DNA of 64,000 nt from Pseudomonas sp. SCA2728.1_7. Lineage in GTDB: Bacteria; Pseudomonadota; Gammaproteobacteria; Pseudomonadales; Pseudomonadaceae. Location: contig NZ_CP073104.1 in NCBI RefSeq assembly GCF_018138145.1, forward strand, positions 2,418,001 to 2,482,000. Reading direction: 5' to 3'. The notes under the pieces are model-generated. The model worked only from the letters and a program-made list of their open reading frames with translations. It searched no databases and was not told where the DNA came from. Every line of letters begins with the position of its first letter. Position 1 is the stretch's first letter. Of the stretch, positions 1 through 64,000 are shown one piece after another. The translations under genes were made by a program, and so were the position numbers.

Positions 1-424
1 TTCCGGTTCGACGGCGGGCGGGATCAAGATCTTCCGTTTCCAGGTCGCCTATATCCTGCTCAAGGCCAACCTTAATCAGCTGATTCACCCGCGCGCGGTG
101 ATCAAGCAGAAGTACAACGGCCACCGCCTCGACGAAGAAATCGTACGCTCGATTCTGACGTTCTCGTTCTTCTTCGCCATTACCATCTGCGTGATCGCGC
201 TGCTGCTGTCGCTGCTCGGCGTCGACTGGATGACCGCACTGACCGGTGCCGCCAGCACTGTGTCCGGCGTCGGCCCGGGCCTGGGCGAAACCATCGGCCC
301 GGCGGGTAACTTCGCCACCCTGCCGGACGCGGCCAAGTGGATCCTGTCGTTCGGCATGCTGCTCGGCCGACTGGAGATCATTACGGTGTTTGTACTGTGT
401 ATTCCGGCCTTTTGGCGTCACTGA
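1..424 (+). CDS. trkH: Trk potassium uptake protein TrkH, C-terminal part (5' end outside window)
   Basis: Membrane subunit of the Trk system, which imports K+ with the help of the cytoplasmic NAD-binding protein TrkA. The reading frame is open from base 2. It starts with the SGSTAGGIK selectivity-loop motif typical of the last TrkH repeat, followed by two hydrophobic segments and a second loop (VSGVGPGLGETIGPAGNF). It ends in the LGRLEIITVFVL...PAFWR tail usual for TrkH. Only about 140 of the roughly 480 residues are present. The 3' end overlaps the convergent AraC gene by 44 bases. Family identity is clear; the number of the paralogue cannot be judged from this fragment. Confidence 0.95.
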   Translation, partial: SGSTAGGIKIFRFQVAYILLKANLNQLIHPRAVIKQKYNGHRLDEEIVRSILTFSFFFAITICVIALLLSLLGVDWMTALTGAASTVSGVGPGLGETIGPAGNFATLPDAAKWILSFGMLLGRLEIITVFVLCIPAFWRH

Positions 425-1442
425 CCGCACCCGGCGTCTGCAACAACCGCGTCCGGTAGTCACCGGGTGTGGTGTCGAACCAGCGGCGGAACGCGCGAAA
501 GAAGTTGCTCGGGTCGGCAAAACCCAACAGATAAGCGATTTCCAGCAAGGTCATGCTCGGTTGCGCCAGATACTGCTCGGCCAGTTCGCGGCGGGTGTCG
601 TCGAGCAACTGCTGAAAACTCGTGCCCTCCTCCTGCAAGCGACGCTGCAAGGTGCGCTGCGACAAATGCAGGGTCTGCGCCACGGTATCGCGCTTCGGCT
701 CACCTTGCGGCAGCAACCGGCACAGCACCTGTCGCGCCTTGTGGGTCACGCGGCTTTCGGAAAACCGTGCCAGATATTCTCCGGCAAAGCGGTCATGCAA
801 CAGCGCCATGGCTTCGTTGGCGGTGGGCAGCGGCGCTTCCATGTCGGCGCGTTCGAAGATCAGCGCATCGTACGGTGCGTTGAACATCAGCGGTGCGTGA
901 AAAGCTTGTTTATAGGGTTCCAGGTCATCCGGCTCAGCGCCCTGCACCAAGACTTTGACCGGATGCAGGGTGCGCCCGCTCAACCAGCCACACAGGCCCA
1001 ATGCACAGGCCAACGAGGCTTCGGCACTTTGCCGGGTCGGCGGCAGATGATCGCCGTGCACGGTCAGAATCAGCGCATAACCCTCATCGAGCAAGCGGAA
1101 ACTCAGGTCGGCGCTCTCGGCGATGATGCGCTGATAACGCACCAGCCGCTGGAAGCCTTCGGCCAGGGTATTGCTCGACATCAGTGCATAGCCGGCGACA
1201 TGAAACGACGCCGGTCGCACCACCTTGCCCATGTTCAGGCCAATCGCCGGGTTGCCGGACAGTTCGACCGCCCGTTGCCAGAGACGGGTCATGGAATCTT
1301 GCGGGAAGCGCGCATCCGGATCATCCAGAGCCGTGTAATCGAGCCCCAGTTGCTTGAACAGAACCCGGCAATCCAGGCCGTCCATCTCCAATGCTTTGAC
1401 AATCCCCATCGCCCAGCTTGCAGAAGTCGTTCGTTCGCTCAT
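381..1442 (-). CDS. AraC-family transcriptional regulator with arabinose-binding-type N-terminal domain
   Basis: A 353-residue regulator. Residues about 20-210 look like the AraC-type ligand-binding domain (PF12625) found in OruR/ArgR-like Pseudomonas regulators. Residues about 235-335 form the double helix-turn-helix DNA-binding domain, including LHLSQRTLQRRLQEEGTSF and the second helix pair IAYLLGFADPSNFFRAFRRW. The ATG at 1442 has only a weak A-rich ribosome-binding site. The gene is convergent with trkH and overlaps its stop by 44 bases. The ligand is unknown. Its divergent neighbour, the DUF962/HD pair, is a possible target, but that is only inferred from position. Confidence 0.9.
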   Translation of the reverse strand: MSERTTSASWAMGIVKALEMDGLDCRVLFKQLGLDYTALDDPDARFPQDSMTRLWQRAVELSGNPAIGLNMGKVVRPASFHVAGYALMSSNTLAEGFQRLVRYQRIIAESADLSFRLLDEGYALILTVHGDHLPPTRQSAEASLACALGLCGWLSGRTLHPVKVLVQGAEPDDLEPYKQAFHAPLMFNAPYDALIFERADMEAPLPTANEAMALLHDRFAGEYLARFSESRVTHKARQVLCRLLPQGEPKRDTVAQTLHLSQRTLQRRLQEEGTSFQQLLDDTRRELAEQYLAQPSMTLLEIAYLLGFADPSNFFRAFRRWFDTTPGDYRTRLLQTPGAVSDAKRPEYTVQTP

Positions 1443-1606
1443 GGCGTTTTTCTTTTACATGAGGGGCCGCATGTTACGGCCTGATTTGCGAAGGATACTA
1501 AAGTGGCGCCGATTGTCACTGGCCCACGCCAATGATCACTCTAGACTCAAATAAGCTACCCGCAGAACAACTCGTCGCCAGAACAATAACCACAGAGAAC
1601 GCGGTC

Positions 1607-1918
1607 GTGGAAAACATCAAGCATTTCAGCAGCTTCGCTGAGTTCTATCCGTATTACCTCAGCGAACACAGCAACAGCACCTGCCGGCGCCTGCATTTCA
1701 TCGGCACGACACTGGTGATTTTCATACTGGCGATGGCCATCGCCAAGGGCGCCTGGCTGCTGTTATTGGCGGTGCCGCTGGCCGGTTACAGCTTCGCCTG
1801 GATCGGGCACTTCTTCTTTGAAAAGAACCGCCCGGCGACTTTCCAGCATCCGCTGTACAGCCTGCTCGGCGACTTCGTCATGTACCGCGACATGATTCTG
1901 GGTCGCGTGGCGTTCTGA
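1607..1918 (+). CDS. DUF962 / Mpo1-like small membrane protein
   Basis: About 103 residues from a GTG start at 1607, preceded by an AGAGAA stretch; an in-frame ATG at 1532 would add 25 residues. The conserved DUF962 histidines are visible: EHSN..CRRLHFIGT near the start, then two hydrophobic stretches, then GHFFFEKNRPATFQHP and the SLLGDFVMYRD ending. The yeast member Mpo1 is an iron-dependent dioxygenase that shortens 2-hydroxy fatty acids; bacterial members are mostly uncharacterised. It is followed after only 14 bases by an HD-domain gene, so the two are probably co-transcribed. Function here is inferred from family only. Confidence 0.85.
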   Translation: MENIKHFSSFAEFYPYYLSEHSNSTCRRLHFIGTTLVIFILAMAIAKGAWLLLLAVPLAGYSFAWIGHFFFEKNRPATFQHPLYSLLGDFVMYRDMILGRVAF

Positions 1919-1932
1919 ATGAGGGTCAGCCA

Positions 1933-2523
1933 ATGAATGCCAATGCCCGCTTCACTCACATGAAGGACGGTACGCAGGAAGACTGGGCGATCATCGCCGC
2001 CGACTTCAGTGCCTACGCCAAACAGTTGCCCTCGCGGATCATGACTCACCTGAAACTGCTTAAAGGCGACTTCGGTGGTTTCCCGGTGGATCGCCTGACC
2101 CACTCGCTGCAAACCGCGACCCGCGCCTTTCGCGACGGACGCGACGAGGAATATGTGGTTTGCGCGTTGCTGCATGACATTGGTGACACGCTCGGTTCGT
2201 ATAACCATCCGGACATTGCTGCGGCGATTCTCAAGCCGTTCGTCAGTGCCGAGAATCTGTGGATGGTCGAGAAGCACGGGGTGTTTCAGGGCTACTACTT
2301 CTTTCATCACCTGGGCATGGATCGGCATCTGCGCGAGCAGTTCGCCGGTCATCCGCAGTATCAAGCGACCGCCGAGTTCTGTGCCAAATACGATGCGGCG
2401 GCGTTTGATCCGGGCTATGACACACTGCCCTTGAGTTTCTTTGAGCCGATGATGGAACGGTTGTTTGCGCAGCCGAAGAACTCGATTTACAAAGCTGCAA
2501 TGGAGGAACACTCGCCAGCGTAA
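1933..2523 (+). CDS. HD-domain protein, possibly PhnZ/MIOX-like oxygenase rather than phosphohydrolase
   Basis: A 196-residue HD-domain protein. Candidate metal ligands are H57 (DRLTHSLQTA), the H81-D82 pair in LLHDIGD, H115 in VEKHGVF, the H125-H126 pair and D154. Several aligned histidines beyond the HD pair resemble the diiron HD oxygenases (PhnZ, myo-inositol oxygenase) more than simple one-metal phosphohydrolases, but this is inference. It lies 14 bases after the DUF962 gene, which belongs to another iron-oxygenase family. The ATG at 1933 follows GAGGGT at a suitable distance. Many databases would simply call it a phosphohydrolase. Confidence 0.8.
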   Translation: MNANARFTHMKDGTQEDWAIIAADFSAYAKQLPSRIMTHLKLLKGDFGGFPVDRLTHSLQTATRAFRDGRDEEYVVCALLHDIGDTLGSYNHPDIAAAILKPFVSAENLWMVEKHGVFQGYYFFHHLGMDRHLREQFAGHPQYQATAEFCAKYDAAAFDPGYDTLPLSFFEPMMERLFAQPKNSIYKAAMEEHSPA

Positions 2524-2550
2524 TCATCCTCGGGAACCGCTGCGCGGTTC

Positions 2551-2615
2551 ATCGCGAGCAGGCTCACTCCTACAGTTGAAATGCGTACCCCTGTAGGAGT
2601 GAGCCTGCTCGCGAT
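2551..2615. repeat. Paired REP palindrome (TAGGAGTGAGCCTGCTCGCGAT family)
   Basis: Two 25-base inverted copies (2551-2575 and 2591-2615) separated by 15 bases, between the ends of the HD gene and the convergent metallophosphoesterase. The same element recurs at 7961, 42284, 57298 and 63450. No REP-associated transposase (RAYT) is in the window. A short hairpin (2534-2550, GAACCGC/GCGGTTC) sits just before it. Confidence 0.9.
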
Positions 2616-2639
2616 GAGGCCCTCTCAATCACCAGAGCA

Positions 2640-3455
2640 TTATGCGAGTTCAGCGACTTTGGCAGCCTTGAGCTCCGCCTCGCGCGCCTGCGCATCCGCC
2701 AGCCGATACAACTCGATCGTGCCGTCCCAATGCTCGATCAGCGCCGTGCACGACTCCACCCAATCACCGCAATTGAGGTAATCCACCTCCCCCACCTTGC
2801 GGATCTCGGCATGGTGAATGTGCCCGCAGACCACGCCATGCAACTCGCGCTTCACGCATTCATGGGCGATGGCTTCTTCAAAGTCGCTGATGAAACTCAC
2901 CGCGGTTTTCACCTTGTGTTTCAGGTACGCCGACAGCGACCAATAGCCGTAACCATAGCGCGCACGCCAGTGGTTGAGCCAGCGATTGAGGGTCAGGGTG
3001 AATTCGTAGGCGGAGTCGCCGAGGAAGGCCAGCCAGCGGTGATAGCGGGTGATGACATCGAACTGATCGCCGTGAATCACCAGCAGATGCCGCCCGTCTG
3101 CGGTGACATGCACCGCCTCGTCGACCAGTTGGATATTGCCCAGAATCAGCTTCGAATAACGCCGCAGGAATTCGTCATGGTTGCCGGTGACGTAGATCAC
3201 TTCGGTGCCGCGCTTGCTCATGGTCAGCAAGCGGCGGATCACATTGGTATGCGCCTGCGGCCAGTACATGCCGCCGCGCAGTTTCCAGCCGTCAATGATG
3301 TCGCCGACCAGGTAAATCTTGTCGGCATGGTAGCCCTTGAGAAATTGCGACAAATGCTCGGCCTGGCAATCCCGTGTGCCCAGGTGCACGTCGGAGATCC
3401 ACAGGGTTCGCACCCGTTGTTTGCGACTGGGTCTGGCGAGCTCGGCGCTGGTCAT
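2640..3455 (-). CDS. Calcineurin-type metallophosphoesterase, LpxH-like (UDP-2,3-diacylglucosamine diphosphatase family)
   Basis: 271 residues from an ATG at 3455 preceded by AGAGGG. The five metallophosphatase blocks are in order: SDVHLG (D22, H24), GDIIDGW, TGNHDEFLRRY, HGDQFD and GHIHHAEI. In Pseudomonas such proteins are annotated as UDP-2,3-diacylglucosamine diphosphatase. The long insertion between HGDQFD and GHIHH (TRYHRWLAFLGDSAYEF...) is typical of this LpxH-like side branch rather than the main lipid A enzyme LpxH. So a two-metal phosphoesterase is certain, a role in lipid A is not. An in-frame ATG 29 codons upstream has no good ribosome-binding site. Confidence 0.9.
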   Translation of the reverse strand: MTSAELARPSRKQRVRTLWISDVHLGTRDCQAEHLSQFLKGYHADKIYLVGDIIDGWKLRGGMYWPQAHTNVIRRLLTMSKRGTEVIYVTGNHDEFLRRYSKLILGNIQLVDEAVHVTADGRHLLVIHGDQFDVITRYHRWLAFLGDSAYEFTLTLNRWLNHWRARYGYGYWSLSAYLKHKVKTAVSFISDFEEAIAHECVKRELHGVVCGHIHHAEIRKVGEVDYLNCGDWVESCTALIEHWDGTIELYRLADAQAREAELKAAKVAELA

Positions 3456-3591
3456 GGGCAACCCTCTGCGATGTTTTCGCCACTCTGCGCTTGTCCGGTT
3501 AATCGACCATGACAAGCGTGAGTCAGTCGTGTGACAACGCACCCGATGCGGGTCGGTGTAGACTGGCGATCACTTCGGAGACGACACTGCC

Positions 3592-4356
3592 ATGCGACCG
3601 ATCCTCACCCTGCGTCAGTACACCCACGATCTGATCGAGCACAGCCACGACCACGCGCAACTGGTGTTCGGGCTGTCCGGTGCGTTGGATTTCGAGGTCG
3701 AGGGTTGTGGCAGCCAGATACGTCAGCAGAGTTTTGTGGTGATCCCTTCGGGTGCGCATCACGCTTGCGGAAGTCCCGATGGCAGCCGCTGTCTGGTGAT
3801 GGATATTCCTGACGGGCAATGGCTGGTCGACTCGTTGGGCGATCATGCCGACGCCAGCCGCCGCTTGCTTGATCAGCCCGCGCGCCTGTCGCTGGATTCC
3901 GGGCAGAGTCAGTTGGTCAGTTGGCTGGCGAACAGCCCGGTCAGCGATCCGTTGATCGCCCAGCAAGGTTCAGTGTTGCTCCTGGCCAGCCTCAATCAGG
4001 CGCGGCCGGCCGAGCTGGCGGCCCGACGCCTGCCCTATGCGGCGCTGGATGCGCACATCGAACAACACGCCGCTTATCCGCTGCAGGTTGCCGATCTGGC
4101 GCGGGTTGCCGGGCTCTCAAGCGCGCGCCTGCATGCACGCTTCATGGCCGAATGCGGGCAGACGCCGATGGATTACATCCGCAGCCGGCGCTTGCATCTG
4201 GCCGTGCAAATGCTCCGCGACACGCTGTTGCCGATGGGTGAAATTGCCAGTCGCGTCGGTTACAGCTCGCAGAGTGCCTTCTCGGCCGCCGTGCTGCGCG
4301 AGTTCGGCGCATCACCCGGCCAGCTTCGTCGCGACTCCTGCGACAAAAGACGATAG
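3592..4356 (+). CDS. AraC-family regulator with cupin sensor domain
   Basis: 254 residues. Residues 5-85 form an AraC-type cupin (HSHDHAQLVFGLSGALDFEVEG, then SFVVIPSGAHHAC). Residues about 150-250 are the two helix-turn-helix motifs (VADLARVAGLSSARLHARF and IASRVGYSSQSAFSAAVLREFG). The start follows GGAGAC. It is transcribed towards the DMT-family exporter at 4506, with a REP-like hairpin between. A cupin AraC protein next to an EamA exporter commonly controls that exporter, so regulation of the downstream gene is a reasonable guess. Confidence 0.9.
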   Translation: MRPILTLRQYTHDLIEHSHDHAQLVFGLSGALDFEVEGCGSQIRQQSFVVIPSGAHHACGSPDGSRCLVMDIPDGQWLVDSLGDHADASRRLLDQPARLSLDSGQSQLVSWLANSPVSDPLIAQQGSVLLLASLNQARPAELAARRLPYAALDAHIEQHAAYPLQVADLARVAGLSSARLHARFMAECGQTPMDYIRSRRLHLAVQMLRDTLLPMGEIASRVGYSSQSAFSAAVLREFGASPGQLRRDSCDKRR

Positions 4357-4393
4357 TCCGCCGACAGACTTGCTGACCTCTACACGCTTAAAT

Positions 4394-4473
4394 GTAGGAG
4401 CTGCCGAAGGTTGCGATCTTTTGATGTTGTTTTTTGAAAGCAAGATCAAAAGATCGCAGCCTTCGGCAGCTCC
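4394..4473. repeat. Long inverted repeat (GGAGCTGCCGAAGGCTGCGATC family)
   Basis: Two arms of about 33 bases (from 4394 and up to 4473) around a T-rich centre. This is a second REP-like family, distinct from the TGAGCCTGCTCGCGA type. Further members are at 38557, 49863, 53956 and 59097. It lies between the AraC gene and the DMT exporter and could act as a terminator or messenger stabiliser. Confidence 0.85.
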
Positions 4474-4505
4474 AGTGAGATTGTGTTTGCGATAGAAGGA
4501 TTGCA

Positions 4506-5399
4506 ATGACTCCGCGTACCGCCCTCGGCGCTCTGCATATCGGTGCTTTGATGTTTGGCCTGACCGGTGTGTTCGGCAAACTCGCTGCTGCGTCCCCCGC
4601 CGTGATCGTCTTCGGTCGCGCTGCTTTCGCCGTGCTCGCCTTGGCATTTTTCGCCCGTTTTGCCAGTCAGCACGGCTGGCAGAAACTTCAGGCCGTGGAT
4701 TGGCGGCGCCTCGCCCTCAGCGGCGTGTTGCTGGCCGGGCACTGGGTGAGTTTCTTCCTGTCGGTGAAGATCGCCGGTGTCGCCATTGCAACATTGGGCT
4801 TCGCCAGTTTCCCGGCCTTCACGGTGATTCTCGAAGGGCTGATTTTCCGCGAACGCATCCGTGCCAATGAAATTGTGCTGGTGGTGTTGGTCAGCATCGG
4901 CCTGATTCTGGTGACCCCGGCCTTCGACCTGGGCAGCGGCGCGACCATCGGTTTGCTTTGGTCGGTGCTGTCGGGACTGCTGTTCTCGCTGTTGTCACTG
5001 ACCAACCGCGCCAGCTCCGGGCGTATTCCGGCGGTGCAAGCGGCGCTGTGCCAAAACGTCGTGGTGGCGCTGTGTCTACTCCCAGTTGCAGCACCGCAAC
5101 TGAGCGAAGTGCGCGCACTCGACTGGCTGTGGATTGCGCTGCTCGGGGTGTTCTGTACCGGCGTCGCGCACAGCCTGTTTGTGGCCAGTCTGGCGGTGAT
5201 CAAGGCGCGTACGGCGGCGGTAGTGTTTGCGCTGGAGCCGGTCTACGGCATCACCGTCGCCTGGCTGTTGTTCAATGAAAACCCGACGCCGAAGATGTTG
5301 ATCGGCGGTGCGTTGATCATTGTCGCCATCGTTGTGTCAGCGCGGATGTCCGGCCATGCCGACAAGAAAACCGTCGCAGCCGAGGCCACGTCTCACTGA
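4506..5399 (+). CDS. EamA/DMT-family transporter
   Basis: 297 residues with about ten hydrophobic segments in two EamA repeats (residues 8-135 and 150-282). The repeats carry the usual features, HWVSFFLSVKIAGVAIATLGFASFPAF in the first and FALEPVYGITVAWLLFNENPT in the second. Members export amino acids, nucleosides or drugs; the substrate here cannot be told. The ATG follows GAAGGA. The 3' end overlaps the convergent SelW-like gene by 7 bases. The upstream cupin AraC gene is the likely regulator. Confidence 0.92.
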   Translation: MTPRTALGALHIGALMFGLTGVFGKLAAASPAVIVFGRAAFAVLALAFFARFASQHGWQKLQAVDWRRLALSGVLLAGHWVSFFLSVKIAGVAIATLGFASFPAFTVILEGLIFRERIRANEIVLVVLVSIGLILVTPAFDLGSGATIGLLWSVLSGLLFSLLSLTNRASSGRIPAVQAALCQNVVVALCLLPVAAPQLSEVRALDWLWIALLGVFCTGVAHSLFVASLAVIKARTAAVVFALEPVYGITVAWLLFNENPTPKMLIGGALIIVAIVVSARMSGHADKKTVAAEATSH

Positions 5400-5680
5400 G
5401 TGCGGTCGTTGTGACCGAGATCGCGGTCAGGATCGATCTGATCGCGAACCCGCTGCTTCAACACCTTGGCCTCGGGAAAACCGCCGTCGGCCTTGCGTTC
5501 CCAGATCTGCACGCCGGCGCAGGTGATGTGAAATACCCCGCCGGTGCCTGGCACCAACGAGACTTTGCCGAGGTCATCGCCGAAGGTACTGAGCAGCTCC
5601 TGCGCCAGCCACGCGGCGCGCAACAGCCACTGGCATTGGCTGCAATAGGTGATGACAACTTCTGCTTTTGCGACAGTCAT
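5393..5680 (-). CDS. SelT/SelW/SelH (Rdx) family thioredoxin-like protein
   Basis: 95 residues. The start, EVVITYCSQCQWLLRAAWLAQELL, has the CxxC pair (C13, C16) of the Rdx family. In animals one of these positions is selenocysteine; the bacterial version has two cysteines. GTGGVFHITCAGVQIWERKADGGFPEAKVLKQRVRD matches the family's second half, where G.F.V...G..I..R...G.FP....LK..V is typical. A cytoplasmic thiol redox role is inferred from the fold. AGGAG lies about 12 bases before the ATG. Confidence 0.9.
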   Translation of the reverse strand: MTVAKAEVVITYCSQCQWLLRAAWLAQELLSTFGDDLGKVSLVPGTGGVFHITCAGVQIWERKADGGFPEAKVLKQRVRDQIDPDRDLGHNDRTQ

Positions 5681-5751
5681 GTTCGCTGAAACTCCTGAGA
5701 CAGAGGGCGCCGCTATAATAGCCGGCTTTATCGCTTGCCCCGAGACTCACA

Positions 5752-7941
5752 ATGCGCCGTCTGCTGTTCTGCCTGCTGCTTGGTTTCCTTCCTCTGCTTG
5801 TCCATGCCAGTGAGGCGTCACGACCGAAAGTCGGCCTGGTGCTGTCCGGCGGTGCCGCGCGCGGACTGGCGCATATTGGCGTGCTCAAGGCACTGGAAGA
5901 GCAAGGCATCAAGATCGATGCGATCGCTGGCACCAGCATGGGCGCGGTGGTCGGTGGCCTGTACGCCTCGGGTTACAAGATCGATGAGCTGGAAAAACTC
6001 GCGCTGAACATCGACTGGCAAGCTGCGCTGTCCGACGCCCCGCCGCGTGAAGACGTGCCGTTTCGGCGCAAACAGGATGACCGCGACTTTTTGGTGAAAC
6101 AGAAACTCAGTTTTCGCGACGACGGCAGTCTCGGCCTGCCACTGGGCGTGATTCAGGGGCAGAACCTCGCGCTGCTGCTGGAAAGCCTGCTGGCCCACAC
6201 CAGCGACACTCGCGACTTCGACAAACTGCCGATCCCGTTCCGCGCCGTCGCCACCGACATTTCCAATGGCGAAAAAGTGGTGTTCCGCAAAGGCCACTTG
6301 CCTCAGGTGATCCGCGCCAGCATGTCGATCCCGGCGGTGTTCGCCCCGGTCGAACTTGATGGCCGGCTGCTGGTGGACGGCGGCATGACCGACAACATTC
6401 CTCTCGATGTCGCGCGGGAAATGGGCGTCGATGTGGCCATCGTCGTCGATATCGGCACACCGCTGCGCAATCGCAAGCAACTGACTACCGTGGTCGACGT
6501 GCTGAACCAGTCGATCACCCTGATGACCCGCAGTAACTCCGAAGAACAACTGGCCGCGCTGAAATCCTCCGACGTGCTGATTCAGCCGGCGCTGGCGGCT
6601 TTCGGTGTCACCGATTTCGGCAAGGCTCAGGAGATGATCGACGCCGGTTACCGCGCCACCCGCATCCTCGACGCGCGCCTCGCGCAGCTCAAACCCGTCG
6701 AGTCTCAGGACGCCGAGCTGAACGCCGCGCGCTCACCGGGACAGCGTACGCCGGTCATCACCGCGATCCGCGTCGAGAACGACTCGAAGGTCGACGACGA
6801 TATCATTCGCTATTACATCCGCCAGCACATCGGCGAGCCGCTGGATCTGGGGCGTTTGCACTCGGACATGGGCACCTTGTATGGCCTCGACTACTTCGAG
6901 CAAGTGCAATACCGCGTGGTGCACAAGGGCCAGGATCACACACTGGTGATCAGTGCTCGGGGCAAGCGCAGCGGCACCGATTACTTGCGGGTCGGCCTCA
7001 ACCTGTCGGACGACATGCGCGGCGACAGCGCCTTCAACCTCGGCGCCAGCTATCGCATCAACGGTATCAACCGCCTCGGCGCGGAATGGCTGACCCGTGC
7101 GCAGATTGGCGACAAACAAGAGCTGTACACCGAGTTCTATCAACCGCTGGACGTCGGTTCGCGTTACTTCGTCGCGCCATACGCCTCGTTCGAAGCGCAG
7201 AACGTTGAAGCGGTGCTCGACAACGACCCGATCGCGCAGTATCGCGTCGAGCGCTACGGTTTCGGCCTCAACTTCGGCCGCCAGATCGGCAACAACGGCG
7301 AGGTGCGTTTCGGTGTCGGCGAGGCCTGGGGCAAGGCCGATGTGCGGATTGGCGATCAGGACCTGCCGAGTGAAAACTTCAACGAAGGCTTCTACGCGCT
7401 GAAGTATTCGTACGACTCGCTGGATAACGTGTATTTCCCTCACGAAGGCAAGGACGTCAGCCTGACGCTGATGCAATTCGAACCGGGCCTGGGGTCGGAC
7501 ACGCGTTATCGACAGTGGGATCTGAAAATCGATAAAGCCATGAGCCATGGCCCGGATACGCTGATTCTCGGTGGCCGCTACGGGCGCACGCTGAACGACG
7601 CCAATGTGGTGACATCGAGTTTCCTGCTCGGCGGTGCGCGGCAGCTGTCGGGTTTCCGTGAGGACGCGATTTCCGGACAGAACATCAGCCTGATGCGCGC
7701 GGTGTACTACCGCCGGTTGACGCCGCGTTCGTATCTGCCGCTGGATTTTCCGCTGTACGCCGGCGCCTCGCTGGAGCGTGGACGGGCGTGGAACAACGAC
7801 AATGAGTTCGACAGTGGCTACATCAACGCGGCGAGCGTGTTTATCGGTTTTGACACGCCACTGGGGCCGTTGAATTTCAGTTATGGGTTGAATGATGCGA
7901 ATGAGCAGGCGGTTTATCTGAATCTGGGGCAGACCTTCTGA
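5752..7941 (+). CDS. plpD: PlpD-type patatin-like phospholipase, type Vd autotransporter
   Basis: 729 residues, the length of P. aeruginosa PlpD. Order: signal peptide (1-19), patatin domain (about 25-330), POTRA-like domain (about 340-420) and a C-terminal 16-stranded barrel ending YLNLGQTF. The patatin catalytic set is visible: oxyanion loop GGAARG at 33-38, nucleophile S62 in GTSMG, and D209 in DGG. In type Vd secretion a single chain inserts its barrel in the outer membrane and releases or displays a lipase that acts on phospholipids. The barrel-side YFPHEGKDVSLTL and LLGGARQLSGFREDAISGQN motifs fit the Omp85-like family. It has its own promoter region and stands alone between a convergent gene end and a REP pair. 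Confidence 0.95.
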   Translation: MRRLLFCLLLGFLPLLVHASEASRPKVGLVLSGGAARGLAHIGVLKALEEQGIKIDAIAGTSMGAVVGGLYASGYKIDELEKLALNIDWQAALSDAPPREDVPFRRKQDDRDFLVKQKLSFRDDGSLGLPLGVIQGQNLALLLESLLAHTSDTRDFDKLPIPFRAVATDISNGEKVVFRKGHLPQVIRASMSIPAVFAPVELDGRLLVDGGMTDNIPLDVAREMGVDVAIVVDIGTPLRNRKQLTTVVDVLNQSITLMTRSNSEEQLAALKSSDVLIQPALAAFGVTDFGKAQEMIDAGYRATRILDARLAQLKPVESQDAELNAARSPGQRTPVITAIRVENDSKVDDDIIRYYIRQHIGEPLDLGRLHSDMGTLYGLDYFEQVQYRVVHKGQDHTLVISARGKRSGTDYLRVGLNLSDDMRGDSAFNLGASYRINGINRLGAEWLTRAQIGDKQELYTEFYQPLDVGSRYFVAPYASFEAQNVEAVLDNDPIAQYRVERYGFGLNFGRQIGNNGEVRFGVGEAWGKADVRIGDQDLPSENFNEGFYALKYSYDSLDNVYFPHEGKDVSLTLMQFEPGLGSDTRYRQWDLKIDKAMSHGPDTLILGGRYGRTLNDANVVTSSFLLGGARQLSGFREDAISGQNISLMRAVYYRRLTPRSYLPLDFPLYAGASLERGRAWNNDNEFDSGYINAASVFIGFDTPLGPLNFSYGLNDANEQAVYLNLGQTF

Positions 7942-7960
7942 TCACGGCGCCTGACAATCC

Positions 7961-8030
7961 GCTATCGCGAGCAGGCTCACTCCTACATTGGAATGCGTTC
8001 CCCTGTAGGAGTGAGCCTGCTCGCGATAGC
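7961..8030. repeat. Paired REP palindrome (TAGGAGTGAGCCTGCTCGCGAT family)
   Basis: Inverted copies of the 26-base element at both ends, 20 bases after the plpD stop and before the end of the convergent fimV-like gene. It probably acts as a bidirectional transcript end. Confidence 0.9.
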
Positions 8031-8060
8031 GGCATAAAATACACCGCAAAACCATCGGGT

Positions 8061-9839
8061 TCAGCGAATCCCCGCCAGCAACGTCCGCGCCGTTTGCTTC
8101 AACGGCTCATCCCCTTCCTTGAGCAATTCATTGAGCAACGCAATCGCACTGTCGATATCGCCGTCATCAATGCACGTCTGCGCCTGTTCGAGCTTGCCGG
8201 AATTTTCGTCGTGGACTGGCTCTGGTGTCTGCAAATCCAGTGGTTGCAGCGCCAGTGACGGCTCGGGATCAGCAAACTCATTGAGAAAATCCTCATCCAG
8301 CGGCTCGGCGTCCGATTCAGGGATCCACTCGAGTTCGGCGACTTCGCTGGACTCGGGCAATTCGAAATCCTGAGGCAGGACTTGCAGCCCGGAGCCGAGC
8401 GCCGAGGTGTCTGTCTGTGGCTCATCGGAAGTCGGGCGACTGTCTTCCAGATCCCAATTGGAATCCATCGACAGCTCGCCCAGATTCAGCTCGAAATCAT
8501 CTTCAGGTGCCGGTTGGGCAGCGACCAGCGGGGCTGCTGCAATAATCGGCGGCACCGCGACCAACGGTGCCGCAACCGCCAGTTTCGGGTGCCGCGCGCG
8601 AACATCCTGCAACGCCTGGGCATCCACGCCCTGCTCACGCAAATGGCTTTCCTGTTGCTCAAACGCGGCGCTGTCACCTTGGCGTCCCAGCACTTCAAGC
8701 AACTGCAATCCGATATCGCTGCGCTCCGGCTGCTTGTGCAAGGCATCGCGCAGCAAACCCGCCGCTTCGCCCAGTCGACCATAGGCCAGATAGATCCCCA
8801 CCGCCTCCAGCACATCGCCAGCCGCCGGCTCTTCCCGGTGTTCGGCTGAAGCGTGGGATCTGACGGGGTCGGCGTTCTCTGCCTCAGCGACGTCCACCTC
8901 ATTGCCTTGCGGCAACTGGGGCAGCGGCTCGGCCACTTGCTGCTGTTGCTGCCGTCGACGGTGTAGCAACAACCCGACCAACGCCCCCGACAACAGCAAC
9001 AGGCCGCCGAGCAATGGCCAGTTCAAACCGTCATCGCTGGATTCGGCTGACGCCACAGCCGGCGCAGGAGTCGGTACCGGTGCCGGGGTCGCCACGGTCG
9101 GTGGCGGCGTTTTCTGCAGCTCGACCAAGCGTGTTTGCAGGTCACTGATCTGCTTTTTGCCGTCGGCAATCTGCACATCCTGTGTCTGCAGTTTTGCGTT
9201 CAGTTCATCGATGGTCTTCTGCTGTTGCTGATTGACCAGAACACTGGCCGCCAATTGTTCGGCCAGTGCATCGTTGGCGGGCGAAGTTGCCGGCGTCGGC
9301 GCTGGCACGGTATCGCGCTTGGCTTGAGGCACCTGTGGTGCCGCCACGACAGGCTCGACAGTGGGAAACGCGGAGGATTGCGCACGCGGATCCGGCTCAT
9401 CGGTGGCCGGCACAATACCCGGCGAACCGGGCGGATCGATCAACACCGTGTACTCACGCAGCAACCGGCCGTTGGGCTGATCGAGCTGCACGAGAAAATT
9501 CAGAAAGGGTTCGTTGACCGGTTTGCTGGAGGTCACCCGGATCATCTGGCGATTGCCATGCAGGATCGGGACGAATTTGAGGTCGTTGAGGAAGAACACC
9601 CGCTCGACGCCGGCCTCGGCGAATTCATCCACCGTGGCCAGACGCACCGCCAGATCGTTTTGCGTCAGCCCGCCGACATCGACCAAAGCGATGTCAGCCT
9701 TGAGTGGCTGATTGAGGCCGGAATGAACAGTGATGTCACCCAGCCCCAAGGCCATCGACCAGGCCGAATAGCTGAAAACACCGGCGACCAGCAGCCATTT
9801 GGCGCCACCGCGCAGTACCACGTGCCGACTTGCGAGCAT
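8061..9839 (-). CDS. FimV/HubP-family polar protein (short paralogue)
   Basis: About 592 residues. Order: hydrophobic signal/anchor (10-32); FimV N-terminal domain starting LGLGDITVHSGLNQPLKADI (about 33-150); proline-rich linker; coiled coil about 195-245 (Q/E/L-rich); one membrane segment about 275-292 (WPLLGGLLLLSGALVGLLL) followed by arginines; a long acidic region; and a C-terminal FimV-type tetratricopeptide-like end (AQTCIDDGDIDSAIALLNELLKEG). FimV anchors polar pili and c-di-AMP/cAMP signalling machinery. This protein is shorter than the roughly 920-residue P. aeruginosa FimV, I see no LysM domain, and no pilus genes are near. The second ATG (9839) has AAGGG at good spacing, while the first (9845) touches it. 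Confidence 0.85.
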   Translation of the reverse strand: MLASRHVVLRGGAKWLLVAGVFSYSAWSMALGLGDITVHSGLNQPLKADIALVDVGGLTQNDLAVRLATVDEFAEAGVERVFFLNDLKFVPILHGNRQMIRVTSSKPVNEPFLNFLVQLDQPNGRLLREYTVLIDPPGSPGIVPATDEPDPRAQSSAFPTVEPVVAAPQVPQAKRDTVPAPTPATSPANDALAEQLAASVLVNQQQQKTIDELNAKLQTQDVQIADGKKQISDLQTRLVELQKTPPPTVATPAPVPTPAPAVASAESSDDGLNWPLLGGLLLLSGALVGLLLHRRRQQQQQVAEPLPQLPQGNEVDVAEAENADPVRSHASAEHREEPAAGDVLEAVGIYLAYGRLGEAAGLLRDALHKQPERSDIGLQLLEVLGRQGDSAAFEQQESHLREQGVDAQALQDVRARHPKLAVAAPLVAVPPIIAAAPLVAAQPAPEDDFELNLGELSMDSNWDLEDSRPTSDEPQTDTSALGSGLQVLPQDFELPESSEVAELEWIPESDAEPLDEDFLNEFADPEPSLALQPLDLQTPEPVHDENSGKLEQAQTCIDDGDIDSAIALLNELLKEGDEPLKQTARTLLAGIR

Positions 9840-9966
9840 GAGCATCCCTTAAATAAGCAAAACCGACTTCTATGCGTTCGCACATCCGGTACGAACACGA
9901 TATTGCCCAGTAGTTCTTATAGTCGGCTCAGCGCGATCTCTCAAAGATACGGCACGTGGATGTGCC

Positions 9967-10401
9967 TCAAGATTTTTCCAGGTTGGCCAGAATGTGCCCG
10001 TGAACCCGCATGCACACCTTCAAATCCGCCTCGTCGACACCTTCGAACAACTCGTGACGCAGTTGTGTGGCAATGGTTTCGATTTGCTCGATCAGCGGCA
10101 GGGCCGGTGGGCAAAGGACGATTTTTTTCGCCCGACGGTCTTCCATCACGGACTGGCGTTGCACCAGACCCTGGCTTTCCAGACTATCGAGCAAACGTGC
10201 AAGGGTCGGTCCTTCGACGCCGACGCTCTGCGCCAGCTCACGTTGGGTCGGCGCTTCTTCAAAGCGCGCCAGATGCAGCAGCACCAGCCAGCGCGCCTGG
10301 GACAGCCCCAGCCCGGCCAGTCGGCGATCCAGTTCGGCACGCCAGCCACGGGACATCTGGGCCAGTTGCATGCCAAAGCGGTGTTGATCGGTTAACGGCA
10401 T
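9967..10401 (-). CDS. MarR-family transcriptional regulator
   Basis: 144 residues with a winged helix-turn-helix: LSQARWLVLLHLARFEEAPTQRELAQSVGVEGPTLARLLDSLESQGLV (helices to recognition helix) and the wing RQSVMEDRRAKKIVLCPPALPLI. Close in type to SlyA/MarR regulators. Overlapping palindromes just upstream (10437-10455) are the likely operator, so autoregulation is expected. No effector or target transporter is next to it. Confidence 0.92.
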   Translation of the reverse strand: MPLTDQHRFGMQLAQMSRGWRAELDRRLAGLGLSQARWLVLLHLARFEEAPTQRELAQSVGVEGPTLARLLDSLESQGLVQRQSVMEDRRAKKIVLCPPALPLIEQIETIATQLRHELFEGVDEADLKVCMRVHGHILANLEKS

Positions 10402-10436
10402 AAAACACTCACGGTTAGACTGAAAATAAAGAAAAT

Positions 10437-10455
10437 CTAATTATTAGCCAGCTAA
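10437..10455. promoter_or_regulatory. Overlapping palindromes, probable MarR operator
   Basis: CTAATTATTAG (10437-10447) is a perfect odd palindrome and overlaps TTAGC-CA-GCTAA (10444-10455). Both lie 36-54 bases upstream of the MarR start in an A/T-rich stretch where its promoter should be. MarR proteins typically bind such short inverted repeats over their own promoter. Inferred, not shown. Confidence 0.5.
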
Positions 10456-10517
10456 GCATGAGCTGCAGTTATAGGCAAGTGGCGGTCTGTACTGAATCGT
10501 TACATCTCGAGGCCCCC

Positions 10518-11014
10518 CTCACCCTAACCCTCTCCCAGAGGGAGAGGGGACTGAATGTGGGATGCTTTAGATATTCGGCGACTTGGGAGTGCTTTGCTGA
10601 ATCCAGAATTGGCAGGCCCTCACCCTAGCCCTCTCCCAGAGGGAGAGGGGACTGAATGTGGGATGCTTTAGATATTCGGCGACTTGGGAGTGCTTTGCTG
10701 AATCCAGAATTGGACGGCCCTCACCCTAGCCCTCTCCCAGAGGGAGAGGGGACTGAATGGGGGATGCTTTAGATATTCGGCGACCTGGAAGTGCTTTGCT
10801 GAATCCAGAATTGGCAGGCCCTCACCCTAGCCCTCTCCCAGAGGGAGAGGGGACTGAATGGGGGATGCGTTAGATATTCAGCGACTTGGGAGTGCTTTGC
10901 TGAATCCAGAATTGGCAGGCCCTCACCCTAGCCCTCTCCCAGAGGGAGAGGGGACTGGATGGGGGGATGCTCGGAATATTCAGCGACTTGAACGTGCTTT
11001 GGTGAATCCATAAT
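10518..11014. repeat. Tandem array, five copies of a 101-bp unit
   Basis: Copies begin (CTCACCCT) at 10518, 10619, 10720, 10821 and 10922, exactly 101 bases apart. Each has a palindromic head (CTCTCCCAGAGGGAGAG) and a roughly 65-base spacer (from ACTGAATG to GAATCCAGAATTGGCAGG) that is almost the same in the first four and diverged in the fifth. Array and flanks fill the 706 bases between the MarR start and the recQ stop, which hold no plausible gene. Spacers are not unique, so this is not CRISPR. Confidence 0.9.
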
Positions 11015-11060
11015 CGACTCGGGTTCTCAGGTCGATGTATAGCGCAAGACACCTCGGTCG

Positions 11061-11097
11061 GCCCCCTCTCCCTCTGGGAGAGGGCTGGGGTGAGGGT
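11061..11097. repeat. Inverted single copy of the CTCTCCC palindromic element
   Basis: Reverse-orientation copy of the palindromic head of the 101-bp units (CCCTCTCC...GGGGTGAGGG), 10 bases after the recQ stop on the recQ transcript side. Other copies of the element lie at 43921-43960 and 44041-44074. Confidence 0.8.
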
Positions 11098-11107
11098 AGG
11101 CCGCCAA

Positions 11108-13237
11108 TTACATCTCGAATTCCGACTGCAATGCAGCCCGCACGCAATACAGCACGCCCTCCGGCACCCGCCCGGCAAACAGCTCGGCCACTTCGGCGAC
11201 CGAAGGCAACTCGCCTTCGCCATCAAGGAACGCGTCCTGCACTTCACCCATCAACTCTTCCGGCAAATCCAGCGCCTGCTCAAGCGACAACTGCTGCTTG
11301 CCGATCGCCTCGGCGAGCATGGTGTAGACGTTCTTTTCCGAGCACTGCAACTGACCGGCGATCTGCAGCGGCGTCATGCCCGCACGGGCCAAAGTGATCA
11401 ACTCGTGGCGCACGTCGGCCACCGCTTTCGGCGCCTCGACCTCGCCGCCGAGCACTTCGAGGAAGGCATCGCCATAGCGCTCCAGCTTGCGTGCGCCAAC
11501 GCCGCTGACACGGGCCATTTCCGCCAGCGAAGTCGGTTGGCTGCGGAGCATTTCCAGCAACGTCGAGTCAGGGAAGATGACGTACGGTGGCACACCATGC
11601 TCTTCGGCCAGTTTGCGGCGCAGCGCGCGCAGGGCTTCCCACTGTTCGCGCTCTTCGCCACGCACCAGTTGGCTGGCCGGGCTCTTGCTGGCGGTTTTGG
11701 CGGTGACCTGCGGTTTGAGATCGCGGCGCAGTTCCAGCGTGACCTCGCCCTTGAGCAATGGCCGGCAACTGTCATTCAGACGCAAACCGCCATAGCCTTC
11801 GTGGTCAACATCCGCCAGACCGCGCGCGACCAATTGACGGAACAGCGAGCGCCATTCGCTTTCGCTCAATGCTTTGCCGACGCCGTACACCGACAGGTGT
11901 TGATGGCCGAAACTGCGGACTTTTTCGTTTTCCTTGCCCAGCAGCACATCGACCAAATGGCCGACGCCATAACGCTGACCGGTACGGAAAATCGCCGACA
12001 ATGCCTGACGTGCAGGTTCGGTAGCGTCCCAGGTCTGCACGCCGTCGACGCAGTTGTCGCAATGGCCGCACGGCTCAGGCATGTCTTCATCGAAGTACGC
12101 CAGCAGGGTCTGACGACGGCAACGGGTTTCTTCACACAGCGACAACATGGCGTCGAGCTTGTGTTGTTCCAGACGTTTATGCCGCTCGTCGCCTTCGGAG
12201 TTTTGCAGCATCTGCTTGAGCATCACCACGTCTTGCAGACCGTAGGCCATCCACGCATCCGCCGGCAGGCCGTCACGGCCGCCGCGCCCGGTTTCCTGGT
12301 AATACGCCTCAAGGGATTTCGGCAGATCGAGGTGCGCGACAAAACGTACGTTGGGCTTGTCGATGCCCATGCCGAAGGCAACCGTGGCGACCATGATCAG
12401 ACCTTCCTCGTTGAGAAAGCGCTTCTGGTTGAAGGCGCGTAGTTCATTGGGCAAACCGGCGTGATACGGCAGCGCCGGGAAGCCCTGCTCGCTCAGAAAC
12501 GTTGCGACTTCTTCGACTTTCTTGCGCGACAGGCAATAGACGATGCCGGCATCGCTGCGCCGCTCGGCCAAAAACGCCAGCAACTGCTTGCGCGGCTGCT
12601 CTTTGGGCACGATGCGGTAAAAGATGTTCGGACGGTCGAAGCTCGACAGGAAGCGCTCGGCATTCTGCAGATGCAGGCGGGTGACGATTTCTTCGCGGGT
12701 ACGCTTGTCAGCGGTGGCGGTCAGGGCGATGCGCGGCACGTCAGGAAACATCTCGGCCAACTGGCCCAGTTGCAGGTATTCCGGACGGAAATCGTGACCC
12801 CATTGCGACACGCAGTGCGCTTCATCAATGGCGAACAACGCAATGTTCAAGCCTTGCAGGAACGACAGCATGCGCGGCTGCACCAGGCGCTCGGGCGCCA
12901 GATACAACATCTTCACTTCGCCACGCTTGATCCGTGCGGCGAGGTCGCGCTGTTGTTCGGCGCTCAGGGTGGAGTTCAGCGCGGCAGCGGCCACACCCAG
13001 CTCTTCGAGGGTAGCGACCTGATCGTCCATCAGTGCGATCAGCGGCGAGACCACCACTGCGAGGCCATCGCGCAGCAGCGCCGGCACCTGAAAGCACAGG
13101 GACTTGCCGCCACCGGTAGGCATCAGCACCAGCGCATCACCGCCGCTGGCCACGCGCTCAATGATCGCACCCTGACGGCCACGGAAACTGTCGTAGCCGA
13201 AGATGTCCTTGAGGACGCGTTGAGCCTGTTCGAGCAT
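11108..13237 (-). CDS. recQ: ATP-dependent DNA helicase RecQ
   Basis: 709 residues. 3'-5' DNA helicase of recombination repair. Helicase core: Walker [14 protein letters not shown] box ([20 protein letters not shown]), TATADKRT, and motif [12 protein letters not shown]. It is followed by the zinc-binding RQC part ([17 protein letters not shown]...CGHCDNC) and winged helix. A C-terminal HRDC domain ([28 protein letters not shown]..., about 525-605) follows, with a further helical tail common in Pseudomonas RecQ. Full length and intact. Confidence 0.97.
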
Positions 13238-13434
13238 AAAAACTCCAAAAATCTACCGATACATCCCTGCGCAGGCTGGTTCAGAACAGCCGGGGCTGCT
13301 TAAACAAAACGTAAGAACGCATTACGTGACACGCGCAATGCGGGCAGGGATCGCAAAACGCGGCAGTATACCCGAGGCCTCCCCTGCGCAGGGTGCCGCT
13401 GATAAGACACTGATAAACCTGCCACACACAAAAC

Positions 13435-13528
13435 CCTGTGGGAGCGAGCCTGCTCGCGAATACGCTGGGTCAGTCAAGACAAAGCTGCCTGATACGCCGC
13501 TTTCGCGAGCAGGCTCGCTCCCACAGGA
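13435..13528. repeat. Paired REP palindrome (GTGGGAGCGAGCCTGCTCGCGAA family)
   Basis: Inverted copies at 13435-13460 and 13502-13528 with about 40 bases between. They lie in the 396-base gap between the divergent starts of recQ and the UPF0149 gene, which otherwise shows only promoter-like sequence. This is an unusual place for a REP pair, since most sit after gene ends. Confidence 0.9.
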
Positions 13529-13633
13529 TTTGTATGCAGCCCGGCAATTGCGGCAAATCTGCCATGCGGCTGGCTTGAGCGCGCAAGAAGGCCTAGAATT
13601 CCCGCATTGTTTATTCCCCAAGGTAGCCCCGTA

Positions 13634-14221
13634 ATGTCCTTCGCTGAGCAACTGACCCGCCTGCAAGTTTTCCTCGACGCCGACGAGCTGCATGACGAGG
13701 CGCTGGATTACGTGGCCGCTCACGGCTACCTCACCGCGCTGTCGATCTGCGCTGAAGACGTACCGGAGCGTGAGTGGATCGACGCCCTGTTCGCCGAAGA
13801 GCCGCATTACAGCAGCGACGCCCAGCGCGAAGAGATCGAAGCCACCCTGATCGGCCTCAAGGCCCACATCGCCCGTCAACTGGCCTCGGATGAAGAGTTC
13901 GAGCTGCCATGCGAACTGGACCTGGGCGACGAGCCGGACGATTCCGAACTGCGCGGCTGGTGCATCGGTTTCATGGAAGGCGTGTTCCTGCGTGAAGCCG
14001 CCTGGTTCGAAACCGCTGAAGAAGAAGTCAGCGAAATGTTGCTGCCGATCATGGTCGGTTCGGGCCTGTTCGACGAACAGCCTGAGTTCGAAGACATCGC
14101 CAAGGACGCCAACCTGATGGACGACATGATCGTGCAGATCCCGGAAGCCCTCACCGCGCTGTACCTGCTGTGCCAGGCGCCCGACGAAAAACCGGCGATC
14201 CTCAAGCCTCGTCACCACTAA
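13634..14221 (+). CDS. YecA/YgfB-family (UPF0149) protein
   Basis: 195 residues, acidic, matching the UPF0149 helical family: ELRGWCIGFMEGVFLREAAWF and the long C-terminal helix-rich part (IPEALTALYLLC). Function in bacteria is not settled; YgfB in P. aeruginosa is linked to control of alpA and ampDh3, but this is a longer relative. The start is the ATG after AAGGTAGCCCCGTA. An upstream in-frame ATG at 13607 would overlap the ribosome-binding site and is less likely. A short gap to the DUF454 gene suggests one transcript. Confidence 0.85.
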   Translation: MSFAEQLTRLQVFLDADELHDEALDYVAAHGYLTALSICAEDVPEREWIDALFAEEPHYSSDAQREEIEATLIGLKAHIARQLASDEEFELPCELDLGDEPDDSELRGWCIGFMEGVFLREAAWFETAEEEVSEMLLPIMVGSGLFDEQPEFEDIAKDANLMDDMIVQIPEALTALYLLCQAPDEKPAILKPRHH

Positions 14222-14231
14222 GATCCGGCCT

Positions 14232-14627
14232 ATGGACAACCCCATAGGCAACCGCCCCCTGATGTTGCGCTACTTGCTGCTGGCCGTCGGCTGGCTCAGC
14301 GTGGCATTGGGGGTGATCGGGATTTTCCTGCCCGTCCTGCCCACCACCCCTTTCCTTCTGCTCGCCGCAGCCTGCTTCGCGCGCAGCTCTCCGCGTTTCT
14401 ATCAATGGCTGGTCGAGCATCCACGGCTCGGGCCATGGATCCGCGATTACCTCGATGGCAATGGCATACCGCTCAAGGGCAAGGTCTACGCGATCGGGCT
14501 GATGTGGGCGAGCATTCTGTTCTCGTGTTACCTGGTGCCACTGCCGTGGGCGCGGGGGTTCATGCTGACCAGTGCGGTGTTAGTGACGGTCTATATCGTG
14601 CGGCAGAAGACACTTCGCAAGCCTTGA
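14232..14627 (+). CDS. YbaN-family (DUF454) inner membrane protein
   Basis: 131 residues with a hydrophobic segment about 12-50 (LGVIGIFLPVLPTTPFLLLAAACFARSSPRFYQWL) and two more about 82-118. GIFLPVLPTTPFLLLAA and W...HP..GPWI.D are the signature of DUF454. No known activity. It begins 10 bases after the previous stop; an internal ATG at 14262 is an alternative start. Confidence 0.9.
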   Translation: MDNPIGNRPLMLRYLLLAVGWLSVALGVIGIFLPVLPTTPFLLLAAACFARSSPRFYQWLVEHPRLGPWIRDYLDGNGIPLKGKVYAIGLMWASILFSCYLVPLPWARGFMLTSAVLVTVYIVRQKTLRKP

Positions 14628-14686
14628 ACGCCGCTGAATGGCGAGCGGAAAACGGCGCCTGGTTGATACCACTCGTCTGATTCCCA

Positions 14687-14716
14687 TGCGCACCTGTCAG
14701 ATCTGACAGGTGCGCA
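14687..14716. promoter_or_regulatory. 30-bp perfect palindrome, candidate operator
   Basis: Half-site TGCGCACCTGTCAGA followed directly by its exact reverse complement, with no central gap. It lies 52 bases before the short leader frame and 160 before the large Ig-repeat gene. There is no T-run on either side, which argues against a terminator, and the symmetry suits a dimeric DNA-binding protein. No regulator for it is adjacent. Confidence 0.5.
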
Positions 14717-14768
14717 AATCGATCTACACAGGTTCAATCACTCCATCAACCGACTGGAGTGCATTTCC

Positions 14769-14876
14769 ATGTTCGCCAACGCCCCCGAGCCTGAAAGCGC
14801 TCTGATCCTCACTGAGCCTGACTTCAGCGGTCGTCGCCACGCGACGCCTGAATTCCCTTCAAGAGGACTTGCCTGA
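14769..14876 (+). CDS. 35-residue leader peptide frame overlapping the next start codon
   Basis: ATG at 14769 preceded by TGGAG, 35 sense codons (starting MFANAPEPESALILTEPDF), and a stop whose last base is the A of the next ATG (TGATG). That arrangement is typical of translational coupling. The peptide has no hydrophobic stretch and resembles nothing I know. It could instead be chance; its coding status rests on the ribosome-binding site and the exact overlap. Confidence 0.45.
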   Translation: MFANAPEPESALILTEPDFSGRRHATPEFPSRGLA

Positions 14877-17800
14877 TGCCTTCTCACAAGAATTTCCGCT
14901 TCCCTGCCCTCACGGAAAGCAACGCAACACTGGCACTGCGTCCCCTGCTGATTCCAGGAATGCACGAGCCGGTGCAGGATGGCGATGGCGGTATCAATAT
15001 CCAGACCGCCACCAGCGACCCTAAAGGCTTGCAGTGTGTCATCAATCCTTATGGGCACCCCATGAGCGAGGGTGACAAACTCGAGATTTATTACGATACC
15101 GAAATTGTGCTCGAACGATGGGTGACGGCCGACGAGGTCAACCAACGGGTGTTCTTTTACCTACCGACGCCTGTCAAGTCTGGCTGGATTGAAAACTGCC
15201 ACTATGTGCTGACCCGCGTGGGCACAACTGTACCCGACCCGCCCTCGGCGGCCTTGCGGATATGGGTCAAGCTTGACAAGCCGGGAAATCGTGACAAAGA
15301 ACCGCATTTGCCCGATGGCCACTCAGAGCTGAACATCGTGCAACTGCCGCCCGAACTGGTCGAACAGGGCGTGATAGACGCCGAATGGGCCAAAAAAGGT
15401 GTGCTGGCCACAATCCCTCATTATGTGTTTTGCACGCGCAACGATCAGGTGCGTTTGCAGCTGGGCGACTACTGGCTTGCTGCGCACCGCATCACGCAAG
15501 CGCAAGCCGACGGCCAGCAACCGATCGAAATCCTCATTGATCAGGACGCCATTCTCGGCGCCGGAGACGGTCTCAAACGGGAAATCAAATTCTTCGCCAA
15601 TGACGAGGTCTGGAACTGGGCCGACCGCCACTCCAAACGCACCTACATCGACGTGGATGCGGGCGGCTGGCGCTTGGAGGCCCCCATCATCAAGGAAGCC
15701 GTCAACGGCGTCATTACCATCAGGAATTTGAACAAACTGCCGGTGAAGATCCAGATCCATGTCAACAGCCAGTACTTCGGCGTGGGCGACAGGGTGAAAA
15801 TGATCTTCATCGGCACGCCGCCGGATAACGGTGAGCCAATCATCTGCAGCGAATCCCGCGACATTGAAAACGTCCCCTCAGTGTTGGAAATCGAAGTGCC
15901 CTATGCGTTGATCAGGGCCATCGCCAGAGGTCGCGCCGATGCGTCGTATATCCTCTACAGAAAGGCCGGTGGCGACCCGCTGTCTTCCAAGCGCGCCTTT
16001 GCGGATGTAGACGGCGACGTCAACATCCTCCCCGAGCCGAGCATTCGAGAATTGATAGGCGATACCCTCGAACCGGACGAGCTTTACGCCACTGTCGAAG
16101 TGCGCTACGGCATGAAAAATGGCGACTTGATCTGTCTGAAATGGACCGGCATCAAGTCCAATGGCGATGACTATCTGCATGAAGTTCCGCATATCGTCAG
16201 CGCCAACGAAGCCAAGGAAGGCCTGGTCACGTTCTACATCGATGCCGAGCACATCATTGTGCTTGATAAAGGCAGGCTCGACGTTTCCTACGTGGTCGCG
16301 AACGATGCACCCGGCCTCCTCGACATCCGGGAATCCGAACGGCTGCTGGCCAAGGTCGAGAAGATCCGGGCGACGCTGCCCAAACCTGTCGTCGAGGAGG
16401 CCGATCCGCCGGGGGATGTACTGGACCCGTCGAAGGTGTTCGATATTGTCCATGTACTGATCGCCGCAGCGAAGACCCTCAAGGATGATGTACTGACTTA
16501 TTACTGGCGCAGTCTCAATCCTTTTGCCAGTACCAGCGACTGGCTGCCCATCACCACAGTAACTGCTGGTCAACCGGTAAGTTTTCGGGTGGATGCAGAG
16601 TTTGTGGCGAACAATATCGGTCAATACGTGAAAGTGCGCTACGTGTTATTGCGTGCCTCGAACAAACAGTACGAGTACTCGGACACGCTCAATTTGCTCA
16701 TAGGCGAACTCGTCGGCGAGTTGCCGCCGCCCGAGGTGGTACAGGCACCCGACAAGACGCTCAACCCAATGGATGGGTTGAATGGCGTAGACATCAACGC
16801 CAGTTACTCCAGCATGAACCCGGACCGGGACACGATCCGTTTAAAGTGGTTAGGAACGCCCGGCGCAGGCACCTCTGATGATCTGGAGTTGCCGGGCAGT
16901 CACACTGGCACCGTTCAATTCCATTTACCACCTTCGGTGGTTGGCGCCAATATTGCGAAAACGGTGTCGGTTGAATACGACGTAACCCGCTATACCCTCA
17001 CAACGCCCTCAAAAATGCTCGGCCTGTATGTTTCAGGCTTCCAGGACCCCGAAAACGAACTGCCCCACCCGCAAGTACCTCAGGCACAGAACAAAGTCCT
17101 GGATCTGATGACCTTCAGCGGCGATGCAAAAGCTGTCCTCGCTATTTGGCCCTACATTGCACTGAAACAGCGCCTTTGGTTCTACCTTATAGGACAAACA
17201 AGTTCAGGCGCGTCCCATACGATCCCGCTGATCAGCGGTGAGGAAATAACCCCGCCCCAAGTCAGCAGCGGACTCAACGAAAGCTTGCTCAGAAGCGAAC
17301 TGATGAAACTGGGCCACTCCACGCCCGCCAATGTGATTTGCAAAGTGGCATTCGATGGCAGTGAAAAGGAGAACACTGCCTGCGTATTCCCACAGCTGCC
17401 CTTGACCATCAGAACCCGCTACGACTACGTGCAACCGGTCATCACCGGTGTGACGGATTCACGGGGCGAGGTGGCAGAGGACGGCAAAACCCGCGATGAA
17501 AAGGTCACCGTCACCGGCACGGCCACCCGGGGCGAATCGGTCGAGCTGTTCGATAATGTGACGAAATCAATGGGCACCGCGCTGGTGGGAGCCGACAGTA
17601 TCTGGCGCCGCGAGATCGGTCCATTGACCGAGAAACCCTACAGCATCACCGCCAAGGCCCTGTATGACGCCGACCCGGTGTCCAGCCAGCCCAGAACGTT
17701 CACCGTCAAATTCGCCCAGACGCCGGAAATTCTCTCGGTTACTGACTCGCGAGGAACCGTCGCTGAAGGGGCGACCACCTATGACAACAGCGTCCTGGTG

Positions 17801-19399
17801 GCTGGCAGCGCGACGCCAAACCTGCAGATTCAGTTACAGGAGAATAATCAGCCAGGCCCAACCCTTGATGTCGATGACAAGGGCAACTGGAACCACCGCT
17901 TCAACAACCTCAAAGTGCAGCCCTACAGCATCGTTGCCAAGGCTTTATACGATATCGATCCCGCGCTGAGCCCGCCGCGAACATTCAACGTGGCACAAGC
18001 GGTTACGCCGACGATTTCCAGGGTCAGTGATATCCGCGGTGAAATCGCCCCCAATGGCACCACTTACTACCGAACCGTCACCCTGACGGGCAAGGCCAGT
18101 CCGAATGAAAAGATTATTCTGCGCAACGCGGACACGGCCATCGATACGATAGATGTCACCGACAGCGGCGATTGGCAATACGTTTTCAATAACCTGGGCC
18201 TGTCGACCACTTACCGCCTCACCGCGCTGGGCGACTATGGCAGCAATCCAGAGTCCAGCCCGCCCAGAGTCTTTTCTGTTGCAGCCTTTGTTTCACCGAC
18301 GATTACCACGGTCACAGACTCGGTCGGCGCGGTGGGGCCGAATGAAACGACTTATGACAACGCGGTCACCGTCAAAGGCGAAGCCACCCCGCGCGAGCAG
18401 ATCCAGATGTACAACAAAGGCACTGCCGTCGGTTCACCGGTCAACGTCAATGCCGATAAACAATGGACGGCGTCTGTCACTGGTTTGACGATCGGCGACC
18501 AAAGCCTCAAGGCCCGGGCCTTGTATGCCGCGGTTCCGGTGGAAAGCCCGGCGCGAGACTTCAAAGTCGCCGCGCACATCGCGCCGACGTTGACGTCTGT
18601 GCATGACGGCATCAGTGAAATCGGCAATGGCGGGCAAACCAAAAGCACTTCGGTAACCCTGCGCGGTATGGTCACCCCGAATCGTCAGGTCCAGATTTAC
18701 GACAACAACAGCCCAAGGCACACGGTGACTGCCGTGGGCAGCGCCTGGAACACTACCTTGTCGGTGGGTTTGGGCGGGCATTCGCTGAGAGTAAAAGCGT
18801 TGAGTACCGGGCAGGATTCAAATACGCGGACCTTCACTGTGATCTCGCCGATTCCGCCGTTGAATTTCAATACGGCCAGCGTGACATTGAGTGGCAGGTG
18901 TTACCTCATTACCAGCTGGGCTGCATATCCAAATTTTGGTCCAGGCACATATGTACAGCACACGGCAAACGGCGGCGTCCCCCCCTATCGTTACTCGTCG
19001 AGTAACAACAATGTCGCTGCAGTAGAAGTCAGTTCAGGGTTGGTGACTGTCAGAGGTAATGGGGTCGCAACGATCACTGTCACTGACAACGCAAGCCAGT
19101 CCAAGGGCTACAACGTTCATGTCACAGGGGTGAAATTCCTTGTGGGACTGGACGGTGGAAACTGGAACACGATCAGAGACAGGGCAGCAGCCCGAGGAAA
19201 GCGATTGCCGTCAATGGGTGAGTTGCGGGAAATCCATAACGCCTGGATTGGCCGTTGGCCGATGGAGAACTATTTGTACTGGGCCGCTGACTCCGCAGGT
19301 GGTTGGCCAGCTCGGTACTGGTTAAAAAATCTGGTCAATGGTGCAGAAGGGCACGTCCAGTACTACGGATCTGGCCTGGGAGTTGGCATTGACCCTTAG
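14876..19399 (+). CDS. Large Ig-like repeat protein with C-type-lectin-like end, no signal peptide
   Basis: 1507 residues. The N-terminus (MPSHKNFRFPALTE) is polar, with no secretion signal. Residues about 25-850 are a series of roughly 110-residue beta-rich modules with a recurring pattern (GD.I.L.W.G ... V.F.I ... VSVEYDV.R ... S..L.L.V). About 855-1320 holds five roughly 93-residue bacterial Ig-like repeats (ITGVTDSRGEVAEDGKT..., SVTDSRGTVAEGATT..., RVSDIRGEIAPNGTT..., TVTDSVGAVGPNETT..., SVHDGISEIGNGGQT...). Next comes a BIG2-like domain (about 1330-1415) and a last domain with RLPSMGELREIH...YLYWAAD...YW, like the C-type-lectin-like tip of invasins. The modular core resembles the two proteins coded at 21970-26068. 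Role unknown; surface adhesion or a secreted binding protein is possible. Confidence 0.85.
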   Translation: MPSHKNFRFPALTESNATLALRPLLIPGMHEPVQDGDGGINIQTATSDPKGLQCVINPYGHPMSEGDKLEIYYDTEIVLERWVTADEVNQRVFFYLPTPVKSGWIENCHYVLTRVGTTVPDPPSAALRIWVKLDKPGNRDKEPHLPDGHSELNIVQLPPELVEQGVIDAEWAKKGVLATIPHYVFCTRNDQVRLQLGDYWLAAHRITQAQADGQQPIEILIDQDAILGAGDGLKREIKFFANDEVWNWADRHSKRTYIDVDAGGWRLEAPIIKEAVNGVITIRNLNKLPVKIQIHVNSQYFGVGDRVKMIFIGTPPDNGEPIICSESRDIENVPSVLEIEVPYALIRAIARGRADASYILYRKAGGDPLSSKRAFADVDGDVNILPEPSIRELIGDTLEPDELYATVEVRYGMKNGDLICLKWTGIKSNGDDYLHEVPHIVSANEAKEGLVTFYIDAEHIIVLDKGRLDVSYVVANDAPGLLDIRESERLLAKVEKIRATLPKPVVEEADPPGDVLDPSKVFDIVHVLIAAAKTLKDDVLTYYWRSLNPFASTSDWLPITTVTAGQPVSFRVDAEFVANNIGQYVKVRYVLLRASNKQYEYSDTLNLLIGELVGELPPPEVVQAPDKTLNPMDGLNGVDINASYSSMNPDRDTIRLKWLGTPGAGTSDDLELPGSHTGTVQFHLPPSVVGANIAKTVSVEYDVTRYTLTTPSKMLGLYVSGFQDPENELPHPQVPQAQNKVLDLMTFSGDAKAVLAIWPYIALKQRLWFYLIGQTSSGASHTIPLISGEEITPPQVSSGLNESLLRSELMKLGHSTPANVICKVAFDGSEKENTACVFPQLPLTIRTRYDYVQPVITGVTDSRGEVAEDGKTRDEKVTVTGTATRGESVELFDNVTKSMGTALVGADSIWRREIGPLTEKPYSITAKALYDADPVSSQPRTFTVKFAQTPEILSVTDSRGTVAEGATTYDNSVLVAGSATPNLQIQLQENNQPGPTLDVDDKGNWNHRFNNLKVQPYSIVAKALYDIDPALSPPRTFNVAQAVTPTISRVSDIRGEIAPNGTTYYRTVTLTGKASPNEKIILRNADTAIDTIDVTDSGDWQYVFNNLGLSTTYRLTALGDYGSNPESSPPRVFSVAAFVSPTITTVTDSVGAVGPNETTYDNAVTVKGEATPREQIQMYNKGTAVGSPVNVNADKQWTASVTGLTIGDQSLKARALYAAVPVESPARDFKVAAHIAPTLTSVHDGISEIGNGGQTKSTSVTLRGMVTPNRQVQIYDNNSPRHTVTAVGSAWNTTLSVGLGGHSLRVKALSTGQDSNTRTFTVISPIPPLNFNTASVTLSGRCYLITSWAAYPNFGPGTYVQHTANGGVPPYRYSSSNNNVAAVEVSSGLVTVRGNGVATITVTDNASQSKGYNVHVTGVKFLVGLDGGNWNTIRDRAAARGKRLPSMGELREIHNAWIGRWPMENYLYWAADSAGGWPARYWLKNLVNGAEGHVQYYGSGLGVGIDP

Positions 19400-19408
19400 A
19401 AATGAAAA

Positions 19409-19431
19409 GCGCCTCACAAATCGTGAGGCGC
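19409..19431. terminator. Bidirectional hairpin terminator between convergent genes
   Basis: Nine-base stem GCGCCTCAC / GTGAGGCGC with a 5-base loop, 10 bases after the Ig-repeat gene stop. On the minus strand it is followed by TTTTCATTT, so it serves the autotransporter transcript well and the plus-strand gene less strongly. Confidence 0.8.
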
Positions 19432-19460
19432 ATTCATCAGGGAGCACCCTGATGGCTTTT

Positions 19461-21746
19461 TTACCAAAAGTACCGCAACCCCAGATTCACCCCGTAAGGC
19501 TGTTCAATATGCTTCCCCTTGGCATAATCCAGGTCGAAATGCATCTGCCACCGCTGGGACATCGCCACCGCCACCCCCGCACCAAACTCGGCCCGGGAAC
19601 CTGACAGGTCATTATTGAACACGTTGTTGTTGACCTTCACTTCGTTGTTCGACGCGAACTCATGCGCAACCGCCGCACGCACATAAGGCTGGGCGACAGC
19701 GCCGTTGGCGAGAGCGAAGTTACGTCCGAACGTCGCACCGGCCTTGCCGAGCAGTGAGCGCATACGATCACCGTCGGCGTCCATGTCGTTGTCCAGCGTG
19801 TAGTGTTTGCCCTGGATCTGCACGGCCGACAGTTGCGCGGACGGTTCGACGAAGTAGCCGTTCGCCAGTTTGATATGCCGACCGAACTCGGCGGAACCGC
19901 CTACACCCCAGTTGTCGTAATCACCTTTGGTGCGGCTGCCGTCGCTCAGGTTGACCTTGGACTCGTTGCGAAAGCGGTTGAACTTGAGCACGCCGTCAAA
20001 GTAATAACCGGTATCACTGTCGAGCCAGGTGACATAAGGCCCGACGTAGTAACTTTTCACCGTTCCCGACGTACCGCGATTGAGGTCCAGATCGGACTCG
20101 CTCGTGCCGGCGAGCACCCCGACCAGCACCTGGCTTTCGCCCACCCGGGCATCGGCGCCAAGGGACAAACCCTGTTGCGTCTGCTGATAACCCACGCCCG
20201 AGCCATCGGCAACGTTGTACTTGTTACCGTAGGTGCGGATCCAGCCGCCGGCCTGGCCACCGTTGAAACGCAATTCGCCCATGCGGCTGCGCAACGAACT
20301 CAACTCGCCGTACCACACGGTCGGGGCGGTGTTGAACAAGGCCAGTACCGAGCGCGCGCCGGGGCTGATGACTTCGGTGGTCGGGTCGAGAAACCACTCC
20401 TTCGCGCCTCCCTCGATTTCCCGACTGGCCAGGCCGTAGGACCATGTGCCGACATCCACTCTCTGATCGCCGGCCAGCGCAAAATTCGCTCCATCGGTTG
20501 TGCCAGTACGCACCAGCGTCAATTGCTGAGGCGACGCCGCATCCAGCCCCGAAGCCTGCACAGCGAGATCGAACTGCCCCTCTGATTGACCAAGGACATT
20601 GAGGAAATCCCTCTGCCCGCTGGCAAAATCACCTTTCATCTCAAACGTACCGGTACCGGCGAGTGAGCCGACCGTCAGTTCAAAGTACGTCGCGGGTGCC
20701 TGCGCTGCGCCGAAAATAACCCGACCGCCCTCCAGGCGCATTGCGCCAACGAAGTCATCGCCAGTCAGGGTCCAGTTTGAATTGTCATTGATGTTGACGC
20801 TGGCGACCTTGTCCAGGCGACCGGTGAATTGCGACTGGTTCTGCAGGGTGACGTTGGCCGTCGAGCCGTCCTCAACCAGCATGTCTCCGGTCATATGGCC
20901 TCGGTCGAAAATGAAATCAGCCGTGCTGGCACCCGTCACTGAAAAGTTGCCAATCAACGTACTATTGCCAACCTTTACAGCGGCGGTCGAAGCCTCTTGA
21001 ACCGCCAGCAATTGATTAGCGCTACCTTGCAAAGTGGAGTTGTTCAGCACCTCGATGATGACGTTTGCACCACCGGCAACCTCTATCGCCGGCCCATTGC
21101 GCCCCTCTACACTGGCACCGTCCAGTACCAGCGTATTGCTGCCTGAAACGGACGAGTCATTGACCATCCGCACACCCGCCCGGTCGCCGCTGATACGAGT
21201 ACCGTCTGTAGCGTGCACTTCACCGCCGATCATATTCAGGCCGACACTGCCCGCGGCCTGTCCCGTCACTTCACTGTCGATCAGTGTCAGGTTGCTTAAC
21301 GCGGTTATCTGTATCCCGGCTTCGCCCCCCCTGAATTGACTGTCAGTCGCGGTGACAGTCGACCCTTGCGTCGAAGAGAAAGACCGATTGACCATCATTG
21401 CTATCGAGTCGCTGGTGACATCGGCCTGCACAAGATTGCCTCGACTGGCCGTGATGGAAATCCCCTCAATGCCACTTTCAGCATTCACCGTGGCGCCATT
21501 GATGTTCAGCGTCGATCCGGAAATCACATTCAGGGTATGAGTCATGGCCTGGGCAAGATTCAGTACTCCGTTATTGCGCACCAGGTAATCAGTGGGCGGC
21601 ACTGTCGAGTCCACATCCAGCGTACTGTTATCGACGATGACCGCGAACGCAGGTGACCCCAACATAAAAAATGCCGGTATCGCTACCAGCATTCGAAAGC
21701 TTCCGCTGGAAGCGATTCTGCAGAATGAAAAGACTTCAGGTTTCAT
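19461..21746 (-). CDS. Type Va autotransporter with pertactin-like passenger
   Basis: 761 residues. Extended signal peptide (1-35, ending SPAFA), then a passenger of short parallel-beta repeats rich in N, S, T and G (about 36-440, such as NSTLQGSANQLLAV and GNSTLIGNFSV). A pertactin-type junction follows (FFDPTTEV-like WFLDPTTEVISPGARSVLALFNTAPTVWYGEL), and a C-terminal autotransporter barrel (about 490-761) ends GVNLGLRYFW with the terminal aromatic residue. No protease triad is visible, so an adhesin-like passenger is more likely. It has its own promoter region, since a terminator precedes it at 21921-21949. Confidence 0.92.
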   Translation of the reverse strand: MKPEVFSFCRIASSGSFRMLVAIPAFFMLGSPAFAVIVDNSTLDVDSTVPPTDYLVRNNGVLNLAQAMTHTLNVISGSTLNINGATVNAESGIEGISITASRGNLVQADVTSDSIAMMVNRSFSSTQGSTVTATDSQFRGGEAGIQITALSNLTLIDSEVTGQAAGSVGLNMIGGEVHATDGTRISGDRAGVRMVNDSSVSGSNTLVLDGASVEGRNGPAIEVAGGANVIIEVLNNSTLQGSANQLLAVQEASTAAVKVGNSTLIGNFSVTGASTADFIFDRGHMTGDMLVEDGSTANVTLQNQSQFTGRLDKVASVNINDNSNWTLTGDDFVGAMRLEGGRVIFGAAQAPATYFELTVGSLAGTGTFEMKGDFASGQRDFLNVLGQSEGQFDLAVQASGLDAASPQQLTLVRTGTTDGANFALAGDQRVDVGTWSYGLASREIEGGAKEWFLDPTTEVISPGARSVLALFNTAPTVWYGELSSLRSRMGELRFNGGQAGGWIRTYGNKYNVADGSGVGYQQTQQGLSLGADARVGESQVLVGVLAGTSESDLDLNRGTSGTVKSYYVGPYVTWLDSDTGYYFDGVLKFNRFRNESKVNLSDGSRTKGDYDNWGVGGSAEFGRHIKLANGYFVEPSAQLSAVQIQGKHYTLDNDMDADGDRMRSLLGKAGATFGRNFALANGAVAQPYVRAAVAHEFASNNEVKVNNNVFNNDLSGSRAEFGAGVAVAMSQRWQMHFDLDYAKGKHIEQPYGVNLGLRYFW

Positions 21747-21920
21747 GATTGACTATCCTTCGATTAATTAACTCCGGCAAATTTGTTTACCCGCCAGACA
21801 ATTCAGCGTCGAACGATACCGATTGCCACAACCGAACCAACGTAGGATTTTTCTGAAGTTCACAGGGTAAAAGTCCTTAAAAAAATAGTAACCATTTCCA
21901 CTGGCTACTCGTTACATATT

Positions 21921-21949
21921 TAAAAAGGAAGGTACATGCAGTACCTTCC
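21921..21949 (-). terminator. Rho-independent terminator
   Basis: On the minus strand, GGAAGGTAC-TGCAT-GTACCTTCC followed by TTTTTA, just past the stop of the 643-residue Ig-like gene. It separates that gene from the autotransporter behind it. Between 21747 and 21920 lies an A/T-rich stretch that should hold the autotransporter promoter. Confidence 0.85.
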
Positions 21950-21969
21950 CTTGCGACTTCAGCACCTTC

Positions 21970-23901
21970 TTAAGGCAGGGGGCATGAACCACCCGCCGGA
22001 TCAACCATATAAACCCTTACCACATGTTCTGCAGATGATGTGTCGCGCCCATTAATAACAGCCGAGTAGCGTATGCCTCCCCACGCGTTTTCCGTGGTCA
22101 GGATCGCCGGATCATAGGGAATCTTTACAATGAACCCGGCGGTTGCTTCCTGACTGGAGGGGGTGTAGGGAACTTTGGCTTCGGTACCGGGTTTAGTTGT
22201 GCTTCCGTTGTCACTGTAGCCTTGATAAGTGAACGTCAATTCCTGATCTGCCAATTGAGGCTCGCCCCCCGCGACCAACACTTCGACTACAACGCCAGCG
22301 ACGCTATCCCTTCGCAAAGACAAGCAATTCAGCAAGCCGAAGTCGTCATCGAGGTGTTGGAACTTCACCTCCGGGATGACATCTGGACGAATAAGTACGT
22401 CAACATCGGTCGCCGTCGAAACATCCACGTTATCGTTTACATCGTGGCTGATTACATAATGGGCCTTGATCGGATTACCGTTACCTGCATCCTCGAAAAC
22501 CCTCCATAGAACAGTCCATTCCAATTCGGCTGGAGGCGTAGCACCGATTTTTACAATCCCGCCGTCTGCCTCGCTTACCGGCTCACCTTTCCAGTAAAGT
22601 TGTACTTCGTCATTCTCCTTGGCCCCGGTATAGATCGTTGCCGTTACAATTACCGGGCCGCTGTTATCAGCCTCCCTCAACTGATTGGCAGCCCCGCCAG
22701 CGTCGCCTTGTACTGACACTGTTGGCAGATCGGGGTTAGGGTTGCCTGGCTTGTCGGGATCTATTGGCGCGCCTGGCTTGCGCAAATCCACGCTAATGTT
22801 GTCCAGCTCGACCGGAACAAGAGGATGAGCGACATCCTTGCGCAGTATCTGATAACTGGCTTTAACAGTCTTCAGGCCGGCATTGCCGTTGAGGACATCG
22901 CGGAAGGGCACATCGACATAAAAAGGAAACCCGGCAATCGTGGTAGCCGGCTGTAACCGGCCATCCCAAGTGACTTGCAACTTATCGCCCTGAATGAAGT
23001 TGGTGTATTCAGCTTTAATCCCGACGCCAATCGGCTCCTGAGCATCCGCCAGATCAATCAGGTTGTCGATATTCAGGGGAATATCCAGCGGCTGCAAATC
23101 TGCTGGTGGATCTGTCAGCGTGACCTTCAAGCGTTTATAAGGTGAATGAAGGCTTTTATTGCCCTTGCGATCCGTCACCTGCCAATAAATAGCCCTTTCT
23201 CCCTCTTCATCGTCCAGCATTGCCGCGGTCAGTTGAAATTCCAGAGGCGTAGCCAGATCCGTACGCGTAATGGATCCAATCCGCGTCGGCAAAGGCACGG
23301 AAGTGCCAATAAAACATTCAAGAAAATCATCGAGCATGTGGCCGGCATATTCCTCAATAGTTATCAGCACATGACCATTATCGTCGAGATATTTTTTAGT
23401 GATACCGTCACGCTCTACTTCGGGTGGAACAATGACCTCTGTTATCGGCAGCGGCGCAGTTCTGTCAACATTAATCTCAACGGGTGTTACGACAGCGATG
23501 TTCCCGCCTTGATTGAGGTAGTAGCTCAATTCATGTTCACCCGGTTTGTCGGTCAGGTTGGCCGGCAGCGTCATAGGGATCAAGAGAATGCCAGGGTCAA
23601 GAGGCGTGCTGTAGCTATATCGCGTTTCTGGCAACCTCTTGCCATCGAACATCAGATCAATAAGCCCCGACACGGAGGGCGTATCACCTGCTTGTTTAGG
23701 CCGAGGCACATTCACTTTCAATACCAAGCCCTGTAATGAAAGCGGAACCTGATTCTTGCCATCACCGACTTGATTCGGCAGCAAGGGATTATCAGGGTGT
23801 ATTTGAAGGGGCTCTGCATCCATCTGCGGGGCTGCATGGCGGATTCTCTTGTAATCCAGTCGACTTTGCTGTGCAGAGGTGAGTTTTTTATAAACGGTCA
23901 T
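21970..23901 (-). CDS. Ig-like repeat protein B, no signal peptide
   Basis: 643 residues from the ATG at 23901, which has AGGAG at good spacing; the frame stays open 20 codons further upstream. N-terminus MTVYKKLTSAQQSRLDYKRI is charged and polar. Repeated beta-rich modules follow: VDRTAPLPITEV, YLDDNGHVLITIEEYAGHMLDD, RAIYWQVTDRKGN, GDKLQVTWDGR, DEVQLYWKGEPV. The last part has LTFTYQGYSDNG and ends MVDPAGGSCPLP. It is a paralogue of protein A upstream (shared VDR.AP, YL...G.V...I..Y.G, and R.IY......D..GN), and shares GD.L...W.G modules with the 1507-residue protein. GC content looks lower than in neighbouring core genes. No function known. Confidence 0.85.
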   Translation of the reverse strand: MTVYKKLTSAQQSRLDYKRIRHAAPQMDAEPLQIHPDNPLLPNQVGDGKNQVPLSLQGLVLKVNVPRPKQAGDTPSVSGLIDLMFDGKRLPETRYSYSTPLDPGILLIPMTLPANLTDKPGEHELSYYLNQGGNIAVVTPVEINVDRTAPLPITEVIVPPEVERDGITKKYLDDNGHVLITIEEYAGHMLDDFLECFIGTSVPLPTRIGSITRTDLATPLEFQLTAAMLDDEEGERAIYWQVTDRKGNKSLHSPYKRLKVTLTDPPADLQPLDIPLNIDNLIDLADAQEPIGVGIKAEYTNFIQGDKLQVTWDGRLQPATTIAGFPFYVDVPFRDVLNGNAGLKTVKASYQILRKDVAHPLVPVELDNISVDLRKPGAPIDPDKPGNPNPDLPTVSVQGDAGGAANQLREADNSGPVIVTATIYTGAKENDEVQLYWKGEPVSEADGGIVKIGATPPAELEWTVLWRVFEDAGNGNPIKAHYVISHDVNDNVDVSTATDVDVLIRPDVIPEVKFQHLDDDFGLLNCLSLRRDSVAGVVVEVLVAGGEPQLADQELTFTYQGYSDNGSTTKPGTEAKVPYTPSSQEATAGFIVKIPYDPAILTTENAWGGIRYSAVINGRDTSSAEHVVRVYMVDPAGGSCPLP

Positions 23902-24031
23902 TTTATCGCTCCTGGAGAGGACGCCCACGCATACGCAACCACGCAGGCATACGTTTGGCACTGGTTAAACTTCTTGTCACTGAAAGGCATTACTTGAGTC
24001 AGACACGAGAAACGTGAAATTCAGGAACTGC

Positions 24032-26068
24032 TTATTTCAACAAGCCTGGCAACTTCGCAGACAAGTGTTCTGCAAACTTTTTACCCCATCCGGAATTCTC
24101 GCAGGGCGAACCGCAGTAATCCTCGCCCTCTTTATCGGAGCAGACAATACCGCTGGGCAGGGTTCTATTAATAATGACGAATTCCTCTTTTGAACTGCCC
24201 ACGCCGCCCTTGGCTTTCTTAAGTGTGTAATGACACAGTGCAGAGCCGTCATCCACCATAGGGGCAATCAAACGTTCAAAGTCCGCGACATGCACTTCAA
24301 AACCATCACGCGCTTGCGCGTCACTCAATATCGTGGGGAACTTGTCTGTCACTCCGGGAATAGGTTCAGAACCATTCAGTCCTTTACATCCTTGCCAATT
24401 CAGAGTCACTTCATCATCTTTGTCGAAGGCGGCATTCCCCTCGATTTTCACCCAGACCCCTTTCCACAGTCGCGGACATGCACAACAGTCAAGAACACCA
24501 TTTTTGTTCGCATGCGGAAAGGATGGCTCCTTCAGGTTTTCGATCACCACAATCGATACATTGACTGATGTTGTCAGAGCCTGTTGCAGATTGACGTTGT
24601 TGCTGGTCGTGTAATAGACCGGTAATGCAGGGTTCTCCCGGTCCTGGTCAATGATCGGCCAAGGAATGGTGAACGGCACGCGCTTACCGGCTACATCACC
24701 GGGCTGGACGATATATTGTGCTGCAGGGGTGGCGTTTGCTCCCCAGAGCAGGCTGATGGTCTGCCCGGCAAGTGGCCCATCAAACAGCTCGAGAATCCCT
24801 TCGGCAGGCTCGCCAAAATCATCCGACGTCAGCGTGTTGAGGCGTTTCGAATTGACGCCGTATATTTCTACTTTTGCCAGATCAGGGTTGAGTAATGCCG
24901 GGGCATTGGCGTGGTCCTGCCCTGCGAGGGTCAGATCCACGGGGACCCGGGTTCCCAGAGAAGGTTGTGTGGTGCCTGAAGGACGTCGCACTTTGTAAGT
25001 CACCGACGCCGTCAAAGGCCCCAGCCCCTTAGCTGTCAGGGCTGACCAAAGCACTCGCACGACCACGGGAAAGCGGGAAGGATCAACCGGCACCGGCGCT
25101 AGCGGTGTGCCATTCCAGTCGAGCAGAATTTCGTTGTCACTACCTGGATTGTCATAACGATCGATTTCTACCGTCACGGCTCCCTGAGCCACCGCACCTT
25201 CACGGGCATGCTGGCGGTCAATCAACCCTCGGTCCGACAACGGCACGCGAGGCGGTTTGAGATTTCCGGGCGCCGGGAGCAGATCGACGAACAATTCCAA
25301 CAGTTCTGATCTGGGGCCTTTATTGCCCGCCCAGTCTCGTAGACGGTAATAGATATAGCGGGACCCTTCACCCCGATCACGAATGTCCTGTTCGCGCATG
25401 GTGATAAACAGTTCATTACGGTCAATGTCTATCTGACTGAATTCCTGTTCATCAATCTCGGTTTCCGAATCGGAAGGTTTATCCGTATCGGTCCAGAAAT
25501 AAATGGCTCTGTCCCGGGCTTTTATCCCCACATAACTGCGCACTTGAAAACGAACCTGCCCATGTTCCTTCAAGTAGTCGTCGGTGATAGCGCCGACGAC
25601 ATCGAGCATTTCCAGCAAGGCGGGTTCCTGACCATCATCCGGGGCCACCCTGTCCACGGTAATACGTTTTTTAGCGGACTCAGCAGGGTTGCCCCCCTGG
25701 ATCAGGATGTAAGACAGGTCGTAGATGCCATTGTCCAGATAGTTCCTGGGGACTGATACATACTTGTCCCCAGGTTCGATGGGAAAAGGGAACTTAAATT
25801 CATTGACTTCGCGAAAGGCATCCCCAAGCGGGCGAAATCCCACTTTGACAATATCCGGCCCGAGAACAGGATCGGTTGTGAAGCTCCACGCTGGAACAAT
25901 CAACTGCAGATCACGGTTCAACTCCGTACGCGGCAACAGCCCGTCGGGACTTTCTGCACCGTGTTCGTCCTTGAGAATGACCGGCACTTGCGGAACCGGC
26001 AAAGCGGTGACTCCTGATGGTTGCGGATTTGCACTGTGCGGGCCTTGTGTGTGTTCCGAGGGCTGCAT
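24032..26068 (-). CDS. Ig-like repeat protein A, no signal peptide
   Basis: 678 residues from the ATG at 26068, preceded by CGGAGCGTCCTCC; an in-frame ATG 23 codons upstream lacks a site. Proline-rich polar start, then modules as in protein B: ITVDRVAPDDGQEPALLE, DDYLKEHGQVRFQVRSYVGIKARDRAIYFW, YIYYRLRDWAGNKGPRSELLELFVD, NEILLDWNGTPL, DEVTLNWQGC. It is cysteine-rich near the end (LDCCACPRLW, CSDKEGEDYCGSPCENSGW) and closes with an amphipathic helix (KKFAEHLSAKLPGLLK). The gap of 130 bases to protein B has no terminator, so the two are probably one transcript. Function unknown. Confidence 0.85.
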   Translation of the reverse strand: MQPSEHTQGPHSANPQPSGVTALPVPQVPVILKDEHGAESPDGLLPRTELNRDLQLIVPAWSFTTDPVLGPDIVKVGFRPLGDAFREVNEFKFPFPIEPGDKYVSVPRNYLDNGIYDLSYILIQGGNPAESAKKRITVDRVAPDDGQEPALLEMLDVVGAITDDYLKEHGQVRFQVRSYVGIKARDRAIYFWTDTDKPSDSETEIDEQEFSQIDIDRNELFITMREQDIRDRGEGSRYIYYRLRDWAGNKGPRSELLELFVDLLPAPGNLKPPRVPLSDRGLIDRQHAREGAVAQGAVTVEIDRYDNPGSDNEILLDWNGTPLAPVPVDPSRFPVVVRVLWSALTAKGLGPLTASVTYKVRRPSGTTQPSLGTRVPVDLTLAGQDHANAPALLNPDLAKVEIYGVNSKRLNTLTSDDFGEPAEGILELFDGPLAGQTISLLWGANATPAAQYIVQPGDVAGKRVPFTIPWPIIDQDRENPALPVYYTTSNNVNLQQALTTSVNVSIVVIENLKEPSFPHANKNGVLDCCACPRLWKGVWVKIEGNAAFDKDDEVTLNWQGCKGLNGSEPIPGVTDKFPTILSDAQARDGFEVHVADFERLIAPMVDDGSALCHYTLKKAKGGVGSSKEEFVIINRTLPSGIVCSDKEGEDYCGSPCENSGWGKKFAEHLSAKLPGLLK

Positions 26069-26105
26069 GGAGGACGCTCCGCGACAATTAACCAAACGTT
26101 GGTGT

Positions 26106-26129
26106 GCGGTATCAACAGGGTGATACCGC
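26106..26129. promoter_or_regulatory. Inverted repeat upstream of Ig-like protein A
   Basis: GCGGTATCA - 6 bases - TGATACCGC (9 of 9 paired), 38 bases before the start of protein A. A weaker one, GGTTGAT - 9 - ATCAACC, lies at 26324-26346. The 26069-26370 stretch has no gene and is the probable promoter region. The repeat could be an operator or a messenger hairpin. Confidence 0.4.
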
Positions 26130-26370
26130 CGCTGCATGGGTTCGATTTAATGCGCAAAGGCGGGCGCTGCCTACTGTCAGAAATTACAGGTTTTGCTACC
26201 GTTCGTCGGAATCAATGCTCGTACGCAGGGGGCTTAATCATGTGCGTTTATCAAAAACGTGCAGGCAAAAAATCGAGCTACACGATCTCGCGTCATCGCC
26301 TACAGCTACGCCAGAATCCGCCGGGTTGATACAGGTGTGATCAACCGCTGAGTTATTCGGAGTCAGATCC

Positions 26371-26445
26371 GGCGCTTCGCGAGCAGGCTCGCTCCCACGG
26401 TTAACCGCGCTCCAATGTGGGAGTGAGCCTGCTCGCGAAAGCGCC
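26371..26445. repeat. Paired REP palindrome (GAGCCTGCTCGCGAA family, mixed arms)
   Basis: GGCGCTTCGCGAGCAGG... and its inverted partner ending AAAGCGCC. One arm has the GGGAGCGAGCC form and the other GGGAGTGAGCC, so two REP subfamilies meet in one pair. It lies between the adhesin terminator and the protein A promoter. Confidence 0.85.
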
Positions 26446-26473
26446 GGAAGAACAACGCCCTGCCTTCAGGCAG

Positions 26474-26515
26474 ACAAAACCCGCCGCCCCGGTTGAACGG
26501 GACGGCGGGTTTTGT
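26474..26515 (-). terminator. Strong rho-independent terminator of the adhesin gene
   Basis: Stem ACAAAACCCGCCG / CGGCGGGTTTTGT with further pairing (CCCGTT/AACGGG region) and a T-rich end on the minus strand, 16 bases after the adhesin stop. The A-run on the other arm makes it work in both directions. Confidence 0.88.
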
Positions 26516-26530
26516 CGTTTCAGGCGTCGC

Positions 26531-29500
26531 TTACACCGTATCCACCTTCAACGAATGATCATTCAACATGCCGCTGATGATCGTCGCCGTGTCATGCCCG
26601 CCAGCCACCACCCCGCCCGCCCCCGGCGTCACGCCGTAATGGCTGGCCAGATTGACGCCGGCCAGATCAATCGTCTGGTTCGGCGTTGCGCCGGCCATGG
26701 CGCTGACGTCGATGCTGGTGAGCACCGAAGCGCCACTGCCGCTGACAGTGAAGTGCAGGTAGTCATCCAGCGACGCCGTGGTGCCGTTCTCGCCCTGCAG
26801 CAGTTGCGACAGGTCGAGTTTGTCAGTGCCGGGGGTGAAGTCGGTGATCAGGTCGTGGCCGCTGTTGCCCTTGAGCCACTGGAAGGTGTCGGCCCCTGAA
26901 CCACCGGTCAGAGTGTTGTTGCCCATACCGCCAATCAGCAGGTCATCACCGCCGCCACCGTTGAGGATGTCGTTACCGAGACCGCCGTTGATCACGTTGT
27001 TATTGTTGTCGCCGGTCAGGGTGTCGTTGAAGTTCGAGCCGACGAGGTTTTCGATGCCGGTCAGGGTGTCCGTCCCCGCGCCGATCGTGTTTTGCGCACC
27101 GAGCAGACCGAGGTTGACCGTGACCCCGGCGGTCGCATGGGCGTAGCTGGCGGTGTCGCTGCCAGTACCGCCGTCGAGCAGGTCATTGCCCGGGCCGCTG
27201 TAAAGCAAGTCGTTACCGGCGCCGCCGTGCAGCTCGTTATTGCCAGAGCCTGCGCTGAGCACATCGTTGCCGTCGCCGGCGTTGATGATGTTGTCGCCAG
27301 TGCCGGCCACCAGCACGTCATCCCCCGAGGTGCCGGTAAGGGTGTGGCCGTCCTGATAGCTGATGGACACGTTGGCGGTGTCGCTGCCGCCATGGTTGTC
27401 GTTGGCGGTGTAAGTGCCGTGGAAATCCGGGGTGACATCGTGGGCCCCGGCGTAGTTGACCGTCATGGTCAGTTGGTAGTTTTCTGCCGCGTTGGGGTTA
27501 CCGCCGCCGTTGGGGTTGCTGATGTTGGTGACGTGGATCTGGTAGGTGCCATCGGCGCTGGCAGTGATCGTGCCGCCATCGGCAATCGCGACGAACGCGC
27601 CACCGTTGAGCGAGTACTCCAGAGTGATGTGCCCGGCTGCCAGGTTGTGATCCAGGTTCAGCGTTTCGCCCTGTTTCAGTTTGACCGTGATCAGGTCTTC
27701 ATCATTGGCATTGGCGTTGGTCACCGCGCCGAGGTAGCCGCTGATCACCAGCACGGCGGTCATCGCTGCGGTGTTGGCGGCGAACGCATTGCGCACATCG
27801 GCCAGGGTCTGGTTGGCGGCGGTGTTGTTGTTGCCGTTGAACGTGATCGCGCCGGTGCCGGTGAAGTCCGCGCCCTTCGCTATCCAACCAGTATTGAAGG
27901 TGGTCGGTGTGGCGTTGAGCGTATCGCCATTCGGATCGGTGTCGTTGGCCAGCAGCAGTTCGCCCGGCACCACGATATTGCCCGACAGCACGTTGGTGAT
28001 GACGTGATCGTCGACTGCCACGGGTGGCGCGTTGGGGATCACTTTCACGGTCAGCGTCGAACTGGCGAGGTCGCCGTCGTTGTCGCTGACGGTGAAGCCG
28101 ATGTTCTCGGTGATGACCACGGCGGTGGTTTTCTGCGAGGTGTAGGTGTAGTCGCCGCTGTCGAGGTTGATCAGCAATGTGCCGCCATTATTGGTGGCGA
28201 TGCTCAAGGTGTTGTTGGCGGTGTTGAAGGTGCCGTGATTGGCGCCGCCGCTTGGGGTCAACGAGCCTTGGCCGCTGAGGGCTTTTGGATCGTAGGTGTA
28301 GGTGGTGCCGTCGACCACGATGGACTTGATGAAACCGCCATCGGCGCCAAAGGTGCCGCCCTCGCCCAGCAACGAACCGGTGACCGGCGCGCCCTGCACG
28401 GTGCCCGACAGCACCGAGTTGAGCTGGTTGAGATCGGTGACCACCACCGCGTTGGTGTTGGTGTGGCTGATGCCGTCATACGCCAGCGGGTCGAGGTTGG
28501 CGTTGCTCACGCCGCTGCCCAGGCCAATCGCGTAATTCTTGATGTTGTTGGCATCAAGGAAGGCTTTTAACGTTGCTTCATCGGCGGTGCCGATATCGCC
28601 CTCGTTGGGTTTGCCGTCGGAGAAGAAGTAGCCGACGTTCTGCGCCCCGGTGAGTTTGCCCGAGGTGTTGAACGCGTTGTACATGGTCGCCACGGCAGCG
28701 TCGTAATTGGTGCCACCGCCTGCGGTGAGGCCGGCCAGCAGGGTCTTGGCCGTGGCCACATCGACCCACACCGTCGTCCGGTCGGTGGCGTTGCTGCTGA
28801 AGGTGACGAGCTGCACTTTGACATCGCCGAGGTCATCGTACTTGTCGAGCAAGGCGCTGATGGCCTGCTTGGCCAGCGCCAGTCGCGACAGACCCGGCAC
28901 GCCGGAGGCGTCGGCCATACTGCCGGAAATATCGAGGACGATAAGGATGTTGGAATCGATCTCCACCGCCGCCACCGAACGATCCGACGCCACCGCTTTT
29001 GGCACGTCGTCGACGATGTTGACCACGAGGGTGCTGGTAGTGCTGTTGCCCAGCGCGTCAGTGGCTTGGTAAGTGAAGCTTTCGCTCAGAGTGTTCGCCC
29101 CGTCGTTGGCGCTCGGCGAGGTTTTCGGCGCCGAGGTCAGCGTGTAGGTGTAGGTGCCGTCGGCGTTGAGCTGGATCTGCCCGTAGGTGCCGGTGGCGCT
29201 GCCGACCAGGGTGTAGGTGATCGCGCCTGTGCCGCCAGTGACCGCGCCGACCAGCGTGCCGGTGGCGGTTTCGCCGGTGTTGCTCGGGTCGCTGCCGGTG
29301 ACCGTACCGGGGGCCAGATCCGCGCCGTCCTTGCTCAGGTCGAGGGCTTTTTCATAGACCGTGACGTCTTGATCGACCGAGGCCAGCAGTTTGCTGTCGG
29401 CGACGTTGATGGTGATGGTCGTGGTGCTTTCATCACCGTCGCTGTCGCGAATCGTATAGGTGAAAGTGTCGGTGGCGCCCGGTGGGCTCACCGAGTTCGG

Positions 29501-32500
29501 GTTGCTGTGATAGACGGCGTTGCCCGCCGCGTCGAGGGTCAGGTAACCGAAGTTGCCATTGATGTTGCTGTTGAGGCCGCCGATGGCTGAAGTGCCGGTG
29601 TTGCTGCCGGCGCGCACGCCGATCACTGTGGCCGCGCCATCGGCACCGCTGATGTCATTGCCCAGGACGCTGACGTTGACCGTACCGCCCTCGGCCACCG
29701 AGCCGGTGTCGGGTTTGGCAGTCGGCAAGTCATCGATGATGTTGACGTTGATCTGACCGTTGGCAGTGCTGCCATCGGTGTCCGTGGCCACGACGTTGAA
29801 GTTCTCGGTGAGGCTGTTGGCACCGTTGGCGTTCGGGTGAGTTTCGTTGTCGACCAGGGTGTAGCTGTAGCTGACGACGCCGGTTGCCGGGTTGTAACCG
29901 GTGATGGTGAAGGTGCTGCCCAGCGGCGAAACCACCGATTGCGGGAAGCCTGCGGCGACGCCATTAGTGACCACGGCAATGCCACCGACGGTGAGGGTTT
30001 GCAGACCATCGAGCGCAGTGACGGTGAAGGTGCCGCTTTGGGTCAGCGCCGGGTTGTTGGGGCTGGTGCCGTCGCTGAGGTTTTTCTCGTAAACGGTGAG
30101 TTCGCCGCCATTGACGTCGAGACCGTTGAGCAGCACCGGATCGTCGTTGTTGTGGATGTTCAGCACCAGGTTGGCGGTGCTGGTGTCGCCGTCGGCATCG
30201 GTCAGGGTGTAGGTGAACGTCTCGGTGCCGTTACCGCCGCCGTGCAGGTTTTTGAAGTCGGCATCGTTGGGGTTCAGCGTGTAGGTGTACGTGCCGTTGG
30301 CGTTGAGCACCAGCGTGCCGTAAGTACCGGTGAAGGTGCCGGCGGTGATCGGCCCGGCATTCGGTCCGGTCGCGACCACATCAGCGCCTTGCACATCGTT
30401 GGTCAGCACGTTGCCGGTCAGGGTCAGCTGGGTTTCCGAGCCGCTGTTGGCGTTGCTGTCGTTCACGGCTTTTGGCACGTCATCGACGATGCTGACGACG
30501 ATGCTGCTGGTGACGATGTTGCCCAGTGAATCAGTGGCCTGATAGGTAAAGGTTTCGGTCAGAGTGTTGGCGCCGTCGTCGGCATGCGGCGTGGTGCTCG
30601 CCGGCGAGGTCAGCGTGTAGGTGTACGTGCCGTTGGGGTTGAGGACAATCTGCCCGTAGTTGCCGGTGGCGCTGCCGACCAGTGCATAGCTGATCGCGCC
30701 GACCGCGCCGGTGACCGAGCCGACCAGCGTGCCGGACGCGGTTTCGCCGGTGTTGGTCGGGTCGCTGCCAGTGACTGTACCGGGAGCCAGATCCGCGCCG
30801 TCCTTGGTCAGGTCGAGGGCTTTCTCGAAGACGGTGACGTCGGTGTCGCTGGTCGCGCACAGCTTGCTGTTGGCGACATCGATGGTGATGGTGGTGGTGC
30901 TTTCATCACCGTCGGCATCGCGCACGGTGTAGGTGAACACATCCACTGCACCCGGGCCGTTCACGACGTTGGGATTGCTGTGGTAGACGGCGTTGCCGTT
31001 GGCGTCCAGGGTCAGGTAGCCGTAGGTGCCGTTGATGTTGCTGTTGAGGCCGCCGATGGCCGAGGTCGAGGTATCGGAGCCGGCGCGCACGCCGACCACC
31101 GCGCCGGTTACGGCCGGACCATCAGCGCCACCGATGTCGTTGTTCAGGACATTGCCACTGACCGTGCCGCCCTCCGCCACCGATGCGGCGTCAGGGTGGG
31201 CGCTCGGCAAATCATCGACGATGTTGACGTTGATCTGGCCGCTGGCGGTGCTGCCATCGGTGTCGGTGGCGACGACGTTGAAGTTCTCGGTGATGCTGTT
31301 GGCGCCGTCGGCGTTTGGATGGGTTTCGTTGTCGACCAACGTGTAGCTGTAACTGACCACGCCGGTCGCCGGGTTGTAACCGGTGATGGTCAACGTGCTG
31401 CCGAGTGGCGTGACGATCGATTGCGGGAAGCCTGCGGCCACGCCACCAGTCACCACGCTGATACCGCCCACGGTCAGGGTTTGCAAGCCATCGAGCGCGG
31501 TGACGGTGAAGGTGCCGCTCTGGGTCAGCGCCGGGGTGTCGGGGCTGGTGCCGTCACTGAGGTTTTTCTCGTAGACCGTCAGTTCGCCGCCATTGACGTC
31601 GAGGCCGTTGAGATAGACCTGATCGTCGTTGTTATGGATCTGCAGAACCAGATTCGCCGTGCTGGTATCACCATCCGAATCGGTGATGGTGTAGGCGAAG
31701 GTTTCCGTGCCATTGCCGCCGCCGTGCAGGTTTTTGAAGTCGGCGTCGTTGGTGTTCAGCGTGTAGGTGTAAGTGCCGTTGGCGTTGAGCACCAAGGTGC
31801 CGTAAGTCCCGGTGAATGTGCCGGCGGTGATCGGCCCGGCACTTTCATTGGTCACCACGCGGTCGGCGCCCTGCACGTCGTTGGTCAGCACGTTGCCGGT
31901 CAGTGTCAGTTGCGTTTCAGACGCCGTGCCATTGCTGTCATCCACGGCTTTGGGCAAGTCGTCGACGATGTTCACATCGAGGGTGCCGTTAGCGGTGGTG
32001 CCGTTGTCATCGACTACGGTGACGGCGAACTGCTCAGGCAGATTGTTCGCGCCGTTGGCGGTTGGATGCGCTTCGTTGTCGACCAGGGTGTAGCTGTAGC
32101 TGACCACGCCCGTGGTGGCGTTGAAACCGGTGATGGTCAGTGTGCTGCCCAATGGAGTGGTGACCGATTGTGGAAAACCTGCTGCTACGCCATTAGTGAC
32201 GACGGCGATGCCGCCGACGGTCAGGGTCGTCACGCCATCGAGTGCGGTGATGGTAAACGTGCCGCTCTGAGTCAGCGCGGTGGAATCCGCTGCGCTGCCG
32301 TCGCTGAGGTTTTTTTCGTAAACGGTGAGTTCGCCGCCATTCACGTCGAGGCCGTTGATGATCACCGGATCGTCGTTGTTGTGAATCTGCAGCACCAGAT
32401 TCGCCGTGCTGGTATCACCGTCGGAATCGGTGATGGTGTAGGCGAAGGTTTCCGTGCCATTGCCGCCGCCGTGCAGGTTTTTGAAGTCGGCGTCGTTGGT

Positions 32501-35500
32501 GTTCAGCGTGTAGGTGTAAGTGCCGTTGGCGTTGAGCACCAAGGTGCCGTAAGTCCCGGTGAATGTGCCGGCGGTGATCGGCCCGGCACTTTCATTGGTC
32601 ACCACGCGGTCGGCGCCCTGCACGTCGTTGGTCAGCACGTTGCCGGTCAGTGTCAGTTGCGTTTCAGACGCCGTGCCATTGCTGTCATCCACGGCTTTGG
32701 GCAAGTCGTCGACGATGTTCACATCGAGGGTGCCGTTAGCGGTGGTGCCGTTGTCATCGACTACGGTGACGGCGAACTGCTCAGGCAGATTGTTCGCGCC
32801 GTTGGCGGTTGGATGCGCTTCGTTGTCGACCAGGGTGTAGCTGTAGCTGACCACGCCCGTGGTGGCGTTGAAACCGGTGATGGTCAGTGTGCTGCCCAAT
32901 GGAGTGGTGACCGATTGTGGAAAACCTGCTGCTACGCCATTAGTGACGACGGCGATGCCGCCGACGGTCAGGGTCGTCACGCCATCGAGTGCGGTGATGG
33001 TAAACGTGCCGCTCTGAGTCAGCGCGGTGGAATCCGCTGCGCTGCCGTCGCTGAGGTTTTTTTCGTAAACGGTGAGTTCGCCGCCATTCACGTCGAGGCC
33101 GTTGATGATCACCGGATCGTCGTTGTTGTGAATCTGCAGCACCAGATTCGCCGTGCTGGTATCACCGTCGGAATCGGTGATGGTGTAGGCGAAGGTTTCC
33201 GTGCCATTGCCGCCGCCGTGCAGGTTCTTGAAGTCGGCGTCGTTGGTGTTCAGTGTGTAGGTGTAAGTGCCGTTGGCGTTGAGCACTAAAGTGCCGTAAG
33301 TCCCGGTGAATGTGCCGGCGGTGATCGGCCCGGCACTTTCATTGGTCACCACGCGGTCGGCGCCCTGCACATCGTTGGTCAGCACGTTGCCGGTCAGTGT
33401 CAGTTGCGTTTCAGACGCCGTGCCATTGCTGTCATCCACGGCTTTGGGCAAGTCGTCGACGATGTTCACATCAAGGGTGCCGTTAGCGGTGGTGCCGTTA
33501 TCATCGACCACGGTGACGGCAAACTGCTCAGGCAGATTGTTCGCGCCGTTGGCGGTTGGATGCGCTTCGTTGTCGACCAGGGTGTAGCTGTAGCTGACGA
33601 CACCGGTGGTGGCGTTGAAACCGGTGATGGTCAGCGTACTGCCCAACGGCGTGGTGACCGATTGCGGGAAACCTGCTGCCACGCCGTTGGTGACCACGGC
33701 GATGCCACCGACAGTCAGCGTGGTGACGCCATCGAGTGCAGTGATGGTGAACGTGCCGCTTTGGGTCAACGCGGTGGCGTCCGGTGCGCTGCCGTCAGTG
33801 AGGTTTTTCTCGTAAACCGTCAACTCGCCGCCTTCGACGTTCAGGCCATTGATGATCACCGGATCGTCGTTGTTGTGGATCTGCAGCACCAGATTCGCCG
33901 TGCTGGTATCACCGTCGGAATCGGTGATGGTGTAGGCGAAAGTTTCCGTGCCGTTGCCACCGCCGTGGAGGTTTTTGAAGTCGGCATCGCTGGTGTTCAG
34001 CGTGTAGGTGTAAGTGCCGTTGGCGTTGAGCACTAAAGTGCCGTAAGTCCCGGTGAATGTGCCGGCGGTGATCGGCCCGGCACTTTCATTGGTCACCACG
34101 CGGTCGGCGCCCTGCACATCGTTGGTCAGCACGTTGCCGGTCAGTGTCAGTTGCGTTTCAGACGCCGTGCCATTGCTGTCATCCACGGCTTTGGGCAAGT
34201 CGTCGACGATGTTCACATCAAGGGTGCCGTTAGCGGTGGTGCCGTTATCATCGACCACGGTGACGGCAAACTGCTCAGGCAGATTGTTCGCGCCGTTGGC
34301 GGTTGGATGCGCTTCGTTGTCGACCAGGGTGTAGCTGTAGCTGACGACACCGGTGGTGGCGTTGAAACCGGTGATGGTCAGTGTGCTGCCGAGTGGAGTG
34401 GTCACGGATTGCGGGAAGCCTGCCGCTACGCCATTAGTGACGACGGCGATGCCACCGACAGTCAGGGTTGTCACGCCGTCCAGCGCAGTGATGGTGAACG
34501 TGCCGCTTTGCGTCAGTGCGGTGGAGTCCGGTGCGCTGCCGTCAGTGAGATTTTTCTCGTAGACGGTGAGTTCGCCGCCATTCACGTCAAGGCCGTTGAT
34601 GATCACCGGATCGTCGTTGTTATGGATCTGCAGAATCAGATTCGCCGTGCTGGTATCACCGTCCGAATCGGTGATGGTGTAGGCGAAAGTTTCCGTGCCG
34701 TTGCCACCGCCGTGCAGGTTTTTGAAGTCCGCGTCGTTGGTGTTCAGCGTGTAGGTGTAGGTGCCGTTGGCGTTCAGCACCAAGGTGCCGTAAGTCCCGG
34801 TGAATGTGCCGGCGGTGATCGGCCCGGCACTTTCATTGGTCACCACGCGGTCGGCGCCCTGCACGTCGTTGGTCAGCACGTTGCCGGTCAGTGTCAGTTG
34901 CGTTTCAGACGCCGTGCCATTGCTGTCCTCAACGGCTTTGGGCACGTCGTCGGTAATGTTCACGTCGAGCGTGCCGTTGGCAGTGGTGCCGTTGTCATCG
35001 ACCACGGTGACGGCGAATTGCTCAGGCAGATTGTTCGCGCCGTTGGCGGTGGGGTGCGCTTCGTTGTCGACCAGGGTGTAGCTGTAGCTGACCACGCCGG
35101 TGGTGGCGTTGAAACCGGTGATGGTCAGTGTGCTGCCCAATGGCGTGGTGACCGATTGCGGAAAGCCTGCGGCTACACCATTGGTGACCACGGCGATGCC
35201 GCCGACGGTCAGGGTGGTGACGCCGTCCAGAGCGGTAATGGTGAACGTGCCGTTTTGGGTCAACGCAGTGGAGTCCGACGCACTGCCGTCACTGAGGTTT
35301 TTCTCGTAAACCGTCAGCTCGCCGCCTTCGACGTTCAGGCCATTGATGACCACCGGATCATCGTTGTTGTGGATCTGCAGGACGAGGTTGGCAGTGCTGG
35401 TATCACCGTCCGAATCAGTGATCGTGTAGGCGAAGGTCTCGGTACCGTTGCCGCCTCCATGGAGGTTTTTGAAGTCCGCGTCGCTGGTGTTCAGCGTGTA

Positions 35501-36655
35501 GGTGTACGTGCCGTCGGCATTCAGCACCAAGGTGCCGTAGGTACCAGTGAAAGTGCCCGGGGTTACCGGACCGGTTGGCACGCGATCCGCACCTTGCACG
35601 TCATTGGTCAGGACGTTGCCGGTCAGCGTCAGCAGGGTTTCCGATGCGGTGCCATTGCTGTCATCAAACGCTTTGGGCACGTCGTCGGTGATGTTGACGT
35701 CGAGCGTGCCGGTCGCGGAGTCGCCATTGCTGTCGCCGGCAATCACCGTGAACTGTTCGCTGAGATTGTTGGCGCCGTCACCGGCCGCGTGGCTTTCGTT
35801 GCCGTTGAGGGTGTAGCTGTAGCTGACAACGCCAGTCGCCGGGTTGTAACCGGTGATGGTCAGGGTGTTGCCCAGTTGCGAGGTGATCGATTGCGGGAAG
35901 CCGATCGGCACACCGCCAACGATAACGTTGATGCCGCCGATGCTCAGGCTGGTCAGACCGTCCGGTGCCGACACGGTGAAACTGCCGCTTTGCGTCAGTG
36001 CACCGGGGTTGGCCGACGAACCGTCAGGCAGATTGGCTTCATTGACGTTGAGTTCACCGCCCGCCACATTCAGACCGGTGAGGGTCACCGGATTGTTCAC
36101 CGGTGGCGGCACCACGACAGCCGGGGTGTCATCGCCGTTGTCGATCACCGCGTTGTGGCGTTCTTCAGGGAATTCGGGAATACCGCCGAATCCGGCAGTA
36201 GGGAAACCGATGATCGGATCAACCCGGCCGCCAACTTCCGTCAGCAGGACAAAACTGTGGCCGCCGCCCGCCTCTCCCGGTGCGCCGCCCGGGGCATTCG
36301 GACCGGCCGCGGTGGCTTCAGCGGTTTTGCTCGGGTCGTCACCGGCGGCGATGGCTTTCTGGATCTGCTCGACGTCGGTCAGTTGCGCGTCGCTCGGAGT
36401 CACTGCCTCAGCGGCATTTACATGCGCCGCCTGACCCGCCAGTAGTTCACCGGTCATGGTCATGCTGCTGCCGCGTCCGAGGGTCAGTTCCTGGCCGTTT
36501 TGCAGATGAACGGCGACGGCGCCTTCTGCGCCGGTGATCAGTTGGTCGCCGGCATACAGGCGATCACCTTCAACCAGTGCGCGTTTAGTACCGTCGGCTG
36601 ACTGAGCGAAAACCTGGCCAATGACTTTAGTGACTGTACCGATGAGCGTTGCCAT
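26531..36655 (-). CDS. Giant retention-module RTX adhesin (LapA/MapA type)
   Basis: 3374 residues from the ATG at 36655, which follows GGAGGATTTCAC. Order: retention module (1-118; MATLIGTVTKVIGQVFAQ..., GDRLYAGDQLITGAEGAV) with a LapG-type di-alanine site T115-A116-A117-G118; six 249-residue DUF5801/VCBS-like repeats (about 188-1680); more divergent repeats with two EGGT.N.VL.ND modules; a von Willebrand A domain (about 2567-2765; DISGS and GGTNYD of the metal site); a GDT...T-type linker; RTX nonapeptides (GGAGNDLLYSG..., about 3110-3250); and a C-terminal type I signal (DLITDFTPGTDKLDLSQLL...). Family knowledge: such proteins are held in the TolC-like pore by the retention module and freed by LapG when c-di-GMP falls. 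With no lapD/lapG nearby, it is likely a second, MapA-like adhesin. Confidence 0.95.
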   Translation of the reverse strand: MATLIGTVTKVIGQVFAQSADGTKRALVEGDRLYAGDQLITGAEGAVAVHLQNGQELTLGRGSSMTMTGELLAGQAAHVNAAEAVTPSDAQLTDVEQIQKAIAAGDDPSKTAEATAAGPNAPGGAPGEAGGGHSFVLLTEVGGRVDPIIGFPTAGFGGIPEFPEERHNAVIDNGDDTPAVVVPPPVNNPVTLTGLNVAGGELNVNEANLPDGSSANPGALTQSGSFTVSAPDGLTSLSIGGINVIVGGVPIGFPQSITSQLGNTLTITGYNPATGVVSYSYTLNGNESHAAGDGANNLSEQFTVIAGDSNGDSATGTLDVNITDDVPKAFDDSNGTASETLLTLTGNVLTNDVQGADRVPTGPVTPGTFTGTYGTLVLNADGTYTYTLNTSDADFKNLHGGGNGTETFAYTITDSDGDTSTANLVLQIHNNDDPVVINGLNVEGGELTVYEKNLSDGSASDSTALTQNGTFTITALDGVTTLTVGGIAVVTNGVAAGFPQSVTTPLGSTLTITGFNATTGVVSYSYTLVDNEAHPTANGANNLPEQFAVTVVDDNGTTANGTLDVNITDDVPKAVEDSNGTASETQLTLTGNVLTNDVQGADRVVTNESAGPITAGTFTGTYGTLVLNANGTYTYTLNTNDADFKNLHGGGNGTETFAYTITDSDGDTSTANLILQIHNNDDPVIINGLDVNGGELTVYEKNLTDGSAPDSTALTQSGTFTITALDGVTTLTVGGIAVVTNGVAAGFPQSVTTPLGSTLTITGFNATTGVVSYSYTLVDNEAHPTANGANNLPEQFAVTVVDDNGTTANGTLDVNIVDDLPKAVDDSNGTASETQLTLTGNVLTNDVQGADRVVTNESAGPITAGTFTGTYGTLVLNANGTYTYTLNTSDADFKNLHGGGNGTETFAYTITDSDGDTSTANLVLQIHNNDDPVIINGLNVEGGELTVYEKNLTDGSAPDATALTQSGTFTITALDGVTTLTVGGIAVVTNGVAAGFPQSVTTPLGSTLTITGFNATTGVVSYSYTLVDNEAHPTANGANNLPEQFAVTVVDDNGTTANGTLDVNIVDDLPKAVDDSNGTASETQLTLTGNVLTNDVQGADRVVTNESAGPITAGTFTGTYGTLVLNANGTYTYTLNTNDADFKNLHGGGNGTETFAYTITDSDGDTSTANLVLQIHNNDDPVIINGLDVNGGELTVYEKNLSDGSAADSTALTQSGTFTITALDGVTTLTVGGIAVVTNGVAAGFPQSVTTPLGSTLTITGFNATTGVVSYSYTLVDNEAHPTANGANNLPEQFAVTVVDDNGTTANGTLDVNIVDDLPKAVDDSNGTASETQLTLTGNVLTNDVQGADRVVTNESAGPITAGTFTGTYGTLVLNANGTYTYTLNTNDADFKNLHGGGNGTETFAYTITDSDGDTSTANLVLQIHNNDDPVIINGLDVNGGELTVYEKNLSDGSAADSTALTQSGTFTITALDGVTTLTVGGIAVVTNGVAAGFPQSVTTPLGSTLTITGFNATTGVVSYSYTLVDNEAHPTANGANNLPEQFAVTVVDDNGTTANGTLDVNIVDDLPKAVDDSNGTASETQLTLTGNVLTNDVQGADRVVTNESAGPITAGTFTGTYGTLVLNANGTYTYTLNTNDADFKNLHGGGNGTETFAYTITDSDGDTSTANLVLQIHNNDDQVYLNGLDVNGGELTVYEKNLSDGTSPDTPALTQSGTFTVTALDGLQTLTVGGISVVTGGVAAGFPQSIVTPLGSTLTITGYNPATGVVSYSYTLVDNETHPNADGANSITENFNVVATDTDGSTASGQINVNIVDDLPSAHPDAASVAEGGTVSGNVLNNDIGGADGPAVTGAVVGVRAGSDTSTSAIGGLNSNINGTYGYLTLDANGNAVYHSNPNVVNGPGAVDVFTYTVRDADGDESTTTITIDVANSKLCATSDTDVTVFEKALDLTKDGADLAPGTVTGSDPTNTGETASGTLVGSVTGAVGAISYALVGSATGNYGQIVLNPNGTYTYTLTSPASTTPHADDGANTLTETFTYQATDSLGNIVTSSIVVSIVDDVPKAVNDSNANSGSETQLTLTGNVLTNDVQGADVVATGPNAGPITAGTFTGTYGTLVLNANGTYTYTLNPNDADFKNLHGGGNGTETFTYTLTDADGDTSTANLVLNIHNNDDPVLLNGLDVNGGELTVYEKNLSDGTSPNNPALTQSGTFTVTALDGLQTLTVGGIAVVTNGVAAGFPQSVVSPLGSTFTITGYNPATGVVSYSYTLVDNETHPNANGANSLTENFNVVATDTDGSTANGQINVNIIDDLPTAKPDTGSVAEGGTVNVSVLGNDISGADGAATVIGVRAGSNTGTSAIGGLNSNINGNFGYLTLDAAGNAVYHSNPNSVSPPGATDTFTYTIRDSDGDESTTTITINVADSKLLASVDQDVTVYEKALDLSKDGADLAPGTVTGSDPSNTGETATGTLVGAVTGGTGAITYTLVGSATGTYGQIQLNADGTYTYTLTSAPKTSPSANDGANTLSESFTYQATDALGNSTTSTLVVNIVDDVPKAVASDRSVAAVEIDSNILIVLDISGSMADASGVPGLSRLALAKQAISALLDKYDDLGDVKVQLVTFSSNATDRTTVWVDVATAKTLLAGLTAGGGTNYDAAVATMYNAFNTSGKLTGAQNVGYFFSDGKPNEGDIGTADEATLKAFLDANNIKNYAIGLGSGVSNANLDPLAYDGISHTNTNAVVVTDLNQLNSVLSGTVQGAPVTGSLLGEGGTFGADGGFIKSIVVDGTTYTYDPKALSGQGSLTPSGGANHGTFNTANNTLSIATNNGGTLLINLDSGDYTYTSQKTTAVVITENIGFTVSDNDGDLASSTLTVKVIPNAPPVAVDDHVITNVLSGNIVVPGELLLANDTDPNGDTLNATPTTFNTGWIAKGADFTGTGAITFNGNNNTAANQTLADVRNAFAANTAAMTAVLVISGYLGAVTNANANDEDLITVKLKQGETLNLDHNLAAGHITLEYSLNGGAFVAIADGGTITASADGTYQIHVTNISNPNGGGNPNAAENYQLTMTVNYAGAHDVTPDFHGTYTANDNHGGSDTANVSISYQDGHTLTGTSGDDVLVAGTGDNIINAGDGNDVLSAGSGNNELHGGAGNDLLYSGPGNDLLDGGTGSDTASYAHATAGVTVNLGLLGAQNTIGAGTDTLTGIENLVGSNFNDTLTGDNNNNVINGGLGNDILNGGGGDDLLIGGMGNNTLTGGSGADTFQWLKGNSGHDLITDFTPGTDKLDLSQLLQGENGTTASLDDYLHFTVSGSGASVLTSIDVSAMAGATPNQTIDLAGVNLASHYGVTPGAGGVVAGGHDTATIISGMLNDHSLKVDTV
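31621..36091. repeat. Six in-frame tandem repeats of 747 bp inside the adhesin gene
   Basis: Landmarks such as the codons for HNNDDP recur at 31621, 32368, 33115, 33862, 34609 and 35356, exactly 747 bases (249 codons) apart. The first unit in protein order is 4 codons shorter and the most diverged. Two adjacent units look identical by eye over about 800 bases (31677-32478 against 32424-33225). The pattern also produces long meaningless open frames on the plus strand. Confidence 0.95.
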
Positions 36656-37187
36656 GTGAAATCCTCCGCTGCCGACCACCGTCGGCACTGGTAAGCGAAG
36701 CAGCCCATGGCTCAATCGGGTTGTTGGAGGCGACGCTCGCACCTTCAACAGTTCGTTTCGCAGGTAGCTTCTTTCGGAAACATCAGTGCTATCAAGCACT
36801 TCCGCATCCTGATCAAAGCAATACGCCCACTAACGCTACGTAACGGTGGTGAATCACTCGAGTGACAAAAAACTGTCGCTCGTCAGCCGCTACGCGTCCC
36901 TCCCCTTCAGCAGTACTTCGCCGTATGTCGCAAAGTGAGTGGAACTTTCCTCAAGCCTTTTTGCGCTCCCTAAAGCGCATAAAACAAAGGCTTTCATGCT
37001 GAACAATGTGCCGGTTTTTGCAAAGCGCATAAGTTTTTTTCGGCATAAGCCTTATGAAAATTTTTTCTTAGCTACGCTTCAGGATGTTCTTAGCTCTGTT
37101 GTTACAAGAGTGAAACGCTTGCACCTAAAAATATCGTCAAATATTTGGCGACAGTAACACACCATCAGGACTCAGGGAGATGCACCC
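36656..37187. promoter_or_regulatory. Divergent promoter region of adhesin and secretion genes
   Basis: 532 bases with no convincing gene. The half nearest the TolC-like gene is very A/T-rich (36930-37150), unlike its surroundings, and probably holds promoters for both directions. A FleQ-like inverted repeat is listed separately. The distance from the adhesin start to the A/T-rich part implies an untranslated leader of some 200 or more bases on the adhesin messenger. Confidence 0.6.
37135..37150. promoter_or_regulatory. FleQ-box-like inverted repeat
   Basis: CGTCAAATATTTGGCG, close to the GTCAATAAATTGAC type of FleQ site known from P. aeruginosa and from lap promoters, with one mismatch per arm. 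It lies 38 bases before the TolC-like start. FleQ with c-di-GMP controls many adhesin operons, so the site fits the context but is unproven. Confidence 0.35.
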
Positions 37188-38546
37188 ATGCGCGTTCTAA
37201 CCCCCCTCTGCAGCGCGGTTTTGCTGGCCATGGCTTGCACTTCCCAAGCCCAGGCCATGAACCTCACCGAGGCCATTCAAAGCACCATCGCCACTCACCC
37301 GGAACTGGCCTCGCGCGTGGACGCGCGCCTGTCCGCTGATGAACAAGTCAAAGTGGCCAAGGGCGGCTTCTATCCGTCCGTCGATTTGAACGCCGCGTAT
37401 GGCCGTGGCTACAGCGATAACACCAACACCCGGGCCTTCGGTAATCACCACACCGAAATCCTCAATTACACCCAGTCGGAGCTGCGCCTGCGACAAATGC
37501 TGTTCGACGGCTTCAACACCGCCAACGAAGTCGAGCGCACCAAAGGCGTGTCCAATTCACGCGCATACTACGCGCAAGGCACCGCTCAGGATCTGGCCCT
37601 GCGCACCATCGAGGTCTACCTCGAAGTGCTCAAACGTCGCGAGCTGGTGACTCTGGCCAAGAACAACCTGCAGGCGCACTTGCGCGTCAACGACCAGATC
37701 GGCCTGCGCACCGAGCGTGGCGTCGGCAGCACCGCTGACTCCGACCAATCGGTAGCCCGTAAGGCCTTGGCGCAAAACAACCTCGACACCGCCGAAGTCG
37801 ATCTGGCCGACGCCGAAGCCAACTTCTACAGCGTGGTCGGGCGCATGCCCGATGAGCTGGAAACCCCGGCCTCGACCCGCGGCGAACTGCCGACCGAATT
37901 GCGTGAAGCCCAACAGAGCATGGTCGACAACAACCCGTATCTGAAGTCCGCCCAGGCTGACGTGCAATCGGCCGAGAGCCAGTACGAAGTCGCCAAGTCG
38001 CCGTTCTATCCACGCTTCGACGCGGAAGCGGCCGTCGGTGCGAACAACAATGTGCAGGGCGATGAAGGCCACGACAACGAATGGCGTGTGGGGGTGGTGA
38101 TGAACTACAACCTGTTCCGCGGCGGCAGCGACAAGGCGCGCCTGGCCTCCGATGCGCACCAGATCAACCAGGCAATGGACATCCGCAACAACGCCCTGCG
38201 CCAGCTCAACGAGAACATCCGTCTGGCCTGGAACGCTATGGTCAACGCGAAGAAGCAGACCCCGACCGCCCGTGAATACGCCGAAACCACCAAACGCGTG
38301 CGTGCCGCGTATCAGGATCAGTTCGGCCTCGGCCAACGGACCCTGCTCGACTTGCTCGACAGTGAAAACGAGCTGTACAACGCCAACCGTCGCTACACCG
38401 AAATCCGCTACACCGAGGAGTATTCGATGTACCGCGTGCTGGCGAACATGGGCCAGTTGTTGAGCAAACAACGGGTGGTGCTGCCAGCCGATGCGATCGC
38501 TGCGACTGAGGTCAAAAACGAAGCGCGCTTGCCCGAGCTGAAATAA
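37188..38546 (+). CDS. TolC-family outer membrane protein of the adhesin secretion system (LapE/MapE-like)
   Basis: 452 residues. Signal peptide 1-23 (ending SQAQA), then the tandem TolC repeats: MNLTEAIQSTIATHPELASRVDARLSADEQVKVAKGGFYPSVDLNAAYG and the second copy DVQSAESQYEVAKSPFYPRFDAEAAVG. Long helices follow, with FGLGQRTLLDLLDSENELYNANRRYTEIRYTEEYSMYRVLANMGQLL typical of type I secretion outer membrane partners. Known role: the trimer spans the outer membrane and, for retention-module adhesins, also anchors the substrate. First gene of an operon with the ABC and HlyD genes, divergent from the adhesin. Confidence 0.93.
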   Translation: MRVLTPLCSAVLLAMACTSQAQAMNLTEAIQSTIATHPELASRVDARLSADEQVKVAKGGFYPSVDLNAAYGRGYSDNTNTRAFGNHHTEILNYTQSELRLRQMLFDGFNTANEVERTKGVSNSRAYYAQGTAQDLALRTIEVYLEVLKRRELVTLAKNNLQAHLRVNDQIGLRTERGVGSTADSDQSVARKALAQNNLDTAEVDLADAEANFYSVVGRMPDELETPASTRGELPTELREAQQSMVDNNPYLKSAQADVQSAESQYEVAKSPFYPRFDAEAAVGANNNVQGDEGHDNEWRVGVVMNYNLFRGGSDKARLASDAHQINQAMDIRNNALRQLNENIRLAWNAMVNAKKQTPTAREYAETTKRVRAAYQDQFGLGQRTLLDLLDSENELYNANRRYTEIRYTEEYSMYRVLANMGQLLSKQRVVLPADAIAATEVKNEARLPELK

Positions 38547-38556
38547 CCAACTCCCT

Positions 38557-38640
38557 GTAGGAGCTGCCGCAGGCTGCGATCTTTTGACGTTGTTTTTTAC
38601 GATCAAGATCAAAAGATCGCAGCCTGCGGCAGCTCCTACA
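38557..38640. repeat. Long inverted repeat (GGAGCTGCCGCAGGCTGCGATC family)
   Basis: Two perfect arms of about 33 bases with a T-rich loop, placed between the TolC-like gene and the ABC gene. Inside an operon such a hairpin could lower the amount of downstream messenger or protect the upstream one. Confidence 0.88.
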
Positions 38641-38719
38641 CGTGATTGGGGTGATAGACGATCAAGCGTTCCGTTCAGTTTTATGTAGCCAGTGCCACCG
38701 TTTCACGGGAGCGATCAAT

Positions 38720-40879
38720 ATGACCAGCATGGAACCCGGCCACACCGGGATCGATCCGCGGCTGAGCTTCGATGATCCGTTACTCGACGGTCTGTTGATC
38801 CTTTGCAAACTGCATAGCGCAACGGTCAGTCGCGCCAGCCTGAGTGCCGGGCTGCCGCTGAACAAACAACGCCTGAGCCTCGACTTGCTGCCGCGCGCCG
38901 CTGCCCGCGCCGGGTTACAGGCGCGGGTTCTGCGCCGTGAGCTGAAAGACATCTCACCGCTGAACCTGCCGATTCTGCTGCTGCTCAACGACGGTCGCAC
39001 TGCTGTTTTACGGCGCTTCGGTGACGACGGCAAAGCGCTGATCCTGCCCAGCGAAGCCGATGGCGGTGAGCAATGGATCAGCCGCGACGAACTCACTGAA
39101 CACTACAGCGGCCAGGCCTTGTTCGCCCGTCCGCGCCATGAACTCGAAGACCTGCGATCACCACTGGTGCCACGGGTGCATGCGTGGTTTCGCGACACCC
39201 TGAAGCTGTCGAAATGGTTGTATAGCGATGCGATTCTCGCCAGTTTCCTGATCAACCTTTTAGGCCTGATGGTGCCGTTGTTCGTCATGCAGACCTACGA
39301 CCGCGTGGTGCCGAATCAGGCGACGTCGACCCTGTGGGTGCTGTCGATCGGACTGTTGATCGGCACCGGTTTCGAACTGGTCTTGCGGGTGGTGCGTGCG
39401 CACCTGCTCGACACCGCCGGCAAGAAAACCGATGTGATCCTTTCCGCGACTTTGTTCGAACGCATCACCGGCATGTCGATGAAGGCGCGGCCAGCGACCA
39501 TCGGCGGTTTCGCCCAGAGCATTCATGACTTTCAGGGCTTGCGTGAATTTCTCACGGCAGTGACGCTGACCAGCCTGATCGACCTGCCCTTCGTGGTGCT
39601 GATGCTGGTGGTGATCGGCCTGCTCGGCGGCTGGCTGGTGGTGATTCCACTGCTGGCGTTTCCGATCACCATCGTCTTCGCGATGATCATTCAGGTGCGC
39701 CTGCGGGACACCGTGCAAAAGAGCCTGAGCCTCGGCGCCGAACGCCAAGCGGTGCTGATTGAAACCCTCGGTGGCCTGGAAACTCTCAAGGCTTGCAGCG
39801 CCGAAAGCGAGCGCCAGCACAAATGGGAAAGCACCCACGGCGCCCTCACCCGCCTCGACAGCCACGCACGCAACCTGTCGGCACTGGCCACCAACGGCAC
39901 GTTGTTCATTCAACAATTCTCGGGGATGGCGACGATTGTCGCCGGGGTTTACAGCATCATCGCCGGCAACCTCAGCGTCGGTGCGCTGGTCGCCAGTTAC
40001 ATGCTCGGCAGCCGCGTGCTCGCGCCGCTGGGGCAGATTGCAGGGCTGATCACCCGCTATCAGCAAGCGCAACTGACCATGAAAAGCACCGATGCACTAA
40101 TGGCCCTGCCACAAGAGCGTGACGGCAAACAGCGGCCGCTGGAGCGCACTCAACTGCAAGGTGCGCTGGACGTCAGCGGCGTGACCTTTCATTACAACGG
40201 CCAGAATGCGCCGGCGCTGAGCAATGTCAGCTTCAGCCTGAAACCCGGTGAGCGGGTCGGCATCATCGGTCGTAGCGGTTCGGGCAAAAGCACCTTGGCG
40301 CGATTGGTCATGGGCTTTTATGAACCCGAGGAAGGCCAGCTGTTGCTCGACGGCCTCGACCTGCGCCAACTCGATGTCGCCGACCTGCGCCAGCAGATCG
40401 GTTATGTCGCCCACGACTTGCCGCTGCTGGCCGGCAGTTTGCGCGACAACCTGACCCTTGGCGCACGCTACATCAGCGACTCACGCATGCTCGAAGTGGC
40501 GGAGCTGACCGGCGTTACCGAACTCGCTCGTCAGCATCCGCAAGGTTTCGACCGGCCCGTGGGCGAACGCGGACAATTGCTTTCCGGCGGCCAACGTCAG
40601 GCGGTGTTGCTGGCGCGCTCGTTATTGCTCGACCCGCCGATCATGCTGCTCGACGAACCCACCAGCGCCATGGACAACAGCAGCGAGGACTTGCTGCGGC
40701 AGAAGCTGCACGGCTGGGTGCAAGGCAAGACGCTGCTGCTGGTCACCCACCGCACCTCGATGCTGAGCCTGGTGGACCGGTTGCTGGTGCTGGATAACGG
40801 CCGGGTCGTCGCTGACGGCCCGAAAGAAGCGGTCATCGATGCACTGCGCAAGGGCCGTGTCGGCTCGGCGGCGGTCTAG
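38720..40879 (+). CDS. Type I secretion ABC transporter with degenerate C39 domain (LapB/MapB-like)
   Basis: About 719 residues from the ATG at 38720, after GGGAGCGATCAAT. Residues about 15-130 form a C39 peptidase-like domain without catalytic cysteine in place (DPLLDGLLILCKLHSATVSRASLSAGLPL); it binds rather than cuts the substrate in RTX systems. Membrane domain about 150-430. The ATPase has Walker A GRSGSGKST, Q-loop, signature LSGGQRQA, Walker B MLLDEPTSAMD and the switch histidine in VTHRTS. Energises export of the giant adhesin. The stop is 10 bases before the HlyD-family start. Confidence 0.93.
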   Translation: MTSMEPGHTGIDPRLSFDDPLLDGLLILCKLHSATVSRASLSAGLPLNKQRLSLDLLPRAAARAGLQARVLRRELKDISPLNLPILLLLNDGRTAVLRRFGDDGKALILPSEADGGEQWISRDELTEHYSGQALFARPRHELEDLRSPLVPRVHAWFRDTLKLSKWLYSDAILASFLINLLGLMVPLFVMQTYDRVVPNQATSTLWVLSIGLLIGTGFELVLRVVRAHLLDTAGKKTDVILSATLFERITGMSMKARPATIGGFAQSIHDFQGLREFLTAVTLTSLIDLPFVVLMLVVIGLLGGWLVVIPLLAFPITIVFAMIIQVRLRDTVQKSLSLGAERQAVLIETLGGLETLKACSAESERQHKWESTHGALTRLDSHARNLSALATNGTLFIQQFSGMATIVAGVYSIIAGNLSVGALVASYMLGSRVLAPLGQIAGLITRYQQAQLTMKSTDALMALPQERDGKQRPLERTQLQGALDVSGVTFHYNGQNAPALSNVSFSLKPGERVGIIGRSGSGKSTLARLVMGFYEPEEGQLLLDGLDLRQLDVADLRQQIGYVAHDLPLLAGSLRDNLTLGARYISDSRMLEVAELTGVTELARQHPQGFDRPVGERGQLLSGGQRQAVLLARSLLLDPPIMLLDEPTSAMDNSSEDLLRQKLHGWVQGKTLLLVTHRTSMLSLVDRLLVLDNGRVVADGPKEAVIDALRKGRVGSAAV

Positions 40880-40889
40880 GAGTTGCCCC

Positions 40890-42251
40890 ATGTCTGCTTC
40901 CTCCGATAGCAAAGATCGCGGCTACTTCGACAGTTTCGGCAAAAGCGCCGAAGCCGAATTCATGCCGGAAACCGCCGGCGCTTCCTTGCAGGATTCGCCG
41001 CGCTGGTCGCGGATCACCGTATGGCTGGCGGCGGCGCTGCTGATCAGCGCGGTGGTCTGGGCCAAGTTCGCCGTGCTCGAAGAAGTGACCATGGGCGAAG
41101 GCAAGGCGATTCCTTCGAGCAAGATTCAGGTGATCCAGAACCTTGAGGGCGGCATCGTCACCGAGATTTTCTTTCGTGAAGGGCAGATGGTGAACAAGGG
41201 CGATACCCTGCTGCGTCTGGATGACACACGCTTTCGCTCGAACAAGGGCGAGAGCGAGGCGGATCGCTATGCGTTGACGGCGCAGGTCGAACGGCTGTCG
41301 GCGGAGGCCGAGGGCCGGCCGTTCAAGCTCTCCGATGAAGTCATCGCCAAAGCGCCGCAAGTCGCCGAAGACGAACGTTCGCTATACGAGCAACGTCAGC
41401 GCCGGCTGGCCAGCGAGCAGCGCACGCTCAGCGAACAACTGCGGCAGAAGACTCAGGAACTCGCCGAGTTTCGCTCCAAGCAAGGCCAGTTCAGTTCCAG
41501 TCTGGCGCTGCTGCAGCAAGAAATGAACATGTCCGAACCGCTGGTGAAAACCGGTGCGGTATCCCCGGTGGAAATCCTTCGCCTCAAGCGCAGCGCAGTG
41601 GAAATCCGCGGTTCATTGAACGCCACGACGCTGGCCATCCCGCGCGCCGAATCGGCGATTGCCGAGATCCGCAGCAAGATCGACGAGTCGGAACAAACCT
41701 TCCGTTCGGAAGCGGCGAAAGAGCTGAATGAGAAACGCACCGACCTGTCGAAAATCACCGCCACCAGCATCGCCATCGACGACCGCGTCACCCGCACCAC
41801 CGTGACCTCACCGGTGCACGGGGTGATCAAGCAATTGAAGGTCAACACCATCGGCGGCGTGGTCCAGCCGGGCAGCGACATGGTCGAAATCGTGCCGCTG
41901 GAAGACAACCTGCTGATCGAAGCCAAAGTGCGCCCACAGGATGTCGCGTTCCTGCATCCGGGCCAGAAAGCCATGGTCAAGTTCAGTGCTTATGACTACA
42001 CGATTTATGGTGGGCTGAGCGCCAAGCTTGAGCTGATCGGTGCCGACACGATTACCGATGACAAGGGCAACAGCTTTTATCTGATTCAGGTGCGCACTGA
42101 TAAAAACCACTTGGGCGGGGATGTGAAACCGCTGTTGATTATTCCGGGGATGGTGGCGACGGTGGACATTATTACCGGGGAGAAAAGTGTTCTGGATTAC
42201 TTGCTGAAACCGGTGCTGAAAGCCCGGACCGAGGCGATGCGCGAACGGTAA
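40890..42251 (+). CDS. HlyD-family membrane fusion protein (LapC/MapC-like)
   Basis: 453 residues from the ATG at 40890 with TAGGAG before it; a longer frame from 40839 lacks a site and overlaps the ABC gene. Cytoplasmic N-terminus (about 1-45), one membrane helix (ITVWLAAALLISAVVWAKFAVLEEV), a split lipoyl domain (GEGKAIPSSKIQVIQNLEGGIVTEIFFREGQMVNKGDTLLRLDDTRF), a long coiled coil (about 150-290) and the beta-barrel domain (PVHGVIKQLKVNTIGGVVQPGSDMVEIVPLEDNLLIEAKVRPQDVAF). It bridges the ABC transporter and the TolC-like channel. A REP pair follows at the operon end. Confidence 0.94.
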   Translation: MSASSDSKDRGYFDSFGKSAEAEFMPETAGASLQDSPRWSRITVWLAAALLISAVVWAKFAVLEEVTMGEGKAIPSSKIQVIQNLEGGIVTEIFFREGQMVNKGDTLLRLDDTRFRSNKGESEADRYALTAQVERLSAEAEGRPFKLSDEVIAKAPQVAEDERSLYEQRQRRLASEQRTLSEQLRQKTQELAEFRSKQGQFSSSLALLQQEMNMSEPLVKTGAVSPVEILRLKRSAVEIRGSLNATTLAIPRAESAIAEIRSKIDESEQTFRSEAAKELNEKRTDLSKITATSIAIDDRVTRTTVTSPVHGVIKQLKVNTIGGVVQPGSDMVEIVPLEDNLLIEAKVRPQDVAFLHPGQKAMVKFSAYDYTIYGGLSAKLELIGADTITDDKGNSFYLIQVRTDKNHLGGDVKPLLIIPGMVATVDIITGEKSVLDYLLKPVLKARTEAMRER

Positions 42252-42283
42252 ATCTCGCTGTAACCTGCGTTGACTGAACAATT

Positions 42284-42352
42284 GCTATCGCGAGCAGGCT
42301 CACTCCTACCTTTGGAATGCATTCCCCTGTAGGAGTGAGCCTGCTCGCGATG
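42284..42352. repeat. Paired REP palindrome (TAGGAGTGAGCCTGCTCGCGAT family)
   Basis: Inverted arms between the stops of the HlyD gene and the convergent tapT; same family and spacing as at 2551 and 7961. Confidence 0.9.
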
Positions 42353-42371
42353 GCGCCAGTCCAAACAACAC

Positions 42372-42968
42372 TTATCTATCGCCATGATTACGCTGAAACG
42401 TCTCCTCCCCCATCGCCGCAATCTGCCCCTCGATCAACGCCTCGAACGGCTTGAGCAACGGTTCAAATGACGCCGACGGTTCCAGCGTCTGCAACGCCTG
42501 CGCAATCGCCTCGATGGTCGACAACGCCCCCGGTCCCGGTGCCTTGCGCAAGCGATAGCGCGACACGCCACCTTCGGCCAACGTCACCCGTGGCAAAGCC
42601 GCCAACAGAGGATTGAGGTGCAACATCTTGCGCGCCTTGCGCCAGGTGCCATCCGGAACGACCAGCAACAGTGGTTCATCGGACTCGCCATAAGCCTGCA
42701 TCGGCTGCGCATCATCGGCGGGAAACAACAGACGTACCCGATAGCCCGGCCGGTTCAACAGCGCCGGTAAATCCTCGAATACTTCACCAACAATCAGCTC
42801 GGCATTGGTCAGTCCCAACGCCGCCAATCGAGCAGTATTCAACGCATGATTGACCTCACTCGGATGCTGCAACAGCAACACTCGCGTGCGGCTGTCGAGG
42901 CTCGGGATCAGCGGGCACAGGCAATGGCTCTGGGGGCGCAGGCAGCGCGGGCATTGCGGTCTGGACAT
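42372..42968 (-). CDS. tapT: tRNA-uridine aminocarboxypropyltransferase (DTW domain)
   Basis: 198 residues. N-terminal zinc-type cysteines C6, C9, C16 and C18 (CPRC...HCLC), the LQHPSE.NHALNTARLA segment, and the DTW motif in VVPDGTWRKARKM (D106, T108, W109). E. coli TapT (YfiP) uses S-adenosylmethionine to add the acp group to uridine 47 of some tRNAs. Family match is strong across the length. It is transcribed in the same direction as the LysR gene at 42987, 18 bases after that gene's stop, so the two may share a transcript. Confidence 0.92.
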   Translation of the reverse strand: MSRPQCPRCLRPQSHCLCPLIPSLDSRTRVLLLQHPSEVNHALNTARLAALGLTNAELIVGEVFEDLPALLNRPGYRVRLLFPADDAQPMQAYGESDEPLLLVVPDGTWRKARKMLHLNPLLAALPRVTLAEGGVSRYRLRKAPGPGALSTIEAIAQALQTLEPSASFEPLLKPFEALIEGQIAAMGEETFQRNHGDR

Positions 42969-42986
42969 ACTTCTTTTCCCTACAAG

Positions 42987-43880
42987 CTAAGCCTGATTGA
43001 GCTGAGCTTTGAGCAAATCACGGAAGGTCTGGATCAGCGGTTCACGGCTACGACCCCGACGCATGATCATCGAAAACGGCGCCTGATAACCGAAGGTCGC
43101 CGGCAGCAGCACGCGCAGGTCACCCTTGTCGGCCCAGGCCTGAGCGTAGTGTTCTGGCAAGTAACCGATGTAGGCACCGGACAGCACCAGAATCAGCTGC
43201 GCTTCCATACTTTCCACGGTGGCGGCGCTGTGTTTAAAGCCGTGGCGGGCCAATTCGGCCTGACTCCAGTAACCACGCCCGACCATGCGTTGCTGGGTAA
43301 TGACTTGCTCGGGAATGCGCCGCTCGTTGAACAACGGATGCCGGCTACTGCAATACAACCAGTGTTGTTCGCGGTACAGCGGCATGTAGATCAGACCGCT
43401 CATGCGCGTGGAAAACGCACCGATGGCCAGATCGAGGCGGTTGTCCTGCACGCCGAGTTGCAACTCGTACGGGCTCATCACCGACAGATGCAAATGCACC
43501 GCTGGGTGTTCCTGGCTGTAGGCGCCGATGGCTTCGGCAAAGGGCAAGGCCTTGTCACTGACGGTGGAGTCGATCACACCGAGGTTGAGCGTGCCGCGCA
43601 GTTCGCCCTTGAGCGCGGCGGCGTATTGCTCGAAACCTTCGAGTTCGGCGAGCAGGCGCAGGGTTTCCTGATGGAACAATTCACCCTTGCTGGTCAGGCT
43701 GAAGCCGCCGCGCCCGCGATGGCACAACACCAGGCCGAGCGCGGCTTCGAGCTGGCTCATGTAGGTGCTGATCGCCGAGGTCGACAGGTTGAGTTCCTGT
43801 TGGGCGTTGGCGAAACCCTGATGACGCACGACGCTGACGAAGATGCGCAACAGTTTCAGGTCGGGTAAAGCGTTGGCCAT
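42987..43880 (-). CDS. gbuR: LysR-family regulator, probable GbuR
   Basis: 297 residues from the ATG at 43880 with GGAG before it. The helix-turn-helix is at about 8-65 (LKLLRIFVSVVRHQGFANAQQELNLSTSAISTYMSQLEAALGLVLCHR); the remainder is a substrate-binding domain. It is divergent from gbuA, the order known in P. aeruginosa where GbuR activates gbuA in response to 4-guanidinobutyrate. The assignment rests on that synteny and family. The 400 bases between hold two inverted copies of the CTCTCCC element and the promoters. Confidence 0.8.
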   Translation of the reverse strand: MANALPDLKLLRIFVSVVRHQGFANAQQELNLSTSAISTYMSQLEAALGLVLCHRGRGGFSLTSKGELFHQETLRLLAELEGFEQYAAALKGELRGTLNLGVIDSTVSDKALPFAEAIGAYSQEHPAVHLHLSVMSPYELQLGVQDNRLDLAIGAFSTRMSGLIYMPLYREQHWLYCSSRHPLFNERRIPEQVITQQRMVGRGYWSQAELARHGFKHSAATVESMEAQLILVLSGAYIGYLPEHYAQAWADKGDLRVLLPATFGYQAPFSMIMRRGRSREPLIQTFRDLLKAQLNQA

Positions 43881-43920
43881 GTCTACTCCGGGCTTTGCAA
43901 CTGTGTGTCTGTGGGAAAAG

Positions 43921-44074
43921 CCCCTCACCCCAGCCCTCTCCCCGAGGGAGAGGGAGAGGGAGCCTACCGAGCTGTTATGAGGATTTACGCCGACCTGCGA
44001 TATCGAGTCGAACTCAGGATTCAAAAGCAATGGAGATCGGCCCCCTCTCCTGGGGGAGAGGGCTGGGGTGAGGG
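43921..44074. repeat. Two inverted copies of the CTCTCCC palindromic element
   Basis: Copies at 43921-43960 and 44041-44074 face each other (CCCCTCACCCCAGCCC... and ...GGGCTGGGGTGAGGG), enclosing about 80 bases. They are the same element as in the 101-bp array near recQ. They lie within the gbuR-gbuA intergenic region; the rest of it (44075-44280) is A/T-richer and promoter-like. Confidence 0.8.
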
Positions 44075-44280
44075 CAGCAATCCCCAGCCGATCACAATCT
44101 TGAACCCGCCGAAGTCTAATCCCAGCCTCGCCATTAGTTTAGAAAAATCTGAACTAAGTTTTTGCCCGTAGCGATTCTTCCGCCGCACTACATTTCGCAT
44201 CATCGGCCCCACAGCGGCGTCCGACCCCGTGCTCAACGGCGCGCCGACATAAATAAAACAAAGACGATGAGGCCTTACCC

Positions 44281-45231
44281 GTGGACAAGATTCTTCACCA
44301 ACCACTGGGCGGCAACGAAATGCCGCGCTTCGGCGGCATCGCCACCATGCTCCGACTCCCCCATGTACCGACCGCTGCCGGCCTGGACGCTGCCTTTGTT
44401 GGCGTGCCCCTGGACATCGGTACTTCGCTGCGCCCCGGCACCCGCTTCGGGCCACGCGACATCCGCACCGAATCGGTGATGATCCGCCCGTACAACATGG
44501 CGACCGGCGCGGCGCCGTTCGACTCGCTGTCGGTGGCCGACATCGGTGACGTGGCGATCAACACCTTCAACCTGCTCGACGCCGTGCGCATCATCGAAGA
44601 AGCCTACGACAACATTCTCGAGCACAACGTGATCCCGATGACCCTGGGTGGCGACCACACCATCACCCTGCCGATCCTGCGTGCGATCCATAAAAAGCAT
44701 GGCAAGGTCGGTCTGGTGCACATCGATGCCCACGCGGACGTCAACGATCACATGTTCGGCGAGAAGATCGCCCACGGCACCACGTTCCGTCGCGCTGTCG
44801 AAGAAGGTCTGCTGGACTGCGACCGCGTGGTGCAGATCGGTCTGCGCGCGCAGGGTTACACCGCTGACGACTTCAACTGGAGCCGTGATCAGGGCTTCCG
44901 CGTGGTGCAAGCCGAAGAGTGCTGGCACAAGTCGCTGGCGCCACTGATGGCCGAAGTACGCGAGAAAGTCGGCGGCGGTCCGGTGTATCTGAGCTTCGAC
45001 ATCGACGGCATCGATCCGGCCTGGGCACCGGGCACCGGCACCCCGGAAATCGGTGGTCTGACGACCATTCAGGCGATTGAAATCATTCGCGGCTGCCAAG
45101 GCCTCGACCTGATCGGTTGCGATCTGGTAGAAGTCTCGCCCGCTTATGACACCACCGGCAACACCTCGCTGCTGGCCGCCAACCTGCTGTACGAAATGCT
45201 CTGCGTACTGCCTGGTGTGGTCCATCGCTGA
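44281..45231 (+). CDS. gbuA: Guanidinobutyrase (agmatinase/ureohydrolase family)
   Basis: 316 residues from a GTG start with GAGG upstream. Hydrolyses 4-guanidinobutyrate to 4-aminobutyrate and urea, part of the arginine decarboxylation and oxidation routes. The manganese ligands are all present: H126 (GGDHT), D149-H151-D153 (DAHAD) and D240-D242 (SFDIDGIDP). The order LysR - ureohydrolase - small protein - NCS1 permease - sodium symporter matches the P. aeruginosa gbu region (PA1422 to PA1418), which favours guanidinobutyrase over agmatinase. A related guanidino acid cannot be excluded. Confidence 0.9.
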   Translation: MDKILHQPLGGNEMPRFGGIATMLRLPHVPTAAGLDAAFVGVPLDIGTSLRPGTRFGPRDIRTESVMIRPYNMATGAAPFDSLSVADIGDVAINTFNLLDAVRIIEEAYDNILEHNVIPMTLGGDHTITLPILRAIHKKHGKVGLVHIDAHADVNDHMFGEKIAHGTTFRRAVEEGLLDCDRVVQIGLRAQGYTADDFNWSRDQGFRVVQAEECWHKSLAPLMAEVREKVGGGPVYLSFDIDGIDPAWAPGTGTPEIGGLTTIQAIEIIRGCQGLDLIGCDLVEVSPAYDTTGNTSLLAANLLYEMLCVLPGVVHR

Positions 45232-45241
45232 GGGTCGGGTC

Positions 45242-45664
45242 ATGAACGAACGTGATCAGGTTTTGCAAGCGGCCGCCGACCTGGTATCCGCCTTCGCCCG
45301 TAACGATCGCGAAGCTTATTTCGGCGCGTTCAGCGCCGATGCAAGTTTCGTCTTCTACACCCTCGAACAGCCGCTGCTGTCGCGCGATGCCTATCAGGCC
45401 TTGTGGGACAGCTGGCGCGCCGAGGATGGCTTCGAGGTGCTCTCGTGCACTTCGAGCAACGCCTTCGTCAGCCTGCAGGGTGACGTGGCGATTTTCATCC
45501 ATGACGTGGCCACCGAGCTGCGCATGCAAGGGGAGCAACACTTCAGCCAGGAGCGCGAGACGATTGTTTTCAGGAAACAAGCGTCGAGCCTAGAACAACA
45601 AGGCCATTGGCTGGCCTGTCACGAACATTTGTCCGCAATGCCGGAAGGGCTGCCATCCCCTTAG
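45242..45664 (+). CDS. NTF2-like (SnoaL/DUF4440-type) protein
   Basis: 140 residues, starting 10 bases after the gbuA stop. Pattern of the NTF2 cone fold: LQAAADLVSAFARNDREAYFGAFSADASFVFYTLEQPLLSRDAYQALWDSWRA, later the strands GDVAIFIHDVATELRM and ETIVFRKQ...WLACHEHLSA. Such proteins bind or isomerise small molecules. Here the conserved place in the guanidinobutyrate operon suggests an accessory role there, not yet defined. Confidence 0.85.
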   Translation: MNERDQVLQAAADLVSAFARNDREAYFGAFSADASFVFYTLEQPLLSRDAYQALWDSWRAEDGFEVLSCTSSNAFVSLQGDVAIFIHDVATELRMQGEQHFSQERETIVFRKQASSLEQQGHWLACHEHLSAMPEGLPSP

Positions 45665-45674
45665 CCAAACAGGT

Positions 45675-45699
45675 GACGCCTCACGCACGATGAGGCGCG
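45675..45699 (+). terminator. Weak hairpin between operon genes
   Basis: GACGCCTCA - loop - TGAGGCGCGC followed by CTTTATG. The poor T-run suggests partial termination or messenger processing between the NTF2-like gene and the permease. Confidence 0.4.
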
Positions 45700-45720
45700 C
45701 CTTTATGATCGGAGCAGATC

Positions 45721-47223
45721 ATGAATAACAACAACAACGACCAAAGCCTTACGCAAATTGAAACCCACGGGGTCGAACAGATCCCGGACCACGAACGCAG
45801 CGCAGGCCCGACGGACTTGTTCCGGATGATCTTCGGTGGTTCGAACACCTTTGCCACCGCCGTGCTCGGCAGTTTTCCGGTGCTGTTCGGCCTGTCTTTT
45901 CAGGCCGGCGTCTGGGCGATTGTGCTGGGCGTGTTGCTTGGCTCGCTGATCCTCGCACCGATGGGCCTGTTCGGCCCGCTCAACGGCACCAACAATGCCG
46001 TGTCATCCGGTGCGCACTTCGGCGTGCACGGGCGGATCGTCGGTTCGTTCCTGTCGCTGTTGACCGCTATCGCGTTTTTCTCGCTCTCGGTGTGGAGTTC
46101 GGGGGATGCGCTGATTGGTGGTGCAAAACGCCTGATCGGTCTGCCGGAAACCGACCTGACTTTGGGCCTGGCCTACGGTCTGTTCGCGATTCTGGTGCTG
46201 ACCGTGTGCATCTACGGCTTTCGCTTTTTGCTGTGGGTGAACAAGATCGCGGTGTGGAGCGCCAGCCTGCTATTCCTGCTGGGCATCTTCGCCTTCGCCG
46301 GTCCTTTCGATGTGAACTACGCCGGTACGGTGAGCCTCGGTCAGCCAGGCTTCTGGGCCGCGTTCATCGGCGCTGCGCTGGTGGCGATGAGCAACCCGAT
46401 TTCCTTCGGCGCGTTCCTCGGCGACTGGTCGCGCTACATCCCGCGTGACACCTCCAAGCAGCGCATCATGGCGGCGGTGGTGCTATCGCAGATCGCCACG
46501 TTCATCCCGTTCCTGTTCGGCCTGAGCACCGCGACCATCGTCGCGATCAAGGCGCCGGACTACATCGCGGCGAACAACTATGTCGGGGGTTTGCTGGCGG
46601 TGTCGCCGAGCTGGTTCTTCCTGCCGGTATGCCTGATTGCGGTAATCGGCGGCATGTCCACCGGCACCACCTCGCTGTATGGCACCGGGCTGGACATGTC
46701 CAGCGTGTTTCCCCGCGTGCTGTCGCGGGTCAAGGCGACGCTGCTGATCGGCGTGCTGTCGATTGCCTTCATCTTCATCGGCCGTTTTGCCGCGAACCTG
46801 GTGCAGAGCGTGTCGACCTTCGCGGTGCTGATCATCACCTGCACCACGCCGTGGATGGTGATCATGATCATTGGTCTGTTGGTGCGTCGCGGCTTCTATT
46901 GCCCGGATGACCTGCAAGTGTTCACGCGCGGCGAACAGGGCGGACGCTACTGGTTCAGCCACGGCTGGAACTGGCGCGGTCTGGGTGCATGGATCCCGAG
47001 CGCGGCGGTGGGTTTGTGCTTCGTCAATTTGCCGGGGCAGTTCGTTGGCCCGCTGGGTGAAATGGCCGGCGGCATCGACATCAGTTTGCCGGTGACATTG
47101 GGCCTGGCTTCGGTGGTGTACCTGACGCTGCTGAGCCTGTTCCCGGAACCGCGCGAAGTGTTCGGCCCGAAGGATGCCCGGCGTGAAGCCGCAGTAAAAC
47201 CTCAACTGCGCCAGGCCGCCTGA
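45721..47223 (+). CDS. NCS1-family purine-cytosine permease-like transporter
   Basis: 500 residues with about 12 membrane segments. NCS1 hallmarks: ETHGVEQIPDHERSAGPTDLFRMIFGGSNTFATAVLGSFPVLFG at the start, GLFGPLNGTNNAVSSGAHFGVHGRIVGS, and SNPISFGAFLGDWSRYIPRDTS in the middle. Sodium- or proton-coupled uptake of nitrogen compounds is usual. In this operon the most likely cargo is 4-guanidinobutyrate or a related guanidino compound, by inference from position. Confidence 0.9.
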   Translation: MNNNNNDQSLTQIETHGVEQIPDHERSAGPTDLFRMIFGGSNTFATAVLGSFPVLFGLSFQAGVWAIVLGVLLGSLILAPMGLFGPLNGTNNAVSSGAHFGVHGRIVGSFLSLLTAIAFFSLSVWSSGDALIGGAKRLIGLPETDLTLGLAYGLFAILVLTVCIYGFRFLLWVNKIAVWSASLLFLLGIFAFAGPFDVNYAGTVSLGQPGFWAAFIGAALVAMSNPISFGAFLGDWSRYIPRDTSKQRIMAAVVLSQIATFIPFLFGLSTATIVAIKAPDYIAANNYVGGLLAVSPSWFFLPVCLIAVIGGMSTGTTSLYGTGLDMSSVFPRVLSRVKATLLIGVLSIAFIFIGRFAANLVQSVSTFAVLIITCTTPWMVIMIIGLLVRRGFYCPDDLQVFTRGEQGGRYWFSHGWNWRGLGAWIPSAAVGLCFVNLPGQFVGPLGEMAGGIDISLPVTLGLASVVYLTLLSLFPEPREVFGPKDARREAAVKPQLRQAA

Positions 47224-47233
47224 CGCCGATCCC

Positions 47234-47324
47234 CTGTGGGAGCGAGCCTGCTCGCGAAGACTTCAGCACATTCAACATTGATGTGACTGACAGACCGCCT
47301 TCGCGAGCAGGCTCGCTCCCACAG
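47234..47324. repeat. Paired REP palindrome (GTGGGAGCGAGCCTGCTCGCGAA family)
   Basis: Perfect inverted arms of about 26 bases with a 38-base loop between the two transporter genes of the gbu block. Confidence 0.9.
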
Positions 47325-47376
47325 TGAGATTCGAATTCAGCCTCAACATAAAAAAGACAATCGGAGACACGCCATC

Positions 47377-48756
47377 ATGGCTTTGGATTTATTCGTCGTC
47401 CTCATCTACGCCGCCGGCATGCTCTTGCTCGGCTACTTCGGCATGCGCAAGGCCAAGACCAACGAGGACTTTCTCGTCGCCGGGCGTAACCTCGGCCCAA
47501 GCCTGTACATGGGCACCATGGCCGCGACCGTGCTCGGTGGTGCGTCCACCGTCGGCACCGTGCGTCTGGGCTACGTGCATGGCATCTCCGGTTTCTGGCT
47601 GTGTGCGGCACTCGGTTGCGGCATCGTCGCGCTGAACCTGTTCCTCGCCAAACCGCTGCTGAAACTGAAGATCTACACCGTTACCCAGGTCCTGGAAAAA
47701 CGCTACAACCCGATGGCCCGCTCGGCCAGCGCGGCAATCATGCTGGCCTACGCGCTGATGATCGGCGTGACCTCGATCCTCGCCATCGGCACCGTGCTGC
47801 AAGTGCTGTTCGGCCTGCCGTTCTGGATCTCGGTACTGCTTGGCGGTGGCGTGGTGGTGATCTACTCGGCGATCGGCGGCATGTGGTCGCTGACCCTGAC
47901 CGACATCGTCCAGTTCATCATCAAGACCGTGGGCCTGATGTTCATCCTGTTGCCGATCTGCCTGTACCGCGTCGGCGGTTGGGACGAACTGGTGCTGAAA
48001 CTGCCGGCAACTGCCTTCAGCTTCACCACCATCGGCTGGGACACGATCATCACCTACTTCATGATCTACTTCTTCGGCATCCTGATCGGTCAGGACATCT
48101 GGCAACGGGTATTCACCGTCAAGACAGCCAAAGTCGCGCAATACGCCGGCAGCATCGCCGGCATCTACTGCATCGTCTACGGTCTGGCCTGCGCGCTGAT
48201 CGGCATGGCCGCGCACGTGCTGATCCCGGATCTGGACAACGTCAACAACGCCTTCGCCGCCATCGTCAAACTGTCGCTGCCGGACGGCATCCGTGGTCTG
48301 GTGATCGCGGCTGCACTGGCGGCGATGATGTCCACCGCCAGCGCCGGCCTCCTTGCCGCGGCCACTACTCTGACTGAAGACCTGCTGCCGAAACTGCGTG
48401 GCGGCAAACCGTCGAGCCTGGGCATCAACCGCCTGTTCACCCTGCTCACCGGTATTGTCGTGCTGGGTATCGCGCTGGTGGTGAACGATGTGATCAGTGC
48501 CCTGACCCTCGCCTACAACCTGTTGGTGGGCGGCATGCTGATCCCGCTGATGGGAGCGATCTTCTGGAAACGCGCGACCACCGCCGGCGCCATCGCCAGC
48601 ATGGGTCTGGGTTTTGCCACGGCGCTGCTGTTCATGTTCAAGGACGGTCTGGATGCCAACACACCGATCTACTACAGCCTGGCTGTGGGTCTGGTGAGTT
48701 TTGTGGTGGTGAGTCTGGTCTCCCCTCGCCCGGCGACGGTGGCGAGTGCGATCTAA
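47377..48756 (+). CDS. Sodium:solute symporter (SSS family)
   Basis: 459 residues with about 13 membrane segments. SSS hallmarks: GMRKAKTNEDFLVAGRNLGPSLYMGTMAATVLGGASTVGTVRLGY at the start, IYSAIGGMWSLTLTDIVQFIIK and RGLVIAAALAAMMSTASAGLLAAATTLTEDL with the sodium-site serines. Second transporter of the block. In P. aeruginosa its counterpart also lies next to the NCS1 permease. Substrate unproven. A clear terminator follows at 48788. Confidence 0.92.
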   Translation: MALDLFVVLIYAAGMLLLGYFGMRKAKTNEDFLVAGRNLGPSLYMGTMAATVLGGASTVGTVRLGYVHGISGFWLCAALGCGIVALNLFLAKPLLKLKIYTVTQVLEKRYNPMARSASAAIMLAYALMIGVTSILAIGTVLQVLFGLPFWISVLLGGGVVVIYSAIGGMWSLTLTDIVQFIIKTVGLMFILLPICLYRVGGWDELVLKLPATAFSFTTIGWDTIITYFMIYFFGILIGQDIWQRVFTVKTAKVAQYAGSIAGIYCIVYGLACALIGMAAHVLIPDLDNVNNAFAAIVKLSLPDGIRGLVIAAALAAMMSTASAGLLAAATTLTEDLLPKLRGGKPSSLGINRLFTLLTGIVVLGIALVVNDVISALTLAYNLLVGGMLIPLMGAIFWKRATTAGAIASMGLGFATALLFMFKDGLDANTPIYYSLAVGLVSFVVVSLVSPRPATVASAI

Positions 48757-48787
48757 GCTCTGATGTAACGACTTGATGCTTTCTTCG

Positions 48788-48822
48788 ACGGGTGTGGCGT
48801 CGGTTGCCACACCCGTTTTTTT
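48788..48822 (+). terminator. Rho-independent terminator
   Basis: ACGGGTGTGGC - 7-base loop - GCCACACCCGT followed by a run of T (TTTTTTA), closing the transporter transcript 32 bases after its stop. Confidence 0.92.
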
Positions 48823-48842
48823 ACGTCTGGAGAAAATGGCTG

Positions 48843-49568
48843 ATGAAGATCGTATCGCGTGATCATTGGTTTGAAGTGCAGAGTTTGAGTGACGGTATTC
48901 GGCTGATTCATGAACCGTATATCCGGCCGTTCTACCGCTGCAACCTGTGGCACATTCAGGGTCGCGACAAAGACCTGTTGCTCGACAGCGGTTCGGGGCT
49001 GGTGAGCCTGCGCGAGCAGTTGCCATGGATCACCGAGCGACCGCTGGTGGCGGTGGCCAGTCATTGCCATTTCGACCATATCGCCGGGCATCACGAATTT
49101 ACTGAACGGCTGGTGCATCCAGCCGAAGCGGACATCCTTGCGGCGCCGGATGGCGAAAACGACTTGAGCCGCGCGTTCGTCGGCGATGACATGTTCGAAG
49201 CGCATCCGGATTGCCCGTTGTGCTACGCCGAATACCGGGTCAAAGCCGCGCCGGCCACCGGGTTTGTCGAGGACGGCGATGTACTGGATCTGGGCAATCG
49301 CACGCTGCAAGTGCTGCACACGCCGGGGCATTCGCCGGGCGGGATCAGCCTGTATGAGGCGGCGACGCAAACCCTGTTCAGCGGCGACATCATCTACGAC
49401 GGGCCGCTCATCGAAGACGCCTACCACTCCAATCTTGAGGATTACGCCGCCAGTCTGCGGCGTTTGCAGGCGTTGCCGATCCGTACGGTGCACGGCGGGC
49501 ACTTTGGCAGTTTTTCCGGGGAGCATTTGCGCTCGATGATTGACCAGTGGTTGCGCGGCCACGCCTGA
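48843..49568 (+). CDS. MBL-fold metallo-hydrolase
   Basis: 241 residues from the ATG at 48843 with GGAGAA nine bases earlier. The metallo-beta-lactamase motif is ASHCHFDHIAGHHEF (H74, H76, D78, H79), followed by HTPGHSPGGISLYE and FSGDIIYDGP. Two-metal hydrolase; thioesters, lactones and phosphodiesters are all handled by relatives. A cysteine-containing insertion (DMFEAHPDCPLCYAEYR) marks a subfamily I cannot name. It starts just after the symporter terminator, so it is a separate unit, perhaps with the ACP-like gene that follows at 43 bases. Confidence 0.88.
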   Translation: MKIVSRDHWFEVQSLSDGIRLIHEPYIRPFYRCNLWHIQGRDKDLLLDSGSGLVSLREQLPWITERPLVAVASHCHFDHIAGHHEFTERLVHPAEADILAAPDGENDLSRAFVGDDMFEAHPDCPLCYAEYRVKAAPATGFVEDGDVLDLGNRTLQVLHTPGHSPGGISLYEAATQTLFSGDIIYDGPLIEDAYHSNLEDYAASLRRLQALPIRTVHGGHFGSFSGEHLRSMIDQWLRGHA

Positions 49569-49611
49569 GGCCTGCTTCACTCAAGCACAACAACCATCAG
49601 AAATATCTGCC

Positions 49612-49860
49612 ATGAGAAGAGCTGCCGTGCGTGCCGCCGTGCATCGATATATCCGGCGTCTGCTGGAAACCCGCGAATTCAACGACAACACCAGTCTGGT
49701 GCAGTTGGGCCTGGAGAAAGCCGACATCGAGGATTTGATCTTTCATCTGGAAGATGAATTCGGACTGACGGCGTTCACCGCCGAGGAAGACCGCATGCTC
49801 AAGACCGCGAAGACGGCGAATGACTTGAGCCGGTTTTTGCTGGAAATCGGCCGTCATTAA
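49612..49860 (+). CDS. Acyl-carrier-protein-like protein lacking the phosphopantetheine serine
   Basis: 82 residues. After a basic N-terminal helix (MRRAAVRAAVHRYIRRLL) comes an ACP-like pattern: TSLVQLGLEKADIEDLIFHLEDEFGL, against the usual LG.DSLD.VEL...LE..F. K36 stands where the modified serine should be. The later helix residues (TAEEDRMLKTAKTANDLSRFL) also fit ACP. So it has the fold, by inference, but cannot be charged in the normal way. A lone gene behind the metallo-hydrolase; no acyl synthetase or fatty-acid genes are near. Confidence 0.7.
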   Translation: MRRAAVRAAVHRYIRRLLETREFNDNTSLVQLGLEKADIEDLIFHLEDEFGLTAFTAEEDRMLKTAKTANDLSRFLLEIGRH

Positions 49861-49862
49861 AA

Positions 49863-49935
49863 GCAAAAGATCGCAGCCTTCGGCAGCTCCTACATTAATC
49901 CGTGCAGGAGCTGCCGAAGACTGCGATCTCTTGAT
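49863..49935. repeat. Inverted repeat (GATCGCAGCCTTCGGCAGCTCC family)
   Basis: Two arms of about 30 bases directly after the ACP-like stop; same family as at 4394 and 38557. Likely transcript end. Confidence 0.85.
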
Positions 49936-49965
49936 CTTGAATCCTTTGATCTCGGATCGGGGGCG

Positions 49966-50094
49966 TTACCGGCGCCGTTGTTGACGGCGGCGCTGCTCGT
50001 CATCGGTGCGGATCGGTACAGGTTGCAGAGGCGGTTCGATCAAACCGAGGGCAACACCCAAATCGTGCAGCCAGTTTTGAATTTTCTCTTTCAT
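49966..50094 (-). CDS. Small basic protein (42 residues), PA1414-like
   Basis: MKEKIQNWLHDLGVALGLIEPPLQPVPIRTDDEQ followed by RRRQQRRR: an amphipathic helix, a proline-rich linker and an arginine-rich tail. The second ATG (50094) has AAGGGG at normal spacing; the first, at 50100, is 6 bases upstream. It recalls the small protein PA1414 of P. aeruginosa, which lies in the same region of that genome; I could not check this. Function unknown. The 140 bases between it and the LysR stop hold its leader. Confidence 0.7.
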   Translation of the reverse strand: MKEKIQNWLHDLGVALGLIEPPLQPVPIRTDDEQRRRQQRRR

Positions 50095-50236
50095 CGTCAT
50101 GCCCCCTTCAGGGTGGTGCTGAGCGGCCGGAATTCTGAGGCCGCTTCGCACTGATAATAGTCCGAAGTCCTACGCAATGCTCGGCCAAATCCGCAATGAT
50201 CTGTTACTGAATTGAACAGAGTTCGCCGCCATTGGT

Positions 50237-51130
50237 TCAGGCTGTTTCCCGGGTTTCGATCTGAGCCGCGGGATAGACAGCCTGCTGCACCTCGATCCAC
50301 GCATTAAGGTTGGCGCCCAGCATGCCTTTGCGCCACATGAGCCAGGTTGTCGCACCCACAAATGGCTCGGCCAACGGATGCATCGCCACGCTGTCGCGGC
50401 CCGGCAGACTGGCCAGCATCGACTCCGACATCAGCGCCACGCCGCTGCCGGCAATCACGCAGGCGAGCATGCCCTGATAGGACTCGATCTCCATCGCCCG
50501 GCCCATGGTCGCGTGGTAGTGCGAAAACCAGGCTTCCAGACGCATGCGATAGGAGCAGCCCCGGCGAAAGGTAAACACCGACCGCCCTTCGACATCCCGG
50601 GCACTGCGTACCGGCGGATGATCAATTTCAGTGATCAGCACCAGCCGCTCTTCGCACAACGGCACGCCGTCGAGCCCGGCCAGTTCCAGCGGGCCATCGA
50701 CCAACGCGGCATCAAGACGACCGGTGAGCAAGCCTTCCAGTAACTCTCCACTGGGCGCTGACTGCACCTGCAGATTCACCGCCGGATACTGCTTGTGATA
50801 CTGCGCCAGCAGCGCCGGCAAATGGATCGCCGCCGTGCTGTACATGGTGCCCAGAGCGAAGTCGCCGGCCGGTTTGCCACCCATTACCGCGGCACTGGCT
50901 TGATCGCGCAGGGCGAAAAGTTTGCCGGTGTAGTCCAGCAAGACTTTTCCCGCAGGCGATAGCTGCAAACGCTGACGCTCACGGACGAAAAGTTCGACAC
51001 CGAGTTGTTCCTCAAGCTGCTTGAGCCGGGTCGACAGGTTCGACGGCACCCGGTGCAGGCGTTCGGCGGCGCGGGTAATCGAACCCTCCTCGGCCACAGC
51101 CTGAAAGATCCGCAGTTGGCTGAACTCCAC
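50237..51130 (-). CDS. LysR-family transcriptional regulator
   Basis: 297 residues from a GTG start. The helix-turn-helix is LRIFQAVAEEGSITRAAERLHRVPSNLSTRLKQLEEQLGVELFVRERQRLQLSPAG (about 5-60); the effector domain follows. Divergent from the MFS transporter at 51235 with about 105 bases between, the classical layout for a LysR protein controlling its neighbour. Effector unknown. Confidence 0.93.
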   Translation of the reverse strand: MEFSQLRIFQAVAEEGSITRAAERLHRVPSNLSTRLKQLEEQLGVELFVRERQRLQLSPAGKVLLDYTGKLFALRDQASAAVMGGKPAGDFALGTMYSTAAIHLPALLAQYHKQYPAVNLQVQSAPSGELLEGLLTGRLDAALVDGPLELAGLDGVPLCEERLVLITEIDHPPVRSARDVEGRSVFTFRRGCSYRMRLEAWFSHYHATMGRAMEIESYQGMLACVIAGSGVALMSESMLASLPGRDSVAMHPLAEPFVGATTWLMWRKGMLGANLNAWIEVQQAVYPAAQIETRETA

Positions 51131-51234
51131 AACCTTTCTCCATAACAGAACAAGTTACTCACTATTATTCAATTTTAAAGAAAGTCAATCAGTCCTAGCC
51201 TGACGGTCATTGATCCTTCCAAGGAATCCCGACC

Positions 51235-52416
51235 ATGTCGCCTCTGATTCGCTTATCCGCTTGCTTCGTTGCCTTGATGATGGCCATGGGCATCGGGCGT
51301 TTCGCCCTCACCCCGCAAATGCCGCACCTGCTCAGCGAAGGCCAGATCGATCTGACGGCCGCCGGTCTGATTGCCGCGGCCAACTACCTCGGCTACTTGC
51401 TGGGCGCGGTGGATGCGATGTTCGCGCATCGCCCGCAACAGGTGCAGCGGCGCCTGCATGGAGGCCTGTGGTTGTGCGTGCTGCTGACGCTGGCGTCGTT
51501 CTGGGCCAATGGATTCTGGTCACACTTGGTGCTGCGCTTCGGCACCGGGGTGGCGAGCGCCTGGGTTCTGGTGATGATCACGTCTTTAAGCCAACCCTTG
51601 GCAGCGGCGGCAGGTCGGCCACGGTTGGGTGCCCTGGTATTTGCCGGACCGGGTTTGGGGATTTTTCTCACGGGTTTATTGGCGCTGGTCTCACATCTGT
51701 TGCAGCAGACGTCCGCAACGTTGTGGCTGATTTATGCAACGGCTGCGCTGGTGATGATGTTGGGGGTCTGGCGTCTGCTGCCAACACCTGTCGCAACGCC
51801 GACGGTGGCTGCAGCGCCGGTCAGTCCATCGAATCGGGGCATTGGTCGGCTGGCGGGAATTTATGCGCTGTACGGCGTCGGCTACATCATTCCGGCGACC
51901 TTCCTCTCGCAAATGGCCAATGCGCAGTTTCACGGGGAATGGCAGGCAGACCTGTTCTGGCCTTGTTTCGGTCTGGCCGCGGCGCTTGGCGTGTTGCTGG
52001 TGAGCCTGCGGCGTCACGATCCCGCAACCACCCGTCACTGGTTGATGGCGACGCTGTGGCTGCAAGCGGCCGGCGTGTTCGCCTGTCTACTGGGCAGCGG
52101 CCTTGGCCTCGCACTCGGGGTGATCCTCTGCGGCACGCCATTTCTGGCTTGCATGCAATTGGTCATGCAGCGCTCGCGGGAACTGGCGCCACATGCCACG
52201 CAACGCAATGCCGGGATGCTTACCGCCTGCTTCGCCGTCGGCCAACTCAGCGGCCCTCTATTGGCAGCGCTGAGCAGCCATTTCAGCGGTGGCCTGCATC
52301 CGGCGCTGGTGATCGCCGGCAGCGGTTTATTGATTGCCGGCGGTCTGGCGATGCAATCGACTAACGCTGACCCAGCGCTTTGCGCAAACGCCGACGCAGC
52401 CACTGCTCGGCGCTGA
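51235..52416 (+). CDS. YbfB/YjiJ-family MFS transporter
   Basis: 393 residues with about 12 membrane segments. It begins LIRLSACFVALMMAMGIGRFALTPQMPHLL, typical of the YbfB/YjiJ group, with AANYLGYLLGAVDAMFAHR after the first pair of helices. Substrate unknown. The last 56 bases overlap the end of the convergent DMT transporter gene. Likely controlled by the divergent LysR. Confidence 0.9.
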   Translation: MSPLIRLSACFVALMMAMGIGRFALTPQMPHLLSEGQIDLTAAGLIAAANYLGYLLGAVDAMFAHRPQQVQRRLHGGLWLCVLLTLASFWANGFWSHLVLRFGTGVASAWVLVMITSLSQPLAAAAGRPRLGALVFAGPGLGIFLTGLLALVSHLLQQTSATLWLIYATAALVMMLGVWRLLPTPVATPTVAAAPVSPSNRGIGRLAGIYALYGVGYIIPATFLSQMANAQFHGEWQADLFWPCFGLAAALGVLLVSLRRHDPATTRHWLMATLWLQAAGVFACLLGSGLGLALGVILCGTPFLACMQLVMQRSRELAPHATQRNAGMLTACFAVGQLSGPLLAALSSHFSGGLHPALVIAGSGLLIAGGLAMQSTNADPALCANADAATARR

Positions 52417-53293
52417 CAAACGTGATGCCGAGCAGCACCAGCACGGCGCCGAGGACGAAGTTAACCGTCAATTGTTCGCCGAGCAGCAATACGCCAAAGG
52501 TCACGCCGAACAGCGGCGTCATAAACGAAAACACCGCGAGGTTGGCTGCCAGATAACGGCGCAGCAGCCAGAACCAGATCAGGTAGCTGAAGAACGACAC
52601 CACCAGGCCCTGGAACAGCACGCTGGCCACCGCCACGGGGGTCAGGCTGACGTGGGTGATCTGGCCGCTGAACAGCGCAATCAGCAGCAGGCCGAGGAAG
52701 CCGACGATCAACTGATAGAACAAGGTCAGCGTCACCGGTGCTTCCGACAGCCGTGAGGCGCGCACCACCACCGTGGTCGCGCCCCAACAGGCGCCAGCCA
52801 ACACGCCAAAGGCATCGCCGAGCAGCATGCGCCGGTCGAGGTTGTCCCACGACACGCCGCCGGCGAAGGCAATTGCAATGCCGATGAACGCGAGCAAAAT
52901 GCCCAGCCATTGCAACGGTCGCAGGCGCTCACTGGCCAGCAGAAAATGCACGCCCAACGCGGTGAAGATCGGCGCGGTGTAGAGGAACACCGACATGTGT
53001 GCAGCCGTGGTCAGTTGCAGACCTTCAGCGATAAAAAGGAATTCCAGACCGAACAGCGCACCAGCCAGCAAGCCGCCGCGCCAGGTGTTGCCGACCTGAT
53101 CCCAGCCGCCCTTCCAGCAGATCAGCAACCCCACCAGCAACGCAGAGATCCCCGAGCGCGCGGCCGCTTGCATGACAGGCGCGATGTCCGGCGCCGCCCA
53201 TTTGATCATCACTTGCTGCACGCCCCAGATCAGGCAGAGGCCGATCATCACCTGCAAGGCAAAACTGTCGGCATTGCGCCGCTCGACAATCAC
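52361..53293 (-). CDS. EamA/DMT-family transporter
   Basis: 310 residues from a GTG start at 53293 with GAGGTG as ribosome-binding site; the frame is open 12 codons further. About ten membrane segments in two EamA repeats (LCLIWGVQQVMIKWAAPDIAPVMQAAARSG... and DAFGVLAGACWGATTVVVRAS...). Ends in a short basic tail (RRRLRKALGQR). The substrate is not known. Overlaps the end of the MFS gene by 56 bases. Confidence 0.9.
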   Translation of the reverse strand: MIVERRNADSFALQVMIGLCLIWGVQQVMIKWAAPDIAPVMQAAARSGISALLVGLLICWKGGWDQVGNTWRGGLLAGALFGLEFLFIAEGLQLTTAAHMSVFLYTAPIFTALGVHFLLASERLRPLQWLGILLAFIGIAIAFAGGVSWDNLDRRMLLGDAFGVLAGACWGATTVVVRASRLSEAPVTLTLFYQLIVGFLGLLLIALFSGQITHVSLTPVAVASVLFQGLVVSFFSYLIWFWLLRRYLAANLAVFSFMTPLFGVTFGVLLLGEQLTVNFVLGAVLVLLGITFVSAEQWLRRRLRKALGQR

Positions 53294-53447
53294 CGCAACA
53301 CCTCGAACACACACAACATGGCAGGCCATCCAATGGTCAGAAAACAGTGCTGGGGATTATCAATCAGTCGGGCGGAAAAAACGCGTCTAGAAAAGACATT
53401 TAGTGCTTCAGTGGCGGCAGTGGTGAATGGCTGTCGGCTGCGCCGCC

Positions 53448-53514
53448 ATTCGCGAGCAGGCTCGCTCCCACAAGTGGAATGCATTTCCCTGTGGGAGCGA
53501 GCCTGCTCGCGAAT
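53448..53514. repeat. Paired REP palindrome (GTGGGAGCGAGCCTGCTCGCGAA family)
   Basis: Inverted arms with a 17-base loop, between the start of the DMT gene and the end of the DUF2177 gene. Confidence 0.9.
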
Positions 53515-53536
53515 AGGCCGGCACTGCCAACACACA

Positions 53537-53941
53537 TTACCGAGCAGACTTGCCAAACCTTTTGCTCACCAAAAACCCGACAATACAAGCCATAGCAGTA
53601 GCAAACGTCCCCCACGCCCAATCCATCAGCGTCACCTGCACCGACCACCCGCGCAACGTCGCCCAATTGGTCAGGTCATAGGTGCCGTAAGCTATCAGCC
53701 CTAACAACGCGCCCCGCTTCGCCGCCCATTGCCATGTCACGGCCGGCGTCACCACAAACACCACGCAGCCAAAAACATACAGGCAATAAAAAACCGCTGC
53801 CGGAACCAGCAGCGGTTTTTCGAGCATCAGCGGACCGAGCAGTTCGCGATAGGTCGGCGCCATCAACAGGCCGAGCCAGAGACCGTCGAGCAACAGAAAC
53901 GCAATCAGCGTCGCAACATAGGCAACCAGAGACTTCTTCAT
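53537..53941 (-). CDS. DUF2177 family membrane protein
   Basis: 134 residues from the ATG at 53941. Four hydrophobic segments. Family features LLDGLWLGLLMAPTYRELLGPL, GALLGLIAYGTYDLTNWATLRGW and DWAWGTFATA. No biochemical function is known for this family. A type-two inverted repeat lies directly upstream (53956-54030). Confidence 0.9.
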   Translation of the reverse strand: MKKSLVAYVATLIAFLLLDGLWLGLLMAPTYRELLGPLMLEKPLLVPAAVFYCLYVFGCVVFVVTPAVTWQWAAKRGALLGLIAYGTYDLTNWATLRGWSVQVTLMDWAWGTFATAMACIVGFLVSKRFGKSAR

Positions 53942-53955
53942 CACACCCGCCCTCA

Positions 53956-54030
53956 TGTAGGAGCTGCCGCAGGCTGCGATCTGTTGATCTTCAAAGTCAA
54001 AAGATCGCAGCCTGCGGCAGCTCTTACATG
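53956..54030. repeat. Inverted repeat (GGAGCTGCCGCAGGCTGCGATC family)
   Basis: Two arms of about 33 bases just upstream of the DUF2177 start and 14 bases after the stop of the S1-type gene, both read on the minus strand; probably ends the latter's transcript. Confidence 0.87.
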
Positions 54031-54044
54031 GGGCCAGCGGTGTC

Positions 54045-54881
54045 TCAGGTTAGTTCAATGCGATCAGCATGAATGACGATCTTGCCTTCCTTGTACAGCG
54101 CACCGATGGCCTTCTTGAAGTTGCCTTTACTGACGCCAAACAGGCTGCTGATCAGCGCCGGATCGCTCTTGTCGCTGACCGGCAGCGTGCCGCTGTTGTC
54201 GCGCAACTTGGCGAGGATCTTCGAGTTCAGACTGCTGGCCGCTTCCTGGCCAACCGGTTGCAGGCTCAGGGCGATCTTGCCGTCGGCACGGACTTCCTTG
54301 ATGTAGCCCTTCTCGATCATGCCGGCGCGCATGAACTTGAAGATTTCATTCTTGTGAATCAAACCCCAGTGCTTGTTGTTGATGATCGCCTTGAAGCCCA
54401 TGTCGGTGGCTTCGGCAACCAGCAGATCAACTTCCTGGCCCTGGCTGTAGTTGGCCGGGGTCTTGTCGAGGTAGCGATCCAGACGCGCAGTGGCGGTGAT
54501 GCGGCGGGTGTGCTTGTCGAGGTAGACGTGCACCACGCAGTATTCGCCGGCGGTCATCTGGCGCTTTTCTTCGGAATACGGCAGCAACAGATCCTTCGGC
54601 AGCCCCCAATCGAGAAACACACCGATGCTGTTGACTTCAACGACTTTCAGGCTGGCAAACTCACCGACCTGAACTTTCGGTTTTTCCGTGGTAGCGAGAA
54701 GTTTGTCTTCGCTGTCCAGATAAACAAATACGTTGAGCCAATCTTCATCTTCGGTCGGAATATCTTTCGGAATATAACGATTAGGCAAAAGAATCTCGCC
54801 GTCAGCACCGCCGTCCAGATATAAACCGAAGTTAGTGTGTTTAACCACTTGCAAACTGTTGTAACGCCCGACTAAAGCCAT
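54045..54881 (-). CDS. CvfB-type S1 RNA-binding protein
   Basis: 278 residues from the ATG at 54881 after GAGGGTTCTGGAA. Tandem S1-like domains: VGRYNSLQVVKHTNFGLYLDGGADGEILLPNRYIP, FASLKVVEVNSIGVFLDWGLPKDLLLPYSEEK, and VDLLVAEATDMGFKAIINNKHWGLIHKNEIF. A C-terminal winged helix follows (ISSLFGVSKGNFKKAIGALYKEGKIVIHADRIELT). This is the order in CvfB of Gram-positive bacteria, which binds RNA and affects virulence gene expression. The role in Pseudomonas is not known to me. Confidence 0.92.
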   Translation of the reverse strand: MALVGRYNSLQVVKHTNFGLYLDGGADGEILLPNRYIPKDIPTEDEDWLNVFVYLDSEDKLLATTEKPKVQVGEFASLKVVEVNSIGVFLDWGLPKDLLLPYSEEKRQMTAGEYCVVHVYLDKHTRRITATARLDRYLDKTPANYSQGQEVDLLVAEATDMGFKAIINNKHWGLIHKNEIFKFMRAGMIEKGYIKEVRADGKIALSLQPVGQEAASSLNSKILAKLRDNSGTLPVSDKSDPALISSLFGVSKGNFKKAIGALYKEGKIVIHADRIELT

Positions 54882-55221
54882 TTCCAGAACCCTCATTGCG
54901 TGGGCGGCATTCTACCCGTTTTTGTGCTGGCCGTCGGGCGGCAGATCCGCACGCGTCGGAATTCTGCGCAACGCCTTGATTTTCCTTGTGTGCGGCTGGG
55001 TTGAGGTGCCGCTCGTCTGGCAGGCAGCACCGCTCGCGGCTGAGTATTTCAATGCCGCCCAGCCCAAATGTTCTTATTTAAAACAGCAGGTTAGCCGGAT
55101 ATATCGAATATTCAATCGAGAATAATGCAGCACAGCGCTGGGTTATTCCGGGGGATATTTACCAAGCAATTGTCAAGTTATTCCTGTACGATGCCTGGCC
55201 GAGTTACTTTTCTACAGGTTA
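54882..55221. other. Intergenic stretch with no convincing gene
   Basis: 340 bases between divergent starts. An open frame at 54922-55125 has unlikely composition and no ribosome-binding site. The part from 55070 is A/T-rich (AAAACAGCAGG...AATATTCAATCGAG) and likely holds the promoter of the small protein at 55222. Confidence 0.6.
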
Positions 55222-55410
55222 ATGGCCGCCATGCGTGTAAAAGCATCCACCAGCAAAGCAAAGCCAGCTCCAGCCGTTGAAACCAGCGAATCGATCAACG
55301 ATCAGATCGCAGCGTTCCTCAAGTCTGGTGGCGAGATCCAGCAAATTGCCAAAGGCGTCAGTGGCCAGACATTCGGCCCGTCCAAGCAGATCAGCCTGGG
55401 CAAGAAGTAA
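55222..55410 (+). CDS. Small conserved-looking hypothetical protein (62 residues)
   Basis: Basic Ala/Lys/Ser-rich start (MAAMRVKASTSKAKPAPA), then ESINDQIAAFLKSGGEIQQIAKGVSGQTFGPSKQISLGKK. The IQQI.KG.SG pattern, with a small helix and polar tail, looks like a nucleic-acid or ribosome-associated peptide, but I do not recognise the family. AGG lies 4 bases before the first ATG; the second, at 55231, is an alternative. It has its own promoter region and stands alone. Confidence 0.75.
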   Translation: MAAMRVKASTSKAKPAPAVETSESINDQIAAFLKSGGEIQQIAKGVSGQTFGPSKQISLGKK

Positions 55411-55616
55411 CACCCGGTTTTACACCCGTCCAGAGGCGCTTTGAGCTTCGAAGCGTCTGGACTGGCACCGTGCAACATCCCTCCCTTTTAAACAAAAATC
55501 CTTGTAAATCGACGAACGGCCTTCAATGCCGATCATTCGCCGGTATCCTTGCACGCGTCTAGATCAAGCGTTTCAGCAGGCCCGCCGTCCTGCGCTCGCC
55601 GTTCATGGAGTGACGC

Positions 55617-56333
55617 ATGCGCAAATCTTCCTGTTTATTGCTCGCAAGCCTGATGGCCGGCTCGACCGCGCACGCACAGATTTTCCAGCGTGAACTGGGC
55701 GACTTCGATCTCAAACTCGGCACCACACCGACGCGCAGCATGGCCCAGGGTCTGGTCAAACCGGCAGCAGTCGGCTCGTTCCACGGCGGCCTCGACCTGA
55801 GCCACGACAGCGGCCTCTATGTCGGCCAGTACGCACCGAGTATGGGCATCAGCCCTGGCAAGAACCTCGAGATCGACTCCTACGTCGGCTTTAAACAGCC
55901 TTTCGATCAGACCCTTGGCTATGAAGTCGGCATGATCCACTACAGCTATCCCAAGGTAGATACCCTCGACAGCCAGGAGCTGTTCGGTGGCCTGACCTTG
56001 CTCGGCAGTCGTTTCGGCGTGGCCTTCAGCAACGACCCGGACAAACAGAACAACACCTTGTTTGCCGATCTTGGCGGCAACCAGCCATTCGGCATCGGCG
56101 TCAGTATGAAATACACCACCCACCAACTGAACACGCCCGTCGCCGTGGACGGTGGTTATGTCGGCAGTTTCACCGATTGGTCGGTGAAATTGTCCCGGCC
56201 GTTCATGGGGGTCGACCTCGACCTGATCTACAGCAACTCCAGCCTCAGCGGCAGTGATTGCTCAGCCTATTCCGGGCACAACAGCGAGTGCGACGGTCTC
56301 GTCACCCTCAAGGCTGCCCGCGCGTTCTATTGA
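55617..56333 (+). CDS. TorF-family putative porin
   Basis: 238 residues. Signal peptide 1-20 (ending AHA), then alternating beta strands typical of the Gcw_chp/TorF family (PF09694): GLDLSHDSGLYVGQYAPSMGI, LEIDSYVGFKQPF, YEVGMIHYSYPK, GVSMKYTTHQL, and the final LVTLKAARAFY with terminal aromatic residue as outer membrane proteins have. Channel activity is presumed, not shown. ATGGAG precedes the start. Confidence 0.88.
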   Translation: MRKSSCLLLASLMAGSTAHAQIFQRELGDFDLKLGTTPTRSMAQGLVKPAAVGSFHGGLDLSHDSGLYVGQYAPSMGISPGKNLEIDSYVGFKQPFDQTLGYEVGMIHYSYPKVDTLDSQELFGGLTLLGSRFGVAFSNDPDKQNNTLFADLGGNQPFGIGVSMKYTTHQLNTPVAVDGGYVGSFTDWSVKLSRPFMGVDLDLIYSNSSLSGSDCSAYSGHNSECDGLVTLKAARAFY

Positions 56334-56411
56334 TCGGCTGAACTGCCGGGTTCATTCTGCGTTCACATAGGAATCAGTCCCTCGAAGCCAGGCTCACGCA
56401 AGGATTCGCCC

Positions 56412-57281
56412 ATGTCTCGCTGGTTCAAACACATCGCCGCACTACTGATCTTCACCCTCGCCCTCGGCGCTTGCAGTCGCGTCGGACTGGCCTATCGCAA
56501 TCTTGACGTGATCATTCCGTGGACGCTCGGCGATTACCTGGACATGAACGGCGAGCAGAAAGACTGGTTCAACGAACGCCTCAAGGACCACCTGAGCTGG
56601 CATTGCACCACGCAATTGCCGGGCTATCTGGACTGGCTTGATCGCCTGCAAACCATGGTCGAAACCAATCAGGTCACCGATGCCGCGTTACAGGCGCGCA
56701 CTGCGGAAGCCAAGCAGGCGATTGCCGAAACCGCTCGAGAGATCACCCCGTCGGCGATCGAGTTGCTGCAAGGGCTGGATGACAAACAGGTCGCCGAAAT
56801 GAATGACGCGTTTGCCAAGGATCTGCGCAAACGTCAGCAGGAATACCTCAAGCCGCCGCTTGATCAACAAATTGCCGAGCGTGGCGCACGAATGGTTAAA
56901 CGCTTGAATGACTGGCTCGGCCCCTTGAGCGCCACCCAGGAACAGCGGGTCATGGCGTGGTCGACCGCCCTGGGCGATCAGTACACCCAATGGATCGCCA
57001 ATCGCGCCCATTGGCAGAAGCAATTCAGTGCCGCCGTCGCACAACGCAAAAGCCCCGAATTCCCACAGAGAATCGAGACACTTCTGGTCAATCGCGAGAG
57101 CTTATGGACAGCGGATTACCGCAAGGCCTTCGCCGAAACTGAAGCGCAGGGACGCTCGCTGGCGGTGGATTTGATGGCCCAAAGTACGCCGCAACAGCGT
57201 CAGCGGTTGTTGAAGAAGATCGAGGGTGTGCGTAAAGACTTCAACGACCTCAAGTGCCTCAAGGCCGCGCAAAAAACCTGA
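56412..57281 (+). CDS. DUF6279-type lipoprotein
   Basis: 289 residues. Lipoprotein signal with lipobox LGAC (C21) and arginine-serine after it. Mature part is helical and charged (YRNLDVIIPWTLGDYLDMNGEQKDWFNERLKDHLSWHCTTQLPGYLDWLDRL..., AQSTPQQRQRLLKKIEGVRKDF). Matches the family of Pseudomonas lipoproteins of unknown function annotated as DUF6279. Residue 22-23 is S-R, so outer membrane sorting is likely. A REP pair ends the gene. Confidence 0.88.
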   Translation: MSRWFKHIAALLIFTLALGACSRVGLAYRNLDVIIPWTLGDYLDMNGEQKDWFNERLKDHLSWHCTTQLPGYLDWLDRLQTMVETNQVTDAALQARTAEAKQAIAETAREITPSAIELLQGLDDKQVAEMNDAFAKDLRKRQQEYLKPPLDQQIAERGARMVKRLNDWLGPLSATQEQRVMAWSTALGDQYTQWIANRAHWQKQFSAAVAQRKSPEFPQRIETLLVNRESLWTADYRKAFAETEAQGRSLAVDLMAQSTPQQRQRLLKKIEGVRKDFNDLKCLKAAQKT

Positions 57282-57297
57282 ACATACCCGAATCCAA

Positions 57298-57386
57298 TGT
57301 AGGAGTGAGCCTGCTCGCGATAGCGGACTTCCAGTGACATCAATGTTGACTGGAAGACCGCTATCGCGAGCAGGCTCACTCCTACA
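57298..57386. repeat. Paired REP palindrome (TAGGAGTGAGCCTGCTCGCGAT family)
   Basis: Perfect inverted arms (with the flanking AGCGG / CCGCT also paired) between two convergent genes. Confidence 0.9.
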
Positions 57387-57403
57387 GGGGGATCTGCGTA
57401 AAC

Positions 57404-57796
57404 TCAGGCGATCTGGGCTTTGGAAGCCACTTCATCAAACGTCGCCTCGGCCAGCGGATCCTCCTGCTCATCCAGCACCTGACGCGGGTGATCATTGCCG
57501 GGAATGCTGCTGTCGATCAGGCTCAGCAGGCTGGAACCGCGTGGTGTCAGGACAAAATTGTTTCCGGTGCTGCCCTCCTCATCCGGGCGCGGTGCAATGT
57601 AACCGCGCAGGAGCAACAACCTTTCATAGTCGCAGGCCAGCGTTTTCAGGTGATCAAGGTTCTCGATCGGCTCGCCGGCGCTGGCTTTCGCCGCCGCATA
57701 GTCTTCGGCGTAGGCGCGAGGGGCAAAACTGTGGCCGGCGCTGTTCTGCACTTCATGGAGCAAGCGTTCAATCAAATCCCAGTTATAAGTCGTCAT
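57404..57796 (-). CDS. DUF2513-like hypothetical protein
   Basis: 130 residues from the ATG at 57796, which has GGAGGT upstream; an earlier ATG (57877) lacks one. The start TYNWDLIERLLHEVQNSAG and the middle LKTLACDYERLLLLRGYIAP...VLTPRGSSLLSLID suggest a winged helix of the DUF2513 sort, with an acidic tail. Possibly a DNA-binding regulator; evidence is only the pattern. Confidence 0.7.
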   Translation of the reverse strand: MTTYNWDLIERLLHEVQNSAGHSFAPRAYAEDYAAAKASAGEPIENLDHLKTLACDYERLLLLRGYIAPRPDEEGSTGNNFVLTPRGSSLLSLIDSSIPGNDHPRQVLDEQEDPLAEATFDEVASKAQIA

Positions 57797-57972
57797 CCTG
57801 ATACAACCTCCGGTGCGCGTGATTAATGGCGCGTTCATAGGTTGTGACCGGAGTGGCTCGCAGCCGTTCAGCCGCATTTCCCGCAGCGACCGACCGGCGG
57901 TCTGTCGATTTCCAGCAGGGTTAAACGACTAGTCTGAAACAGACGGTTTCAACCCCCGCAGGAGAAATCATC

Positions 57973-58707
57973 ATGAACGTTGAGAATCATCCGGTGGTAT
58001 CGCGCGAAGAATGGCTCGCCGCCCGTAAGCAACACCTCGCCGACGAAAAAGCCTTCACCAAGGAACGCGACCGCCTCAGCGCTGAACGTCGCGCGCTGCC
58101 GTGGGTAAAGGTCGACAAGGACTACCACTTTCAGGGGCCCAACGGCGGATTGAAGCTGGCTGACCTGTTCGGCAAACACAGCCAATTGGTGGTTTACCAC
58201 TTCATGTTTGCCAAGGATTGGGAGGAAGGGTGCCAGGGTTGCTCGTTCCTCAGCGACCATATCGACGGTGCCAATCAGCATCTGGCGCATCACGACATCG
58301 CCGTTGTGGCTGTTTCTCACGCCCCCTTCAACGAGTTCCAGGACTTTAAACGGCGCATGGGCTGGAAGTTTGACTGGGTGTCGTCAGAGGGTTGCGACTT
58401 CAACTATGACTTCGGCGTGTGCGCCCGGGCAGAAGATGTCGCGGCGGGAAAGGCTACCTACAACTACGAAAAAACTGACAGCGCCGAGGAAGAAATGCCC
58501 GGGCTGAGCGTGTTTTATCGCGACACGAATGGCGACATCTTCCACACCTATTCAACGTATGCGCGTGGCCTCGACATGCTGGTCGGCGCCTACAACTACC
58601 TTGATCTCACGCCCAAGGGCAGGAATGAGGACGAGATCATGGAGTGGGTTCGGCATCATGATCGCTATGCGCCAGCGACAAAATCCAGTTGCTGCCACGG
58701 AAACTGA
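57973..58707 (+). CDS. DUF899 family thioredoxin-like protein
   Basis: 244 residues. Hallmarks of DUF899: VVSREEWLAARKQHLADEKAFTKERDRLSAERRALPWVKVDKDYHF, LVVYHFMFAKDWEEGCQGCSFLSDHIDGANQHLAHHD with a CxxC pair (C87, C90), and WVSSEGCDFNYDFGV. The C-terminal SCCHGN is also typical of some members. A redox or antioxidant role is inferred from the fold; no partner genes are near. AGGAG precedes the start. Confidence 0.9.
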   Translation: MNVENHPVVSREEWLAARKQHLADEKAFTKERDRLSAERRALPWVKVDKDYHFQGPNGGLKLADLFGKHSQLVVYHFMFAKDWEEGCQGCSFLSDHIDGANQHLAHHDIAVVAVSHAPFNEFQDFKRRMGWKFDWVSSEGCDFNYDFGVCARAEDVAAGKATYNYEKTDSAEEEMPGLSVFYRDTNGDIFHTYSTYARGLDMLVGAYNYLDLTPKGRNEDEIMEWVRHHDRYAPATKSSCCHGN

Positions 58708-58715
58708 AAGCCTTT

Positions 58716-58744
58716 TGTAGGAGCGAGCAAGCTCGCCCCCACAG
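58716..58744. repeat. Single REP palindrome, variant (GGCGAGCTTGCTCGC type)
   Basis: GTAGGAGCGAGCAAGCTCGCCCCCAC, only one arm with an internal palindrome; the other members of the family in the window are paired. Confidence 0.7.
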
Positions 58745-58814
58745 AGTCTGAACTTTTCGCCAGTCTCGCCGCTCAACCGGTTAACCGCCTTAACCGGAAC
58801 TGAGGCCTGCCCCG

Positions 58815-59090
58815 ATGAAAACCCTGATCAAGCTCACCCTCGCCGCCACCCTCGCCTGCGCCCTGCCCGTCTGGGCCTGCACGCCTGAAGAAGCCACCGC
58901 CAAGCGCGAACAATTGGCCAAGGTAGTCTCGAAACTGACCGAGCAGAATCCGGCCAAGGCCAAAGAGATCAATGCCGAATTGCAGAAGATGGATCTGGGC
59001 ACGGCCAGCAAGGATCTGCCGGACAAGTGCCAGTTGATTGATCAGCGGCTGAAAGAACTGAATTCTGCCGAGAAGAAGACCGAGGGCTAA
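58815..59090 (+). CDS. Small secreted hypothetical protein (91 residues)
   Basis: Signal peptide 1-21 (MKTLIKLTLAATLACALPVWA) followed by a short helical, lysine-rich chain with two cysteines (C22 after the cleavage site and C74) that could form a disulphide. CTPEEATAKREQLAKVVSKLTEQNPAKAKEINAELQKM has the look of a small periplasmic coiled domain. I do not recognise the family. GAGG before the ATG supports the start. Confidence 0.8.
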   Translation: MKTLIKLTLAATLACALPVWACTPEEATAKREQLAKVVSKLTEQNPAKAKEINAELQKMDLGTASKDLPDKCQLIDQRLKELNSAEKKTEG

Positions 59091-59096
59091 CAGCAA

Positions 59097-59168
59097 GATC
59101 AAAAGATCGCAGCCTGCGGCAGCTCCTACATAACCCCCTGTAGAGCTGCCGAAGGCTGCGATCTTTTG
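59097..59168. repeat. Inverted repeat (GATCGCAGCCTGCGGCAGCTCC family), imperfect
   Basis: Two arms around a C-rich loop; the second arm has lost one G (TGTAGAGCTGCC). It ends the previous gene and lies just before the operator of the protease operon. Confidence 0.82.
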
Positions 59169-59178
59169 CCACCGAAAA

Positions 59179-59212
59179 TGCATTAATGCATTTATTTATT
59201 TGCATTAACGCA
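59179..59212. promoter_or_regulatory. Paired 12-bp palindromic operators before the protease operon
   Basis: TGCATTAATGCA (59179-59190) and TGCATTAACGCA (59201-59212), the first perfect and the second with one mismatch, with centres 22 bases apart (two helix turns). About 140 bases lie between these and the protease start. The repeated site suggests cooperative binding of a dimeric regulator. I see none adjacent. Confidence 0.5.
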
Positions 59213-59351
59213 TATCTCTGGCTAGGGTTACCTCGAGCAAGGAGATCGGAACCAACCACAGAAGATGGCAACCGTTAAGCACCGATCGCTCGGCAACACC
59301 GCACCACCCATACAAGCTGGACGCTTGTTTTCACTCATGGAGGATTGAAAA

Positions 59352-59936
59352 ATGTTAACCACAGCAGCAACACAATTCACCGGCGAATCACTGCCAAGGT
59401 GCCTGGCCGGTCACCTGCTCGACCCGCAACTCGCCGAAGTCGAAGCCGCTGAACAACTCAGTGCCCGCGCCGCTGGCAGCCTCAACTTCAACATGCAGAA
59501 ACAGACTCAGACCAACTGGTGCTGGGCGGCAGTTTCCGCCTCGGTCGGCAACTATTACGGCACCGGCAACTGGACGCAGTGCGGCGTGGCCAGCACCCAG
59601 CTCGATCGCAATTGCTGCAATCAGCCGGGGCCGTGCAACGTTTACGGCTATCTGGATTCGGCCCTGCAAACCACCCGCAGCTACAACGGCATGAATCAGG
59701 GTTCGCTACAGATGTCGGCCATTCAGAACCAGATCAGCATGGGGCGCCCGGTCGGCCTGCGCTGCGCGTGGTACGGCGGCGGTGCGCATTTCCTGACGAT
59801 TTACGGCACCAACGGCGATTACCTGTTGGTCGCGGATTCGATCTACGGCTACTCGACCCGCGCACTGAACGCGTTCCCGCGTGCCTATAACGGCGGCGGC
59901 AACTGGACGCACACTTACTTCACCGTGAAAAACTAG
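59352..59936 (+). CDS. Papain-like cysteine protease, AvrRpt2/C70 type
   Basis: 194 residues. After an N-terminal stretch of about 45 residues (perhaps a removable propeptide) comes FNMQKQTQTNWCWAAVSASVGNYYG, with nucleophile C57 in the NWCWAA motif, then H146 in GGGAHFLTIYG and D162 in LLVADSIYG: the complete triad. The cysteine-rich region (CGVASTQLDRNCCNQPGPC) is typical. Members include the plant effector AvrRpt2 and other secreted proteases; there is no Sec signal here. GGAGG lies before the ATG. The next gene follows after 12 bases, so they form an operon. Confidence 0.85.
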   Translation: MLTTAATQFTGESLPRCLAGHLLDPQLAEVEAAEQLSARAAGSLNFNMQKQTQTNWCWAAVSASVGNYYGTGNWTQCGVASTQLDRNCCNQPGPCNVYGYLDSALQTTRSYNGMNQGSLQMSAIQNQISMGRPVGLRCAWYGGGAHFLTIYGTNGDYLLVADSIYGYSTRALNAFPRAYNGGGNWTHTYFTVKN

Positions 59937-59948
59937 GAGGGCGACATC

Positions 59949-60548
59949 ATGCAACTGACTTATCCAAAGGCGCCTTCCAACGGCGTACAGACCTTGCGTC
60001 CGGCGCTGCAAGCCGCTTTGCAAACCCAGGGCTTTGGCGCCAATCGCCAGTTCGCCAACGCAGCACCTGCGAAGATCAGCCTCAGCGAGGCCTATCGCGG
60101 CTATTCGCTGAATCTGGAGGACCTGAGCCAAGGCAAAGGCCTGAAGGATGCCCGCCTCGGCGACTGGCATTACCTGGTGTTTGCCGACGGCGTGACGATT
60201 GCCGATGCGCAATTGGCCGAAGTTCGCGGGCATGTCGAGTTCGCCTCGTTGAACCACGGCGATCACGCCGCAGCTACGGTGGGTGCGCTGAAAATGGCGG
60301 AACAAGCGCCGCAATTGCAGGGCAAAACCGTTGAGCTGCGCGTGCTGTTTGTCTCGGCACTGCACGTTGTGGCGATCTGGCTGCATACCGACGGTGAAGA
60401 TGTGCTGATCCCGATCGAGCCGACGCCCAAGGAATTGGCGGTTACCGGGTTGTACAGCGAAGCAGCACTGCTCGCCGCATTGAAACCGGCGGCTGATCAG
60501 GCCAAGCGGCGCTTTGACACCGACACCAGTGGCCAGCTCGGCAACTGA
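59949..60548 (+). CDS. Hypothetical protein paired with the C70 protease
   Basis: 199 residues, soluble, no signal peptide; GGAGGGC before the ATG. Alternating helices and strands (FGANRQFANAAPAKISLSEAYRGYSLNLEDL, GKTVELRVLFVSALHVVAIWLHTDGEDVLIPIEPTPKELAV). I do not recognise it. The tight spacing to the protease suggests a partner: inhibitor, chaperone or co-secreted substrate. Confidence 0.75.
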   Translation: MQLTYPKAPSNGVQTLRPALQAALQTQGFGANRQFANAAPAKISLSEAYRGYSLNLEDLSQGKGLKDARLGDWHYLVFADGVTIADAQLAEVRGHVEFASLNHGDHAAATVGALKMAEQAPQLQGKTVELRVLFVSALHVVAIWLHTDGEDVLIPIEPTPKELAVTGLYSEAALLAALKPAADQAKRRFDTDTSGQLGN

Positions 60549-60553
60549 TGGAC

Positions 60554-60587
60554 GAAAAAAAAACCGGACACTGTCCGGTTTTTTTAT
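60554..60587. terminator. Bidirectional rho-independent terminator
   Basis: A-run, ACCGGACA-CTGTCCGGT, T-run: a perfect hairpin with tails of A on one side and T on the other, between the protease operon and the convergent helicase gene. Confidence 0.95.
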
Positions 60588-60603
60588 ACACGTCTGAAAC
60601 GCC

Positions 60604-61944
60604 TTACTCAGCCGCAGGCTCTGCCGGCTTACGACGCTTCAGCGGCGCCATGCCGTCGCTGCTCACCAACGAGTCCGGCTTCGGACGGTTGGCACTCTTG
60701 CGCTTGGTCGGCGTCTTCGCGGCAGTTTTCTTCTTGTCACCCTTGGCGTCAGTCTTTTTCTTCTTCACGCCAACGGCTTTGCCCGAGGCCTTGACCTTTT
60801 TCGGCCCGCCGTAGGTGCCTTTGACTTCCTTGATGGTACGGCGCTCGAAGCTCTGCTTCAGGTAGCGCTCGATGCTCGACATCAGGTTCCAGTCGCCGTG
60901 GCAGATCAGCGAGATCGCCAGGCCATCGTTACCGGCACGGCCAGTACGACCGATGCGGTGAACGTATTCGTCGCCGCTGCGGGGCATGTCGAAGTTGATC
61001 ACCAGATCCAGACCATCGACGTCCAGACCACGGGCCGCGACGTCGGTAGCGACCAGAATCTTCACGCCGCCCTGCTTCAGACGGTCGATCGCCAGTTTGC
61101 GATCCTTCTGGTCTTTCTCGCCGTGCAGCACGAACGCTTTGTATTCCTGAGCCACAAGACGACCGTAGATGCGGTCGGCCATGGCGCGGGTGTTGGTGAA
61201 GACGATGGCCTTCTGATAGGTCTCGTTGGCCAGCAGCCAGTTCACAATCTGCTCTTTGTGCTGATTGTGGTCGGCGGTGATGATTTGCTGACGGGTCGTC
61301 GAGTTCAGCTGGCTGACCGCGTTGAGCTGCAAGTGCTCAGGGTTGTTCAGCACCTTGCCGATCATGTCGCGCAGGCCGGAACCGCCGGTGGTGGCGGAAA
61401 ACAGCATGGTCTGCTGACGGTTCGGGCATTCGTCGACCAGACGCTGGACGTCTTCGGCGAAACCCATGTCGAGCATGCGGTCGGCTTCGTCAAGCACCAG
61501 CACTTCGACTTCTTTGAGGTCGAGGTTGCCGGCATTGAGTTGCTCGATCATCCGGCCCGGGGTGCCGATGAGGATGTCCGGCACTTTGCGCAGCATCGCC
61601 GCCTGGACCTTGAAGTCTTCACCGCCAGTGATCAGTCCGGACTTGATGAAAGTGAACTGCGAAAAGCGCTCAACTTCCTTCAGCGTCTGCTGGGCCAGCT
61701 CGCGGGTCGGCAGCAGGATCAGCGTCTTGATGCTGACGCGAACCTTGGCCGGGCCGATCAGGCGATTGAGGATTGGCAGAACGAAAGCGGCGGTTTTGCC
61801 GCTACCGGTTTGCGCCGTCACCCGCAGATCACGCCCTTGGAGCGCCAGCGGAATGGCCGCGGCTTGCACAGGCGTTGGCTCGACAAATTTCAGCTCGGCC
61901 ACAGCTTTAAGCAGGCGTTCGTGCAGGGCGAATTGGGAAAACAC
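60604..61944 (-). CDS. DEAD-box ATP-dependent RNA helicase
   Basis: 446 residues from a GTG start at 61944 preceded by GAGGTAGCACCC; longer frames lack a site. Motifs in order: Q motif (FVEPTPVQ), Walker A (AQTGSGKT), PTRELAQQ, TPGR, DEAD (VLVLDEADRML), SAT, and HRIGRTGRAG. The tail (about 375-446) is lysine-rich and low in complexity, as in RhlE-like and SrmB-like helicases that act on ribosomal RNA or cold-shock messengers. Exact subfamily uncertain. Confidence 0.93.
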   Translation of the reverse strand: MFSQFALHERLLKAVAELKFVEPTPVQAAAIPLALQGRDLRVTAQTGSGKTAAFVLPILNRLIGPAKVRVSIKTLILLPTRELAQQTLKEVERFSQFTFIKSGLITGGEDFKVQAAMLRKVPDILIGTPGRMIEQLNAGNLDLKEVEVLVLDEADRMLDMGFAEDVQRLVDECPNRQQTMLFSATTGGSGLRDMIGKVLNNPEHLQLNAVSQLNSTTRQQIITADHNQHKEQIVNWLLANETYQKAIVFTNTRAMADRIYGRLVAQEYKAFVLHGEKDQKDRKLAIDRLKQGGVKILVATDVAARGLDVDGLDLVINFDMPRSGDEYVHRIGRTGRAGNDGLAISLICHGDWNLMSSIERYLKQSFERRTIKEVKGTYGGPKKVKASGKAVGVKKKKTDAKGDKKKTAAKTPTKRKSANRPKPDSLVSSDGMAPLKRRKPAEPAAE

Positions 61945-62135
61945 GGGTGCTACCTCGAAGATATGCAAAAAAACAGCTGCATAGGTTACCGGTTTCGAGC
62001 GCTCAGGCCGAGTTTCTTTATACAAACGGACGTAATCAGTGGCTTTTTTGTTGCTCGATTTGTCTTCAACGGTAATACACGGCGGCTTAAATGCTCTAAT
62101 CACCCATCGCGTCTTACAGAAGAATCGTTGCTCAT

Positions 62136-63434
62136 ATGGATTTCAAACAGCTCTGGCTCAACGCCCAGGACCTCTGGGGCACCCTCGAACAGCATCCGCT
62201 CTTGCAGGCCGGCCTCGCCCTGACGCTGCTGCTGGTCATCGCGCTGGTGCTCGGACGAGTGGCGCGTTACCTGATCCTGCACGCCAGCCGCATGCTCGGG
62301 CGCCAGCCGGCGCTGCACTGGATCAATGACTTTCGCCACAACAAGGTGTTTCAGCGCCTGGCGCAGATGACGCCATCGCTGGTGATCCAGTTCGGCCTGC
62401 ATCTGGTGCCGGAACTGAGCAAAACTGCAACGACCTTTCTCGGCAATGTGGCGTTGTCGTTCACCATCCTGTTCCTGCTGCTGTCGGTCAGCGCCCTGCT
62501 CAATGCCCTGCTCGACATCTATGCACGCACCGAACACGCCCGCACGCGCTCGATCAAGGGCTACGTGCAACTGGCGAAAATGGTCTTGTACGTGTTTGGC
62601 GCGATCATCATCGTCGCGACGTTGATCGACCGTTCACCGCTGTTGCTGCTGTCCGGTCTGGGTGCGATGTCGGCGGTGATTCTGTTGGTCTACAAGGACA
62701 CGCTGCTGTCGTTCGTTGCCAGCGTGCAGTTGACCAGCAACGACATGTTGCGCGTAGGCGACTGGATCGAGATGCCGCAAGTCGGCGCCGATGGCGATGT
62801 GGTCGACATCACCCTGCACACGGTCAAGGTGCAGAATTTTGATAAAACCATCGTCTCGATCCCGACCTGGCGGCTGATGTCCGAGTCGTTCAAGAACTGG
62901 CGCGGCATGCAGCAATCCGGCGGGCGGCGGATCAAGCGCAGCCTGTTCATCGATGCCAGCGGTGTGCGTTTCATCCGCGATGACGAAGAGGAAAAGCTCT
63001 CCCAGGTGCACCTGCTCACCGACTACATGAGCCGCAAGAAAGCCGAACTCAAGGCTTGGAACGAGGCGCAGGGCAATGTCGCGGCAATGTCAGCCAACCG
63101 CCGACGCATGACCAATATCGGCACCTTCCGCGCCTATGCACTGGCGTATCTGAAGAGCCATCCGGAGATTCAGCCGAACATGACCTGCATGGTCCGCCAG
63201 ATGCAGACCACGGCGCAGGGCATTCCGCTGGAGATCTACTGCTTCACCCGCACCACGGCGTGGGCCGATTACGAGCGGATTCAGGGGGATATTTTCGATT
63301 ATCTGCTGGCGGTGCTGCCGGAGTTCGGGCTGAGTCTGTATCAGCAGCCGAGTGGTGGGGATTTGCGCTCTGGATTGCTGCCGGCGGTGCTCGGCGCGGC
63401 CAGTATTCCCGAGCCGCAGAAACATCTCATGTAA
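62136..63434 (+). CDS. Mechanosensitive channel, MscS family (YbdG/MscM-like)
   Basis: 432 residues. N-terminal membrane segments (about 22-42, 80-110, 145-190), then the MscS pore-lining and beta domain: GAMSAVILLVYKDTLLSFVASVQLTSNDMLRVGDWIEMPQVGADGDVVDITLHTVKVQNFDKTIVSIPTWRLMS. The cytoplasmic part has the long insertion typical of the YbdG kind (KKAELKAWNEAQGNVAAMSANRRRMTNIGTFRAYALAYL). Opens on membrane tension to relieve osmotic downshock. Confidence 0.92.
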   Translation: MDFKQLWLNAQDLWGTLEQHPLLQAGLALTLLLVIALVLGRVARYLILHASRMLGRQPALHWINDFRHNKVFQRLAQMTPSLVIQFGLHLVPELSKTATTFLGNVALSFTILFLLLSVSALLNALLDIYARTEHARTRSIKGYVQLAKMVLYVFGAIIIVATLIDRSPLLLLSGLGAMSAVILLVYKDTLLSFVASVQLTSNDMLRVGDWIEMPQVGADGDVVDITLHTVKVQNFDKTIVSIPTWRLMSESFKNWRGMQQSGGRRIKRSLFIDASGVRFIRDDEEEKLSQVHLLTDYMSRKKAELKAWNEAQGNVAAMSANRRRMTNIGTFRAYALAYLKSHPEIQPNMTCMVRQMQTTAQGIPLEIYCFTRTTAWADYERIQGDIFDYLLAVLPEFGLSLYQQPSGGDLRSGLLPAVLGAASIPEPQKHLM

Positions 63435-63449
63435 CCCCACCGATCAAAA

Positions 63450-63540
63450 CTGTAGGAGTGAGCCTGCTCGCGATAGCGGTGTGTCAGACAAATCCATATT
63501 GACTGATACACCGCTATCGCGAGCAGGCTCACTCCTACAG
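63450..63540. repeat. Paired REP palindrome (TAGGAGTGAGCCTGCTCGCGAT family)
   Basis: Perfect arms of over 30 bases including the flanking AGCGGTGT / ACACCGCT, between convergent ends. Confidence 0.9.
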
Positions 63541-63543
63541 GGG

Positions 63544-64000
63544 TTACGCGGTGGCTGGGGATTTGCGGATGCCCAGTCGGCTGATCCATACGGCGGCGAG
63601 GATGACGCTGCCGCCGAGGAACAACCGCCCCAGTTCCTCATGCTGATTCCAGATCAGCAAATTCAGCAGCAAGCCCACCGGCACGTGCAGGTTGTTCATC
63701 ACCGCCAGCGTGCCGCCGTTGACCATGCACGCGCCCTTGTTCCACCAGTACATGCCCAACGCGGTCGAGACCAGGCCGAGGAACAGCAAAACGCCCCACT
63801 GCAGCGGCGCTTCCGGGAGGAAGTTGGCTTTGCCGAACATCAGGAATGCCGGCAGCACCACCGCCAGCGCGCCGAGGTAGAAGAAGCCGAAACGCCGGTA
63901 ATGCGGCAGGTCGCTCGGGTGTTTCGCCACCAGATGCTTGTACATCACCTGTCCAGCGGCGTAGGTGAAGTTGGCCAGTTGCAGGAGCAGGAAGCCCATG
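63544..64000 (-). CDS. EamA-family transporter, C-terminal part (start outside window)
   Basis: The frame is open to the window edge. About 151 residues are visible: second EamA repeat with ALLFLGLVSTALGMYWWNKG-like helices (VLLFLGLVSTALGMYWWNKGACMVNGGTLAVMNNLHVPVGLLLNLLIW) and a final segment (LFLGGSVILAAVWISRLG). The YicL type of carboxylate, amino acid or amine exporter is the nearest pattern. The N-terminal half lies beyond base 64000, so no start can be given. Confidence 0.88.
   Translation of the reverse strand, partial: MGFLLLQLANFTYAAGQVMYKHLVAKHPSDLPHYRRFGFFYLGALAVVLPAFLMFGKANFLPEAPLQWGVLLFLGLVSTALGMYWWNKGACMVNGGTLAVMNNLHVPVGLLLNLLIWNQHEELGRLFLGGSVILAAVWISRLGIRKSPATA

Follow-up and report, generated by a model that had tools for sequence, protein, structure and literature searches.

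Where do proteins act that look built for export yet carry no export signal, and why are they encoded beside an autotransporter? The question is raised by four genes in a stretch of 64,000 nucleotides of Pseudomonas sp. SCA2728.1_7, the whole of which we call the window. A first-pass annotation, made from the sequence alone, had noticed three long proteins with immunoglobulin-like (Ig) modules around a classical autotransporter and had proposed them as an undescribed system.

Here we present a computational analysis of this cluster and its relatives. We label the family of the 643- and 678-residue proteins AB, the 761-residue autotransporter AT and the 1507-residue type BIG. In roughly two thirds of the Pseudomonas genomes sampled, a module pairs a known secretion device with adhesin-like proteins that look exported and are signal-less. 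If this holds, either an unrecognized exit route exists in a well-studied genus, or strings of Ig domains serve an autotransporter inside the cell. Either outcome would surprise.

Gene organization of the window

The BIG gene lies on the plus strand (14876-19399), and three minus-strand genes, encoding AB protein 1, AB protein 2 and AT, converge on it. AB protein 1, an Ig/FN3 string, is read from the ATG at 26068 (24032-26068, 678 residues), the start used by its database relatives; its frame is open up to a start at 26137, which gives 701 residues (24032-26137). AB protein 2 (21970-23901, minus strand, 643 residues) is likewise an Ig/FN3 string, and the two are paralogues as proposed, with 27 % identity in BLASTP (E 6e-30). 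The sizes and strands first assigned to the three long proteins were correct. A terminator had also been placed behind the AB pair, and between AB protein 2 and AT a 9-bp hairpin and the five T behind it (21949-21927, minus strand) are indeed terminator-like; a terminator-consensus scan did not list it, and a second, weaker consensus match lies nearby (21909-21887, minus strand). Two terminator-like hairpins matching the consensus, one per strand, separate the convergent BIG and AT genes (19409-19455).

AT (19461-21746, minus strand) has the C-terminal barrel family and N-terminal passenger of a type Va autotransporter, matching PF03797 (8.4e-51), the Pertactin family PF03212 (6.9e-25) and TIGR01414 (1.4e-88), so the classical autotransporter of the earlier description holds good. 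Beyond AB protein 1 stand a LapA-like adhesin of 3422 residues with Big_9, cadherin-like, VWA and RTX domains (26531-36799, minus strand) and three T1SS-looking genes (37188-42251, plus strand), which from their position we take to be its putative T1SS. This adhesin is kept beside the AB module in four fetched relatives (L084-L087). Inverted repeats around GGGAGCGAGCCTGCTCGCGAAGCG at 26380-26440 resemble a Pseudomonas REP element.

Translation starts and signal peptides

The called starts of the AB and BIG genes are preceded by plausible ribosome sites, among them AGGAG seven bases upstream of the AB protein 2 ATG, and are followed by polar residues, in agreement with the polar N-termini reported from the sequence. 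Upstream of these starts the frame is open for 8 codons in BIG, 3 in the 701-residue form of AB protein 1 and 21 in AB protein 2. The view that no upstream start supplies a signal thus stands for BIG and the 701-residue form, where the room is too short. It is less secure for AB protein 2, whose 21 codons would permit a GTG start and a stretch rich in Cys, but there the AGGAG speaks for the ATG.

Signal peptides were then sought with a strict rule that allows any in-frame start within the first 70 codons; it was positive at the loci analyzed for 7 of 106 AB, 7 of 34 BIG, 36 of 51 AT and 146 of 372 other genes. The seven AB positives include AB protein 2 of the window and a close relative in L084, via the GTG start. 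With only 36 of 51 AT detected, the rule misses about three in ten autotransporters; the apparent Sec signal of the window's AT, visible by reading (FRMLVAIPAFFMLGSPAFA), was not picked up. A laxer rule, applied to database relatives, was positive for 2 of 118 AB and 53 of 120 BIG proteins, the BIG positives falling mostly at a conserved LALRPLLIPGM-like first strand that contains Arg and Pro and is located in the first module. Polar starts, little upstream room and few rule positives in AB bear out the claimed absence of a Sec signal: we regard the AB proteins as signal-less with confidence, and the BIG proteins with somewhat less.

Domain composition

BLASTP found nothing significant between BIG and either AB protein. 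Profile comparison of BIG with AB, in contrast, gave a collinear alignment of 468 columns over BIG residues 47-554 (probability 97, E 8e-11), from which BIG can be described as an AB-like block that continues into Ig modules, Big repeats and a tip. After the AB-like block (about 47-554) come more Ig modules, then Big repeats at about 850-1330, and in the C-terminus (about 1235-1506) Ig plus a C-type lectin-like domain form an intimin-type tip; in the predicted model the lectin-like domain superposes on intimin 1f00. That the three proteins share modules is therefore upheld by the profile comparison, but the motif GD.[IL].L.W.G, said to mark this relationship, does not carry it. The exact motif occurs once in BIG and in neither AB protein, relaxing it yields 2, 2 and 1 matches in the three proteins, and it is a poor marker.

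Pfam and NCBIfam scans of the AB proteins gave no family match, and a PDB sequence search with the 701-residue protein gave none. The AB model is a predicted string of Ig/FN3-like domains with pLDDT under 50 for residues 1-20; a second structural comparison covers mostly residues 17-380. The AB proteins are acidic (pI 4.6-4.9). In the same family scans BIG matched Big_3_5, Big_2, Blp2 and intimin below the cut-offs and Cna_B just above, its Blp2 score (NF040520) being 53.2 bits against a cut-off of 750. PF26918 and PF26182, annotated on relatives, were absent from the Pfam scans run here. The phrase "Ig-like domain repeat protein" occurs once in PMC8407307.

Linkage across Pseudomonas genomes

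Among 99 Pseudomonas genomes, 73 hold AB matches and 67 hold BIG; AB together with an AT match of at least 300 bits is found in 65. Among the matches listed, a P0004-type AT lies within 6 kb of 82 of 88 AB clusters, the six exceptions being a remnant in the window's own genome, G030 (at a contig end), G038, G055 (where a nearby AT fragment was left uncounted), G070 (a fragment) and G088. Conversely, AT lies near AB in 55 of 56 cases at or above 500 bits, 72 of 79 at or above 400 and 78 of 89 at or above 300, again among the matches listed. Not near AB are 31 of the 115 AT matches used, two of which (G050:C5 and G094:C2) are within 3 kb of a BIG match. These counts use 115 of 144 AT matches with the AB matches listed; the 29 left out are extra pieces of counted frames, or short or weak ones, and one (G055:C56) would add one linked cluster.

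In a second set, AT is present in 45 of 46 loci, the sole miss being on an 8.9-kb contig, and a BIG-type gene is found in the fetched flanks of 22; because the sets overlap, these counts and those from the 99 genomes are not independent. One locus of this second set, L159, is that of Pseudomonas koreensis DSM 16610, which carries the module. Forty loci hand-picked from the AB match table, mostly strong matches, have AT in 38, the exceptions being L109 (contig end) and L134. Since the window's own genome carries 11 AT barrels in 6.78 Mb, chance would bring AB and AT together in a few percent of cases. AT, first read as a mere neighbour of the Ig proteins, is instead a core member of the AB cluster, and the closest AT clade is found almost exclusively at AB loci. 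Far from being always scattered, AB genes stand with one another and with AT in almost all genomes where they occur. The idea that all three Ig genes keep company survives for the two AB genes, with each other and with AT; it does not extend to BIG, whose gene, encoding the intimin-like tip, accompanies them only optionally.

Among 51 loci the commonest gene orders are AB>AB>AT> (18) and AB>AT>ab> (16), where ab is a short AB form of about 490-515 residues, and of 89 gaps between same-strand genes, 77 do not exceed 300 bases. Five position types, defined by shared flanking genes, include the LapA type, to which this window and L084-L087 belong, and one with chaperone-usher/RHS genes. For AT, 39 of 41 typed loci have a nearest relative of the same position type, and the result for AB is the same. 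AB and AT distances correlate (r 0.737 over 1275 pairs), none of 1000 permutations giving a value as high. Thus, the modules seem to be inherited as units. Such a correlation would also be expected from shared descent alone; that different positions keep the same AB and AT set is the stronger point. In L080 (8667-9398, at about 1033.7 kb of the window's own genome) a 243-residue AB remnant without AT occupies a position common to several full modules elsewhere. As the remnant sits where other species carry the full module, the unit has apparently been lost there.

Of 369 gammaproteobacterial genomes drawn (272 genera), one, the window's own, matched an AB profile, and the same single genome matched the first 620 residues of BIG; all 46 loci of the second set come from Pseudomonas. 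The putative surface-adhesion module has so far been found in Pseudomonas only.

Cellular location and export routes

A pair of cysteines frames the last domain of the AB proteins (Cys 526 and 640 in AB protein 2). Its spacing is 95-135 in 72 of 83 long AB proteins and 30-45 in nine more, two having neither; the pair is present in 4 of 22 short ones. Its retention around the last domain suggests a disulfide. A cysteine occurs in the last 45 residues of 8 of 38 BIG proteins, and the tip region of the 1507-residue BIG has a single one, at position 1342. Three features favour the AB and BIG proteins working outside the cell: BIG has an intimin-type tip, the partner is AT, and AB carries the cysteine pair. 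The missing signal, the few short AB proteins with the pair and the single cysteine in the BIG tip point the other way. Ig/FN3 strings also occur inside cells, as the top Foldseek row for the BIG C-terminal model, muscle thick filament, illustrates.

Beyond AT, no dedicated export machine was seen in the AB loci; the T1SS-like genes of the LapA neighbour are found in the LapA position type only. The three Ig proteins gave no match to RTX nonapeptide repeats (HemolysinCabind), which were found in the LapA-like neighbour, as the first-pass annotation had it. TssB (PF05591) was found in 87 of the 99 genomes. Of the 12 without a match, three (draft assemblies unless in one contig) keep AB near AT: G045, with two AB matches and an AT of 540 bits, is a clear case, and G043 (one AB match) and G087 (one short AB match, AT of 242 bits) are weaker ones. 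From these genomes, the T6SS is probably not needed for AB. A FlhA-family match exists in all 99 genomes (98 over the cut-off), and is uninformative because it is found in every one. As candidate routes for the Ig strings there remain flagellar type III export, lysis and a new route.

Discussion

We tentatively favour, at somewhat less than an even chance, an extracellular adhesion module whose Ig strings exit by a Sec-independent route or by lysis. AT would place its beta-helix passenger on the cell surface via Sec and the type Va route. The two AB proteins, made from neighbouring genes without N-terminal signal, would leave the cell by the Sec-independent route or at lysis and may work outside with AT, to which, or to the matrix around it, they would most likely dock. 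In many genomes BIG, which shares their block at its N-terminus and carries a lectin-like tip of the intimin type, could add target binding. A bolder version seems quite unlikely: a system for secretion and display made of two parts and distinct from the numbered secretion types, in which AT would be the outer-membrane docking or exit partner of signal-less Ig strings exported in trans from the cytoplasm, giving an intimin-like adhesive fibre from separate polypeptides.

Cytoplasmic glycosyltransferase genes adjoin some autotransporters, and the AB proteins might similarly be cytoplasmic accessory factors that hold the AT passenger before export or modify AT. Their missing signal peptides and their tight, mostly same-strand linkage to one AT clade fit such a role, which we nevertheless consider unlikely: long acidic Ig/FN3 strings without family match and with a kept cysteine pair do not resemble chaperones or transferases, and an AB-homologous block sits in BIG, a protein with an intimin-type tip. 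If AB and BIG were instead substrates of a known machine that needs no such signal, for example flagellar type III export or the T6SS, the polar AB N-terminus with its low model confidence would be explained, and one BIG paralogue of this genome does lie beside flhA. This is improbable: three genomes without a PF05591 match keep AB near AT, and the ubiquity of FlhA is uninformative.

That AB and AT genes merely share adhesin hotspots and act separately could account for the LapA-like adhesin, chaperone-usher and RHS genes flanking some positions, and for BIG being near in fewer than half of the 46 loci. The same AB and AT set is kept among different flanks, however, and the near confinement of the closest AT clade to AB loci makes separate action very unlikely. 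Least probable of all, and highly doubtful, is a signal peptide that escaped notice because starts were called wrongly or the signal is atypical. The strict-rule positives in AB (AB protein 2 via GTG included) and BIG, and the laxer-rule positives among BIG relatives, could be read in this way; against them stand upstream stops that leave little or no room, a strict rule that does detect most AT, two laxer-rule positives among 118 AB proteins, and the position of the Arg- and Pro-containing BIG stretch within the first module.

The favoured adhesion module can be set beside known systems. Like the intimins and invasins (type Ve inverse autotransporters), BIG carries a C-type lectin-like domain at the end of its C-terminal Ig domains. 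Unlike them, it has no barrel family in Pfam or NCBIfam, its N-terminal half being homologous to the AB Ig block, and no signal peptide, with 8 codons of upstream room and a polar start; the barrel encoded nearby is that of a different protein, of type Va, which has a passenger of its own. Barrel-less invasin-like adhesins are already known: InvL of Acinetobacter baumannii (PMC9245377) reaches the surface another way, as BIG may do, but with a lipoprotein signal and the T2SS, whereas the Ig proteins here have no signal. AT shares PF03212 and PF03797 with Pertactin-type autotransporters and differs in that gene order ties it to Ig-string proteins without a signal. Giant Ig-string adhesins of the LapA/SiiE type are also comparable, SiiE being among the structural matches of the Ig-string models and a LapA-like protein adjoining the cluster, but these T1SS adhesins differ from the three RTX-less Ig proteins. 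Among the titles and abstracts listed from open-licence papers, none describes an autotransporter tied through gene order to Ig strings that lack a signal; for this conserved cluster, the first proposal of an undescribed system is supported to that extent.

Additional observations at related loci

A module of another type, found at four loci (L088-L091, in G037, G044, G006 and G079), combines three AB genes with one for a giant protein built from the same Ig modules. A 241-residue half-block gene is called at three of the four loci; DUF4329 is present in the L088 giant protein, the sole one scanned, and an intimin-like tip in L090 and L091. BIG-type proteins in L093 (7768-12279) and L095 (353-5452) have an RCC1-like propeller after the Ig modules. 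No common function emerged from the RCC1 and DUF4329 domains of relatives.

In one position type (L097, L101, L104, L106, L107, L118, L123, L125 and L131) the module is flanked by a large protein of the RHS type; in L104 (1652 residues, the sole one scanned) it matches PF05593, with no obvious signal peptide by reading. The small family DUF6124, whose name was not found among the open-licence papers searched, adjoins several large Ig genes. It was rejected as a dedicated partner: the window's own genome has 36 copies, only four or five of them by Ig genes or fragments. Three of its genes accompany the BIG-type paralogue with an intimin-like tip that lies beside flhA (L078, 7854-11633, at about 2320.9 kb of the same genome), among further genes that we take to be flagellar.
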